Origin: Isoetes taiwanensis
Taxonomy: Eukaryota; Streptophyta; Lycopodiopsida; Isoetales; Isoetaceae
Assembly (NCBI GenBank): GCA_021234155.1
Contig: JAJEKV010000216.1
Location: 124,001-188,000, forward strand
DNA: 64,000 nucleotides
Reading direction: 5' to 3'
Position 1 is the first letter of the stretch. Every line of letters begins with the position of its first letter. Position numbers and translations under genes: made by a program. This document shows, in pieces, positions 1 through 64,000 of this stretch. Below the pieces are notes generated by a model. It saw nothing but the letters and a program-made list of their open reading frames with translations, had not been told where the DNA came from and searched no databases.

Positions 1-1070
1 CCCTCAAAATGCAAGCATTGGGAAAGGGGAATGTAAGGAATCATTCTTTGGAGCTTTGGACCCGGGTTGTTCAATTCCCCAGGCATAAATGTTCAATGTT
101 CGTAAAATTAAAACAAGAAAGCGAGAATGCAGGTAGAAATATTAGAATGCAAGTAAGAATGGGAATGCAAGCAAGCGGTATGTTGAGTAAAAACTTAGAA
201 TGCAAAGAAGGGACATTCGGTAAAGAAAGAATATATGGCACGTGGTGGCGGACTCATTGCATTAGATTGGATGAATGAACCCTAACCAAACTTTACGTGT
301 AAAGAATGCCAAGTTCTTTATAGAGATGGAGAGTTTTTGTATGTAATGCTTTCTTGTTGTTTTGTTTGAAAAACTTTTCTTGTCTCCACACCAATACGCT
401 TTGACTCCATCCACAGGGCACCATTCCTGCTTTGTTTGAAACCTCTTCTTTGTCTCTCGACAAATATGCTTCCTCCTTCTAGAACTACCATTCCTGAAGC
501 GCAAGCCCCTCGCCACGATTCTCTGCATGATTTGGAGCATTTTTTTTTCTTTCGGCTCCTTCTTTCTCTTCATGCTTGTTTGTGTTTTACAAAGCAAGCA
601 TAGATGCATGTGGCTCAGTACATTTGAATCTCAATGGTTGTGGAAAACACTTATGTGCAGAGGAAGGAAGCCCCTTTTGTAGCTCTTCTTACTTGCTTTG
701 CTTTTATACTCCATAAAGAACAAACTTTTGATGTTTTTTTCTTTTTGTTGCCTCGGGAACTTTTTGCCAAGGTTTATAAAGTTTAATGCGGAAAGGTAAT
801 TGTTGCTTCAAATGAGTTTTAGAGAAATACTTTGGGAATGCTAACTCAATTTCGCATGATGCATGCCTAGTTTCATTATTCATTTCTCTAACCCTTTCAT
901 GCAGCAGGTCAATTTTCTTTGTTAGATGCCTTCTGGTTGGAAGCATGCACTTTTGCCCTTTCTTTTAGCCCTATGTTTAAGATTTGGAGCTATGCCTTAG
1001 TTCTGAACCATAGCAAAGCTTCTTCTTGGATGTAATATTCTGTCGAGATAGCTTTGTTGCTGATAATAGC
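1..1070. other. intergenic, nothing recognised
   Basis: No reading frame here shows a recognisable domain, and short open frames on both strands overlap one another. The sequence is AT-rich with short T runs. It ends at the left border of the TIR element that starts at 1075. Confidence 0.5.
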
Positions 1071-1074
1071 AATG
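1071..1074. repeat. left AATG target-site duplication of the 1.1-5.1 kb element
   Basis: AATG directly abuts the left TIR and is repeated at 5144-5147, directly abutting the right TIR. Four bases alone could match by chance, but the position is exact on both sides. Confidence 0.6.
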
Positions 1075-1834
1075 AAGTCGTATTTAATTAAAGTGGGACT
1101 CATTCCATTCTCACTTTTTTTTGGAACCCATTATTTTACACAAAAAGGAGCACCCAGGCAAACTCATCCATAATTCAATTTTTTTACACATTAGTGTGCA
1201 TCCAAGCTTTCTTCCAGTTATCTTGGATAGCGAGTCGAGAACAAGAACAATGCAACTCAAACATTGGAATTTCATTACAGATTGAAACCAAAGTTCTAGT
1301 TGAAAAAGATTCTTAGTTGAACATTTTGGCTCTATTTTCTTAGGCGGGTAGACAAGAGATCACAAATTCCAACAAAAATTAAGCAAATTGTTTACTTAAT
1401 CACCCAAAAATACTAGTTTTGAGATACCTTATATTTATAAATGGGCTCATTACAATATATATTACAGTGGGTGAAGAGACCATAGTGGTCGTATGGGCAC
1501 AATGATTACACCCTCTTCACACATGAACCACCTAGTGCAAAGGGCACGTGGAGCTCGCTCCTATCACGAGCAACTTACGGATGATAGAAATTTGTATGAG
1601 GAGTTCCTTTATGGGCCCCGTGCTTGTATGTCCAAGCGATGTCACCACCCTCTTTCGGCACCTTTCTTCAATGAACTGATCTTTTCATTGCTCCCAAGCA
1701 TGTACTATCCGGGTCGAGATAAGGACTGCAAGAGACAAAATCAAATTAGTCAGTGGGATGCTACATGCAAAAAAAAAAAAAAAAAAAAACACGCTTTTAG
1801 GGCCATTTTTTGAAAATACAGCATGAGAGTTTCA

Positions 1835-2480
1835 TCGTCGAGAAAGGCAAACCGTAGGGAAAACAGGGGTTGGCTTTTTTCTACGAGGCGAAATGAAAGG
1901 TATGGAAAGTTTAAAAACGCAGTTTTAGGGGTCAAAGGCCTTTGTCGACTCGCACCGAAAAGCGAAATGCAAAGCTTTGGGATTATAGGCCTTTTCACCA
2001 AGGAAGTCGAGAAAGGCAAACACGCGAAACGCAGTTTTTAGATTGGGAAGGTCTTTCTCGACTGCGTGAGTCGAGAAAGGCGCTCAAAGCCGTAAACGCA
2101 GTTTGAGGGGAGCGCCGACCGGGCGAAGTCGAGAAAAGAAGCTCAAAGCTTAAAAACGCAGTTTTAGGGTCGGAAGGCCTTTCTCGACTCGCCGAAAAAA
2201 TGCACGGGTTTAGGGGTAGGAAGGCCTTTCTCTCGCCCAGTCGAGAAAAAGCGGTTCAAAAGCCGTAAACGCGTGTTTAGGGAGGGAAGGCCTTTCTCGA
2301 CTCGCGAGTCGAGAAAGGATTTCAAAAGCCGTAAACATAGGTTTTAGGGGGAAGGCCTTTCTCGACTCGCGAGTTGAGAAAGGCAAACTCAAAGCTTAAA
2401 AATGCAAGTTTGAGGGCCTTTTCACTCATGAAGTCGAAAAAGGCGACTCGAGTAAAAGAAGTGCAATTTCAAAGCTCAGA
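1835..2480. repeat. array of TCTCGACT/AGTCGAGA palindromes
   Basis: Degenerate tandem units of roughly 60-66 bp each carry the half-site AGTCGAGAAAGG and/or its complement, joined by a linker like CAAAGCCGTAAACGCAGTTT. At 2291-2318 the two 14-base halves (CCTTTCTCGACTCG and its complement) form a perfect 28-bp palindrome. At 2356-2383 the same palindrome occurs with one mismatch, and at 2053-2079 the arms are separated by a 5-base loop. The array sits near the left end of the TIR element, where subterminal transposase-binding repeats commonly lie. That role is inferred. Confidence 0.75.
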
Positions 2481-3044
2481 GTCAGAAGGTCGAAAATGAA
2501 TAACCTTCAAACATCCTATGTATTTTCTATGAAAAATACCCTCCCCCATAAATTTTCTAACGTATTTTCCATGAAAATAGCCCCTCCCATGTATTATCTA
2601 ATGGACACATATCCAATGGACCCTCCCCTTTCTAATGGACCATACCATATAGCTATATGAAGAGGGGACCATTGGGCTCACATTTAGCTATGTAAAGAGT
2701 AATGCCTAATGCACATGTAAATAGCAACATATGCACCTATAATGCACATGATAACCTCACGAGAACCTATTAGACCTATGCATTAAATCTATTAATATGC
2801 ATCAGACCTATATATTAATATGTACTTGTCCCGATTTTGTGTCTTGAACCTTCAAAATGGATTAAAAAAGGTGTAAATTATATCATGATCTTCGCAAAGT
2901 TAAATTTTTACCTTAGAATAAGAATATATGCCTAGAAAACGTGCACCATGGCAACGTAATGTTTAACGATGTGAACATAGTAGCACACACATGAAAAAAG
3001 GAAATTGGGGACACGCCAAAATATAATCCTATATTATTAGCATT
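2481..3044. other. AT-rich interior of the 1.1-5.1 kb element
   Basis: This stretch has no domain-bearing frame. It contains repeated short phrases about TATTTTCTATGAAAAATA and CCCTCCCATGTATT between 2510 and 2610, suggesting a small degenerate duplication. Confidence 0.4.
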
Positions 3045-3205
3045 TATTTTACACTTTCTTTTCAACGTATTATTTTACCCTTTTTTTTTTCTAATACCAG
3101 CCTTTTTTTTCCCGCCTTATGCTTGAATTTTAAAATCATTTATTTTACACTTTCTTTTTCAACGTATTATTTTACCCCTTTTTTTCTAATACCCGCCTTT
3201 TTTCC
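3045..3205. repeat. approximately 88-bp tandem duplication
   Basis: The block beginning CATTTATTTTACACTTTC at about 3049 recurs at about 3138. Both copies continue through CAACGTATTATTTTACCC, a T run and CTAATACC. The copies differ mostly in T-run length, so the duplication is recent or the runs are unstable. Confidence 0.75.
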
Positions 3206-3249
3206 ATACATGGTTGAATTTTTAAACTTTGGTACATACCTTTGAGACG

Positions 3250-4690
3250 TAAGTTCCTTTGTACCACTTGGAAGAAGCTCCCCAACGCCATAGCTCCCAC
3301 CGCTTGCTAATCAATTCTCGGCAAGATGGCAGCATTTGCCTCCTCCAAGGTTTGCATAGGTCGGGTCATGCCTCATTTCTACAAGCGAAGAGATTCCTTG
3401 ATCCTCAAACCGTGCTATGGAACCAAGGAACACGCCAACCAGATTTAAGCGACGGATTTCAAGGTGTTCTGGCACCTGACCGCCGCCATAGCCGCAGGTC
3501 GAGGTAAGATCTTGGATTAATAAGGGTAAGAAAGAAGCCGCTTGGAATCCGAATCCCTTAATCATTTCTCATCGAACTGACCCCTTAATCTGCTTCTTTG
3601 GAAGAGGGCTCGACACGCCCACAAACACGTTAGGGGATTTTGAGAGGCTCGTATTAACAACAAACAAGAGGGCGATTCTTTAAAGAGCACTTCAAAGGGA
3701 GGGTCGGAATAAGAAGGCCGGAATGGTGGGGTTCGGGCCAAACGACTATTCTCGGCTGGCCTTTCCTTGTTTGGACTCTTGCTCAGCATTCCCCAACCGC
3801 CTTGCGTGTTACGGCCCATCGCCACTCCTTAATCGCCCACGCTCTTCTCAAAGTTAAGAAGGAAAATAAATAAGCTGGAAACCCAACCCGAATTTGCTTC
3901 GCAATGAAGGGGAATCAGACGAAGAAGAACAAAAGAAAGAAGTACAATAGATAGGAAGGCACCGCAAAGACACACGCTTTGCCCTTGGCCCTCACCCAAC
4001 TACAAAAACAAAGTGCATTTTTCAAGAGCTGCCTGAGTAGACCTATAAGGCAAAATAAACCGAGCTTCATTACGATAGAGCATTCTCGCGATGCATTGGC
4101 GGGAAGAGAGCCTGTGGTAATGTGGCGGCCAAGCAAGGGGTGCACAACGGGCGAAAATCACCGATGCGAGATCCTTCATTGTCCAAAATGGGAGCATCTT
4201 TCGCCTCAATCAATGCACATGCCATCCTATAATTCCCTCACTTCCATTTCTCGGAATGGATTGCGCCCGCCAACATCGCCGCTCTTGTCTCACGGAGCAT
4301 GGCTCCAAGGTCGTCCTTGTGGTTGGATCCGTGTCCCGGCCCTCCGAATGCCCAGCAGATTATGCACAAGGAGTTAATTAATCCGGCGAAGGGCTCCCAC
4401 GCCAAGCAGGTTCACAAAAAGAGAAGCCAAGCCAAGCAGGTGCATATGTTTGATGCTGGCCTTTGTCTCTTAAAAATAGTTGGATGCTTGATTTACATGA
4501 ATGCTCCCTTGTTCCATTAGACGATTTTGAAATAGGAAGCAAACGAATGAAACAATCCGAGCAGATACAGTTTTGGTTTGCCCATTCTCGCCTAGCTAGG
4601 CGAGATTTTTTTTTTTCTCTTTTTTATTGTTTAATTGATTGTATTTATTATATTATATTATTTATAAAATAGTATTTATTGATTTAAAAT
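3250..4690. other. broken, moderately GC-rich sequence, no domain recognised
   Basis: Base composition is clearly higher in GC than the flanks, and short open frames occur on both strands (for example 3259-3507 plus and 3562-3825 minus). None shows a motif I recognise. It may be a decayed transposase or a captured gene fragment inside the TIR element. Confidence 0.35.
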
Positions 4691-4724
4691 TAATTTAATT
4701 TATTACCTTTATGTTTGGCCTCGT

Positions 4725-5000
4725 TTGCCTCTCCCCCCCCATCTTTTGGGCGACTTTCTTTGCCCCTCCTCTCCTTTTCCATGACTTGCCCCTCCCTTTG
4801 CCCCTCCTCCTCTTTTCCATGACTTGCCCCTCCCTCTTCCTTTTCCCCTCCTCCTCTTTGCCCCTTCCCTCTCCCCTCCCCTGCCTCTCCTACCTCTCTC
4901 CCTCCCGTGCTCCTTTGTCTCCCTCCCTCCATCCTCCCTCCCTTCCATCTCCTCTTCCTTCCTACCATTCTTTCTCCACCATCTCCCTTCGTTTCTCGGA
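4725..5000 (+). repeat. polypyrimidine (CT-rich) low-complexity tract
   Basis: About 275 bases are almost purely C and T on the plus strand, in CCCCTCC/CTTTTCC patterns. All open frames here are low-complexity proline/serine/leucine strings (or charged strings on the other strand) and are not credible genes. The tract lies just inside the right TIR of the 1.1-5.1 kb element. Confidence 0.85.
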
Positions 5001-5505
5001 TTGTTCTTTGTAAATATTTTGTTGTTTTTATGAAGAAAAATTCTATTCAACATTCAATTCAAAAAAAAATAAAATGTTTGAGTCCCATTTTCAGTCCTGA
5101 GTCCCAAAATTGAGATTTGTCCCACTTTAATTAAATACAACTTAATGGCATCTGCACTCTTCAATGCCTAGAGCAATGGGCTTTATACACATTACTATTG
5201 TACTTATGCATTTAACCAGAGCATTTCCACGCTAGGAAATTAGTGCATTTAACTAGGGCCTTTAACTAGCTAACACCTGATTGTGCACTTAACGAGGGCA
5301 ATTGCATAACTGGGTCTCCTTAGGTTATTGTTTTACGCCTTGTTCTCTATTCGTTCTTTATTCTCTTCCTTCCTTCCTCGTTAGTTTGGACCACCCAATG
5401 CACATTTATTGGAAGGGACAAAACAAAGCTCCCCAAGATGAAAGGGGTCTAAAACTGAACACAACCTATACTTCTGATGTTCTTATATTTCATTTGTTCA
5501 GTTAT

Positions 5506-6365
5506 CAAAGTGCTCTTGATCAGTATGATAGAAAACTACTATGTCATTGAGAGGGATCCTTCGGTAAGGTTTATAAAGGAAGATGAAAATATACTAGACA
5601 GGTGTTTTGTACATTTGTTGCTTTGTGTAGTGATCCGAGTTTAAAAGTTTATTTTTCTTCTTAGACCATGGCTATAAAGTTCATATTGAAACATGGAAGA
5701 AGTTATCGAGAGTTGGAGGCAATAATAGATGTGCATTCCCCCGCATTGCTTTGGACTTTAATGTATTGATAGCATTCTTTGTTTGTACATAGATATTCCT
5801 ATAGCGGCAATAGTTTGTAATTATTTTGAAAATAAGCTTAAGCAAGCTAAGGGTTTTGGGTGGAAAATCGTGGAGTTTGCAAACAAATCTGGCTCACGTG
5901 TTATCATTAGCTCCTAAGATGCAAGGACTTTGATCTATACAAAATAATTATGAAATATTAACACGAAATAAGCGATTATAGATCTTGGAATTCATGCACA
6001 AATATGGCGGTGTAGAAAAGCAACGACCTCTTTTCACAAGCTTATTTTAATGCAGCGAGATAGTTTGACACTAGACCTCCGGTATGTTCATATTCTTTGA
6101 ATTGTTAGGATCATATTTACATAAACCTTGAATCTCCATCTACCCTTCGGACTGGAGAAAAGTAACCAGTTATAATGGATCACAATTAATTGTTCATATT
6201 ACAATGTTATATGTTTATATAGAGTTCGTTTGTATATGCATAATATCCAATTTTTGGACTAAAAAGAAAGTAGGACTTTGGCAAGGAGAGCTCTATGAAA
6301 TCACCGAGGATGATAGATCTTTCGGGAATTCAGGTCATTGCAAAGCCATTTGGTCATTCCTTTGT
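5506..6365 (+). pseudogene. fragments of a Fused/TIO-like serine/threonine kinase
   Basis: The first piece (about 5520-5600) reads ENYYVIER and then, after a frame change, GSFGKVYKGR followed by KYTRQV. This is the kinase glycine loop in the form typical of plant Fused/TIO kinases. A GT...TTCTTAG stretch resembles an intron, after which MAIKFILKHGRS (about 5668-5703) matches the VAIK lysine region. A third piece near 6270-6350 reads WQGELYEITEDDRS and then, in another frame, IQVIAKPFGHS, matching the helix after the hinge in the same family. The rest of the kinase is absent and frames are broken. Preserved intron-like sequence suggests a duplicated genomic fragment rather than a retrocopy. 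Confidence 0.55.
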
Positions 6366-6559
6366 CTTTTCTTGTTTGCAGAGCGACAAAAGTTAAATTC
6401 AACAAGTCTATGTCAATGGCATCAAATGGCTTAACTATTGGCATAAAAGAATATGATGACTCAAAGACACATTTTGGGTATTTTATAGTTCTTATTGCTG
6501 TAGAGTTAAGGGTGAAGAATACATACCATCAATAATAGTTGTGATTCTAACACTTGATA

Positions 6560-7560
6560 TGTTAGATGTGTTAAAGGTAGACATTGCTACATTTTTCACT
6601 ATGTTGGGTGGTTGTGCATGCACCCGAAAGAAATTGATGATCTAGTTGCATCTACGCACTAATTAGTAAGTGGGAATGGACTCTAGATTTCCACAATTCT
6701 ATAATTCATAGACTTTTTTATTACAAAGATGTATCTAAAACATGTAAGACCTGAAGCGATTGTTACCGGAATACTATGATTAGTGCATATTCCAAACAAG
6801 GGCAGCTTTGCGCGGAGGCCATTCATGTTTTTTAAGGAATGCGGGAATGTGTTGTATTTTGAAATGAGAATCTTGCTATTTATGCGTAAGCGAGGGTAGA
6901 AGATCTTTGCAAAGTTGTTTCAACCAATGCCTGTAAGGAATGTAGTTTCATGGGCATGCATGATTGTAGCATACATTGAGCATGGTGACTGATGGAGGCT
7001 CATGTTCTATTTCATCGGATGCACGAAAGGATTTTTATCTCATAGCTGCAATGATTGCAAGTTATCTTCAAGGATAAGCTTGAGGAAGGATTTACCCTCT
7101 TTAAGAGAATGCCCCAAAGAAATGTTGTCTTATGGAATGCTATGATGTATGGCTAAGCCAAACATCATCGGCTCCAATGAAAGTTAAACAACTTTGTGAT
7201 CAAATGCAAATGCGAGATGTGCATCTTAGAATGCTATGACTTCAAAGTTATGCCGAACATGGATATACCAAAAATGCACTTCAACTTTTCTTCTATATAG
7301 GTCCCATGGCATGCCACCCAATGCCTCACTTTTGGGAGAATTTTATGCACTTGTTCTCATGATGGCTTGTACAAGAATGCTACTATTTGTCTCTATGGGC
7401 TACAACTATTTTATTGCACTAGTGTTGCAACACTATAGCTCGATCATGGATCTTCTTGGATGAAAAGGATGGTTGGCAAATGCAGAGGTGTTAACAAAGA
7501 GTATCCCTTATCAGCCAAATGCTACAACTTGAATAGCGTAAGTTGAGTTCATGTAAACCT
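6560..7560 (+). pseudogene. decayed pentatricopeptide repeat (PPR) gene fragment
   Basis: Scattered across frames are typical plant PPR phrases: LFQPMPVRNVVSWACMIVAYIEHG near 6915-6985 (written here as one motif with family-like spacing), then FKRMPQRNVVLWNAM (about 7095-7145), HGMPPNA (about 7300-7325) and PNATTW (about 7515-7535). Their order is that of tandem P/L/S repeats running towards the C-terminal E region. Many stops and shifts make it non-functional. PPR genes of this kind normally act in organelle RNA editing or processing. Confidence 0.6.
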
Positions 7561-8200
7561 CACATTGCTCTACATGTAGAAAACATGCACTTCAACTATA
7601 TCTAGTCATATGAAATTTGTCAAATCTTTTCTAAGCGGCATGTGAGCGAGAAGGGGTTCATTTAATTGGGATATTCAAAGCTAAACTAACAAATTTTTGT
7701 GTAGATAATATGTAGCAAAATAATAGGGGGTTCCAGAGGATTTGATATGGATGTAAAAATAACAATTCACAAAACCAAAGACCATATATTCCTAAGACAA
7801 TTGAGCGGGTTGTTAAAAAAAAAGTAGATCAAAGATAACAAGGTGTCGCTTTGACTTAGGGGTTGCCCTCAGATGCTTTGAGAATGTATTTTCATGGGTT
7901 CTATTTAGTCTTTTCGTGTTAGAAATGTGTTTTCATGGTTTCTATTTTGTTTTTTCATGTTGGGTCTTTTTTTGTTTTGTGCCGTGTGAATGCTATGAAC
8001 AGAGGGTGCCATTTTCTTAGCGCATGAGTTTTGAGTTTTCTTCCGAAGTGCATGAGGTTTATTTACCGCTTATGCCTCTAATAGACTTGGGATCTTGTAA
8101 GAGTGCCTCCACCTTTATTTCAGATTAGCTAACTTCCTTTGTTGGAACATCTCACGGTGAAAAGATAACGTCATTATATCAAGTTCCATTCAAAGAGAGT
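7561..8200. other. intergenic, nothing recognised
   Basis: AT-rich sequence without a domain-bearing frame. A direct duplication of the phrase TTGATCATATTTTGGATAAG lies close by at about 8294 and 8335, at the approach to the LINE. Confidence 0.4.
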
Positions 8201-11200
8201 ATCCGACATTTTTTATGACTTTAGGTTCATTGACCATACGATGCATCGCCCGGATGGAGTCATTTTCAGGGAACTTGTTCCAGAATCAATTCCTTGATCA
8301 TATTTTGGATAAGTTTTTAATTGATCATATTTACTTGATCATATTTTGGATAAGTTTTTAATTGGGTGCGTGCGACAATGATTAGGCGACACTCTCCTCA
8401 TAGCGACATGCTACTTTCCACATGCCGAGAGCAACTTTTATAACACTCATTCGGATGTGGATCGATTGAGCCTTATGTCGATCTATATGATGACATCTGC
8501 CAAAGACAAACAGGTTAAGGGGTTATGTTGCTTGGCGACTTTAATGCACCTACGTGAGCCGAGCAGGTTCCAAAATTTGAGCCCCCGGCAGAGGACGCCT
8601 TGCAGGTGAACCCCGCAGAGGTGGCTTGGTCAAGGATATCGATGATGACCATATTTCGCTATGGCGAAGCGATTCTTTGTTCTTTGGGTAGTATCTTTGG
8701 CCTCAGTTATCCAGAATGGGTTGGTGCAATGGCCGTCACTTCCACCTGTCAAGACTTGTAGACGTGAGAACCAAGGGGCTGCCCAAAGTGTGGTGGATTA
8801 TCGGTTGAGGAACGGGTCCTCAGACCGTTACTCATTTTCCATCCAGACGCGGACACTCGACGAGGAAGTAGACTCCCACCACCGCCCCGCTCATGCATCT
8901 CCCGGGAAGCTCCCCGCACCTATCCCTCAACACACCGGTGCCCCATTTGCCTTTGCGCCTCGACTACGACCACGGGGACCTATGCCCAACCGCTTGAGCA
9001 TGATCTCGGCGGAACGGCCGCGAACTCCCCACACTTCAAGAACAATCGCCGGTGACTCACCACCGCTCGACGCACGCAGAAAGATGCTTTGGGAGAGGCC
9101 GCCACCAAAGCCTCGTGCACCACCATCTTTCCGCAGAACCGATGGTTTGATGATGAGTGTCGGAGCTCAAACGCGACACTCGCAAGTCAATCGATCCCAT
9201 CTCTCACCACACAAATCAATACCGTTCCTTTTCAAGAACAAGAAGGCCGATACCTCGCAGAAGCATCAAAGAATGGATGTTTGGTCTCCCCGACCGCACC
9301 CCAAGACATTCGAGAAGGTCTTGAGCAAGCCGCCTCAAAAGCCCACGGGGAACATCACCTCTGAAAGCAATGGGTACAAAGATTTTGCAATAGGCCATGA
9401 CCCGGGGGCCGCACCACTGGTCCCTCCACAGATAGGCATGGCTCGTTATCACAGAGGGGATGTCATCATGGGCCTACAGCCTAGCTAATGGGAAGGCAAC
9501 AGATGAGATGGCATGCGTGCAGCTTCCCCCAAAATGGCTGGGCTCTCCACCGGTGCCTGTTCTCACGGCATTGTTCAATAAAGCATTATGAAGGCTTCCC
9601 CACGAATGGACCACTAGTAGAGTAGTGCCCATATACAAAGTGGACCCTCAATGTCCGCCAACTACCGCACTATTATGGTCAGCTCTCTTTGCAAAACTGT
9701 TGGCTGGCATCCTTGAGCAGCGGCCGACAATATGGGCAGAGGGAAATCGGAGGTGCAGCTTCTTACGTGCAGGGTTTCGGGCCCGCATATTCCACCATTG
9801 ATCATATCTTCACTCTGCGCACATTGATTGAAGATAGCAGAATACTTAGCGGAGACACATCTTGTTGTTTCGTGGATTTTGCAAAGGCATTCGACCGCAT
9901 TCCGCAATAAGCTATGGGGCCGGATTGCGGCGGTGGGGACCCCCCGGACTTGCGAATCGCGAAGATATAGTCACATGCGAGGCATGCTCAGGGCGTATCA
10001 CATCAAAGACAGCCCGGTGGTGACGGTAGCATTGGGCCGTCGGGGTTGCCCCCCTCTCCCCCACACTCTTTGGCGTACATTGATCGGTTGGAAGATTGGC
10101 TCTCGAGCATGGAGGGGCCAGCACATATCATGCATCACACAATCCGTAACTCATATATCCGACGATGTCAACCTCATGGCCTATACTCCGGAGGACATGC
10201 AACGCCACCTGGATGCTCTTGACACTTTTGCCAATTCAGCGGCATGCAAGTTAACTTGGCCAAAACTAGGTGCCGCTGCTAGTTGCATCATCCCGTCACC
10301 AAGGCTTCCACATTCACTTACCGGCAGGAGGTAGAGGTGGCTCCGACCTACAAGTACTTGGGAATTGAGTTCTCAACTACCACCCATTGGGATGCGGCTA
10401 TCAGTTCGCGGGTCCTTTGCGGGTTGAAAGCACTATATGCCATGCGAGAAACGACCACAAAGGCAGGAGTTGTATGCCCGGGGTCACCATCACATTTGTT
10501 TCGGGCCTTGGTTGAGCCGCCCTTTTGTATGGGGCGTAAGTTTGGGGTCCGGTGATATCCCTCAACACGGAATGACCTCGGCGGGTCGCGAAGGCCTGGG
10601 CCGCGGGCCCCCGGGGTGAAGTCCACGATTCCGTGCACGGATCCTACTCCGAGAGCAGGATTTCTACCCCTTCAACGGGCTGCATTGAACGCCATATCGT
10701 TTACTTCCAAAAGGTGGTCGCTATGGCTGATACACGCTTGCCCCGGGCTTTGCTTTGGCCACGGCAATGGGTCCCTTAACGCCTCGAAACTCGGGCCGAA
10801 AGACAAGGTGCCTGGTTCTCACCGTGTGCAGCAAACAGATGTGTACGTGTCGACAAAGAAAGATCGCGAGGCACTTAAACTATACCTTGATGCTACTTTC
10901 CTTCGCAGTCATTGGGATGCGAGGCTCGGGCACACTATCGCCACTAGAAGTCAATCCTAGGCTCACAAGAGGCCCACACTAAAGATTTGTACATAACTAC
11001 CCATGAAGAAACGCAGCTTATAGCTTCCATTCAAGACGGGGGCACATCGCCTCCGCATTGAAATTAGGCTTGGGCTGAAGCACGGAGCAAAGGCTTTGCT
11101 GTTGCCACGGGGCGCGATTGAGGATGAATGTCATGCCCTCCGTGGACCTGCCCAAGATTTGCCCATATCCGGAGAGCGATATGTTCGATTACTAGTGCAC

Positions 11201-11512
11201 GGCGCCACCGTTGCATCGATTATTGGCTGGCGTCCGGTGGGTTTGTTGGGGTCATACCTCCAGGGAGGTTATGGATGCACGGTTCGTTTGTGTCCCCACT
11301 GGGGCCGGTATTGAACTCATCTATGCAATTATGCGATGTGCCACGGGCTTATTCTTGCTAAGGTTTTTCCTCGAAAACCCGCCGGGGCAGGGGTTTTTAA
11401 TCCTGTCGAGAATATGCTTGTCGCTCTCTTTTTGTTTGGGTCCCATAGGCCAATTGGTCTCGTGGGCCTTAAAACCTATTCTATTCTATTCTCTATGGCC
11501 TTCTCTATGTGC
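8200..11512 (+). mobile_element. decayed LINE (non-LTR retrotransposon), copy 1
   Basis: The order of recognisable pieces is that of a LINE ORF2. An endonuclease-type motif LLGDFNAP lies near 8530 and WFDDECR near 9147. Reverse-transcriptase phrases follow: SFVDFAKAFDRI-like at about 9868-9900, PLSPTLFGVHIDRLEDWL at about 10050-10100, a damaged YADD box before VNLMAYTPED near 10165, and TYKYLGIEF near 10350. A C-terminal cysteine/histidine remnant (EDECHALRG) lies near 11120. Frames change many times, so it is inactive. The 3' UTR (about 11355-11512) ends in a CTATT-type microsatellite tail and is shared with later copies in this window. GC content is higher than that of the flanks. Confidence 0.8.
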
Positions 11513-14500
11513 GGTAGACTTTGGAAACACACAGTTTATGATATCAATTACATGGGTAATGCAAAGCAGTTCTTTTGGTGATCGCATCTTCCTAACATAG
11601 TAGAACTTAAATTCAAGGTCTAACTATTTATTTCTCTCATATATGGAGCATGTGCCTTTGTGCTAAAACATTATCCTCCGATATAAATTGTCAACTATGT
11701 GAGGCCACATTGTACCATGCCGTTGTAATGCAAATCTTTGAGTTAATCACAATTTCATCGGGCAACTCTGGTGGCACAAGAGTACTTGTATGGAGTTACT
11801 AAGAAAAACATAAATTAGAAAAAGGCAAGGCTTATGGATTCATTTGTCATGTTGCCCTTTCAGCTTGGATGCTAGAAGAAGCCATTTTACAATTTATACA
11901 TTTTACTTTGTAGTTTTTATTGCATGATCTAACACATTAAAAAAAAAACAAATAGCTGGAACCAATATGCCACTAGTTAGAAACAGTCAAATAGGCTAAT
12001 CTCATTCCAAAATGCATTGTTCACTTTATATGGTACAAATGCCAATCAAAAAACATGGACAGTGATCTGCCTTCCGGCTTGATAGTATACAAAAAAAATC
12101 CATCTATGTACAACCTCTAATCTATTCTCGCGGGCTCACGCTGCTTATTCTCAAGATAGATGCTCGCCCAAACTCGGGCTTGAGCTCATATATGTGTTGG
12201 TTGGTTCCTCGTTTATTGTAAATGCATAAGTCATTAAAAATTTCCTTCAAGGAAGCCTATACGTAAATACAAATTAGCACTTTCGGACTACTAAGAGACA
12301 CTTTAGCTGCATGCCTAAGCAAAAATTGGGCCAAGGGAAGAACTTCCACTTGAACAATGGCAACAAATTCTGTAGATGAGAGGTTCTTCAAAAGATGCAA
12401 ACATTATTATTGTAGACATTAATTTGTCTTTGGAAGAAGCTTACAACCTGGTTGGTCTATTTCCCCTGCACAAGTTGTTTCAATGCCCAATTGGTTTGCC
12501 TCTCAAACAATTTGAACACAATATCCTCCAGGCCACGCCTCTCAAGGCGGTATGCGTTTTCCTTCAGCCCTTTCACTAGCGGTTGCGGCAATTTTTTTTG
12601 TCCCAAGTTTAAACAACCATTGGATATTATGACATAATGTGATGCTTAAACACTAATAAGCTTTTGAACTAACCTTTTGAATAGACCATGTCTTCGGGAG
12701 AGGCGTTATCATCCCTCGATTTATCATCCCTCGGTCATTTTGTAACACCTACCCGGATGAGACACCATTTGAAGCCTAACCCATCAAAAAGCCAATACAA
12801 TGAAAGTGAAGCATGAAGTAAGCTCATATATGCCACATATCTGTAAGGTTCTTGTCTTCACCATGGATTTATTCATCTATCATGGGCAGAAGTTTTCGGT
12901 AGTCATCAATGTCGATTACCGTTGGCATTTATGTTAAAGGAGCGTTCAATCTTTCCTTCGAGAACTAGTTTATCCGCAAAGTTCCCATCAAGTTTTGAAC
13001 AAGGGTCAAAAGGCAAGAGGTGGCCCAACCGAATATTGCAACAAGAATAATAACACTGTGGTGCCGCAACATACCGCATGTATTAGAACTTCCTACATTA
13101 TATTTACGCGATGACCTTTGCACACTCGTGTCAAAGGAGTGATGCCTTTAACCATCTAATGGCTGTTCCATTGATGCGAAATACCGGAGATGTCATGAAT
13201 GTAAAAATAGTGAGACGACCTTAACTTTTGGGAGTAGCAAACCTGAAACCCCGCTTTGAGGCCAACCAAGTGCTCTACCACATAGCTACCAAAACCTACC
13301 TTCATCTCAAGAGGCGGGAGGCACATTCTACCATGTTTCTTCATATCGTATCACCACCATTTTTTGTGCTTGTAAGTTAGAATATCTATGATGGGTAGTA
13401 TTTTCGCTAGACAAATCTAAGATCTGCCCTTGAGACCTTACGGTTCTAATCACACACATTACGGCAATGTCCCGGATCTCAGGTATGTGTGGGAGTGCGG
13501 GGATGGTTTACCATTAATAGCCGCACAATATTAAATACATATTTTATGTTCCAACAAAGTTGTCATATTTATTTTTATAAAAGCAAGGTCCTCCATGACA
13601 TTCAAGATTTACATAATTGCCATTGCTTTCGGTCTTTGTGATTGTTGGATCGTAAAAAGTTTACGTGTAGCCTTGTAGCAGACTTCCTACTTCTTCTCTT
13701 ACACCAGTAATCCAAGCATCATCACATTCATACTACTCACCTCCAAACTTGGGGATACCAAGCGTAATGCCCCGAATCTAATACTCAAGAGCAAAAGTTC
13801 AAATTTAGGGAAAGGATTATGCTCATGCTTTTTATTCCACAATTATGAGTCTGTTGCCATGCCCGAAGGAAGAGAGGTAGGGAGCCATGTTTAAAGAAAA
13901 GTTTAAATTGGACACATCGGTGACTTTTGTACAAGCATTTTTAGAAGGAAAATGCTGAAACAAAGGTTAGCCTCCGAAAAAGGACATCTGCTTTGTGGAT
14001 TGTTGTTTTACCCGCAACACTCACAAAATATACCTTCATTAGATCCAAGCTTTTGGACCTCAGAAAGCAATCCAGTACCCCAAAATGTTGGGAAATTACT
14101 TGTACCTCTCGAAGTTAATCATGTCCATGGAGACCTTTGAATGTAACTTGTCTCCGGATCCAATGAAATATCTACACATGGATTGTGTACGTTGTAGATG
14201 TGAAACCATGAAATTTGAGTATATGACATCTGATTGACACCAATGAATAAGCCTTGAACTTAACTTATTAGAGCTTGCATGGATACCATCCACATAGTAA
14301 TAAAGAATTTATGTGCATCCTGATGCACATTACTCTGCAAGATTTGCTATATGCCTCCACCAATTGTATGCTGAAACTAGGCATCGACTCTATGGTTTGC
14401 ACTCCATGTGCATCTAGAAAAACTGTTTCGGGCAATATACTTAGAGCATAAACATTAAGGATTGATCAATCGCATCCGAGACCGCTTTGCCATTTCTTCC

Positions 14501-14565
14501 GAGACTTCATGATGATGTATATATACTTGTACGGTTTGATAAAGATTCTTATTATCGCCAAGTAG
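11513..14565. other. 3-kb intergenic stretch, nothing recognised
   Basis: AT-rich sequence with only short, overlapping open frames on both strands (longest about 60-70 codons) and no motif I can name. It may contain old transposon or gene debris beyond recognition by eye. Confidence 0.4.
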
Positions 14566-14706
14566 TTTTTCCTCGAAAACCTTTGATGGCGAGGGTTTTT
14601 TTAACCCGGACAAGAATAAGTTTGTTGCGCTCGCTCTTCTTCGGGTCCCATAGGCCGATTGGTCTCAATGACGATAAAAAACTATTCTTATTCTTATTCG
14701 ACATTC
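14566..14706 (+). mobile_element. LINE family 3'-end fragment, copy 2
   Basis: This 140-base piece repeats the 3' UTR seen at about 11355-11512: TTTTTCCTCGAAAACC, a G-rich hinge before TTTTTAA, GGGTCCCATAGGC and ATTGGTCTC in the same order. It ends in a different simple tail, (TTCTTA)n. It is a severely 5'-truncated insertion, as is usual for target-primed reverse transcription. Confidence 0.75.
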
Positions 14707-16925
14707 TCTAGTGTTAACCCAGCAATCGTGAGGAAATGATAGCTCAAACTACAAATAATCACAATAGCTCACGGCTCTAGTTAGTATACCATTAGGAAAA
14801 ACATCTACATGTTTCCATCACTTACAAAGATGAATATGTGCCTTGAGAGATCCAACAATGGGACCCGATCTCAACAAAGACCTAGCAAAGAAAGATAATC
14901 TAGCTCTCCGGTTGTTAGGTTTCCTTCTATAAAAATCATTGGAGTTATCATAAATGACATATCAAAATTTAAATGTAGTGCTTCAACAATGAACACATCG
15001 TAATCCAGGATTCGCTTTGTAATATGCAACAAGATATTGATCCTAGTAACCATAAATTCAAAGCACGTCAACCCAAAATTTTATATGCTTTCAAAATGAT
15101 TAGAAATGCTTCTAGTCAAACACATACACCGGGCTCATAAGATAGTCCCAATATCTAGTTGATTTTCACGCATCCAAGTCTTGCAAACAACCGTCCGTTC
15201 CACAAAGTCGTGCTTTGCAAAAAGAATTTCAATAAACGATCCACGGGGGACTTTTGGCAATGGAAGTGGTCTTAGTGTTTTGATTCCGCTATATAAGCTC
15301 GCTCAGTGAACTTTGGGCGAGAATGGGCCAATGATATGGCCATAACAGAGTGTACATCAATGTCTCAAGAAATAATAAAAGCCTGGAGCCTCTTCTAAAA
15401 ATAAAATCTTGCATCAGTTTTATGAGCCAATTGTGAGAATGATAATTTACTAGATAGACTGCTCTAGACTCTTGACTTATGCATGACTAACAATTACTCA
15501 TTGTTCTATATGGAAAAGAAGCAACATGCTTTCCATCAGCATCATGCTCTGATGTATCGGTATCATTTTGGATCACCTTTGGCATTTTGCTAGTCCATCA
15601 ACTGAAACACACAAGGAAAAAAATATAACTACACTATAGAAGAAAACTATCTGACCATATGCAGGCTATGCATTTTAGTGAATAAACAAAAATGCCACAT
15701 ATTTTTAAAAGCCAAAAGAATTAAATACATATAGACTAGAATAGAGGATTTCTTGCTCACCAGGAGAATGTGAACAAGTCTCTCGTTGTTGTGTTTATGG
15801 ATGTATGTTCATCAGCATTTGGCAGATTAACACTAGTAGAGATAACTAGTTTGTCATCACTAGTAGAGATCATCGCATTGGCTGGCGATATCTTCCTCTT
15901 AAGGTATAGAGAAGTGCCAACTATATCGAGATCACACAAGAATTATTTTTTGTCTATGTTATAGCTCAATCTCTCCTTTGAAACTCATTGCCCTATTGTA
16001 ACTTGCAATATTTAACTCGTCAATACTTGCAATACTTAACTCGTCATAGAGGAAAATTGCCATCCAATTTATGCAAACCGGAGACTTGGATCGTGCGGAT
16101 CTTTTTAACACGCAGGGGAGGGAGAGTTAGAGTAGCTCAGGGGCCTTTGGAATTCGAGACATTTCTAAAAAAGAATATGGTTTTGCGGCAATTAGGACGT
16201 ATGGTTGCGTGCAAAATTTGGTCCGACTCGGTGCCAACAAATGTCTCTTCAAGCTATGGTTGAAAGCTCTGCGAGGGATTGCTCGGCAAAACGGCCATGA
16301 CTAGGAATAGGTTGTGAAGATTTTGACCCGGCTATGGCGTATACAAATGTAAGGGGAAAATGAAGATGTAAACCGGCAGTGGATTTCCAATCACTTGGGC
16401 GCAAATTTTACCTCTGAACCGCTTTTACGCAAAGACTCAAACTCCAATAAAAATTTCAACAAAGCGATAAATCAGATCAAAATGAGGCATACTTTCCCTA
16501 ATGCACGTAATCGAAAGCAATCTCGCAAAAAATGGGCTAGGCAATAGCATAATTGTTTGTTATGCTTAAGCCTCCTAGTTTTCGCAAGCTCAATTCAAAT
16601 CGAAGCATGAAATAGCTTAGCATCGAGAAATCATGACTCATAACGAAGGGCCGGAAAAGAATAAGGCTGAAGTAAAGGAGAGGTCGAGGTCGAGGTGCTA
16701 CACTTATTTAGCGTTTGCGGTTAGGCGGTTTTAGAGCGGCCGCCCAAAGAACAGGGCAACAGAGAGTTCTATGGGCTATTGGGAGTTTGGAGCGGTTTTG
16801 GGATGTTCTTGGTATATATAGGAAGGAACATATACCAACAATATGCCGAAAACCCATGTAAACAAGGGATTGCCCCCTAGGGGCAACCCAAGAAATAATC
16901 ACATTAGCTCACCGGGTACATTGAT
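14707..16925. other. intergenic, nothing recognised
   Basis: The longest open stretch (15988-16263 plus, 91 codons) shows no recognised motif and could be chance. Otherwise AT-rich filler. Confidence 0.4.
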
Positions 16926-16941
16926 TAAAGTAGTCTTATTA

Positions 16942-17640
16942 GGAAGGAAGGAAGGAAGGAAGTTTATTTTAACGTCCCACGGAGGCCAAATATTGAAGAG
17001 GCCTATGAGACGGCATAGAACAAGGCAAAAAGCCAAAAACCCCAAGACCAAAAACAAACAATGTAATCAGACAAGAGAACCCTACTAGGGATGAAAAAAC
17101 CCCACTTGGGAGGAAAAACCCTAACGGTGAGGCTCTCAAATACCATGCCCCGAGAAGAGCAAGTCCGACGGCCAAATCTGCAGGATGTAAGCTTCTCCCA
17201 AGGCTACCATAGGTGATGCGAAAGTAACGCGATGTAGCGGTGTGTCGGAGCATCTAAGATCGATTATTGTGCACCGCTTTCGGACATTGACATAAGGCCG
17301 GGCACCCTGGAGGGCATGGTGCTCATCCTCTATCACGTGCATCTCACAACACCGACATATCCCTCTCTCCCCGGGGATCCGTGCCCGCCATTCACCCAAA
17401 TGACTGTCTCAACCCCGAGGTAATGGGAACCCGTCCTTATGGCGGCAATAGCTCTCCGTTTCTTCACGAGAGATGTGTGCTTTCGGCACCGATGGGGTCC
17501 ATGCTCAAAGGTTGGGATTAATCGAGCGTGATAGTGCTCTGTCTTGGGCTTTGCAAGAGTAGAGGTTCGAGCCCCGTGTATTTCATATTCTAAAATCTTA
17601 GGCAAAGTCATTATAGAGGTTCGATATTCCCTCAAAACCT
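16942..17640 (-). mobile_element. 5'-truncated LINE of the same family, copy 3
   Basis: On the minus strand, 17399-17136 encodes GERGICRCC...IEDEHHALQGARPYVNVR, the C-terminal CCHC-type region found after reverse transcriptase in LINE proteins. It corresponds to the EDECHAL remnant of copy 1. A 3' UTR with GGTTTTTCCTC and CTCATAGGCC follows. The element ends in GTGGGACGTTAAAATAAA and a (TTCC)n tail, seen on the plus strand as GGAAGGAAGGAAGG at about 16940-16965. Several frame breaks make it inactive. Confidence 0.75.
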
Positions 17641-20290
17641 TAGGCGAAATCGTATTTCATATTTCAAAATCATAGGCGCCTCCAATCATAAATGAGTATA
17701 AGCGAAATGAGAGGTGCCCAGAGACCCCAACATACGATTTGGGCAGAGGATCGACGAATCCGGCGATTGTGGCTGTCCAGGTGCACCTTGTTTAGAATAT
17801 GTAGCAACAACAAATTTTGCATGCTTCATCTTGTAGTCTCAATGAATGAACATATTTTAAAAAAGAGAAAAAAATCTAGGTTTGCTTGAAAAATAGGTCT
17901 GAGACCTTATCAACATATCAAGAGCCTCATAATAATGTTTTTATGTTTCATTGCTTATATAGAATGTAAAATAGTTCATGATAAAGAAAGGGATTTGACC
18001 TCTAACCTCTTGACTTTCAACCACCCACACTTACCATTACAATAAGAGTATAATAGTTTTACTTCCTTTACTTATCTTATCTTATCTTTATTATACGTGG
18101 AGTATTTTGTGATCTTTTCTTAAACTTGTAAGAAAGATTTGAACCTTCAATATAATTATAGTGATGTCTTTCACCCCGTGTAGAAAGTATGGTGGGCATT
18201 GTGATTAAATTGTGCATATGCGAATGAATGGGTAATTAAACCCATGATTGATTGGTTCGAGGGGAAAGATGTTCATAATAACTTTTATTCATATTGATAT
18301 ACTCTTAATTATACTTACATGATAATATATTCTAAATTGTCCCTATAAATTAAGTAGTATTAAGTGGATTGACCATTAGATAAATGTAAAACTTTGTATT
18401 TGTAAATTGTAGTAGTGATAAAATGTAAATAGAATAGAATAGAATAGTTTTTTTAACGTCCACGAAAAAACTACATGAATAGTTTTTACATGAAAGGTGT
18501 AAATAATATGTAATGAAGTTACCATATATTATTTTAGCTTAAAAGTATTGAAACTTGAGAGAAACGATCCAGGCGACTCTCGCAAATTATTAACGTCTAT
18601 TAGGAAATTTTTGTTATTTGTCTTGCCTGTTAACAAGGTTACCATTAAAGCCAAATTTTGTTTGAACATGACAAAATATAGGTTTTGAAAATGCTCATGT
18701 TGCATATTGTCCGACTTATAAATAGTCATAGGAACCTAGGTGAATCTTGTTGGACAATATTATTTAGCCAAGATAATTAGGTTTTTTTTCTTGTAAAAGG
18801 AATTTTGGCCACGATATTTAGATAGTTTTTACCTAATATTTCTTCTAATACCATTGTATTGAAAAAAACATTTGTGATATACTAAAATGAAAAGGTCGCA
18901 CTAGAAGAAAGGCATGTTGCACACACATCGATAGTAAAGGGTTGCCTAGGAAAACAACAATTGCAATGCGCACGGCACGTGAGTGTGCTTGTCTTGTTCT
19001 TCTGCACATAAATTGTTGAAGCACTACAGTAAGTAAGACTAATACGCCACATACATTTAAATTATGTCACTAGTTTGGATTCAACTTCAAACAAGAGCTT
19101 GTTACGATAGACATAGATGTAGATGCCTGGGAAGGAAGATTGTGTAATGCCAAACGAATTGTAATTTAAAAGGCTAATATACCATAGTGTGGTGTTTGCA
19201 AAATTGTCAATGGCATGATGCTAGCATAAAGCAAATAGTAATTTGTATGATGTGAAAGTTTAAAGGCGATTCTCCTTCCTCCTCACTTGCTTTGTAACAT
19301 TACCATTCTTTTAATATATTGCTGACACAGTTCTTCAAAAAAAAAGTTTAAACTGCAACATTGCAATGGTACAAATCCAAAATTGAAAAATGTCAATCAA
19401 TGCCTTTTGGGATCTAGTAGCCAACCCAACAAATTAAAAAAAAAACAACTATTTAAAAAAAAAAAAGGAGCCTTTAACAAAAACTAGCACATGTAGCTAT
19501 CTGAAACAAAGAGATATAGTGAACCACGGTGGCATCATTCTCAATTATGCATTTTTCGCCCATGAAATGAGCGCGGAAAAAAACAAACACTTAGTAATAA
19601 GAAATGGCAAGAAAATCAACTATATGCCTTAGGTATATGATATAAACACCTTATTTACCACTCCCTATGATGCAAGTAAGAAAATCTGTATCCATCAAAA
19701 TTATTATCAATACCATCAAATCATCGCATCTCAAGACGCAAGGTGACTGCGCACTTATGTGCATCGAGCCCTTCAATTTCTGCCATCTTTGTTACTGAAG
19801 GAAGTGAGGCTCGAAGCCCGCAGATTTGTAAGAGACCAAAGCAGGTCATCTATTTGACAAAAGAATCAACAAAAACACCACCATACATTCTAGCATAGCC
19901 ATATGTTGGAAAGACATTATTTGTTTCCCCGCCATAGTCCTCAACACTCTCGATGCCCATCTATAAAAAAGCTGACCCTGCAAGTATAGGTAGCATGATA
20001 TGTTTCTTCTTGGCCATTACATTAGGGAAAAAAATCCAAAGAAAAAGGGTACCTGCATTGTATAGATGTTTCAACAGTCCTCCCCTACGCGGTTACCTTG
20101 CGAGGCACTAAGGGGTGGCATCGGGCGGGGCTCCTTGCCAGTGCCATCCACAAGGCTTAAAAGCTTGGCGTGGATCAGGGAGCATCTTGTGCCTTGCTGT
20201 CCTATTTTCATGAAGTAAGCATAGCCTAGATGTTCCATTTGTAGTTCTCAGTTGGACAGTCCTTTTTTCTACACTGTCATTCCTATTATT
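17641..20290. other. intergenic, nothing recognised apart from the 18.43-kb LINE tail
   Basis: AT-rich, with A and T runs (for example around 19435-19465). No frame with a recognisable domain on either strand. Confidence 0.4.
18428..18480 (-). mobile_element. minimal LINE/SINE 3'-end copy with (TTCTA)n tail
   Basis: On the minus strand the sequence reads TCGTGGACGTTAAAAAAACT followed by a (TTCTA)n run. This is the same terminal GTGG-ACGTTAAAA motif plus pentanucleotide tail seen in the other copies of this window. Only the last 20-30 bases of the parent are present. Confidence 0.55.
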
Positions 20291-20299
20291 TTAGGTTGT

Positions 20300-21034
20300 C
20301 ACATGGGTCGGTTACGATGCTTTGCTTTCTTCCAAGTCTTATCGAGTTGTTTGCATTTGTTGCGATTCTATAATATCAAGACTCGCCTTCCTTTGCTCGA
20401 ATTCTATCCTGGTCATCCCTCAGCAGATTCTAGGGTTTTAGCCATATTTCTTGTCAACATGGCCAATTGCGTATTTCCTTCTACAGCTCTCGCCATATGC
20501 AACAATTCTTGTTGTTAAGTCATCAATATACTGCGTCTTCAAGATCTACTATTATATTGTCAAATTTAGAGAAAAATTTGGTTAGATCATCATCTTCTCT
20601 AACTTTGAGCTATAGTTCTTTATCAAGAATGTCTATTTGAAAGGAAGATTTCTTCTCAAAATGCTTCAACAAATACTTTAAAATTTCCATTAGAGTCTTA
20701 CTTCTGATTTTTAACAAGATAAATGGTCCAATGTTGCTTGCAAGTATAAGATAAGATAAGACCTCCAGCACCTCCATTTATTCTGAAACTAATACTGACA
20801 CTTCTTGTTATAGACGTATTACCTCCACTTCCTACTATAGAGCTAGTTAACCTGCTCCTGCAATAATCCTAGCAGTGACACTAGAGTCATCACTTTCTTC
20901 ATCAACTAACAATTTCCATAGATTTTCATTTTCTAATATATTCTTCATTTGTTCTTTCCAGGTTTGAAATTTTGATCCTCCTTCAAACACTTTGATCCCA
21001 TTAAGGAGTGAAGCACCGGATCTGTTAGCCATAT
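20300..21034 (-). mobile_element. Copia-type retrotransposon gag remnant
   Basis: Reading from 21032 leftwards on the minus strand, the protein begins MANRSGASLL and continues FEGGSKFQTWKEQMKNIL...LWKLLVDEE, the N-terminal gag domain of plant Ty1/Copia elements. After frame breaks, EILKYLLKHFEKKS and ILDKELQLKVREDDDLTKFF...FDNI follow near 20690-20540, matching the next part of the same domain. Protease, integrase and reverse transcriptase are not seen. LTRs were not identified. Stops and shifts make it inactive. Confidence 0.7.
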
Positions 21035-22838
21035 TTCAATCACCTAACTCTAATACCAATGATAAGATTAGTAATGTTCAATGGTTGCTAATGCACTTGT
21101 GTATAAACTCAACAAATATTATCGAGATAAACACAATTCTTTAAGGGACCTTGAAGCATAGTAGCAATATATTTCCATACTCCTATATAGTGTGAGCTCG
21201 GGCATTCATCAATCTGATGAATCCAATAATATTTCTTCTACTTCATAAGGTGTACCCTCTTTATAATAATTCAGGTTAGCATCAACTCTATAGAATCGGC
21301 GCTCAAACTGTAACTTGGTTTATTCCAATTCGACCAATTCAATTGCAATTTACTGTAGCTATATAGAATATTCACACTAGATGTTTCGACCATTGGATAA
21401 ATATGTTCATAGAGTTGGGTTTATTTCCATGTCATTATGCCCTAACCATATAAGCAAATGCACTAGGTTAAACAGATGAACAACGCCTTTAGCCACAAAC
21501 TCTATTATCAATTTCTTCTGTGATTTCAACTTCAACCATCACTTCTCCTATATATTTATATCTTTTTTATCTCTTCTTTAGTGAGTCCTTCCCCCATATT
21601 GGTACCTCCTCTTTTGTCCTCTTTACCTAAGGAATCCTCAATGCCAATGTCGTCTGATGAGGTTTCACGTGCTATCGTCCCATTTACTACACCTGTGACC
21701 ACATGTTGTATGCAAGATAGTGTAGCACCTAATGTGGTGGTTGCATCACACACTATGGAGAAATCTCATTTTGCACAGATGGAAATCTCCAAGTAGCTTC
21801 TATAATGCTTTTGCCTTCAATGTCATTGGCTATGCCCAGTGCACTGGGCATATTAAAGGTCATAGTTATGTTTGGATACATGTTTCAGTTACGAAGGCAT
21901 CTCAACAGAAACGACCTCCTGCAGTTCACATTGGTGATTTATAATCTAAGGTTGACTTTGTACATAGATAATCCAGCTAGCTTTGCACAGAAGGACTATT
22001 TTTCTTCTGTGTTTTAAACATGTACCTCAGGCTTATGTATTTATTTTCATAATTTGATCTTTCATCCTTCAAAAAAAAAAAGGAATACTTTGTACAAAGA
22101 GTGTTAATTGAATTTAAGTAGGAGAAGTCAATTGAATTATAGAGCATTAATTAAATAGAAGAGGCCAATTGAATTTCCAAATGAATGGATACTTGTATTC
22201 ATAATTGTTTGTCTTCTTGATAGGCTATAGTAGTTGTCATGGTGTTGCAGATAATTTAGTGCAATTCAATGCCGCCCACTTACTGATGTATATATATTCG
22301 GTCGAAGAGATAAAAATAGAATCTATTGTTGGCATACAGAGCCTCCATGGTTGAGATATGCTAGGGGAGATTAAGATCTGGCTATGGGAATGGTGGCATC
22401 TCCTACTTTTGTGTTCGCACGTGAATGTTACTTTTTCCTTTTGTATATATTGACCTTAACGTCATTAAACCCTGGTGTATTTCATGTATTCCTTGAATAA
22501 ATACACACAAAATTTCATACTAAAAGGTTCAACAATTCCACAAAGGGAAGAATTTAGAGAATAAAAGAATAAAGGGACATAGCAAACATGCTTAACGCAA
22601 ACTTAAACTTAAACCCTAACCTCCGTTAATTATGGGTGAGTATGTAGCTGACTTGGTCAACTTAGGATTGAGCGTCCTGGAATCTTCCATTTTATCCAAC
22701 GGTCCAAGAAGAAAAGGCTTGTGGTTTTTCGTTCTTTAATCTTCATACTCTGGCTGTTCTTGTTTCCCGACTCTGAGCTTGATCATTAATGTTTTCCAGA
22801 GGAGCGGGAAATGTCGTTTCTAAGTAAGCACTCAAGAC
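21035..22838. other. intergenic / 5' flank of the NYN gene
   Basis: No recognised coding sequence. Overlapping small frames near 21556-21796 on both strands are serine/threonine-rich and probably chance. The last few hundred bases contain TATATA (about 22290) and should include the promoter and 5' UTR of the gene starting at 22839, but no start site can be fixed by eye. Confidence 0.4.
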
Positions 22839-24128
22839 ATGAGTCTGGCAACGATCCCTCCGGCGGTTACAGTTGCATCATTCTCAATCAAAACTCGGTT
22901 TTTGGGGGGCAATATTGCGAGAAATATGTCTACCAAAAAGCCAGACCAGAGAAAACTAGCCAAAACAACAAGTAGGGTTTCTTCTAGGGATGCTCTACAA
23001 CGAGACTACGAGGCTGATGCCAAAATTTCCGTGTGGTGGGATTTGGGTCAATGTGATGTGCCCACAGGTGTGGAGCCTTACAGAATAAGCTATAACATCG
23101 TCTCTAGTTTGAGGTCCTGGGGATTCAAGGGACCTGTTTCAATGGTGGCTTATGCAGATGTATATCAAGTGCCCAAGGTCGTAAACGAGGCATTAATCTC
23201 AACTGGGATTACCCTAAATCATGTCCCTTCTGGTAATGTTTTGGTTGTTGTAATGATCTATTTTTTCTCTCTTTTTTTTCTGTTAAGCTGCAATACATCC
23301 CAAACAGAGTTGTGATCTTCTGGCCACTCAATGTGACATGATCTTTATGCAAGGGTTTTCCATTAGTATGTCACCATAAGATTTTTATCCAATTCCTGCA
23401 TTCTAGCAATTTAGGATGGCAATTAAAATTATGTAGTGACCTTTTGCAACAGTTGCCATCTCTCTTCTAGTGTATCCTGTGTATCAAATGCCTGTTTGTT
23501 TAAGTACATTGTGAATTTTTGAGCCATGAACTTTTCTGATCGCCACTTCATAGTTACTATGCTTCTTTTCCTTCAACTTCTATCACTTCTTTTATCTGGA
23601 TTTTCCGCCCTTCAAAAGCAAATATTGGAACTCCAAGTGATATTCTATATCCATCATATGCAAACATTGTTGTTTTCTTCAGTCATGAGCTACTACCCAG
23701 TTATGTACAGCGCTTAGATGCATGGTGTGCACCTTATATTGAGGACATGCCAGAAGAATTCTTCTTTTCATTTTTCTGAATCTACAAGGCTCTGATAATC
23801 ACAACAAAGCTGCAGTAGTATTTACATTTATGCTTGTTTATTTGCAGGAGGGAAGTGTCTCTGTGAAAGAGCATTAATGATGGATCTTGTACTGTGGACA
23901 CAAGAGAATCCACCTCCAGCTCATTTGCTTTTGATCTCTGGAGATGATGACTTCGAAAGTACCATGCACTTGCTCCGGATGAAAAATTACAATATTCTTC
24001 TTGCTTGTCCATCAGTTGCCTTGGTATCTCGTGCCCTGGCTTTTGCAGCTACCTGTGTATGGCAGTGGAATAAACTTGCTCGAGGTGAGGCAATAATGGT
24101 GGAGAATGGTATATCTGGTGAGTTGTGA
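22839..24128 (+). CDS. NYN-domain protein (MARF1/limkain-b1-like putative endoribonuclease)
   Basis: Two exons, 22839-23232 and 23848-24128, give 224 residues; the 615-bp intron has GTAATG...TTTGCAG ends and phase 1. Residues 64-168 form a NYN (PIN-like) domain: VWWDLGQCDVP with the metal-binding D68, AYAD with D107, and LLLISGDDDF around 159-167, then NYNILLACP. Family members are putative Mg-dependent RNases, and animal MARF1 cleaves mRNA. Plant relatives often carry LOTUS/OST-HTH repeats after the NYN; here the protein stops at GISGEL shortly after the domain, so it is a short form or truncated. The start could also be the in-frame ATG at 22926, because residues 1-29 look like a basic, serine-rich leader that might be organellar. 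No frame breaks, so it is probably functional. Confidence 0.8.
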
Positions 24129-25735
24129 GTGAATCATGCATGTTCTTATCCTCAATTTTCAAGATTGGTCCAAAAACAATGACCAACTCCGTGAAGGATA
24201 GTCATATTAACAAATATGATACTGCTCAAGCAGTGCCAATTTGGACTAGTCTTGTTGTTGCCAATGCAAGTTGTCTATGTTCAGCTAGAGGAAGCTAATG
24301 CCATTTTGATCCAAATTTGGCTGACATCAACCTCCTCAACCTTGAGTATCCTGGAGCCAGGTGACTGATTTTAACATTATATAATCTTTGGATCATGGAG
24401 CCAGGTGACTGAATCTTACAAAACAGTTCGATTTTGCTGGCATCCACCTTGACATGAAGCTGGCTGGAACAAATGAAACCAGTTGCAAGTTAATGAGTTG
24501 TATTACATTATGCCCTGAATTATTTTCGTACATGAAGGTTATGAGGTCGCCACAATGCAGCATGCAGACTCTAATTAACATGATACTCTTCCGCACAATT
24601 TATAAGCCTGTCAAGGTGTTTTCCTGTTCTGAAGCCTGAACAATCAAGAAAGAACACTAAGGCACAATGCAAATTGACAAACATTTCATGATGAATGTAA
24701 TCAGGTTTTTTCTTAGTATGTACTTCTAGGTTGCAAACTTTAGTATGGTTAGCAAGTTGGATGTACCCATGTCATGTCTTCTAACTCCTTACAATAACCA
24801 TGTTCTTTCTTCTTCCCCTTCGTATTTTTTCTTCTTTCTTCTTAGCGTGCTTGCCTTCTTGAATCAGGATCTTCGCAAAGGTCTAAATAAGTCAGAAAGG
24901 CTGAATGCCAATGCTTGTTCATTTGGAGGACATGATATTTTTGCAAAGTATTCATAAACCAACCAATGCATTCGCACATAGAATAACGACGACTAAAATG
25001 GGCAATCTTATCGTTAAAGGCCAACAAACGTTGAGCTCTTACTTGGGAGTATTACTTTCTAAAAAACTATTAGCAAAAGAATGACCAATGCAAAATGGCC
25101 TTAGTCCCTAAGTTTATGGGTTTTAGATGACAAATGATACTTGATTCATAGATTCAATAAAGATGTTAATGTATACAATTGACTTAGGTCTGATCTGACC
25201 ATCGATGTTGGACACATCCTCTCATTGCACATGCCTCCACCAGATATCAATATGCTCTTTCTTTCTTTTCACCGGCGGGGGACGACATTCAAGGAAGCAT
25301 GAAATCATGATGTCAAGGTTCTAACATCTACCCCCAATTAACATTATGCATTCAACTCAATGACCACGTAGAATGATACATTAGATGGGTATTATGATAG
25401 CTTTGGTTGCGGGATCAAACAAAATGTAATTAACTTCTACAAAAAACATGAAGTGCTACCTTGAGCATTGTTATTAGTGGTACACCTCACACTCATCAAC
25501 CAAAGTTGAAGTTTGTCTTGCATCTTCCTTAGTTCTCCAGTTATTATCAACAAGATTCATATTAAGCAATGAAACATCTTTTTCCTTTCCCTTTTCCTTT
25601 TCTTTTTCCTTTTTGAAGGATGTCAAACTTTATTCATCAAATAAAAATTAACAAAATAAGATGTGAAGACAGGAGTGTAAGCCCATGGACAGAATGATCC
25701 AACTGAACATAACCACATGTCTATATATAGGAAAT
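24129..25735. other. 3' flank of the NYN gene, otherwise nothing recognised
   Basis: AT-rich. The phrase GGAGCCAGGTGACTGA occurs twice (about 24353 and 24399), a small local duplication. The 3' UTR presumably lies in the first few hundred bases; no clear boundary is seen. Confidence 0.4.
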
Positions 25736-25739
25736 CAAT

Positions 25740-27602
25740 ACCTTCTTCTCTTGATCAAGAGAAGAACACTTATAAGCAATAACAATTTTTATCATGTGTC
25801 CACCAAAGAAGAATCTCGTCTACAGTGTCCATGCCCTTAAAGATATACAATCTCCTTATCTTCCAGATTGACCATAAAGGCCAACCAGATGCAAGATGGA
25901 AAGCTCGTTTCTGCAATTTGGGCCATGTTCTAGGGTGAATAGCAAGCAGAATTTGCTAGCTAGTTAAAAAATTCTCATAAAGGGTTAGCAACCAAAACCA
26001 TGCCAGCCGAAGCTGCTTACATAACAAGAAGCAATGCTCAATACTCTCAATCATTTGCTTACATAAAGAACAGAGCTTTGAAATTCGATGCAATTTTATG
26101 AACTAGCCTATTGACTCAGAGACATCTCTGGATTACTTGCTACCATATAATTGTCACCTTGGGATGAAATAACTTATTCTACACCCATGTCCAAACATGT
26201 TTCCACTGTGGTTGAGGGACCTGAAGATGCTACCTATTGGATGGATGTAAGGTTTCATAATGCAAAGCGAATTTATAAATAGAATGGACAAAGTGCTATG
26301 TCTTGATATCCTGTTGGCATCCCCATATAGCTACCTCAATTTGCTAACCAGAATTATGTGACAACAATGTTAGCAATACGAGTCCAAATTGCTCTATCCC
26401 ATCTATACAACAAAATTTTACAGAATGCTTCCCATGACAGAAATGGATGATTCATACCAAGCTGCAATAGTGCTTACACCAAGCGCTATTTATCGCCCGA
26501 TGTGTCCTTGGATGTATGACAAACACTTTCGGAGGCACATTGTCTAGAGTGTCTTGCAAAAGAAATCCACCAAGCATGGGGTAGATAACTAAGGACACAT
26601 CTTGGGATTAGCATGAAAAAAGGGACACAGCGATGTCCCAAGTAGCAAGCAACCCCTTCAAAAGGGAAAAGCATTAGGATATGGATGCATATCAAAATCC
26701 AAGGAAGGAGGAGCCTAATAGTAGCCTTATGAAATGGAAGACAATGTTGAATTGTCTGTTTCAATAGCCTCAAATCAGAACAATCATCTACCCGGCAAGA
26801 ATCCTTCAAATAAACTTCGAAATCATCACCTTATTTTGAAGGTTAAAATTCAACATCCCAAGGCCACTACCTGCCATAGGTTCGCCCAAGCAACCCTAAC
26901 CACAACTCTTCCCTCTTTTCTACTCCAAATGAAGTTCTCGACAATATGAACGATCTCTTCCATCATACAATGCACGAATTTTTTAATTTGAGAAAAAGTA
27001 TTGTCTCATTTTGCTCCAAATGTTTTTTTTAGCGCGTATGAAGCATGTTTTTGATTTGGTCTAGGTTCCAACAAAGCTAGAGGGAAATATGACTCATATC
27101 CTACCCACGGAAAGAGCTGTAAAAAATGCTACAATATTTCGATAGTTGCAAGGCTGAGTAAGTAAATAAATACATTATTTTTGTCAGAAAAATTACCATT
27201 GCGATATTTTGAATGCAAAATTTGTGGAAACAAGAGAAAAATAGCACAGACATTACTTATTAATGTACAATTTATATGATTTGCAGAAATTATAGCAACT
27301 AATATTATATGCATGCAAAAGCTAAGATTGAATTGATTGCATCAACAACATCAAACTAGGAGGTTTAATGCACTTTGCCCAAGCAATCTTTAGCACAGCT
27401 CCTTCCCCAGGTCCACCTCAAACAAAGTTCCCGTCATACGCACAATCTCCTCCATCCTACACTCAGGGGTTAATAGAGCAGATGATATATAAACATGAGT
27501 ATTACTAAGAATACATTTAACTATAATGGTTGTTCGGGGCATGTAGAGTTTTCCACCAAAATAAGTGCTTCTGCAACGCTTTAATGATTTTATCCCAAGC
27601 AT
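25740..27602 (-). mobile_element. remains of a plant L1-type LINE (RT and zf-RVT region)
   Basis: Reading on the minus strand from about 27600, KLYMPRTTIIVKCILSN...EEIV and then IVENFIWSRKEG...VAWANLWQ (about 26950-26840) match the segment after reverse transcriptase in plant L1 elements. DLRLLKQTIQHC and FEGVACYLGHRCVPFFM (26790-26600) match the fingers before it. A zf-RVT motif, LCSLCKQMIESIEHCFLLCKQ, lies at about 26080-26020, followed by W-rich text to about 25800. The order is partly rearranged (the EEIV segment occurs twice), and stops are frequent. It is unrelated to the 8.2-11.5 kb LINE family. Confidence 0.65.
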
Positions 27603-29040
27603 TTGATGCAGAGACGTGATGTGACGTTCGGGATAATATATGGTATAAATACATATATCATACTACCCCATCACTAGTACATGTCGACTATGCCGACATG
27701 TATACGACGACCATAAAGGGTTATACCCTCGGGGGAGCAGCTCAGGAAACTTTGAGCACAAACATGCATGGAATTCTCCATTAGCTATAATCTCCTTGTT
27801 TGCCAAAGAATTTTATGAAATCTCATTCCTAAAGATAAAATTAATAACATTATTATAAATTATTATATGTTGAAGATGGCTGATAATGGGGCCTAAGAAT
27901 GGGTTGCCAACGGCCGGACTAAATCCAAAACTGGTGCGGATCGCATCTCCTTATCGGGAATAGCTTAGGAAAAGGGAGGGTTTCTGGTGTCCGCCTGGGC
28001 TCTTGTTTTGGGAGTTCAATCGGGTATGGACGTGTGTCGCCACAATCCTCCAGCCGCCCATGGAGCCACTATTCCCCGGGAAGGGGAGATGCAACCCTTC
28101 CTACCTCATCGGCCAGGAGAGATGCAACCCGAAGTAGTCCGGGTTGGGTGATACCATGAGGCTGCGTCTCGACAAATTCTTGATCACATCGAGAGCTTGA
28201 TTTAGCCCATCCGCAAAGTATGAACAGGAGGGGCGGATGGAGTGGTCAACCCTAGCCATTGTCTGTGGCTAGCCCGCCATTGTTATATCTCGGTATCTTG
28301 AAGCCCAACCGTCAGTCTACCTCCCTTATGTGTCTGAGCCTGAGTAGGAGCTATTCTGCGTTATGATGTATTGATATCTATGATGGATTTATGGATGGAT
28401 AGATGGTACTACCCTTCGAGATAGCTGGTTGTATTATTATTGCTAGTGCTAATGTTTATGTTTATGCTTCATTTGTTATAGAAGCCCATAGGAAAAGGGC
28501 GCCAAGAAGACACCTTCATGTCCCTTCCCATAACATGGCCATTCGGGGTGCGGGATCGATGAGGGCCCATGCGGCAGTGTCTTTGGATGGGGATTTTTTC
28601 GTGACATGTACGATTGAGGGGGATCGTATATTTGGTGGGGAGCATCACACGCCAAAACAAGATATCGTTAACAAGTGTACGCGCTAAGCATAGGGTCTCA
28701 AAAATAACAAGTGTACTACCAAACACTTTGTCGGCTTTTTGCTAACAAATCTTCCACAAAAGCATGATCAAAATAATGATTTGATTCAAATAAGGAAGCA
28801 ATACCACCCAAACACCGCTTTTAGGACGCACAATAATTCGAATCGAGTTGGATCTCCAGAGTGTCGCATAGGGGTAAAATTGAGTTTGGAATTGAAATGC
28901 GGGATGCTCCATTTTGGAAGATTCTCACTGCTATTGGAAGATGTAGTTGGGTGCTATCACAATATGCCATAATCAATGCCAACGTCTTTAAAAATCTAGA
29001 GAGAGAAAAATCCTAGAGGGAGAAAAGCCCTAAGGAGAGA
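27603..29040. other. intergenic; GC-rich patch of unknown origin at 27.88-28.36 kb
   Basis: 27880-28360 is GC-rich with repeated GGGAGATGCAACCC-like phrases (about 28085 and 28120). It is followed by a 94-codon open frame at 28403-28687 without a recognised domain. Composition suggests transposon debris. No terminal repeats were found. Confidence 0.35.
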
Positions 29041-29043
29041 GAG

Positions 29044-29175
29044 CTAGCAAAGTGCTAGAGAGAGAAGCACTGGTAAGGTGCTAGAGGTACATGACTGGCA
29101 AGGCGCTAGAGAGAGAAGCATTGAGAAGGCGTTAGAGAGGTACAACACTGATAAGGCATTAAAGAGGTACAATAG
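29044..29175 (+). repeat. approximately 26-bp tandem repeat (GCTAGAGAGRTA...)
   Basis: About five degenerate units of 25-27 bp follow one another. Each carries AAGGYGYTAGAGAG and then AAGCACTG or TACAACACTG. The units drift progressively. No coding potential. Confidence 0.7.
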
Positions 29176-29960
29176 TTGTAGTAGCTAACTTCATTTATGG
29201 TAGATGTAATGCCCAAAGCCATTACTATCTCCCAACACAAGAGAAATGTGAAGAAATTATATTCAAATAATGCCTATGCCATATACTTCTTGACATCTCA
29301 ATAGGCGGGCAGATAAAATTCTAGAGAGATTCACCTTCGATCGATATATAATCCATAAGGAAGAAGGTTCTTTTTATGTTGGATAATCTTCATGTATATA
29401 CTTAGGAGTTATGGATGTTTTTAAATACTGGCCTAGTGCAAATTCTATACAAGGAGGGTTTAAATTGCCTTTTGAAAATGTGTATAAAATGGTTTTTTTT
29501 TTTTTTTTTTTTTGGCCATCCTTCGAGTGCAGATGCCAAATCCCTTTTATATATAAATGCATTTTTTGGGATGAAATTTCACCTAATTTCATGCCATTAT
29601 TAAATCATGAGTTCTCCTTTGACATGAGCACAAAGAGGCAGTAGAGACACATGGGCCTAAACAAAAAATCATGCCACGCAGTCAACCAATCTCCATCCAA
29701 TGATCCAAATCCCCCCCGCCCGCCTTTTGAGTGGGAGAAGGTTCATGTTTGAGCCCTTATATGGCGCTTGCTATTTGGCGAGTCCGTAAGTAAATGAGTG
29801 TGCAGACATGGGAGGAGGCAATTGTGCTTTATAATTTGAAACTGAGATTTCAAATAATTTCTCACTCTTGTCTATTGCATTGATAGATTTTGTCAATGCT
29901 CGTTAAGAGAAATTTAGTAAGTTCGGTTGTTAAGACTACATAAACATAGAATGATGGAGG
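29176..29960. other. intergenic, nothing recognised
   Basis: Contains a run of about 20 T at 29493-29512. Small open frames across it are chance. Confidence 0.4.
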
Positions 29961-29961
29961 A

Positions 29962-30062
29962 AACCGCATTGGGGAGGGGGTTTCCTGAAATAAACCGGCG
30001 CCGCCGGGGGCGCAGCATCGCTGAGGAGGTTTATTTCAAGAAACCCCCGAGGCAATGCGGTT
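29962..30062. repeat. long hairpin (35-nt arms, GC-rich loop)
   Basis: Bases 29962-29996 (AACCGCATTG...AATAAACC) pair with 30028-30062 (GGTTTATTTC...AATGCGGTT) with only a few mismatches. They enclose a 31-base loop of GGCGCCGCCGGGGGCGC type. It lies six bases from the TIR starting at 30069. Foldback transposon ends are the simplest explanation; an RNA function cannot be excluded from sequence alone. Confidence 0.75.
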
Positions 30063-30068
30063 ACGCCA

Positions 30069-30604
30069 TGTAAATGTCCACAAGGACGAAATTTTTGCTA
30101 CATGGCAAGAGAAAAAAGATTTTTTGGTTCTATTCTCTTCTTACGAAAGCAATTGAGTGGCGTAGTGAGCGGACGGAGTGAGCTTTGCAAGCTTGCTTGC
30201 TTGTGACAAATTCGGTGGCTTGCTTGTTTCTTTTGTTTTGTGACAGATTTTCTTTTCATGCATCAGTATGGCGGAACTACTATGGCGGAACTATGACATA
30301 GGAAGCCATTTTTGCCGTGAAACAAACTAGTATAGCGGAGCTATGGCATCTTGAAAACACAATAAAGCGGAGGTTTAAACACGGTCCAACCTCCATAGCC
30401 ATAGCTTTGCAAAGCGGAACCTCCATAGCCGAGCTCCATAGCTAGAGCTTTGCAAAGCAGAACCTCCATAACCAAGAGCCGAGCGGTCCAAGCGAAGTCG
30501 AAAACCTTCGAGGTTTCTTGGCGGCGCAAGGGCGCCTACTGAGCTCCCCGGCAGTTGTTGATTACTATAAAAAACGAGAAATTTCGTCCTTGTGGATGTT
30601 TACA
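30069..30604. mobile_element. 0.54-kb foldback/MITE-like element with 26-bp TIRs
   Basis: 30069-30094 and the reverse complement of 30579-30604 match at 24 of 26 bases, beginning TGTAAAYRTCCACAAGG. Inside are repeated phrases TATGGCGGAACTA, AGCGGAGCTATGGC and CGGAACCTCCATAGCC. The perfect 12-bp palindrome GCTTTGCAAAGC occurs at about 30405 and 30451. There is no coding capacity, and no target duplication was found at these exact ends, so the true ends may be elsewhere. Confidence 0.6.
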
Positions 30605-32348
30605 ATCCAATATTCCCTCCCCTCCTAGTTTTGAATTTTCCCTCCCCCTTCTAGTTTGAAGCGGAACTAGAGGGTTTAAATACCTATAACAAGATTGAGT
30701 GGCCCACGTAGAGAGTGATAGACGTAGCATGTGCATAGCTATGAGAATTGAGTATTGTACACTAGGAAACAAAAACATAAGAGAGGAAGTCAAACATCCC
30801 TTTATGAATTACCCACAACATTCTATATATATGGAAATGGATCTCTAGATTGACCAACTCCTTTCTACCACGTGGCATTTAAATTGGAATATGGTCATAC
30901 CCTTTTAGGTCAATGGGACAAGCATTTCTTGCATAAAAAATCTACTATTTGTAGATTGGAGTATAAGTTGCAATATTGCTATAATGAATTTCTATACTTT
31001 TCTTTCACTAGAGGAACATGCTTATGTAGGCATTTGCACTTATGATTAAGCATTGATTCAAGTATAAAACTTTTGTTTTCTTTAAAACTTATGGCCAGGC
31101 TTCACTCTTGAAAATTAGGATATTCAATAGTCAATATCATATCCTTCTTGTCGGGAGCTACAAGGGTACCTAATTTCTCTCAATGTACAAAAAAATGGCA
31201 GGGAGCCATTTACTCGAGGCATTTCATAGCATCTTCTGAGAAAGGCTGTGCAGGTGAACTGCATATTGGAGATGGTGTTGCCATGTTAGAGTGCAAATGA
31301 CAAATATTTGTGGGGCTTCCTATTGGGTTGGTCGAATTGGGCCTTTCGGATGAGATTTGTTGCCAAAGGTAAATAAAAGGAGGGAATGATCCAAGTAAAA
31401 AAAGTAAAAAAGAGGTTAAATAAGGAAAATAAAAGAAAAAATGAAAGGGAAAAAAAAGGGGAGAGAAAAATAAAAAGGGGCCCAATACTTTTTAACGAGA
31501 AGGAGCTTTCCCCTTCTTTTCCTTCGCCAAAACATAAGTAGTTCATGTTTCGTGCTTCTTCTTCATACCGGACCTGGTCGCCATAGCTGGTTCCGACGGA
31601 TTTGCTCAATTGCCCGGCCCAGCCTTTTGCCCCTGCTCTACCCTCCTCCTTCCCTCTTTAACAATGGCAGCCCGTCCGCCGGATCAAGTTTCTAGGTCTC
31701 ATGATGCCAGTGCGGGTTGAGCACCCATTTCCGCAATTAAGGACTTGCCGGAACTTAAGATTCCGCAAGTCCTTTTCCTAGAGCTGCAATATGCCCATGT
31801 TTCTGCTTTTCATAGCCTTGCTTGTATGGCCGTAGTTGTCCATAGGGATGAAGAGGATGAGGTGCTTTCTGGCGATGTCTGGCTGTTTAGGTTAGCACAT
31901 ATGCATGTAGAGCGTCGCCGTTTCTGGATAGTGCCATGTTAGGGCGCCAAAGGCTCAGGTGCTTGAGGGGATCGCTTCTTGGATGCCTAATATGATTTGT
32001 TGGATAGGAAACAATGATGGCCGAAGTTGCCCTCACAGGTTCAGCTCTAGTTTCGCCTTGTTATGTTGCGTGCCTGGCATATCAGTTTGTAGTGTGGGGA
32101 GGTGTTTCTGTGTAATTGGATTGGTTTATATATGCAGGAATTCAACGTGGTCCTGAAGGTTATAGAGAGATCGATTTACTTTTCATGTTATTGTTTGCCA
32201 GCATTTTTATTTTTAAATTTTTTAATCTTTCTGGGTGCACATTTTTATCTAATGCTAGTTGGAGCTTGAACAATTAGCTGTTTTTGTATGCAGCTATCAA
32301 GCGAGTACATCAAAATTTTATTCTGAGTTGATTATTCTTCTTTTGCAG
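30605..32348. other. upstream region of the ATXR3-like gene
   Basis: 31370-31500 is a purine-rich low-complexity tract. Between about 31620 and 32340 composition becomes gene-like, and short open stretches end at plausible splice sites (for example TATATGCAG before 32136). The missing first exon(s) and 5' UTR of the gene beginning at 32349 probably lie here. I could not assign them with confidence. Confidence 0.35.
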
Positions 32349-35300
32349 CTGCTGGGAAATTACCAAGCTTGTCAGCCTGCAGACAGGAGTGGGCTTACAA
32401 AAGCGGAATTAAGTTTGGAGATTTCAACATGGAGTGTTCTGTTGAACACAAGGAAGTTATATCCATTTGCCAGAGTGTTTCTCTGGTATCATCTGAGAGG
32501 AATTTGAAAAATGTTTCCTTTCAACAGAAATCTGGTTTAGAAGAAGAAGATACTGAAAATGACAAGCTGCATTTGGACTCCTCAGATGCAGGTTCCATTG
32601 TGATTGTCCCCACACACATTGCGTTGGCAGATTACCCTAATAAGACCACCCCTTCACCAGGAAATTTGCCTGGTCCTATAAAAGATGCAAAGCCATTGCC
32701 TGAGAATGAATTTTGTGCCCCAGGTCCAAAAGCAGACATGGACGATGAACACACTCCTGATGGCAAAACAACTGATGCAAAGGTTGTAGCTCGAGTATCA
32801 GAATGCAGATCAGAGGGAAGTAGGCGGGTGTCAAGGTGGGACCGAAGTCCAGCAAGTGAAATCTCAACACGCACTTTTGCAAGTGAAACCCCAGCACAGT
32901 GGATAGCAGGAGAGCCTTCCATTACTTTGGCACCTCACAGGTTGAAGGATGGCTTTAATGCTGAGGCAATTGAGAGAAAGTCTCCCAATGAAGAAGCGGA
33001 GAACCATCTGATGCATAATGCTGAATACAGCCACAGGGATTCAAAACAGTGGGATTTTTCATTCCAAAAAGGACGAGATCGAAGTGCTGACAGGAGGTAT
33101 AGAAGGCTATATGATGAAGCGAGATAACGTTTCTAGTAGAGTGGCTCGGAAAGGCAATTATCGTGATGATTCTCAAAGAAAAGGTTCAGATAGATATTAC
33201 AGCGGCAGAAATTCATATGAAAGAAGTAGGTCACATGATCGTCGAAATGAAATCTCTGGCTATGCTGGTCGGAATGGTTACACAAAGGCGATCTGATCAT
33301 TCTCGTGGAGACAGCACGATGGCAGAAACAACCGTGATTACGCAGTATTCTGATAGGGACGGAAGGTACAGAAGACACTCTTCGAGCACCGTTCAGAGGA
33401 ACATAATGCCAGTGGCCAGAAGGTACACTACAACGGCGACTCAAAGTCACATAATATCCCGAGGAACCAAAGGACTTGAATCAAGAAATAGCTCCGGCTA
33501 ATGCAGTTGAGATCGCTGCAGAGTCTGCTGATCAAGGTGTAGAAGATGCATTGCCAGATAATGAGGAAGGCCAGTTGTTTGATGGACCACCTCAAGATTC
33601 CATTGGATGGATATATTACGATCTGGATGGGAATTGTCAAGGGCCAATGGATCTAGAATATCTGCAGTACTTGTATGAAAGTGAGACACTACAAAATGAT
33701 CACATGGTCAATCGTTTGGGGACAAATGAATGGATCACCTTGGAGTCTGTAGTGAGGTCATCAACCTCTGGTCAATTTTCTCACACTTTGAATAGTTCTG
33801 CTTATCAATTTGGGAAGGAGAGTTTTTTCAATGCAACAACGAACTGTGATTTTAAGGAAGCTGTACCTTTGGAGCGACCACGAGGCACATTCTAAAATGA
33901 AGCAAGAGATTAGTTCTTGTTGTCAAGTGGTCTCTAGGGCCGTCCTCCCCTTTGAGGACTTATATATTGACGAGAGAGTTGAAAACCTTATGCAAAATTA
34001 CACATTGATCCCTGGAAAAGAAAAAGAAATAGTAAATGGTATGGTGCTAATTTTTCTGTCTTTGTCAGCTTTTCTTTTACATCTTTGCTGAATGAATCAG
34101 GGTTCTAGCTCCTGATACATTACTTCTTTTATTGCAGAGGCATTGATGGTTGCAGGACATTCAAGTACTAAAGAAGGAGGTATAGAGGTTACACAACTGG
34201 TGTTTTGGCGGTGCTTTTGTTTTAGGCTGACAAGGTTCATGGTTTACAGATGCATTTCGTCCTTGGAGATATGGGGAATTTAGAATCAAAGAAGATGGAT
34301 TTGAGGTCCTAGGCATAGATATAGATCCAATGCACGCAAATGCAGAAAGGCCAACAGTGACAGATGAATGGAGGCATAATATGTTGTCTTATGATGATGT
34401 CTATAGCGCAGAAGGTACATGGAGGTGGACTTCGAGAGGTGGAGATTGGAAGCTTGTTCAGTTTGACAATTTATATGGTACATTTGAAATGAACACTGGC
34501 CATGAGAAAGGCATGTGTAGAAAGCTTGTTTTGAATGAAGGGCACCCTCTTTGTGATTTCATGCAGTTGAATTCAGTGGACCCGCGGAAGCATTTTATAG
34601 AATCCAGCTTACAAACTGAGAAAATGACTTTTGTGCCACCTCGCTGGGCTAGTAAAGCTCAGACTGTCAGAAATATTTTCTATCCATCATCCAAGCTACA
34701 GAATTACAAAATGTTTCAGACTGATGTATTGAAAAACCCCAGAAGGCACCCAAATCAAACAACAAATCCATGCCAAACATGGGCAAGTATCTAGTTTGAA
34801 TAAATCAACAATGCCGTCTGGCAAACTTAAGTGTCACCCCAGGAAAGTTATACAAAATCCATCAAAAGACCACATTGTGCTGCCGACTCATGGAAATGAC
34901 AGTGCTATTGAGCAGCTAACAGGAAAACCCATGAAGAGACATGAACAAGATGCAAAGGGGGTGTTTCTCATCGAGAAGGAATCAGCGTTTTCGTGTAAAT
35001 ATTCCAACTTCTGAAGTACATGGAAAGCATGTGGGCCAATCTCCAATTATTCATGATCTGGGCTGTTCTGGATCCATGTTAGAGCCTGTAGCAAATCTCG
35101 AGGAGCATCAATCAAGGCAGCAAATGATGCCCACCTCAACTAATGACTCGGAGGTGTTAAAGGAGGGAACTATTCAAGCGAATGCTAATATTGCTGACAT
35201 CCAGGATCTTTATAAGTCCTCTATGAGCTTTGCATGTACAACTCTTCAGGAATACGTTATCAAACATTATAAGAATCAGGTAATTCCTGCTACATTAACT

Positions 35301-38300
35301 GATCTCTTGGACATGTGGCTCAGTGGAAAGAAGTACAACACTGGTCCAACCATTGAGTCCACTGTAGCCCATTCAAGCACATTAGTACCTCATGGGAAGA
35401 CAGTAGTCAACACGAAACACCATAAGGTTGAGGATGTACCAGTTGGAGCAAATCGTGATTCAGGATCGCAGAATCATGGTGTTCGGCCTGTATCAACAAA
35501 CTCTTCTAAAAGAGTAGTTAAACATGTTGGAATTAACGATGATGAGAAATTGAAGTGTCAGAAAAAGCGACGGCTTGAACAGAGATTCAATAGTGAAGCA
35601 TTACCCCAGGGTTGTAAAATGACATGCTCAGACAATGGTGAAAGTGCTCCTGTGCCCATGGAAGTGGATACTGTTCTCAATACTGAATGTGATGACAAAC
35701 CAATCGCCCCCTCCAAAATGTCCTGGGGAAATTTGGAGAAAAACATTATTATGTCATTCTGTCAGTCCTTCCAAGGGGACTTGAAATCTATTCTCGCCAC
35801 ACTAGCCACATGCAGGGCATGGCATGTTGCAGTAAAGGAATTTTTATGCAAGAAGGTCGAGTTTCTCGACTGTAGCTCCTTAAATACTCGGATTCAAGAT
35901 AGAGCTTTGGAAGCTGTACAGGTGAGTATGCTAAGTCATTTTGCATTAGTATTATTGTCTTTCTCATCGTTATTGTTTGTGGCATTTACAGGTTTTGCTA
36001 GGTTCACAGTGTAAGGTTATTATACTGAATGGATGTACATTATTGAGCCCAGAAGGAATAACTCGCTTCCTTCAACACTGTCCTTTTATTATATTTGTGG
36101 AGGTGAGAGGGTGTTCTCATTTGAGAGAATTGAAGTCCAGATTTTTAAATGTTAAGTGGAGTTTTGATGAGGGTGCCGATGAATCTGTTGCTTCTGAGAG
36201 CGCTCTTTCTGTCAATAAGGTGGTACGTTGTAAAATGAAGGGAAACGATGCACATGCTAGGATTTCAGGAATTAAAAGACTTAGGCTGTTAGACAGCGAA
36301 GAGAATCATGATGAAGTGGCAGAGCAGATGGACCTGGACGCTGCTGATAGTACTGGCACTGAGCATGAAGTTGAATCAATTCTTCAACATGATGATGTGA
36401 AACAATGTAAATTGCATACTTGTGCTACATCTTCCAAGGATGCTTCAGAGAATGAGGAAACAAGGTCATGCAAGCGTGGAGCTAATAATACTACAATTTC
36501 CCAATCAAGTAGCAAGAAGGTTAAAACTTCCACCTCGAAGAAGTTATTCAAGCCAACAATAATACAGAGGCCTTCTCATGCGATAAACTGTCAACGCATG
36601 CGGATCGGTAAGACTGGCTCGGTGAAGGTCAGGGATGAGGTGCCAATTGAGTTACAAAGCTTGCTTCATAAGAAGATCGGTAACATTCTAAAGGTGCTTA
36701 TGAGTCATGATAAGAAGTCATTGTTAAAGGTATGTGCCTTCGTCCCTTTACTTCGCTTATTATTATTGAAATCTGAACATGTGTATATGATTCAGACATG
36801 TGGGCAGGGTCATGCTGAGTCGGAGAAGAGTATGAACCTTGCCATTATTGAACATAGACTGGAGAAAGGTTCCTATTCAGCTGGCAAAATTGGTTTTGAC
36901 GCTTTCGAGACTGATATTTTCAGAATACTGAGGCGGTTGCTAAGGTGGGTCCCCCATCCTGCATAAAAAGTTTATGTATGGTGTTCTGTATATATGAATA
37001 TAATTTGCAACTCTTTCTTTGCAGTTCTGCAGAAAATACACCAGAGTTCCCTTTTGCGAAAGATCTTTTCAGAGTTGCATTTAATCTTTTTTTTAAGTTT
37101 AAGAAGGCTTATTTTCCTACCAACTTAAATAATAGCATAGTGCAGAAGCCCTCAAGCAAGAAGCAGCATGGGAAAGCCAAGGGTCAGAAGTCTGATAATG
37201 CAGCAATGCGGAAAGGATTTGGGAACAATATCCAGAAAGGAAAATGTGTTTCTGGAAAGAAGCGGAGAGGCTTAGATGAAACACATTGGTCAGATTCTGA
37301 AACAGAAACATCCGACGAGGACGTAGGCGAACATGAAAATGATGGGCTACACGGGTCTGATACAGAGATGGAAAGTGGGTCAGAGGGGTTCAATTGTGTA
37401 TTTGAGAATGATGACATTGGTGAAATGCTGGAGTTGGGTCTCGGGAGTGGGGTGCCGCGAATGACCAAAGCATCCATGGTTCCCCCCCATTACACGGAAG
37501 TACACAGTGGTTGATGACTACTGTATTGTCATAGGTGAAGATCTGGTAAGGAGGAAGATGAGGGTAGAGCTACCAGATGACTATGAGGAAAAGCTCAAGA
37601 TAGCAAGAGAAAAAAGGGGCTGTGAGTACAGCCATTTAGACGTTCCTGAGATTAAAGATTATAGGCCTCGTAAAATTGGGCGATGAAGTGATTGAGCAAG
37701 AGGTCTATGGAATTGAACCATACACGCACAATCTACTGTTGGATACAATGCCTGATGACACACCTATTACAGACCTTGGAAAGCAACAGTTTATTGAAGA
37801 TGTCAGTGTCTTTTGCTCGTGTTTCTATGTAGCTTTACTGTTAACAAACTAAAATTTGTTTTCGTTATTTTCTTTATACAGAAGTTATTATGTGCTCTAA
37901 ATAAGGAGGTTAAGCATTATACGGGAAGTAAGGCCCCTATGGAGCACTCATTGGAGTCAGTTGTACAAAGAATTCATGAAGATGCAAAGGAGTCACAAGA
38001 TATGGACCTACAAGTATTTTGTCATGACCTACGGAAAAATATGAAGAGCAGGCCTAAAGAGAAATATGTAGCTTACATAAAGGTAAATTTCAATTTGACA
38101 CATGAACACTGCTTTTCTGTTATTTGCCTCTTGACATGGTTTTCTTTTCAAAACAGGGTCTTGGTGTTGTTTGTAACAAGCCTGGTGGATTTCAGAAGGA
38201 CGATTTTGTGGTTGAGTTCCTTGGAGAGGTACTATTAGTCAGAATCGTTTTTTAGGTACCATGTATAGTCATATCCATACTGATCTTCATATAAGTCTGT

Positions 38301-40784
38301 ACACCAATCAAGTAATATGGCTTGGTTGAAACTTCAGTCTGCCATAAATGTGCATATCGTGAATTTATGAGAGGTCGTTTCTTCCATATGCCAATGATCG
38401 ATTAAGCTCCTGAGACATGAATTAGCACAATTTTTGTTTTGCATTATTTTACGAGGTACTATAGTCAAACCATACTAAATAGGTTTTTGCTTCTTGCTTG
38501 TAGGTTTATCCTGCTTGGAGGTGGTTTGAGAAGCAGGATGGGATACGATGCTTTCAGAAAAAAGAACGTGAACCTGCACCAGAATTCTACAATATTTTTC
38601 TTGAGAGACCCAAGGTTGATAGATTTTGCATTCATGTTCATGGATCTCTCGTTTCCATACTTATTTCCTTTAGTAATGCAGGGAGATGCCGCAGGTTATG
38701 ATCTAGTAGTGGTTGATGCAATGCATAAGGCCAATTATGCAAGTCGTATTTGCCACTCTTGTCGGCCTAACTGTGAGGCCAAGTATGTCTCTATAATATA
38801 TATCAACATGCCTCCCTTTTTATGTTCTTGATGCCTAAATTCGTTTGCTGGCCATGCACAGGGTAACAGCAGTTAATAATAGTTACACCATTGGCGTTTA
38901 CACTTTAAGAAATATAAGTTTTGGAGAAGAACTGACTTTTGACTACAACTCCGTGACAGAGGTGCTTAGTGATTGCCTGCCTTTTAATAAACTTCATTTG
39001 TATACAAATTTACTCACCTTATTCTTCTTCCTTGTATTTAGAGTAAAGAGGAGTACAATTCCTCTATATGCCTTTGTGGCAGTCATGGCTGCAGGGGTAG
39101 TTATTTGAATCTTGCTGGAGCAGAAACTTTTCAGGAGGTATGGAAGGATTTTATTGTGTTTGTGATTTTCTATCTGCTGACTCAAGCTTTTGACTGCAGG
39201 TTATGAAGGAGCATCATGGTATATTACAGCGCCACAAATTGCTTCTACAAGCTTGTACCGATCCTCAAATTTCTCCTGCTATTTTGGAAGAAATGAAACA
39301 AGCTGGGGTTGGGGATTGCATGCTCTCTGGATTGCCAGACTGGCTTGTGAAGTACACATCATTGTTGGTATGTAACATTGTTTTGAAATGGAAGGATTTT
39401 TTAGTGCTGTTATTTATATAGGCTGTGGTATTGTTTTTCAGGTAAAATTTATTGAATTTGAACGTGTTCATCTTCCTGAGGAGTTAATTAAAGGGAACAG
39501 AAAAAGAAGGAAAGAAGCAGGAGCTGAAGCATTTTATGAATTAGACAGGCTTGATGCAGAGGTGCAGGTAGACATTTTGTATGCAAGGTAACATTCTTGT
39601 TCTACATGAATTTATATCTGGTGCTTGTTTTCTGTTTTATCAGGCAGATGGTGTGCATAGTCAAAGGCTGCAGAACCTGGCAATAACGCTAGATAAGGTA
39701 TGCATATAATTTTTAACTGTTTTTGAAGGGTGCAGGATTTTAAATGACATGATTGTTAATGCAGGTAAGGCACGTCCTTTCCAACCTTTTTGAAGACCCG
39801 AGAAAAGCTCCTTCGCCACTGAAGAAGGTTGAGGGTAAGGAACTTATAGCAAGAGTTTGGAAAGGAGACAACTCTATGATAGATGAACTGCTCCGGTGCC
39901 TGGAAGTCCAGCTTTCAAAGGAAAAGCTCATTGAATTGAAAAAGAATATTCAGGATCATTATCCAGTTGGTTCAGTGAATGGTCTTAAATCCTCTCTTCT
40001 ATGGTGAGCTTTTGACAGTCTTCTACCAGTCAAGCACGGTCAATCAGAAATGGCTAATTAACTGCTTTTTGTACTTTCACAGGCTTAGAGACGAACTTCT
40101 CAAGCTGTCTTCTACGGTATTGTGTCGTCATGATGCTGCCGCAGATGTTATACATATGTATGCATACACAGAATGTTTCTTTACTTCCGAGGTAACAATT
40201 AAATGACCCATAACTTTTTTGTGAGTATCAGAGTTGAAGCATATTTTAACGATATGTTGTATCAGGATTATGGCACTTATCAATCGCCTACATTGGAAAT
40301 AACTGCGCTTGACCTTGGTAAACAAGGTTCAGGATCATATACTTGGAATAAAACATATGGTAAAGATTATGTTCTTGGCCAGCTAATAAATTGGGAGAAA
40401 CAAAATGCTGAGCCAGGCACAAATCTTTCATCTGCGCGTAAAGGCTGTCTGGTCTTACCTGACCTGTCTTCATGCTATGCTAAAAACCAGCAGGATTTTC
40501 AGCGTGCATATGGAAAGAAGCACCGGATGTCGATGTTCAGAACAATGGTATGTAAGAGGCTGGGTTTGTACGAGTTTTTGTGTGCTAAACAATTTTGATC
40601 CTTGTAGGAACGAAGACCTGAAAAGCAGTGGCCTAAGGAGTTTTGGGAATTTAAGAGCAATAGAGGGTTATATGGAAGCCCAATGTTCGATGCAATTCAG
40701 AAAGGCACTACTGTCAATACGGAAATGATTGAGTGGTTGAAGACTCGCAACGTAGATTTTGTTGGGCCTTACGACGACCAATGA
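32349..40784 (+). CDS. ATXR3: ATXR3/SDG2-like histone H3K4 methyltransferase (SET domain)
   Basis: Exons: 32349-34038, 34138-34179, 34250-35921, 35992-36729, 36796-36944, 37025-37801, 37882-38082, 38157-38228, 38504-38614, 38682-38782, 38862-38961, 39042-39137, 39200-39367, 39442-39567, 39644-39697, 39765-40003, 40083-40191, 40266-40547, 40608-40784 (TGA). About 2,300 codons, close to Arabidopsis ATXR3. A GYF-like segment (IGWIYYDLDGNCQGPMDL) lies near 33600. The SET domain starts at GLGVVCNK (38157) and includes RICHSCRPNCEAK and EELTFDYNSVT, with a post-SET CLCGSHGCRGSY; all key residues are present. The family deposits genome-wide H3K4me3 in the nucleus. The N-terminal region is weakly conserved, the usual second GYF is not seen, and the true start lies upstream. 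Eight frame changes, all +1, fall between 33100 and 37680, and none after. Confidence 0.85.
38157..39137 (+). other. SET and post-SET catalytic core of the ATXR3-like gene
   Basis: Six exons encode FVVEFLGEVYPAWRWFEKQDG, the EFYNIFLERPKGDAAGYDLVVVDA stretch (broken here by the 38615-38681 intron), the RxCHSCRPNCEAK cofactor knot and the DYN motif. The zinc-binding post-SET CxCxxxxC (CLCGSHGC) follows. Every intron has GT-AG ends and preserves frame, so the catalytic part appears functional even though the upstream half carries frame changes. Confidence 0.85.
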
Positions 40785-42597
40785 CCAGGCTACAGATTTG
40801 TTTTTTGATGATTAATAACCAAATGCAGTTTTTAGCATTGACAGTGGTGTTAATCATCTCAAAACAATTCTGTTCCGCTTTGTAGGTATTGTTGGATGTA
40901 CATCTGTACTTATAATTATTTTCTTGTGGAAGCCCTCTTTAGAGCTCCGTTTTCTGTGTACCATTTATATTCATGGGGAGAACCCACTGTCTCAATGAGG
41001 CAATGTCAAATAATCCATGTATACATGCCTGCAGCAGGCCTTGAAATGAAAGTTTTGCGTTTGCAAGAGGATGAGTTTAAGGTGCATTGTTCATTCCAAG
41101 GTCCAAATGTAAATGAAATATTATTATGGTTATATCATGCTTTGCCTTACAGCGAATGTGGCTGGAAATGTTGGTTTCAGAACGTTGAGCACACGGTAAT
41201 GTGTATCATTTTTCTCTTTTCTATATATAAATGCCTTCTCGTCTTTTCAGGAGCGGGTAGATTCTGGAATTCACAAGGGATATACTATTTTTGAAGCAGG
41301 TATAGATAACTTGGAGAATAGTTTACAGATTCATGAAAAAGGATGTTGCTCTTTTCCATCAAGAAGGCTAAGCAGCTGTATTTTTGCACATTGTATCACA
41401 GTGGGAATCATCATGCATATAATGCTTGGCCTGTGCCAAACTTATGTTTAATTTTTGTCCCATTCGAGTCTTAGTCTTATCTGTAGGCATATGATATTGA
41501 TGAAGTCAATGTGGTTTTAAAATATGAAAAGTTTGAACGTACCTTTTAACAGATAAAGGTGTTTTGGGACAGACTTCATACCTTAAAGTCAGTAAAGATT
41601 GCTTATGAAGAATGTTCAGGTCTGAAGCTGCCGCATTGGGTTGAAGGAAAGGGGTTACCGATTATCAAAGAAGAGAAATACAAGTCGATTTTGAAGTTTG
41701 ATGATTCAAAACGTTAGCATTGTTTATGTTTTCCCTTTGACAAACTTTGGCTTTGTCTTCATCAACTTAAACAACTTTTTAGTTGCCAAATTCTCACGGT
41801 CTCCTATGGTTTTTGTTCATTGGCAGTTATTTTGATCAGGTGGTCATAATCAGAGAGGGCATTTTGATTCAGGTGGTCACAAGGTGTCACGATCTAAAAG
41901 ATATTCCTTGGATGGAGAATAACGCTGTGTCCTCTGTTTTCCTGTCTGCCTCTATTACGACAAATTCCATAGCAGATATTACTTTGGTGGACTTATTAGT
42001 CAGCTAAATTCTTCAGAGCCATAGTATTGAAAATAGTATAAATTTATCAATAATAGTCATGATTTACACAAGTCTCCTGTAACTTGGTATGCTACATTTG
42101 AGATTCCCTTGCATTTTGGAAAACCCAGCATATTTGTGTCTTCCATAAGTCATGATTGCGATAACAAAAAATGCGTTTCCTTACAAAATCCAAATAGGTC
42201 CATCCTTATTTTCCACCATCTGTTTTCACATCCTTCACATCATGCTCCTGTAACTTATCAATTGACATCGTATACTAAAAACATGCTTCACATCCTTCTC
42301 TTGTATTGACATCATATACTAAAACAATGTGATCTAAGATTTGAAAAGGCAGGAGACAGAGATAGTACCCTAGGTATAACTAAATCCGATCTAAGATTTG
42401 AAAAGGCAGAAGACAGAGGTAGTACCCTAGGTGTAAATAAATGCGGTGCGAGCTTGCATAAGATGTGAAACCGAGTGTGACAAGGTTGAAGTTTGTTGAT
42501 TGGATCTCAAAACATTTTTCATTGTTACCCAGTGATAAGCTCAAGGTAAAGATATCAAAGGGCAAGCCCGGGGCTTCAAAGCCCAAGCCCAAGAAAT
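40785..42597 (+). other. 3' flank with possible small spliced gene or exon fragments at 41.04-41.72 kb
   Basis: Three stretches look exon-like: about 41045-41193 (MKVLRLQEDEFKVHCSFQ... ending at ACG before GTAATG), 41251-41299 (ERVDSGIHKGYTIFEA between CAG and GTATAG) and 41553-41717 (VFWDRLHTLKSVKIAYEE... ending in TAG after AACAG). The last junction is out of phase. I do not recognise the protein. It may be a broken gene, or a spliced 3' extension of the ATXR3-like transcript. From 42330 to 42420 a 60-base phrase (ATCTAAGATTTGAAAAGGC) is tandemly duplicated. Confidence 0.3.
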
Positions 42598-42601
42598 CCA
42601 A
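42598..42601. repeat. left CCAA target-site duplication
   Basis: CCAA directly precedes the left TIR, and the same four bases directly follow the right TIR at 52036-52039. Confidence 0.65.
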
Positions 42602-42631
42602 AACAAGGTTTAAAATGAAACGCACTTATTT
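42602..42631 (+). repeat. left terminal inverted repeat of the 9.4-kb element
   Basis: Thirty bases match the complement of 52006-52035 with one mismatch. The TIR itself contains one arm of a small hairpin: AAACGCACTT here pairs with AAGTGCGTTT about seven bases later. Confidence 0.8.
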
Positions 42632-44069
42632 AAGAAGTGCGTTTGAAAGATTCCTTTATAAAAATTGAAAACTTAAAAAAAACACACAAAATAGGGAGCA
42701 AAATAGATTGTTGAGCAATTAGCATTCGGGATACCCCCAAAAAAGCAACATTTTTGAAGCCTTTTCATTTTTAAAAGAGGGCAAAAAAAAAAAAAAAATG
42801 CTTGTTTTGAGGAGAGAGACATTAATGTTGATAACTCAGTAAGTATTTATTGTTAAAAACGTAAGGAAATATAGATTGTTTTTGCAAGCTTAACACTAGA
42901 GTTGTCTCAGGGACCTGTTTGGGTTCATCAACCCGTATGGGTCCCTCAATCCCTTCTCCATATTAGGGACTAGTTCTTCATGATACTTATGAGATTTTAA
43001 ATATGAACACCTGAATTGTAAGATTAACTCGAAGTTGTACCACCATATTCAATGGCAAAATAAAATTCTTTCACGAAGTTTTGCTGTCAATCGCACCTTG
43101 AAATACACTCAATTCAATGGTTTCGATGATATGATATAATCTCATGACACTCGGCATGGAATACAAATTTCAAGATAACATTAATTTTCTATGAAGGTAG
43201 CCTACAAATGCTACTCATTTTTCAAATTTCATGTGATTTCATAAAAATTTGATGTATCAATGAGCAAATCATAATTTCAATCCTTGAGAGACCCAGTCAG
43301 GTCCCTAAGGAATTTCTGAAAAACAGACATCCAGGAACCATTTCATATCCATGATATTTGAAATAGAATAAGAATGTGAAGGTACTATTATTTTTCAATA
43401 GAAATAGATACTAAGTACTACACGTCTTGCTAAATGGATTTCATTTTTTCAAAAAGTGGAGTAGTACTATGAATTTTCAAAAATTTGACCCTTGGGGGAC
43501 CTAACTGGGTCCATAAAGAATTTCTGAACTTCAAACTTTTAGGAATTATTTCTCGGAAATTCTACCATAGATTTTCCTAATTCTTCTTGCGATAGATTTG
43601 TCATATCATGATTTACAAGATGGAAGAATTAGAATTCCTAGGAAAAATCATATTTGCAAAATAATGTGAGAAATGTTAAAGACTTTGAGAATAAACTTGA
43701 CCCCTTTGCATTCGGCTCCACATTATGTTTGGTAATAGAAGCTTTCTATATTTTTCATAAATTTTTCCTTATATGTACACTCATGGAGGACAACATATTG
43801 TGAGTATGTAGACAAATTCTTTATTTCGGAGCTATAATAGAATTTCAAAAAAAGTGTACGAATGAACCCATTTGGGTTCATCAAGGGACAATACTAAAAA
43901 AAGTCAAACATTGGAAAGACAAAGAGTGTGAAATCCTCGAGCAAGAAAGAGTTGTTTCAATAAAGCATTGTTAAAGAGACAAAGCTTTTCGGTTTAAAAT
44001 CTTCATCAAAATAAATTATAATAATACTTAGCACATAGTTTACAATGGAAGTAGTTAAGAAGTTTGTCT
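42632..44069. repeat. left non-coding arm with degenerate GGGACC/GGGTCC repeats
   Basis: No coding sequence is recognised. Phrases of type GGGACCTRACTGGGTYC recur near 42910, 43297 (inverted), 43497 and 43866. Each is followed by AAGAATTTCTGAA-like or TCATCAA-like text, so the arm is built of diverged repeat units of about 200-370 bp. The core is itself an imperfect palindrome. Confidence 0.5.
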
Positions 44070-45002
44070 GTATAAATTTATACGAGAGGTGGGAGAGGTG
44101 GCTCTTCCCAGTCCACAGGACTCTCGTTCCCCTTAGGATCTGGCTCTTGCGAGCTTACAACAGCAGAGATGCCTCCTTTCGATTCGACCTCCATCGGCAT
44201 GGCGGTTTCTCGCTCGGGCACCACAGGGCTCAAGTCGACAAACTCCACCTCCTCATCTTTTTCTTCCCCGTAAGTGGAGGGTCATTTACGTGTAAAGTGC
44301 CCTTAGCATCGGCCTGCACCGTTCTTCGCCCTCCTTCCGTTTTCATCGGGGAAAGGATTCACAAGAGCTTATCCTGGTCCTGATGAAACTTACTTTATCT
44401 GGGTCTATGTCGACTGAGACGACATTGCGCCCCTGCTTAAGGGCGCAAACTGCTGTGGTGCCTCGATCCGAAAAGGCATCTAAGATCCGATCTCCGTGGA
44501 GAAAACCATCAGATCAAATTATTAATAAGATTTGTGGTTTCGGATAATGGGACACACCGCCTTTATCATTTGTGGGTCTCTTAATTTCTGCAACGTACCG
44601 GAACCGAAATGCATTGCGGGGAGGAGTCTTCTCATTACTCAGGTGTTAAAATGAATCATGGTTTTTGGTGTCCGCTACCAGAAAACCTATATGAAAATGC
44701 TCAAAGCTTGACTCACTTCAGCGCGGACCACCACCATGACCCTTGACGTTCGTTTTAAGCCTGCCGCCAAGCAAAGCGGTAAACAATTAGAAATTAGTAA
44801 AAAGAAAACAAGGAAAATAAGTTAGCCCAGTAGTGTGGCGGTATAAACTTATACCACGGTTGCCTTGCTGTATAAATTTATACCACGGCGGCAAGCCGTA
44901 TAAATTTATACAGACATTGCCTTGTCTGGTATAAATTTATACCACGGTTGTTCCAGCCTTTAAAATTTAAACCTTAAGACAGATGTGGTATAAATTTATA
45001 CC
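44070..45002. repeat. palindrome cluster 1 (GGTATAAATTTATACC) in and after the methylase gene
   Basis: Copies at 44070-44083 (overlapping the methylase stop codon), 44841-44854 (one mismatch), 44870-44884, 44898-44911, 44928-44943 (exact) and 44987-45002 (exact). Within the intron the centres are 29, 28, 31 and 59 bases apart. CCACGG follows several copies. Confidence 0.85.
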
Positions 45003-46042
45003 GTGGAGTTACCGAAAAAAAGCGTTAATTGTGAAGCTTACCAAACGCAGTTGATTTTGGCCCGCCATTCATGAGGCCTCCCATAGGTTTAAGCACCGGC
45101 ATCGTCTGCAGGTCGGAATGAAAAATGATGACCCTCCGGTTTTTCGGATGTCGTGGACTTCTTTTAGGCCATCCAGAAAGACAGGACTTGCACGCGGAGT
45201 GAAAGCCTCCTCATCAAAAGCGCTATCCTTTATTTTAAATCCATAAGGAATATCTGCAATGCATAATGTAAAATTTTGCTTGTCTAAAAGAGTCCCCAGC
45301 CTTGTACAATCACCCTCAACAACCCTGTACTGGACGTCCTGACCAAATGTAGTAAACCTCTCATATGTACAGTCAAAACTGGTAGTGGCGACCTCTTTAC
45401 CCTGTTCAATTGCCTTAAGCCTTTGCCTCTCTTCCTTGGCCCTACGAACCAGGTTTAAAAATCCAGTTGGTAGCCCCTTCTTCTTGTTCTGTAAGAGTAA
45501 TGTGAGACAAAGGCACAAACACATAACATATTTTTTGCAAAACTTACCCAAATTCAAAGTTAACAAGTGTGCTCTTTGATGATCTTCTGTGGTGCAACTT
45601 GGGTACAAAAGTTTGCACTCCTCCCAGTCTTCTAGGTTGAGCTGCTTCATTAACTCGGCCTGGCAAGTGACAATGTCTTTCTGACTGCAAAGGGTTTTAT
45701 ATTGTAAGACAAAAAAAGGTAGAAAAAAACATGGCATAGCAAGTGAGGCTTACGTCTTAGCTTCCTTGGCCATCTCGTCTAATGTGAATTCTTTGGCAAC
45801 TACTTTTCCAACAAAGTAACAAATTCTTTGCTTTTGAGACCATGAATAAAGGCCCGTGGTACAATGCTCATATTTTTTGTTTTGATTCACCACCTTTCTT
45901 TGGTTTCTTTCTGCGTTGCTAGCTTGTTCTTTAAGCTCCCCATCTTGAACATACAAAAATTCTCTCTTGCAGATCCCACACCGTAAATGGTCAAGCGAAG
46001 TTTAGTGTTGAATGGCGAAGAAGATGGGCACGGCGACTGTGC

Positions 46043-46172
46043 GGTATAAATTTATATCACATGACCGCACTGCGGTATAAATTTATACGCGTGCACGGGT
46101 CTCGATATAAATTTATATCATGACGCACCGGATAAATTTATCTGGCGCCGGGCACCGCAGATAAATTTATAC
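46043..46172. repeat. palindrome cluster 2, in the intron after the ParB-like exon
   Basis: Five copies, at 46043, 46074, 46104 (GATATAAATTTATATC, a perfect palindrome with compensating changes), 46131 and 46160. Centre spacing is 31, 30, 25 and 29 bases. The spacers are GC-rich and unrelated to one another. Confidence 0.85.
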
Positions 46173-46245
46173 CGTCACCCGGCTATTACAAACTTCTAAC
46201 CATGCTAAACATACTACAAAAGATTGAATTGAAGCTTTTACTTAC

Positions 46246-46730
46246 TTGACCATCTCTGAAAGCGAGCTGAAAGTAGTTATCGTATTGTTTTACAGCCATA
46301 ATGGGTTTCTTATCCGAATCATAACTGAGGCAGAACTCTGTCACACATGCTTCTCGAAGCTTTTGAAGCTTGTTCTTTTGTTTTTTGAAGTCGTCTCCAT
46401 GCACTTGTTTGAAATCCACGTACTCTGTTGCATGAAGCTTAATCTTGTCTATTAGGCTCATCTTTAGTCTGAAGTCATTGTCTAGATTGTGACTCACGGC
46501 AATGACTTTTGCCTCTTCGTCTGTCACCCCCACATAGATATGTGCTTCCACACTCTTCCAGACTTCATTACGGCTTTCTTCTTTTGATAGTTCTTTTCTT
46601 GCTTTATAACTATGTGTGCCTCCAAGAACATAATAGGTGTAATCTTCAAAATCGCCTTTTTGTAGTCTTTTAATTGGTTGCACCGACTTGTCTACCATCA
46701 CAACTAGTGGCTTACACATGGGCATGAGGA
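46246..46730 (-). other. ParB/Srx-like domain segment
   Basis: About 150 codons read without a stop: MCKPLVVMVDKSVQPIKRL, then YYVLGGTHSYKARKEL at the position of the ParB GGxHRxxA loop, then VTDEEAKVIAVSHNLDNDF like the ParB LSDEEAxxxAxxENxQR helix. The arginines typical of nucleotide-binding ParB are replaced (GGTHSYKA), so DNA contact or scaffold use is more likely than ParB CTPase activity. The domain assignment rests on motif reading only. Confidence 0.55.
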
Positions 46731-47224
46731 TTCCTTCTCATTCTTTGCTTAAGGATAGCCACATGTGCCGCTGCACAACTTTCGGACTGAAGCACTCGAC
46801 CCCATCTTCATTTTTGGTGGCCTCTTAATAGTGCTTTTAGTGTCAAAGAAATGGTCTCGCTTGAGCGGTTTGGTTTCATTAACCCGCTTGAGAATAGCAT
46901 TCGACTTATCTGCAGGGCTTCACAACGATATACGCTCCGGGAGCCTTCAAGAGCCTTCGACTCCTCTATAGTCAAGGACTTTGTGGTTCTAGACTTTTTC
47001 TTGGTAGGAGGCTGTGTATCTACTACCAGGGAATGCTTCCTACCCTTTCCCTTTGTGACGACTGGTTCCTCCTCTTCCTCTTCCTCTAATACTTCCTCCC
47101 TATCTTCCTCTTCGATATTACGGGGGTACCATAGGCCCTTGACCAACACGTTTTCTTCGCACAGCACTACTGACATCAAAATTTCTACTAGGTCCTGTAA
47201 TGCAGAATTAAGTTAGAGAATGAC

Positions 47225-47240
47225 GGTATAAATTTATACG
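47225..47240. repeat. single palindrome in the first methylase intron
   Basis: GGTATAAATTTATAC at 47225-47239 lies between the splice donor at 47263 and the acceptor at 47194 of the minus-strand gene. Confidence 0.8.
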
Positions 47241-47739
47241 GAAAGCAACTAAGAATAACTTACAAAGCCGTTCTTGTAATTGTCCGCAATGTAATCATAG
47301 ACGTCTTTGGGCTTGCACATGCTTATTCTAAGCATTTTACTATTGAGAACATAGTAAACCACCCCCTTGTCATGGTTGCACTGCATCAAAACTTCATCAT
47401 CGTTCTCTGTAGTAACAAGGCTTATCATTTCACCAGCAGGGTAATAATCATCAGCCTTGAACTTGCCCTTCCCTGATTGGTGGCACAAGTAAAGGTACAC
47501 CTCAGTGGGTTTGCTCTCTCTTGCCCCCGTGGACGCGTGCAGTGTCCGTTCGTAAGTTTATAAGTCTGTGGCTCTGGTGGTGCAGCCTTTGATGGTTGGC
47601 CTTTGTGTACAAACTTGATTTTAGGGCTGGAAAAAGCGTAAAAAAACCATTTTAAAACAAGAAACAGAACCTTTTTTGACTTTTTGAAACAAAAAACAAA
47701 AAAAAAGAGGTCGAAAGGGCATAAAATCGACACTAAATT

Positions 47740-48640
47740 AACGCTTTATTTGTGTCAATTAAGCTTAAAACACAACAATATTACTAAAATATTAAGGTTC
47801 GGGACCACTCTTTAAGCACTAGACACCAAGATTCCAAAATGGTTCTGGAACGGTATAAATTTATACCGCTCGAACACAGTCGGTATAAATTTATATTCGA
47901 AATGGTTCTCGGCGGTATAAATTTATACCCGTTAACCATTTCGATAGATAAATTTATATCTTAAAGTACTGAGCGTATAAATTTATACCGCTCGTGCTCG
48001 AGCGGTATAAATTTGTACCGCTACAGAACCATTTCGGTATAAATTTATACCGACTGTGCTTAAACTCTAACAGATTATAACAAAAGAGAAACTAAAACAG
48101 TACGGATAGTAGACTTACGTGGCCATGGTCGTATGGGTTCGCTTATAGCTGTTCGGAGAAGCAATTTGGAAGGGGTATATAAGGCGCATTCGAGCCTTGG
48201 ACTCCTAGCGGTATGTAGAAAAAGGGTGGGGTGGCCACGGGCTTAAGTACCTCTGCTAGGTGTGTTTCAGATAGCACTTCTATAAAGTTTTCAATACAAC
48301 CTATGCGTGAGTTTTCAGTATAAATTTATACCGCTTTCTTTTCTCTGTTGCCCTCCTCAGTATAAATTTATACCAACTTCAGATAAATTTATACTGCCGC
48401 TTCAAGTTTGCCTTCTCAGATAAATTTATACCATCCCTGTGTAAACTTTTACCGTCGCTCTTCCGGTCAGTATAAATTTATACAAAGGTGGACGCTAACT
48501 TTCTCGAGTATGGCTCGAGAAAAAGAACTCTGAGCCTCCAACTCACATTCGCTCGGGCTTCCTCCCAATGACATTCACACCTCCTCGGTGACCGACAGGA
48601 AGTAGCTTTGAAAATTCTGCGTCCGGACATTCAAACCCCA
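47740..48640. promoter_or_regulatory. divergent promoter region with palindrome clusters 3 and 4
   Basis: This roughly 0.9-kb region separates the divergent methylase and transposase genes. Cluster 3 has seven copies, at 47852, 47882, 47914, 47947, 47975, 48004 and 48036, with centres 30, 32, 31, 29, 30 and 32 bases apart. Cluster 4 has copies at 48318, 48360, 48382, 48419, 48441 (degenerate) and 48470. Three (47852, 47914, 48036) are exact GGTATAAATTTATACC. Near-constant spacing of about three helical turns would place bound proteins on one face of the DNA. An operator or centromere-like (parS) role is inferred; the TATAAA half could also act as a TATA box. Confidence 0.7.
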
Positions 48641-51610
48641 CCTCTTGTTGAGTTTACTCCGGCCACGACCACCTCGGCTTCCACCACCAGTTCAATTTAC
48701 TCCACCACACCCAGCTCCTGAACGTCGTTTGCCCCCACCAATGCGTTTTACTCCACCACAGGCTAGAGAGGTCAGACTACCTACCCCACTTCATTTTAGC
48801 TCGTCGCCCATAGTCCACCGTAGGCTAAATCCCCGGAGGCAAATCACGCCAACTCCATCCATATCGCTAAATGGTACTACAACAAGTGGGAGCAGTCAGC
48901 GACACGCAACTCCTGTGTTCTACGACACGTCAGGAGCTGGTCAACTCCGTCACCAACCTCGATTACTTTTTCCCAGAGACAGGGAAAGCACCTCCCCCAA
49001 GGACTTGCCCACACCAAACCTCTCAGCGTCTACAAGTACACCTCATGTTGATCTCTCAGACGAAGAAACACCTCATGTTGATGTCTCAGACGAGGACCTA
49101 CCAAAGCCACAAGACTCCATGTTCGAATTCAAAGCCCCTGCAAGTAAGAATCTTAAGCGTAACTTACACAAGAAAGCATGTACAACCGTTAGAAGAAAGA
49201 AACTCATGGACGAGGCTCACTTGCGGGCAACACATACAAAGCACTGTTGTTCTCAACGTTGTTTGCTTAAGATTGGACTAAAGGAATTGAGGTTGATTCG
49301 TGATAGTTAGTTCAATGACTCGCTAGACCAAAGGGGCTACTTAGCCTTCAATATTAGGCGGATGATGGTGAGAAGTTTACTTACACAAACTGGTGGCCAC
49401 ACCGTCTCATCAAACGGCCTTCAAATTGATTCATGCTTTAGGCGGGGCGACTTGACCGCTTTGAAGAAAAGGCTTGACAAGAATCCGTGCATCAATGACT
49501 ATCGCCATTCGGGAGGCATAACCGTAATTCATGCCCTTCAATGTGTTTCCGGATGGAAGGTTTCTTTAAGGAGTCTTGTGAGAAACTCCCAAACAGCCCT
49601 ATGTACCACTTGAGTGACAATTTCACTAAAACAAGAAGTCTCGATAATTATAAGGAGATGTGTGTTGATTTGGAGAACGCTTTGTGCTACTCTTACTTTC
49701 TTTACTTTATGTGCTCTGGAAAAAGAGTTTTTTCTCGTGTCCATTCCTAGAAAGCATAGGATGTCTGTTTGTGCTATATGCTCAATTAAAAGCTCGAGAG
49801 ACAAAATGCAAGGACACTTCACACTAAAAGTAAGCATCCGGGGCGTGTTCTTGCCTAGTTCTACTTAAAAGTAGGTTCTTTCCTAAACATATTTTCATTT
49901 CAGATGCATTGAAGGAGAAACTGAACAAGCACAGAGAACAACAATCTTTGGAAAGGAGAAAATTGACAAAACATAGGAAGAAAGCACTGGAACAACCACT
50001 CAACTACATATGGGTTGTTATTGATGGAATGGACCGGAAGAAGACCACCCTACCACATTTTGTCAATGTGCCTAAGGATCTTCTTGAAGAAGATTTCATA
50101 CATCCGCATGTTGTTGGTGCTATGGTATTTAATGGAAAACTATCTTGCAAGGCATTTTCTGAATTATCCAAACATTCAAATCTCACTATCACAATATTGA
50201 ATAAGCTTCTTTCCAATCTAGAACATATACCACCAGGTTGTATCTTGACTAGACAACACGACAAGGGAAAATAAGAATCAGGCGTTGTTTGCTTTCTGTG
50301 CTATGCTAGTAGAGAAACAAATCTTCAAGAAGGTGAAGATTGGTTTCCTGCTTGTTGGTCATACACACGATCAAATTGATCGGATGTTATGAGGTTCTCT
50401 AAACGTCTTGCTTTCGAAAAAAGCGCTCGACCTACCAAGCAATGATTGAGGTTATCCAAGATTCCTACAATCCTCGTCCGGACATCGAGTTATTGGAAGA
50501 AACTTATGATTTCAAAGAATGGATTTTTGGAGAGATCAACTGGGTCACCGTGCTATTGAGCCCTTGAGAAACATTACAATTCAACATCGGATCAAAATTT
50601 CACTTGTAGATGGCAAGGCCATCTTACAAGGAAAGAAATATATGCCACATCCTTGCGATTGGCGCCAAACCCGGTATTCAATTCATTCGCACCATCCCCA
50701 ATACTAGTTCCATGCTCTCTGCAGAGAAGCAAACGCCTCTAAAAAGCTTGAAAGAAATCACAAAGAGTAAAAAGGAGGGAAGAGCATTTGACTCAAACAA
50801 ATCATTGGATTATATTGAGACAAGTATTGATCGTGCTCTAACCACTTTGGGGAGGCAGATGCTTTATGGTGGCCTCAGTTTTTTCTCGACAACGTGACAT
50901 GTTGCAAGCTTCATTGCAAGGTCGAAGAATAGTTACATTCAACCTGGCCATCTAGGCAAACTCTCCCATGCAAGTTGAGAATCAAGAGGAACAAGTAGAG
51001 ATATTGGCTAGCTCGGATGAAGATGCAGAGTCATGTACAGCGGCCCCCAGCCCCACGGCACAACAAGTTGCTCGAGTATCCGGGTTCGAGTCTCGGAGAT
51101 TGAAAGGAATGCTCATAGCTGTCGGTGATAATGATGAATCACGGGAAGCCATTCGGCTAGCTAAAATCTTGGAGGTAACAAAGAGGATGGAATTCCCACT
51201 CAACTAAAAGTGCACTGGATGAGAACGAATGCCGCCAATGCTTTCAGTGGGAGTTATACTTTGGAGATGGTAAAAACAGGAGTGGGAAAGAGAGCAAAGT
51301 CCAAAGCAAGCACTGCTGTCATAGATCTAGCTGAAGTAAAGGTTCTTGCATATGACTTTGTTCGATTCTTTGCTAATAAGTTACGATGGTCACTCAAACT
51401 TTAATAAGGTCGGCATGTGGATTAGACAAACAACCTAGAAAGGTGGCAAAAAAAGATGATGATGAAGACTCACTTGTAGAAAGTGAGGAAGAAGATCGTT
51501 CGAGTACATCCAAGTCTTTGAGAGTGAAGGCGAGGATGAAGGCTCAAGTGATCGAGATTAAATGAGTCGGAGGATGAGATGCATCCTGATCTTCTGCGCA
51601 AAATGTAAGT
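48620..51610 (+). pseudogene. DUF7869-like presumptive transposase (broken)
   Basis: A proline/arginine-rich N-terminal part (48645-49100) and an acidic stretch lead to HCCSQRCLLKIGLKELRLIRD, a cysteine motif typical of the start of this family. After a stop at 49308, FNDSLDQRGYLAFNIRRMM, RMEGFFKESC and IPRKHRMSVCAIC follow in changing frames. An intron at 49830-49903 leads to WVVIDGMDRKKTTLPHF (first acidic residues). In the next frame come LDNTTRENKNQALF and FLLVGHTHDQIDRM near 50260-50390. The C-terminus is acidic and ends ESEDEMHPDLLRKM near 51607. Such RNase H-like proteins recur in transposon-like settings in many eukaryotes; that they are the transposase here is inferred from position between TIRs. 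Shifts go in both directions, so this is real decay. Confidence 0.65.
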
Positions 51611-52005
51611 TTGTCCGATGACTCGAACATGTAAAGAACAGAAAGTGCAGGTGATGATTGTTTGTCAAAATGTCCTATATTTTTGACAATTTTGTTCATA
51701 ATTTTGTACAATTTTCACAACCTTGAATATATCACTTCTTTGTCACTCTACTACCCTTGCTATTTTTTTTTTATTGCCCTTTTTTGTTACACTTTATAAA
51801 AGTAACTATTTTTTGTTCTAGTTTAGGAGGATGAAAATTGCTATTTAAAATTTTTGCACGAAAGTTATGTTCAATCAACCCCTCAAAAATGGTACCTAAA
51901 TTACTTAAATTGTCACACCTGTCACAAAAAAATCTTAAAAATGGACTTTTTTTAAAGGGAATTTTAGGAATCTTTCAAAGATTCCTTTCAAGTCGCGTTC
52001 CAAAC

Positions 52006-52035
52006 AAATAAGTGCGTTTCATTTTAAACTTTGTT
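52006..52035 (-). repeat. right terminal inverted repeat of the 9.4-kb element
   Basis: The complement of the left TIR with one mismatch, followed directly by CCAA. Just inside lies GGAATCTTTCAAAGATTCC (51969-51987), itself a palindrome whose half is found at the left end near 42645. Confidence 0.8.
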
Positions 52036-52039
52036 CCAA

Positions 52040-55000
52040 GCTCACAAATCAGGATTCAGGGGATGACGATATACTGTCTTAATAGCGATGATGGAATTCG
52101 AACAAGGTTAGATACTCAGGATCTGTTGCCTCATTGACAAGAAGGCCTTCTTGCGGACTTGCCCCAACCTTCCGAAAGTGCTCTTCAATAATGGGGAATT
52201 CAATGGCAAAGCCACCATTGACAAAAAGCTCTAAGTCCGACCTCGAAAATGATATTGCTCAAGAAGAAAGAAAGACATTTCGACTTGGATATTCTTTCCC
52301 GAGTATCAACGGTCACAAGTTAGAGACAAGAAACCATATACACACTTGGGAATGGAGTTTTTAGTTCGTTTTCGTGGGAGGGGCCGTCCCATCGCTGGTA
52401 AATGCCTGACGACGACATGTTATACCCAAATTTTAAATGGCAAAAATCCGCTAAGCCCACAAAAACGCGGTGTGTTTTTTTTTTTGGGCGTGGCTATAAC
52501 ATGTCAAACACACGAATATACCACGGATATGCCCGTGGGTATAACATGTGAGCGTCCAGATATTCAAGGCTCGCCCCGCCCCCGTCCGGTGAAGACGACG
52601 GCTGACTGCAGAGGTGAATCTGACAGTACGAGAACAACCCAAATAAGACAAAAACTCACGAAAAAGCCGCCCCGTTATTTTTTTAATTCACCGGCCGCAG
52701 CCGGCCGCCTTCAAGGATTTGGAAGCAAACTAGAAACTAGCCCCGCTTTTAGATCAAAGAATGCTTAGGACAAGCCGGTATGGATATGCCTTCTCCCTTC
52801 TCGGTTGAGAAAATAAGGATATGAAATGGACTTCCATGCATATGCAAAGCTCCTTTTACTTGACATCTTGGGGTACTTTCAATTATGGGCCACAAATTTG
52901 AGGAGTTGATTTGGAGGCCGATGCATGGTCTCAATTAGAAACGCTTGGACATCTAGAATGATCGGGAGTAAACTTTTTGCCTCGTGACATTTTGCTTGTT
53001 TGAATTTAATGCTAAGCCCTTGCGACTTCAAGTAGCCTTTCAAGCGCGTTGCATTTGCATAACAATAAGCCGGAATAGACTCCTGCGGCTAGCTTGTATT
53101 TTGCCAAAACCTTGGCTCATCAAGGTAAAATGTGCTTGTTTCCAAAGGCGACTAAATTGTTTCCAAATTTGAATCAATCAGCAGATTATGCCTTGACTTG
53201 TAGCAATTTGTATGCCATGTCTTGGACACATGGGTAAATCCCCATGGAGTTGTCCTAAAGGACATACTTTACAAGGAGAACTTGAACATTTCAATTTGAT
53301 GGCTTCATTGTAAGATCCGGTATTTAGAATCGACATCCTAAACAATGTGAGGTAGTCAATGGGCAAACGTCGTTATTTTTTATAAGCGGTTGCTTTCTCC
53401 TTGTCGTACGTGCACTTTGAAGATGCATGTGCTTTATAAAGTGTAACGCTATTCTTATTCGGAAGTTTGTTTTTAACTTGCGGATATGATCTTTGAAGTC
53501 TGGTTACTTTGAGAGCGGTGTACTTGATACAAAACATAAATATTTTATGGATCGTGCACTCGAGGTAGGAGAGTTTATAAGTCTTATGTTGAAATACAAC
53601 TGCTCACCAAGCTAATGTTCAAGTTTGATGCTCTTTGTAGATTATCCAACTCGCCCACCAATTTGTTGTGGGTCATTATCACATGGCTACGCAACTTTAA
53701 CAAATTCAAAGAAGGACGAAGCGCGCATCAATGGATGAAGAATTTAATAACAGATTTGCATCGGTATTCAACACATTTTGAAGAATGTATTGCGATTTTG
53801 ACGGGGTGTGCGGTGGGGTGCCATTCATGTGTTCGAGACAAATTACGCATTCGGTTGATGTTATTGTTCTTAAGTTGGCTATTATATATTTTACAAGAAT
53901 TTTAGCGGGCATTTGGCCAGCTTCTTTTAACCGATGTCTTAAGACATTAATGCTCCATCTACATCGTCGGTACTTACAACATATAGATGTGAGGCTGCTA
54001 TTAGAAATGTGAGTCAAAGAGCATTTACGGTATGTCTATGGGTAAAAGAATATGGCAATGCACTCTTGTTGAAAAGAGGCTATGCCTAAAGAGCTGCTCT
54101 ATGCCCAGTGATGTTGATTTTCGATCCTACTCTATGACCTTGCTTAAAGAAATATCTCAAAATATGCAAACCGCTGGACTAATATCAAATTCAAAACATT
54201 ACTGTCTACTCCTTCAGCCCATAATTAACACTATAATGAGCGCATATATTATATAGCAATTCACACAGGAAGCTTTCTGAAGTCAGTTCATTCTCAACAA
54301 AAAGCATCCTTGCTACATTAATCAGATCTTGAAAGCCTCAAGATTTGCAGTTTTAACTTCAATGTTTTGCACGCAAGAAGCACCTTGATCAATTGGGCAG
54401 ATTGAAAACTCTAAATTTTTTTCTTGTGAGGCACAATAATATAATATCACAGGGCAAGGATTCGGTAGTTTAATGGATGTGCACAGTTTCGTTCCAAGAA
54501 ATAATCTTTGAGAGGGCCAGCCTCCTCATATGTTCGGTACATCTGTAGATTTCTCTCAATGTCGTTCCATTTGTGTGTGCTATTAAAAATTTAATAATGA
54601 AAAATAATGCAACCGTTGTGCTATAAAACTCGCTAGACAGAGCGACCTACGGGTCAAACCCCACGTTTTTGCTTCAAAACGGAATAATATTTTATACTGC
54701 TTGATCAGTCGCAAAAAGACCTTCAAAAAATTTCAAAATAACTTTCTAATTTCTATGCATTTTTTGGAGCTCTTGCGGTGGCATCCTAAGCTCGGCCATC
54801 TTCTGCAGTATGGAAGCTACCCAACAACTATCTGCATCGCAGTGTCTGCATTGTGGACGCATGGATGGAAGTACACAAATATGCACCACTGTCAATAAAA
54901 TGGCAATTAATATTGTATTAAAGCCAGCTACTTATTATATGGCTAAATCTCGGACATATATGTGATCTTAATTGTTCTAGTTCGGAGAAAGGGATGAAGA

Positions 55001-55850
55001 ATGCAGAGATAGTAGGACCGTTGGATCGCTGGGTGAGTATCGGCACATAAAAATTACTTGAGAAAGGAAGAATTACTGGGTGATCGCATGTTTAGAGAAG
55101 GAAAATCATTAAAATAGAATGAAAATGGCTCCAAAAACATGCTCAAATTGCCCTACAATTATAGCTCTGTAAATCCGACAAAGTTTAAAACTTATCTGCG
55201 ATTTTCTTGTTTCTAAATGACCAAACATCAGCCAAAAAACTTTGGATTCATACCTATTTGCCGGGCCAGATCGAGTAAGCTTCAAACGGGTCCTTGATTA
55301 CCAATATTCTGGTTGGAAAAAATGTGATCTAACTACTACTTAGAAGCAAGGTCGATTCTTCAACCTATGCTTTCCAAGCGGGCAAATTATGCCCTGTATA
55401 CTGGCAGTCTAAGACGGTAACACAAAACAAAAAAAACCAAGCTCCAGAGCTCCGGAATTCCCTTTAATTCGGCTGCCTAATTCGTACCTTTTCTGAATCT
55501 CTGTGAAATAGAACTCAACAGGGGCAATCCCTGGCCGTAATTGTATGGATAAATCCAAAAGTGGCTTCCACTATTAGATTCAATGGAATCGTGATCAAAA
55601 TCGAAACTTGAATTCTGGGTTATATGCGATTTTCGAACTTTTTGGAGTGTAATCATGGCATGCAAGGTAGATTCAACTCCGAAAACAGAGTATATTTGGG
55701 GAGGAATACAGCATTTCGTAGCACAAACAACCGATTCCAATGCAGCCTGCTCAAAAGCTAGAATTATTTTATCTGCCCACTGACTCTAACACGATGTACA
55801 GACCACAAAGAGGTACTTGATTCATCCCCAGGGCAGGGCTCAGGATACTT
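52040..55850. other. 3.8-kb intergenic stretch; a short inverted repeat near 52.4-52.55 kb
   Basis: ACATGTTATACCCA at 52415-52428 has its exact complement at 52536-52549, with a direct partial copy (TATAACATGT) near 52495. The enclosed 130 bases include a T run. Elsewhere short open frames occur on both strands (for example 53615-53905) without a motif I can name. Nothing else recognised. Confidence 0.4.
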
Positions 55851-55861
55851 TTACCCTTGAT

Positions 55862-56620
55862 TGGTGATCCCGGAGATAAATTTACCGGCCTCCGGGATCC
55901 CGGGTCTCCCTCGACGGTCCGTTCGGGAGACCCGTTCTGAGGTAGCCACAGCAGACGCCACGTCGGTCCAGACCATCCCCGCCCGTCCAAACCCCCGTGC
56001 AATGGCGGCGCCGCGCCCTCGAGAGATCCGCCTCCGGGATCATCCACGATCCCTCCTCCCGGGATCCCCGATTGGCCGTGGCTATTAACCACGGACAATA
56101 TCGGTAGAGGTGATCCCCTCCTCAGGGATCCCGGCACGCGGATCCCCTCCGGATCGGGATCACCGTACGATAATTGGCGGACGGGGCCGGGCCGAGGTGA
56201 TCCCCTCCTCCGGATCCCGCACCCGGACGGATCCCTCCTCACGGGATCACCCGTGAGGCTAACTACGGACGATATCCGCCGAGGTCACCCGTGGTGGGCG
56301 ATCTTATTGACCCCCTATCCGCCGAGGTGATCCCCTCCTCGGGATCACAGGTCGAGCAATCATGGGCTTATCCGGGGGGTGATCCCTCCTCGGGATCCCC
56401 GGCATCCCGGACCTTGGATCCCCTCCTAGGGATCACCCCAATCGTGATACTTGGCGGACGCTTATCCGGAGTGGTGATCACCTCCTCAGGGATCCCCTTC
56501 GTGATGGCCGGTCACTATCGGGCCGTGGTGATCCCTCCTCAGGGATCGCCCCCTCCCGTCGATAGCTGTACGGACGACGCTATCCCGTAGCGGGCGATCC
56601 TAGGGATCGGTAATTGGCGA
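55862..56620. repeat. array of GATCCC-TCCTC-GGGATC half-site pairs (left, CTCC orientation)
   Basis: At least ten imperfect copies of GGTGATCCCCTCCTC followed by GGGATCC are separated by 40-80 bases of GC-rich spacer that often contains TATCCGCCGAGG or GGACGATAT. GATCCC and GGGATC are complementary half-sites around a directional TCCTC core, so each copy is a near-palindrome with a defined orientation. The opposite orientation occurs at 59.8-60.1 and 61.07-61.4 kb. Confidence 0.8.
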
Positions 56621-57460
56621 GGGGCGAGTTATTCTCGTAGATTAGATGCACTCCGGTAGCCGGTTTGCGGCCGCCCATTAGATCCGGGTGATTTATACCG
56701 TCCCTCAGGGATCCGGAAGCGGCGGCAACTTTAATTTTAAAATTAAATTCGGACGGGCCATTAATGATGTGTAATGCGCCAATCCTTCGGCCCGCCACGT
56801 AGGGACTTGGGATCCGGGAGGGCTCAAAAAGACCACGATTTCGAAGAGTCCAAGTCCAGGCAGAACTCTCGCGGGTAGGCCACTAGGATTCCTCTGGGTA
56901 ACGCGGTGGTTTTGTCGACATCGCACCATTAGCGCTGCGTCAAGTCGTTTACATGCGTTTACCTCTGTGATAACGGGCAGTTGAGGTAAAATCGACCCTT
57001 TCGATGCATATATATCAAGTTTTTACTATTTTCTACTATTCTTTACTAAATCTTACTGTGGCCGTAGATGGGCGAATCCTTAAACACGGAAGTCGGCCTC
57101 AACACAAGTTTTGTGAATCTTTGTCTTGAAGTTTTGCTTCATATGCATTCCAGATTCCGGAGGTCCTACACACATTGAAGCGGATTCTGGATGCCGAGGT
57201 GGACTCCCCCGGCCGTCGGGGGCAACAAAAATTGGATGAAGGGGAGGAAAATCGGCATTGGGGAAGAATACAGAGGAGGAGGTGAAAGAACGAAGCTTCG
57301 TGGACGCTCAAGCCGGGCGATTTGAATGAGGAAGGGGGCCAAGAAAGGAGGGTGTTGTCATAGACGAAGCCCGATGCGAAGTTAACGAAGAGGCCCCCGA
57401 CACGCTTACGATCACCGGCAAAGAGATGGAAGTGCTTAGTTGATGACCGCACTAAAAGTT
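56621..57460. other. spacer between the GATCCC array and the unknown gene
   Basis: Mixed-composition sequence with a TTTTACTAT-rich patch at 57020-57050. No recognised domain. From about 57150 the plus strand begins to look coding, with broken frames that may belong to the next gene. Confidence 0.35.
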
Positions 57461-57479
57461 ACTCCAGAAGGTTGAGCTC

Positions 57480-58930
57480 GAAAATCACGTGTTTCGAGTG
57501 CATGCCTTGGTTGATAGGTATGTTCCCCGATGCGCCGAGGGGAGGATCCCAAACCGTATTCATTTGCCCAATGCGAGCCCGCCAAGATCTAATGCCAATC
57601 AAGAAGAGGAGTTATGCAAAGGTTTCGTGGCCGAAGCATGGATCCGCACTATAAATATGCCCACAACCTCACCCAAAATTGCAGAGGGCCGGAGACATCT
57701 TTGGAGTGGTGGCCGATAAGCAAATTGAAATGGGTCTTCTCGATAAGAGCCAAAGAGAAGCCTTCATTAATTTACAGGTGCAGAGGAAGAAAGCAAGTGA
57801 ATTGGAAAGCCAACAATTGCAGATCGAGGAGATAAAGGCACGGATCAGGCAGAGCACCAAAAATTTAATCTCTGATGATGAGCTTTGGCCTCCACTAACC
57901 AAAGAGCAGGAGCAAAGCCAATTGGACGCTGATGATGTGAGCGAGGAGGGGCTGCAAAGAGGTAAGCATTCGTCCCCTTTGCCTAAACCCCGCCTTTGCC
58001 TAAAGCTGCCCATTTGCCTAAAACTCGTGTTGCCAAAGCCGTGCCCAAAAATTTTCGTGAGGCATCGTGCAGATCCAAAACCCCCAAAACCTCCTCCTAA
58101 ATCCACTGAATTCATGGCCCCTAACCGGATCCTGCTGGAAACTGAGCTCGAAGATAATATTCCCAAGCCCAGCAAGATTATGCTGTATCATTTGTACTCT
58201 GTCGATCCACATTTTCTAGATTCTGTTTTGGACTACCAAAGAGGTGTTGATGCCGATCGATGGCAGTGCCCCTTCACATTAAATTTCCCTGTGGTGGTTG
58301 AGAGCCCCTTCATCAAGGTGGGCAGCAAGTCAGCAAATGTCGAGTTTTACATCCAAGAAGCCGAGGCCCTAAAATTTATGACAATCCCTTCCGCCTCTGG
58401 ATCCGGAGAGCGATGTGGACTCGGATTGCATTGGTTCTTATCTCCTGTAAGTTTTTAAGTTCTTAAGTTTCTTCAATTTCAGTTTTTCATTGCACTCAAT
58501 TGCTCAATTGGTTGTACAGGGTAATTCTGCACTCAATTCCAATCCAGAAAAGGTGCCATCATGTGTTCTTGCATCCTGCCGATTCATTGGGCCGTTCTTG
58601 AGTGGAAGCAAGGCCGGGTTGGCGGGGGCTTATGAGCAGTTTGCCAAGCTCATCCCCGACAACCCGCTTGGTAGGGCACGGTGGAAGATCCATGACAAAG
58701 ACAATTCTATTATATTCCTGTCAATGCTGGGTAAACTCAGATCACTTGATTATTTAAGTTTTAAATCTATTCTAATTGCCTTTCAAATTGCTATTTCTTA
58801 GTGGCCATTGGAGCCTTTTCATCTTAGTGATCGGATGGCTGGCGTGCGCTGCTCGCTTGGAAAGCCCCGCCCTTGCATTCGCAGACCTTGATTCATATGC
58901 CCCTTGCATGCATCTACCCGAGAATTTGTG
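57480..58930 (+). pseudogene. broken gene of unknown function between inverted GATCCC arrays
   Basis: The longest open part, 57679-58458, encodes a helical, charged segment (LLDKSQREAFINLQVQRKKA, then QQLQIEEIKARIRQSTKNL) predicted by eye to form a coiled coil. A proline/lysine-rich linker and a folded-looking part (IMLYHLYSVDPHFLDSVLDY, FPVVVESPFIKVGSKS) follow. After a likely intron at about 58447-58518 it continues NSNPEKVPSCVLASCRFIGP and LIPDNPLGRARWKIHDKD (58519-58730). I do not recognise the family. Upstream pieces from 57480 are in other frames. Its position between oppositely oriented repeat arrays suggests an element-borne gene. Confidence 0.45.
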
Positions 58931-59740
58931 ACACTGTAAGTATTCCTCTCTATCTCGAAATATTTAATCTTTTGCATTATGATTGAAGCTAATTTCTTAT
59001 TCATACTTGCAGATTCCTCACAGACGTGTTTAAGAGGTGGAGGCATGAGGAAAGTGCATTGCATAATGCACCGCATTCCATTAGAAACTCCCCAACAAAG
59101 ACAATAATTTGGATTTGTGGTGTGTATGTCATAAATTATGTGAAGAAATTTGTTAAAGACATCAAATTGGCAAGGAGGATAATGTGAGTCTTTGAGTTTA
59201 TGTTTCTTGTTTCTTTGTTTTTAGGCAAATTTTGAGTTCATGGCTAAATTCATGTTTTAATGCGATTTCGATTAACCGTGATTGGTTCAAAAAAAAAAGA
59301 AGACATAGATTGCATGAGGTCAGGCTTCAAGATAATGCTCCGTAAAACTACATGATTGCTTGCAGGGGAAGTCCACCTTTACATTACCTGTGGTGACACG
59401 GTGATAGCGGGGATCCGCACCCGCTTTCGGGTACATGGTCCTTGACATGCCGGTAAGGATCTACAAGTTTGTGAATGTGAATATCTCAAAAACTTTGAAT
59501 GTGAATATTTTCTTGAATGTGAATATCCGGAACACTTGAATGTAATTGTCTTGAATGTGAATATCTTCATCAAGTCTTCAATGTCAAACCGAACAATTGA
59601 ATGTAATTTTGGCTTTTGGCAATGGCTCAATGCAAACGAAAGAACAATGCTTCAAAGCTTCCACCATAGTTTCAACATCAAAGTTTATTATTGCCAATTG
59701 TTCCTAGACATATTCCAATGGTTAATAATACATTCATAAT
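58931..59740. other. tail of the unknown gene and AT-rich spacer
   Basis: 58990-59180 holds possible further exon fragments (WRHEESALHNAPHSI and IWICGVYVINYVKKFVKD, read near 59040-59160). From 59460 to 59600 the phrase TTGAATGTGAATATC is repeated five or more times in a short irregular tandem array. Confidence 0.4.
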
Positions 59741-60180
59741 TTCAATGGTTAAGATATATTAACATGTTAAATATGTTGAATCTTGAATATATATTAACAT
59801 GTTGAATGCCGTGATCCCGAGGGCGGGATCAGCAAGCGGCCGGGACCGGAGGATCCTGGGAGGATGGGATCTATTTTTAAGGGGTGTGTGATCCTGGGAG
59901 GAGGGGATCACCAAGTATGACGCGGGATCCCGGAGGAGGGGATCCTGTTTTCCTTAGTAGTGTGTGATCCCTGAGGACGGGACCAAAGTACAGCGACGCT
60001 GGATCCCGGAGGAGGGATCCCGTTTTATTAATATGTGATCGGGAGGACGGGATCACCTAGCAGCGGACGCGGGATCCCGGAGGAGGGATCCCCGCACGTA
60101 TTTTTATTACTTTTTTGGTACTATGGTCCAAGGCTCAATGGTCTTAACTTGGCTAAACTCAAAACCTTTAGAAATTGAAT
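59740..60180 (+). repeat. GATCCC-GGAGG-GGGATC array, right copy A
   Basis: Units such as GTGATCCTGGGAGGAGGGGATC and CGCGGGATCCCGGAGGAGGG (overlapping register) are repeated about eight times, in the orientation opposite to the 55.9-56.6 kb array. The block begins with AATGGTTAAGATATATTAAC and ends CGCACGTATTTTTATTAC...CTAAACTCAAAAC. The same beginning, body and ending recur at 61.0-61.44 kb. Confidence 0.75.
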
Positions 60181-60935
60181 TATGGCTTAACCGTTGTACA
60201 ACGGTTAGTACAACGGTTGGCTCATGAGTCTATATATACTCATGCCTTACTTGATCTTGGTAGAAAGTTGAGTTCAGTGGGGCCTCTGGTTGAGTTCAAA
60301 GAGTGCCTCTCGTTCAATTGCTTACTGTTCAAGCCAAATGGTGAGGACCCAACAAAAAGTTGTTGAGAGCAAAGGCCATCAATGCCCATACACTTGAGGA
60401 TATTCTCGCCCACTTGAATGAAATTCAAGGAGGATGTGGGCCTAGAGTTTCGCCCAACCCCGACCAAGATCAAAACGCTCGTAAGTAAGCTTCATATTCA
60501 TGTTCTACTTTCATATTAATCTTTTCATGATCCCCCATGCTTCATGCAGACCGTGGAGAATGGGGAATTCAGGGGAGACCCCTAGGCCTCTTGACTATGC
60601 TCCCTGTGAGTAGGCCAACCCATAGGGCATTGCTTTGGGAATTGAAGAAGTGTATTATCCAGTGGCAAGGCTTTGAAGCGCTTGTTAACTACGGACGTTG
60701 TGCGGGAAGGCAACACCCTAAAAGCCCGCCGAGGAAATGTATGTTGCACTAAGGTGCGCGAAGAAGGATCTGATCAGGGATGTCCTAGAGGGGTCTGAGC
60801 CAACCCTGTGCGATATTTTCGATCACATGATGTGGAGACTGCCCACCGGTGTGCCAGATGTAACTGAGGAGGACGTATGGGCAGAAGCCATGGCAAAAGT
60901 GCAGGAGGTAGATTCAGAGTGATTCCGAATTGGAA
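60181..60935 (+). pseudogene. fragments of an unrecognised protein between the two right arrays
   Basis: Successive open pieces read RAKAINAHTLEDILAHLNEI (about 60366-60425), then VSRPTHRALLWELKKCIIQW (about 60608-60665), and ARKKDLIRDVLEGSEPTLCDIFDHMMW to the TGA near 60920 (AKKDLIRDVL onwards in one frame). They look like the C-terminal part of one helical protein with a splice site near 60480-60548. I do not recognise the family. It could be the end of the gene at 57.5-59.2 kb. Confidence 0.35.
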
Positions 60936-60999
60936 TGTCAGTTTTAAGCCATTGTATTAAGTTCAATGTTTCAAAGCTTATTAAAAGTAATGGTTAAGG

Positions 61000-61440
61000 G
61001 ATATTTCAATGGTTATTCCAAGACATATGTCAATGGTTAAGGGATATGATAAATAATATACTAACATATTCAACTCGCGGATCCCGGGAGGACGGGATCA
61101 CCAGCAAAGGACGCGGGATCTGGAGGAGGGATCCTGTTATAACCAGTGTGTGATCCCGGAGGAGGAGATCCCGTTATAACCAGTATGTGATCCCGGAGGA
61201 CGGGATCATCACGCAGGCGGACGCGGGATCCCGGAGAACGGGATCACCAGTCAAGACGCGGATCCCTGGAGGATCGGGATCATCACGCAGCGACGGGGGA
61301 GAACGGATCACTGTGCAAAGCACGCGCGGGATCCCTGAGGAGGGGATCACATTATAGGCGACGCGGGATCCCGGAGGAGGGATCCCACGACGCTTTTTAT
61401 TAGTTTTTATCCTATGGTCTAAACTCAAAACATTAAACAT
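61000..61440 (+). repeat. GATCCC-GGAGG-GGGATC array, right copy B
   Basis: A diverged direct duplicate of the 59.74-60.18 kb block: an AATGGTTAAGGGATAT start, about nine GATCCC/GGAGG/GGGATC units with internal 40-60 bp sub-repeats (TTATAACCAGTRTGTGATCC), and the same CTAAACTCAAAAC ending. The unit ACGCGGGATCCCGGAGGAGG is the commonest. Confidence 0.75.
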
Positions 61441-61639
61441 TTAACTCAAGGTTCTAAATTATCTAACATTTAACTCCTAACAATAAACGTTGATAACATT
61501 GACAATATTTATAAGTATACATAGGTGAATATTGATTTATTTATACCTACTGTTTACAAAACTCTAAACTTGACTGAACAATTAACAAGACAATGAAGCT
61601 CATGAGGTGTCAATGAGCATTAAACAACAACAAACTCAC

Positions 61640-63960
61640 GATGCCATTCTCACAACAGCCCTCCATCTCAACTTGCTTCCAACTCTTCTTGCTTTCCTTG
61701 TCTTTCCTCTTCCCAATTTCTATTAGAGGCTTCAGCCTTACCAAACTATTACCACACTCCTCTTCCTTTGCATTAGTGGGGATACATGTTATGGTTCTCA
61801 TTTAGAGCACCAGGTGGCCAACATCATCCATTCTTTCAAGCCGGCGTGTCGAGTTGTCTCATGAGTGAATCGGTTGCAATTAGCATGCCCGGATCTTTTT
61901 TCGCCCTTGACATCACTCTAGCAATGACTTCTTGTAAAGATCTCCTTGTCTTATCGAGGTTAATCCTTGCCTCCTTTTGAGAGGGAGACTCGTCCAAGCT
62001 TACAATCTCAACCACATCTTCGTATGTGGTTTCCTCCCCATGAGGGGCCCCATGATCCTCACATGGCATCAAGTAGTCCATGCCCCCACAAATTGACCCA
62101 TATTGAGATCCAAGCACTGTGAAAAGATCTTGATCCCCGTAGTTGCCCAACATTTGCATGACCTTAACTTGGTGCTTACATAAGTTGCCCTTGGCTCCCT
62201 GGGGACGATCCCACGGCATGCCCGGTTCTTGTGTGCCCTGTTCACAAAGTATGGTCCTTGCCCTAGAGTGCGTTCACTTTGCACACTGCCTCACCTTCTT
62301 CGGGTTAGTGAATGTGACTGTTCATCAACAATCTTCCTTGCACCCAATATGGCACATTGTATTATCTCTTCCCGGGAGGTGTTCACCACAAACCCCGCTT
62401 CCTTCATGGACCTAGATGACAAGAGAATTATATTCTTGCAAAATCAAAATAGGCTACAAATGATGATTAGAAGTTATACGATGTATGCCATGTGTGTCTC
62501 CACGTTGTTGGTTAGAATGTAGAGGAGCGGTCAATCCTCCGTCCCTGAGTGCTCGTTTTGAAATGCCCAGCGCCTTTTCAAGGCACAATGCCATGCCTCT
62601 ATGGCTGCATTTGTCTCTTGGTTGGAGTGAGGGTACATCCTTGTAGCCAATACCCATTGGCAAATGTTTTTGGTCCACTCCTTACTCATGTAAGCCGCTA
62701 ACTTGGGGTATTGAGGATACTTCCTCAATAAGTCCTCAATTTCCCTAGTTGCCTCCCTCCCATACGCCTCCCTATACTCTTCACCGCACACATTGTCCCC
62801 TAGATAGATAGATAGATAGATAGATAGTAGTTTTAACGCCACGCCACTAGCAAAGATCCAACGGGACATGTGACCACACACCACACTACATTGCTTGGTT
62901 GGGCCCCCCCCCAACCACCTTACATCAAGGCCTCATTTGGGATTTGACCCCAACAAAGATCGAAAAGGATTCTCGGGCGGTCTCAAACTCGAGACCACAT
63001 AAGGAACTAGTGTGTTACCACTAGACCAAACCCCTAACGCCTAGAGGACCTTTCCGTCTCGTACATAATGTAACCAAGTTCCTTGAGCAGATCGTACGTG
63101 CCACCTTGTTCTTGATGTTCTTACGCAACCACTTGATCCAAGCCCTCCTCACGTGCCATATGCAAATTTGCACGGGCACACTAGGAAAAACCTATGAAAT
63201 TAAACAATGTTAGTACACTTATGATTTGCTTCCCAAGGATTAGAGTTTGACAAGTTACTTTTTTCACGCCTTTATCTCAAAGATGGGCATCATCCGTAAT
63301 GATGCAAGAAGGTTGCCAATCGGGGATCATCTCGGCATAAGGACTCCTTTAGTGCTTGCATCCACTTTGTTATAGCTCCACTCTTTTGAGAATTAATACT
63401 CATCAAAGGCGAGAAGTGTGAAAAGATAGAACACGCATTAAACCATACACAATAATCAAATCAACACACAATAAAAGTTGAGGAAGAACCGCACCTCTTG
63501 TCGTTTGTTTTGAATGTAGAGTCCATGCAAATGGCTTTGTTCTTGCCAAATTTCAACATGGACTCCCTTTGGATTGGAGTCATAACTCCTAATTGAAACA
63601 AGTCTCCTTGCTCATACATGAACACCAAATCTTGATGTTGTTGAACCCACATGTCAATGCTAGTGGGAAGATCTTCATGTAGCTTCCATGTGTTACGAAC
63701 AACTCCCTTTTTTCAATATTGTACACATCCCAATTTTCAATACATCATCCCTACACATGCTTTCCTGTCCATTCACTTCAAGTCTCAACCTCCACCTCTC
63801 TTCATGCATGTTCATGACACTACGTGGCGTGTGCCATTGGACAAGCTTACATCTTTACCCATTCCCTCAATTCTTGTGAGATCCGTGGTGCTAGCTTGAA
63901 CCTAACTCCAAAGGATGGGTCAACAAACCTACCATGGCGGGGGGCAAACCTTGGATATTC
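61640..63960 (-). pseudogene. MULE-type transposase gene, broken and interrupted by a SINE
   Basis: Read on the minus strand from the right edge. LFQLGVMTPIQRESMLKFGK and ICMDSTFKTNDK (63600-63500) are the first catalytic aspartate region of MULE transposases. KWMQALKE and then DWQPSCIITDDA (63390-63270) are the second. IWHVRRAWIKWLRKNI (about 63170-63120) is a conserved W/H motif. After the SINE, EWTKNICQWVLA and HSNQETNAAIEAWHCALKRR (62680-62560) follow. A SWIM-like remnant KGNLCKHQVKV (62195-62160) precedes an acidic tail. Introns and frame changes are present (for example the CxC half of SWIM is lost), so it is inactive. The 5' end lies at or beyond the window edge. MULEs move by cut-and-paste and belong to the FAR1-related superfamily. 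Confidence 0.7.
62802..63034 (-). mobile_element. tRNA-derived SINE with (GATA)n tail, inserted in the MULE gene
   Basis: On the minus strand the element begins GGTTTGGTCTAGTGGTAACA, which contains an A-box-like segment, and has GTCTCGAGTTTGAGACC about 30 bases later as a B-box-like segment. Both are the hallmarks of a pol III promoter from a tRNA. The body is about 150 bases. It ends GTGGCGTTAAAACTACTATC followed by (TATC)n (plus strand 62802-62828). CCTAGA occurs at both borders (about 62799-62804 and 63040-63045) and may be the target duplication. The terminal GTGGCGTTAAAA matches the LINE 3' ends at 16.94 and 18.43 kb, so that LINE probably mobilised it. Confidence 0.65.
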
Positions 63961-64000
63961 TTGTGATCAAACCCATAATAAGTGATATGTGAAAAAAGTG

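Follow-up and report, generated by a model that had tools for sequence, protein, structure and literature searches.

Palindrome arrays as candidate recognition sites of a transposon-borne ParB-like/DNA methylase in Isoetes taiwanensis

Why would a plant DNA transposon carry a DNA methylase gene, and what might the encoded enzyme recognize? The questions arise from a 9.4-kb element (9434 bp, 42602-52035) in a 64-kb stretch of the Isoetes taiwanensis genome, the whole of which we refer to as the window. The element is bounded, and its two genes are placed, as follows.

42598..42601, no strand: left 4-bp target duplication, CCAA
42602..42631, plus strand: left terminal inverted repeat, 30 bp
44090..48126, minus strand: broken ParB-like/DNA methylase gene (hand-drawn exons; PF01555 on the read-through)
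48560..51580 (limits approximate), plus strand: broken DUF7869 gene, divergent from the methylase gene (PF25273, tblastn)
52006..52035, minus strand: right terminal inverted repeat, 29/30 against the left repeat
52036..52039, no strand: right 4-bp target duplication, CCAA

A preliminary description of this DNA had proposed 30-bp terminal inverted repeats (TIRs) and a flanking CCAA duplication, and both are borne out: The TIRs agree at 29/30 positions, with a local alignment score of 55 where 300 random window pairs reached 28 at most, and CCAA stands on both flanks. A 23-bp TIR core occurs twice in the 64 kb and in 0/100 shuffles, and the exact core is absent from the viral contigs searched. 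The right TIR has an exact 30/30 match in a relative, L084x, at 2379. The window is without an Rfam match at the gathering score and without a tRNA.

To place the element among its relatives, we drew on the 1.658-Gb host assembly, which holds 1443 PF01555 candidates; all 150 of the 150 scored exceed the cut-off. Thirty-one loci (20 + 11) were examined out of these 150 scored and 1443 total, taken from the best-scoring list together with a few odd matches. The first 20, drawn from the 150 scored, were examined over 9.9 kb each, with extra flanks for three loci in the TIR scan. DUF7869 lies on the strand opposite the methylase in 13/20 loci and on the same strand in 0/20; it was not detected within 9.9 kb in the other 7/20. 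With a TIR probe like AACAAGATTGCGTATTAAACG at up to 5 mismatches, both TIRs were found in 7/20 loci, one end in 7/20, and none in 6/20. The seven two-ended copies measure 7.5 to 9.5 kb, all fall among the 13 loci with divergent DUF7869, and all carry perfect 4-bp duplications, each different (TTAA, AAGC, CTAA, TCAT, ATAT, TGTG, and ATCA).

Two loci from the later set extend this picture. L081x is a complete element with a CAAT duplication and divergent DUF7869. L084x, the window's closest relative among the loci examined, also has divergent DUF7869 and shares 79-85% DNA identity with the window over three long matches; its second end was not found in the fetched stretch, where the best two-ended pair tried had unequal flanks. 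Because TIRs, differing 4-bp duplications, and divergent linkage recur across copies, the element is one of many copies of a true transposon family in which the two genes repeatedly occur together. This is in line with the preliminary description, which had proposed a eukaryotic TIR transposon and named many copies with both genes linked as its check. A methylase gene opposite a partner gene inside a DNA transposon is also the arrangement reported from the brown alga Ectocarpus (see below). Four-base-pair target duplications, a property given for Sola2 in the available part of PMC3627910, are present at the window element and its copies and are not specific to Sola.

The same loci bear on whether the methylase gene could be a separate mobile element nested by chance in a DUF7869 transposon. 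The window alone is compatible with nesting, and one nested insertion does occur in the family, in L083x. The pairing, however, recurs divergently in 13/20 loci plus L081x and L084x, in all seven two-ended copies the shared TIRs enclose both genes, and the window shows no significant inverted repeat on either side of the methylase gene (score 22 against a null mean of 21.8). We regard chance nesting as highly improbable.

Both genes are decayed. The preliminary description had reported two divergent spliced genes, and both are present; it did not mention that both are broken, each interrupted by stops and frame changes. The DUF7869 assignment stands, the read-through scoring 83.3 bits against PF25273 (cut-off 26, E=2.1e-23) and the best-supported stretch, from tblastn of P0003-P0005, covering 49897-51386. 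A DUF7869 search returned three unnamed proteins, and VIDGMD, QLDN..ENKN, and VGHTHDQID are common to all; we read these as putative catalytic stretches of what would be the element's transposase. The AlphaFold model of the DUF7869 protein P0003 (pLDDT 36.2) was unusable for fold search, and the open literature yielded no paper on DUF7869.

The model of the methylase gene was assembled manually, with introns bounded by GT and AG, and its exons are provisional.

48126-48119, 47626-47263, and 47195-46246, minus strand: provisional exons 1-3 (hand-drawn)
About 46737-46246, minus strand: ParB-like part, within exon 47195-46246
45963-45754 and 45684-45549, minus strand: provisional exons (hand-drawn)
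45489-45040, minus strand: exon with motif IV, DIPYGF (hand-drawn)
44780-44090, minus strand: exon with motif I, ILDAFSDRGTTAV (hand-drawn)

The hand-spliced read-through matches N6_N4_Mtase (PF01555) at 35.7 bits (cut-off 26.7, E=1.1e-8), and motifs IV and I stand in beta order, placing the product in this methylase family as the preliminary description had read it from the two motifs. The claim depends on the splicing model, because Pfam on unspliced exon pieces detected neither ParB nor methylase and reached the cut-offs of neither the methylase nor the DUF7869 model. Further placement comes from tblastn of plant relatives, which covers parts of 46719-46207, 45995-45078, and 44774-44081; the later exons are supported, and the first two exons have no tblastn support from these relatives.

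The read-through query against 5.8 billion proteins matched two fern proteins, from Adiantum nelumboides, and a profile search, in which the best 8000 candidates were scored, identified 35 proteins: 32 from A. nelumboides, two from A. capillus-veneris (P0007 and P0025), and Gb_10123 (P0034), whose prefix we take to denote Ginkgo biloba. In viral contigs no methylase or DUF7869 relatives were confirmed, and a pattern match picked out 41 stretches of bacterial and archaeal genomes, of which 0/41 were confirmed as relatives. Profile-profile comparison of the methylase with 7 phage proteins, a set picked by weak tblastn matches, gave a probability of 96 and E=5e-9. The structure model of methylase P0001 (pLDDT 42.6) was too poor for fold search.

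Substrate base can be addressed at the level of motifs. SPPY marks most N4C enzymes and DPPY marks N6A enzymes, according to the available part of PMC8885841. The CcrM model matches P0034 at E=1.1e-13, far below that model's own cut-off, and the top-ranking NCBIfam models describe adenine-specific enzymes, all far below their own cut-offs. Adenine would be the probable target because the catalytic motif is D-x-P-Y, the domain is CcrM-like, and these best matches are adenine-specific.

The front part of the methylase is likely, not proven, to be ParB-like. Of the ParB/Srx-like domain proposed earlier, the profile expectation failed: PF02195 (ParB_N) has no Pfam match in the window or in the plant relatives. 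What stands is similarity at a weak or profile level. Against PHROG, three ParB-like families rank top for the window exon (E=0.0076, 0.011, and 0.064); when the ParB regions of three plant relatives were scanned alone, 1/3 matched a ParB-like PHROG (E=0.053) and 2/3 did not. The top PDB match is sulfiredoxin, a protein of the same fold class, at only E=0.1.

Phage comparisons point the same way. A tblastn search of 50,697 phage records with the window exon (E <=10) gave 21 matches, all weak (E 1 to 10) and several of them duplicate records of one phage; 15 are annotated ParB-like, 4 DNA methyltransferase or methylase, and 2 hypothetical. Queried with the ParB region of P0001, phage records returned two entries of one phage, annotated ParB-like (E=2), and with that of P0034 one unannotated record (E=8). 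The two phage methyltransferases examined both contain PF01555, and their front parts align with ParB-like phage proteins; PF02195 is found in 2/7 aligned phage proteins (1 over cut-off) and in neither L040 nor L041, and three phage methylases (H1, H26, and H19) lack a Pfam ParB domain. By hhalign, the ParB part matches 7 actinophage proteins with a probability of 89 (E=2.4e-6, 64 columns), a result not fully independent because the phage set was chosen by weak tblastn matches.

The methylase half of the element contains a set of short palindromes.

48318..48483, no strand: array of 6 sites, upstream of the point where the provisional methylase gene starts
47853..48050, no strand: array of 7 sites in provisional intron 1, spacing 29-32 bp
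47226..47239, no strand: single palindrome in provisional intron 2
46044..46172, no strand: array of 5 sites in the intron after the ParB-like exon
44841..45001, no strand: array of 5 sites in the intron before the motif I exon
44070..44083, no strand: last palindrome, from which the provisional stop codon of the methylase gene takes its TAA

These arrays do not figure in the preliminary description. Each site is 14 bases long, with arms GTAT-N6-ATAC and, in the window, the hexamer AAATTT; most come close to being perfect palindromes, with 5 to 9 of 9 positions pairing, and their longer consensus is CGGTATAAATTTATACCG. The element holds 25 sites within 3 mismatches of GTATAAATTTATAC, and the other 54.6 kb of the window hold 3; the 28 sites in the whole 64-kb window compare with a shuffle mean of 5.2 (100 shuffles). 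The bare pattern GTATN6ATAC occurs 15 times in the element and 0 times in the 54,566 bp outside it. Within clusters, 14/19 spacings are 25-32 bp, and the sites are 0.895 identical to one another, against 0.25, the random level, for their spacers. In the viral contigs, the 16-bp palindrome was found in 34 stretches, only as single copies.

None of the 25 sites in the window element overlaps a provisional exon, with exons making up 63% of the gene span. When the six clusters are counted in place of the individual sites, the chance figure comes to 0.0024, in a test that is not blind because the exons were drawn with the palindromes in view.

All 20 relatives carry TATTCCGGAATA, with 1-11 exact copies and 4-22 at up to 2 mismatches, and a count of GTATN6ATAC over their 198,020 bp gives 167. 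Sites of the window type are absent from 19/20 and occur once in 1/20. The arms GTAT/ATAC are common to all, and the hexamer differs by methylase group: AAATTT in the window and its nearest relative, GAATTC, or TCCGGA. In all three types, sites lie upstream of the methylase gene and in introns, not always the same introns. TCCGGA-relative sites are often 41-42 bp apart, and their flanking 7-mers are 0.38-0.44 identical, above random, so these arrays may have grown partly by duplication, or the motif may be longer; many one-step variants (TCTGGA and TCCAGA) look like CpG decay.

The 11 further methylase loci, taken at 2.9-3.5 kb at first, broaden the comparison. Six carry the TCCGGA type or one-step variants (L078, L079, L080, L082, L092, and L093), two the GAATTC type (L081 and L091, near-copies to judge from identical array spacing), and one, L084, the AAATTT type with 20 sites; L090, at 3.5 kb, contains no site of the three types. 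L083, whose methylase groups with those of L081 and the window while its sites are TCCGGA, was considered as a conflict between hexamer and methylase and rejected: Its methylase gene is split by a nested element (L083x 2307-7406, TATA duplication) that holds all 9 TCCGGA-type sites.

A tree of an 85-residue motif I segment joins the window with L084 (support 0.983) and unites L081, L083, L084, L091, and the window as a non-TCCGGA group (0.982); the L081+L091 node has support 0.000, and these two attach to the window pair at 0.635. Only 2/6 bases separate AAATTT from GAATTC, and L081x has one AAATTT-core site beside its GAATTC type, so the firm contrast is TCCGGA versus the other two. The apparent link between hexamer and methylase group rests on about two changes in this tree.

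Comparison of the window with L084 suggests that the sites were maintained. Over stretches chosen by eye, with gaps omitted, identity is 98/105 in sites, 240/326 in other bases of two introns, and 333/386 in the ParB exon. Sites kept while spacers drift argue for a function before the element's decay.

Several functions could account for such arrays. Transposases of En/Spm-type elements read sub-terminal repeat arrays, and by that precedent the palindromes might be binding sites of the DUF7869 transposase, with the methylase as incidental cargo, a reading in keeping with the co-occurrence of DUF7869 and arrays in 7 two-ended copies. The placement of the sites makes it unlikely. The arrays are not sub-terminal: In the window 1.47 kb separates the left end from the closest site, and the last 3.5 kb before the right end contain none. 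The sites are placed ahead of the methylase gene and inside it, and in the 20 relatives plus the window none overlaps the DUF7869 match. Among the 265 sites in the relatives, 29 overlap methylase stretches covered by tblastn, and L058, where the match probably bridges an intron, accounts for 7 of these; one L055 site is positioned behind DUF7869.

The sites might instead act in RNA, as intron or leader hairpins that control splicing or yield small RNAs from the methylase transcript. Near-perfect palindromes could fold as short hairpins, most lie in noncoding stretches, and intron 1 contains 65-nt inverted arms. Against this, sites also occur ahead of the start codon, in the region that separates the two genes; conservation across the 25 copies is of the sequence itself; and spacings of about 30 or 42 bp approximate whole helical turns, a set of properties that leaves an RNA role quite unlikely. 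Finally, the palindromes could be tiny self-spreading repeats tolerated in introns and unrelated to the proteins, as random spacers in the window and copy number that varies among elements would allow. We judge this very unlikely, given that GTATN6ATAC is absent from the 54.6 kb of neighboring DNA and that the hexamer differs between methylase groups.

The explanation we favor, with moderate confidence for the whole, is that the window element is a decayed copy of a large cut-and-paste DNA transposon family and that the palindromes are the element's own recognition sites for self-methylation. DUF7869 would move the element, and the ParB-like/methylase protein would bind the palindrome arrays, its common part reading the arms in all groups and a group-specific target-recognition part reading the hexamer. 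A methyl group, probably on adenine, would then be added at the palindromes, and each family would thereby mark its own copies. With many sites upstream of the gene and in its introns, the clustered marks may serve self-limiting control of the element's own promoter or protect against silencing, two roles that the site positions suggest without distinguishing them. Self-methylation had been raised in the preliminary description, and arrays with a group-varying core now lend it indirect support.

A more specific proposal, which we put forward tentatively and rate somewhat short of an even chance, is a private DNA-modification code. The group-specific part of each enzyme would read AAATTT, GAATTC, or TCCGGA between invariant GTAT/ATAC arms, matching sites in the gene's own promoter and introns, and families could in this way distinguish themselves both from other transposons and from their host. 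Such a code, if real, would be a eukaryotic counterpart of restriction-modification specificity, serving self-recognition, autoregulation, or escape from silencing. The palindromes with fixed arms and variable hexamers offer a concrete target, and several enzyme groups within one genome provide a natural test of specificity. Should the sites prove to carry methyl groups, both the writer and the site of 4mC or 6mA would be defined for a plant genome, and the use by transposons of base modification directed at themselves would be established.

The arrangement of genes has published precedents, and the preliminary description's view that it was undescribed is superseded. The available part of PMC12477816 reports Sola1-1_Ec32 from Ectocarpus, a 21.5-kb DNA transposon with a gene for a ParB-like and N4/N6 methyltransferase protein opposite its transposase; it suggests self-binding and self-modification of the element for such proteins and cites ParB-methylase proteins of green and red algal transposons as precedents (PMC12477816, refs 50, 51), to judge from the citations the same kind of protein as the Isoetes element probably encodes. 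In Isoetes the ParB-like/methylase gene likewise stands opposite its partner, here DUF7869. The differences are host (a brown alga), size (21.5 kb versus 7.5 to 9.5 kb for Isoetes copies), and partner (a Sola1 transposase versus DUF7869, compared by description only). The Isoetes elements have palindrome arrays, which are not mentioned for Sola1-1_Ec32 in that part of PMC12477816, where no target is named for the algal transposon-borne ParB-methylases either. Among the titles and abstracts listed in searches of the open literature, none dealt with such elements in land plants or with palindrome arrays. Within the literature searched, the gene pair is already published in algae, and the arrays in the methylase promoter and introns are the new part.

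Bdelloid rotifer N4CMT is likewise a bacterial-type amino-methyltransferase in a eukaryote that acts on transposons, as described in the available part of PMC8885841. It differs in that its gene belongs to the host, serves silencing, and combines a chromodomain with SPPY, whereas the Isoetes enzyme is transposon-borne, with D-x-P-Y and a ParB-like part.

Two actinophage proteins, Gordonia phage Stormageddon gp207 (L040) and phi1_186018 CDS0101 (L041), resemble the Isoetes methylase in having PF01555 with motif IV ahead of motif I and, in front of this domain, a stretch alignable to phage proteins that bear a ParB-like annotation; each is encoded in its phage genome by one uninterrupted frame (428-444 aa). 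Type II restriction-modification enzymes and orphan methylases such as CcrM are beta-class methylases with palindromic targets that differ between families. The Isoetes methylase shares the beta class and, by analogy, family-varying palindromic targets, but no nuclease was noticed alongside it, its proposed target is longer, with fixed arms around a variable hexamer, and its proposed function is self-marking.

Where the methylase locus L083, together with L089, lies in the host assembly (G000:C1066:2706200-2714000), a 5.1-kb element of the TCCGGA type, named for the central hexamer of its GTAT-N6-ATAC palindromes (AAATTT in the window element), is inserted within a methylase gene and flanked by a TATA duplication. 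The interrupted gene at L083 groups with that of another methylase locus, L081, and with that of the window. By tblastn, neither the methylase nor the DUF7869 gene was found within the 5.1-kb element, which is likely a non-autonomous derivative as well as a nested insertion.

Directly inside the methylase-side TIR of two related copies, L055 and L060, lies a short inverted repeat (e.g., AAACGGGAG...CTCCCGTTT) that could possibly form a hairpin. Outside the window element, a 57-bp unit repeated twice with 92% matches (42331-42442) lies a short way beyond its left end, and tandem arrays of GGATCCCG-like units with periods of 37, 38, and 71 occupy 59887-61295. Long exons at 32327-37514 presumably resemble a plant ATXR3-like histone methyltransferase gene; the five open frames tested there all lacked a Pfam match.

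In the protein profile search, ferns (Adiantum proteins) and Gb_10123 (P0034) carry the same methylase family as the window element. If the Gb prefix denotes Ginkgo, the family's occurrence in both ferns and a gymnosperm suggests that it may span vascular plants.
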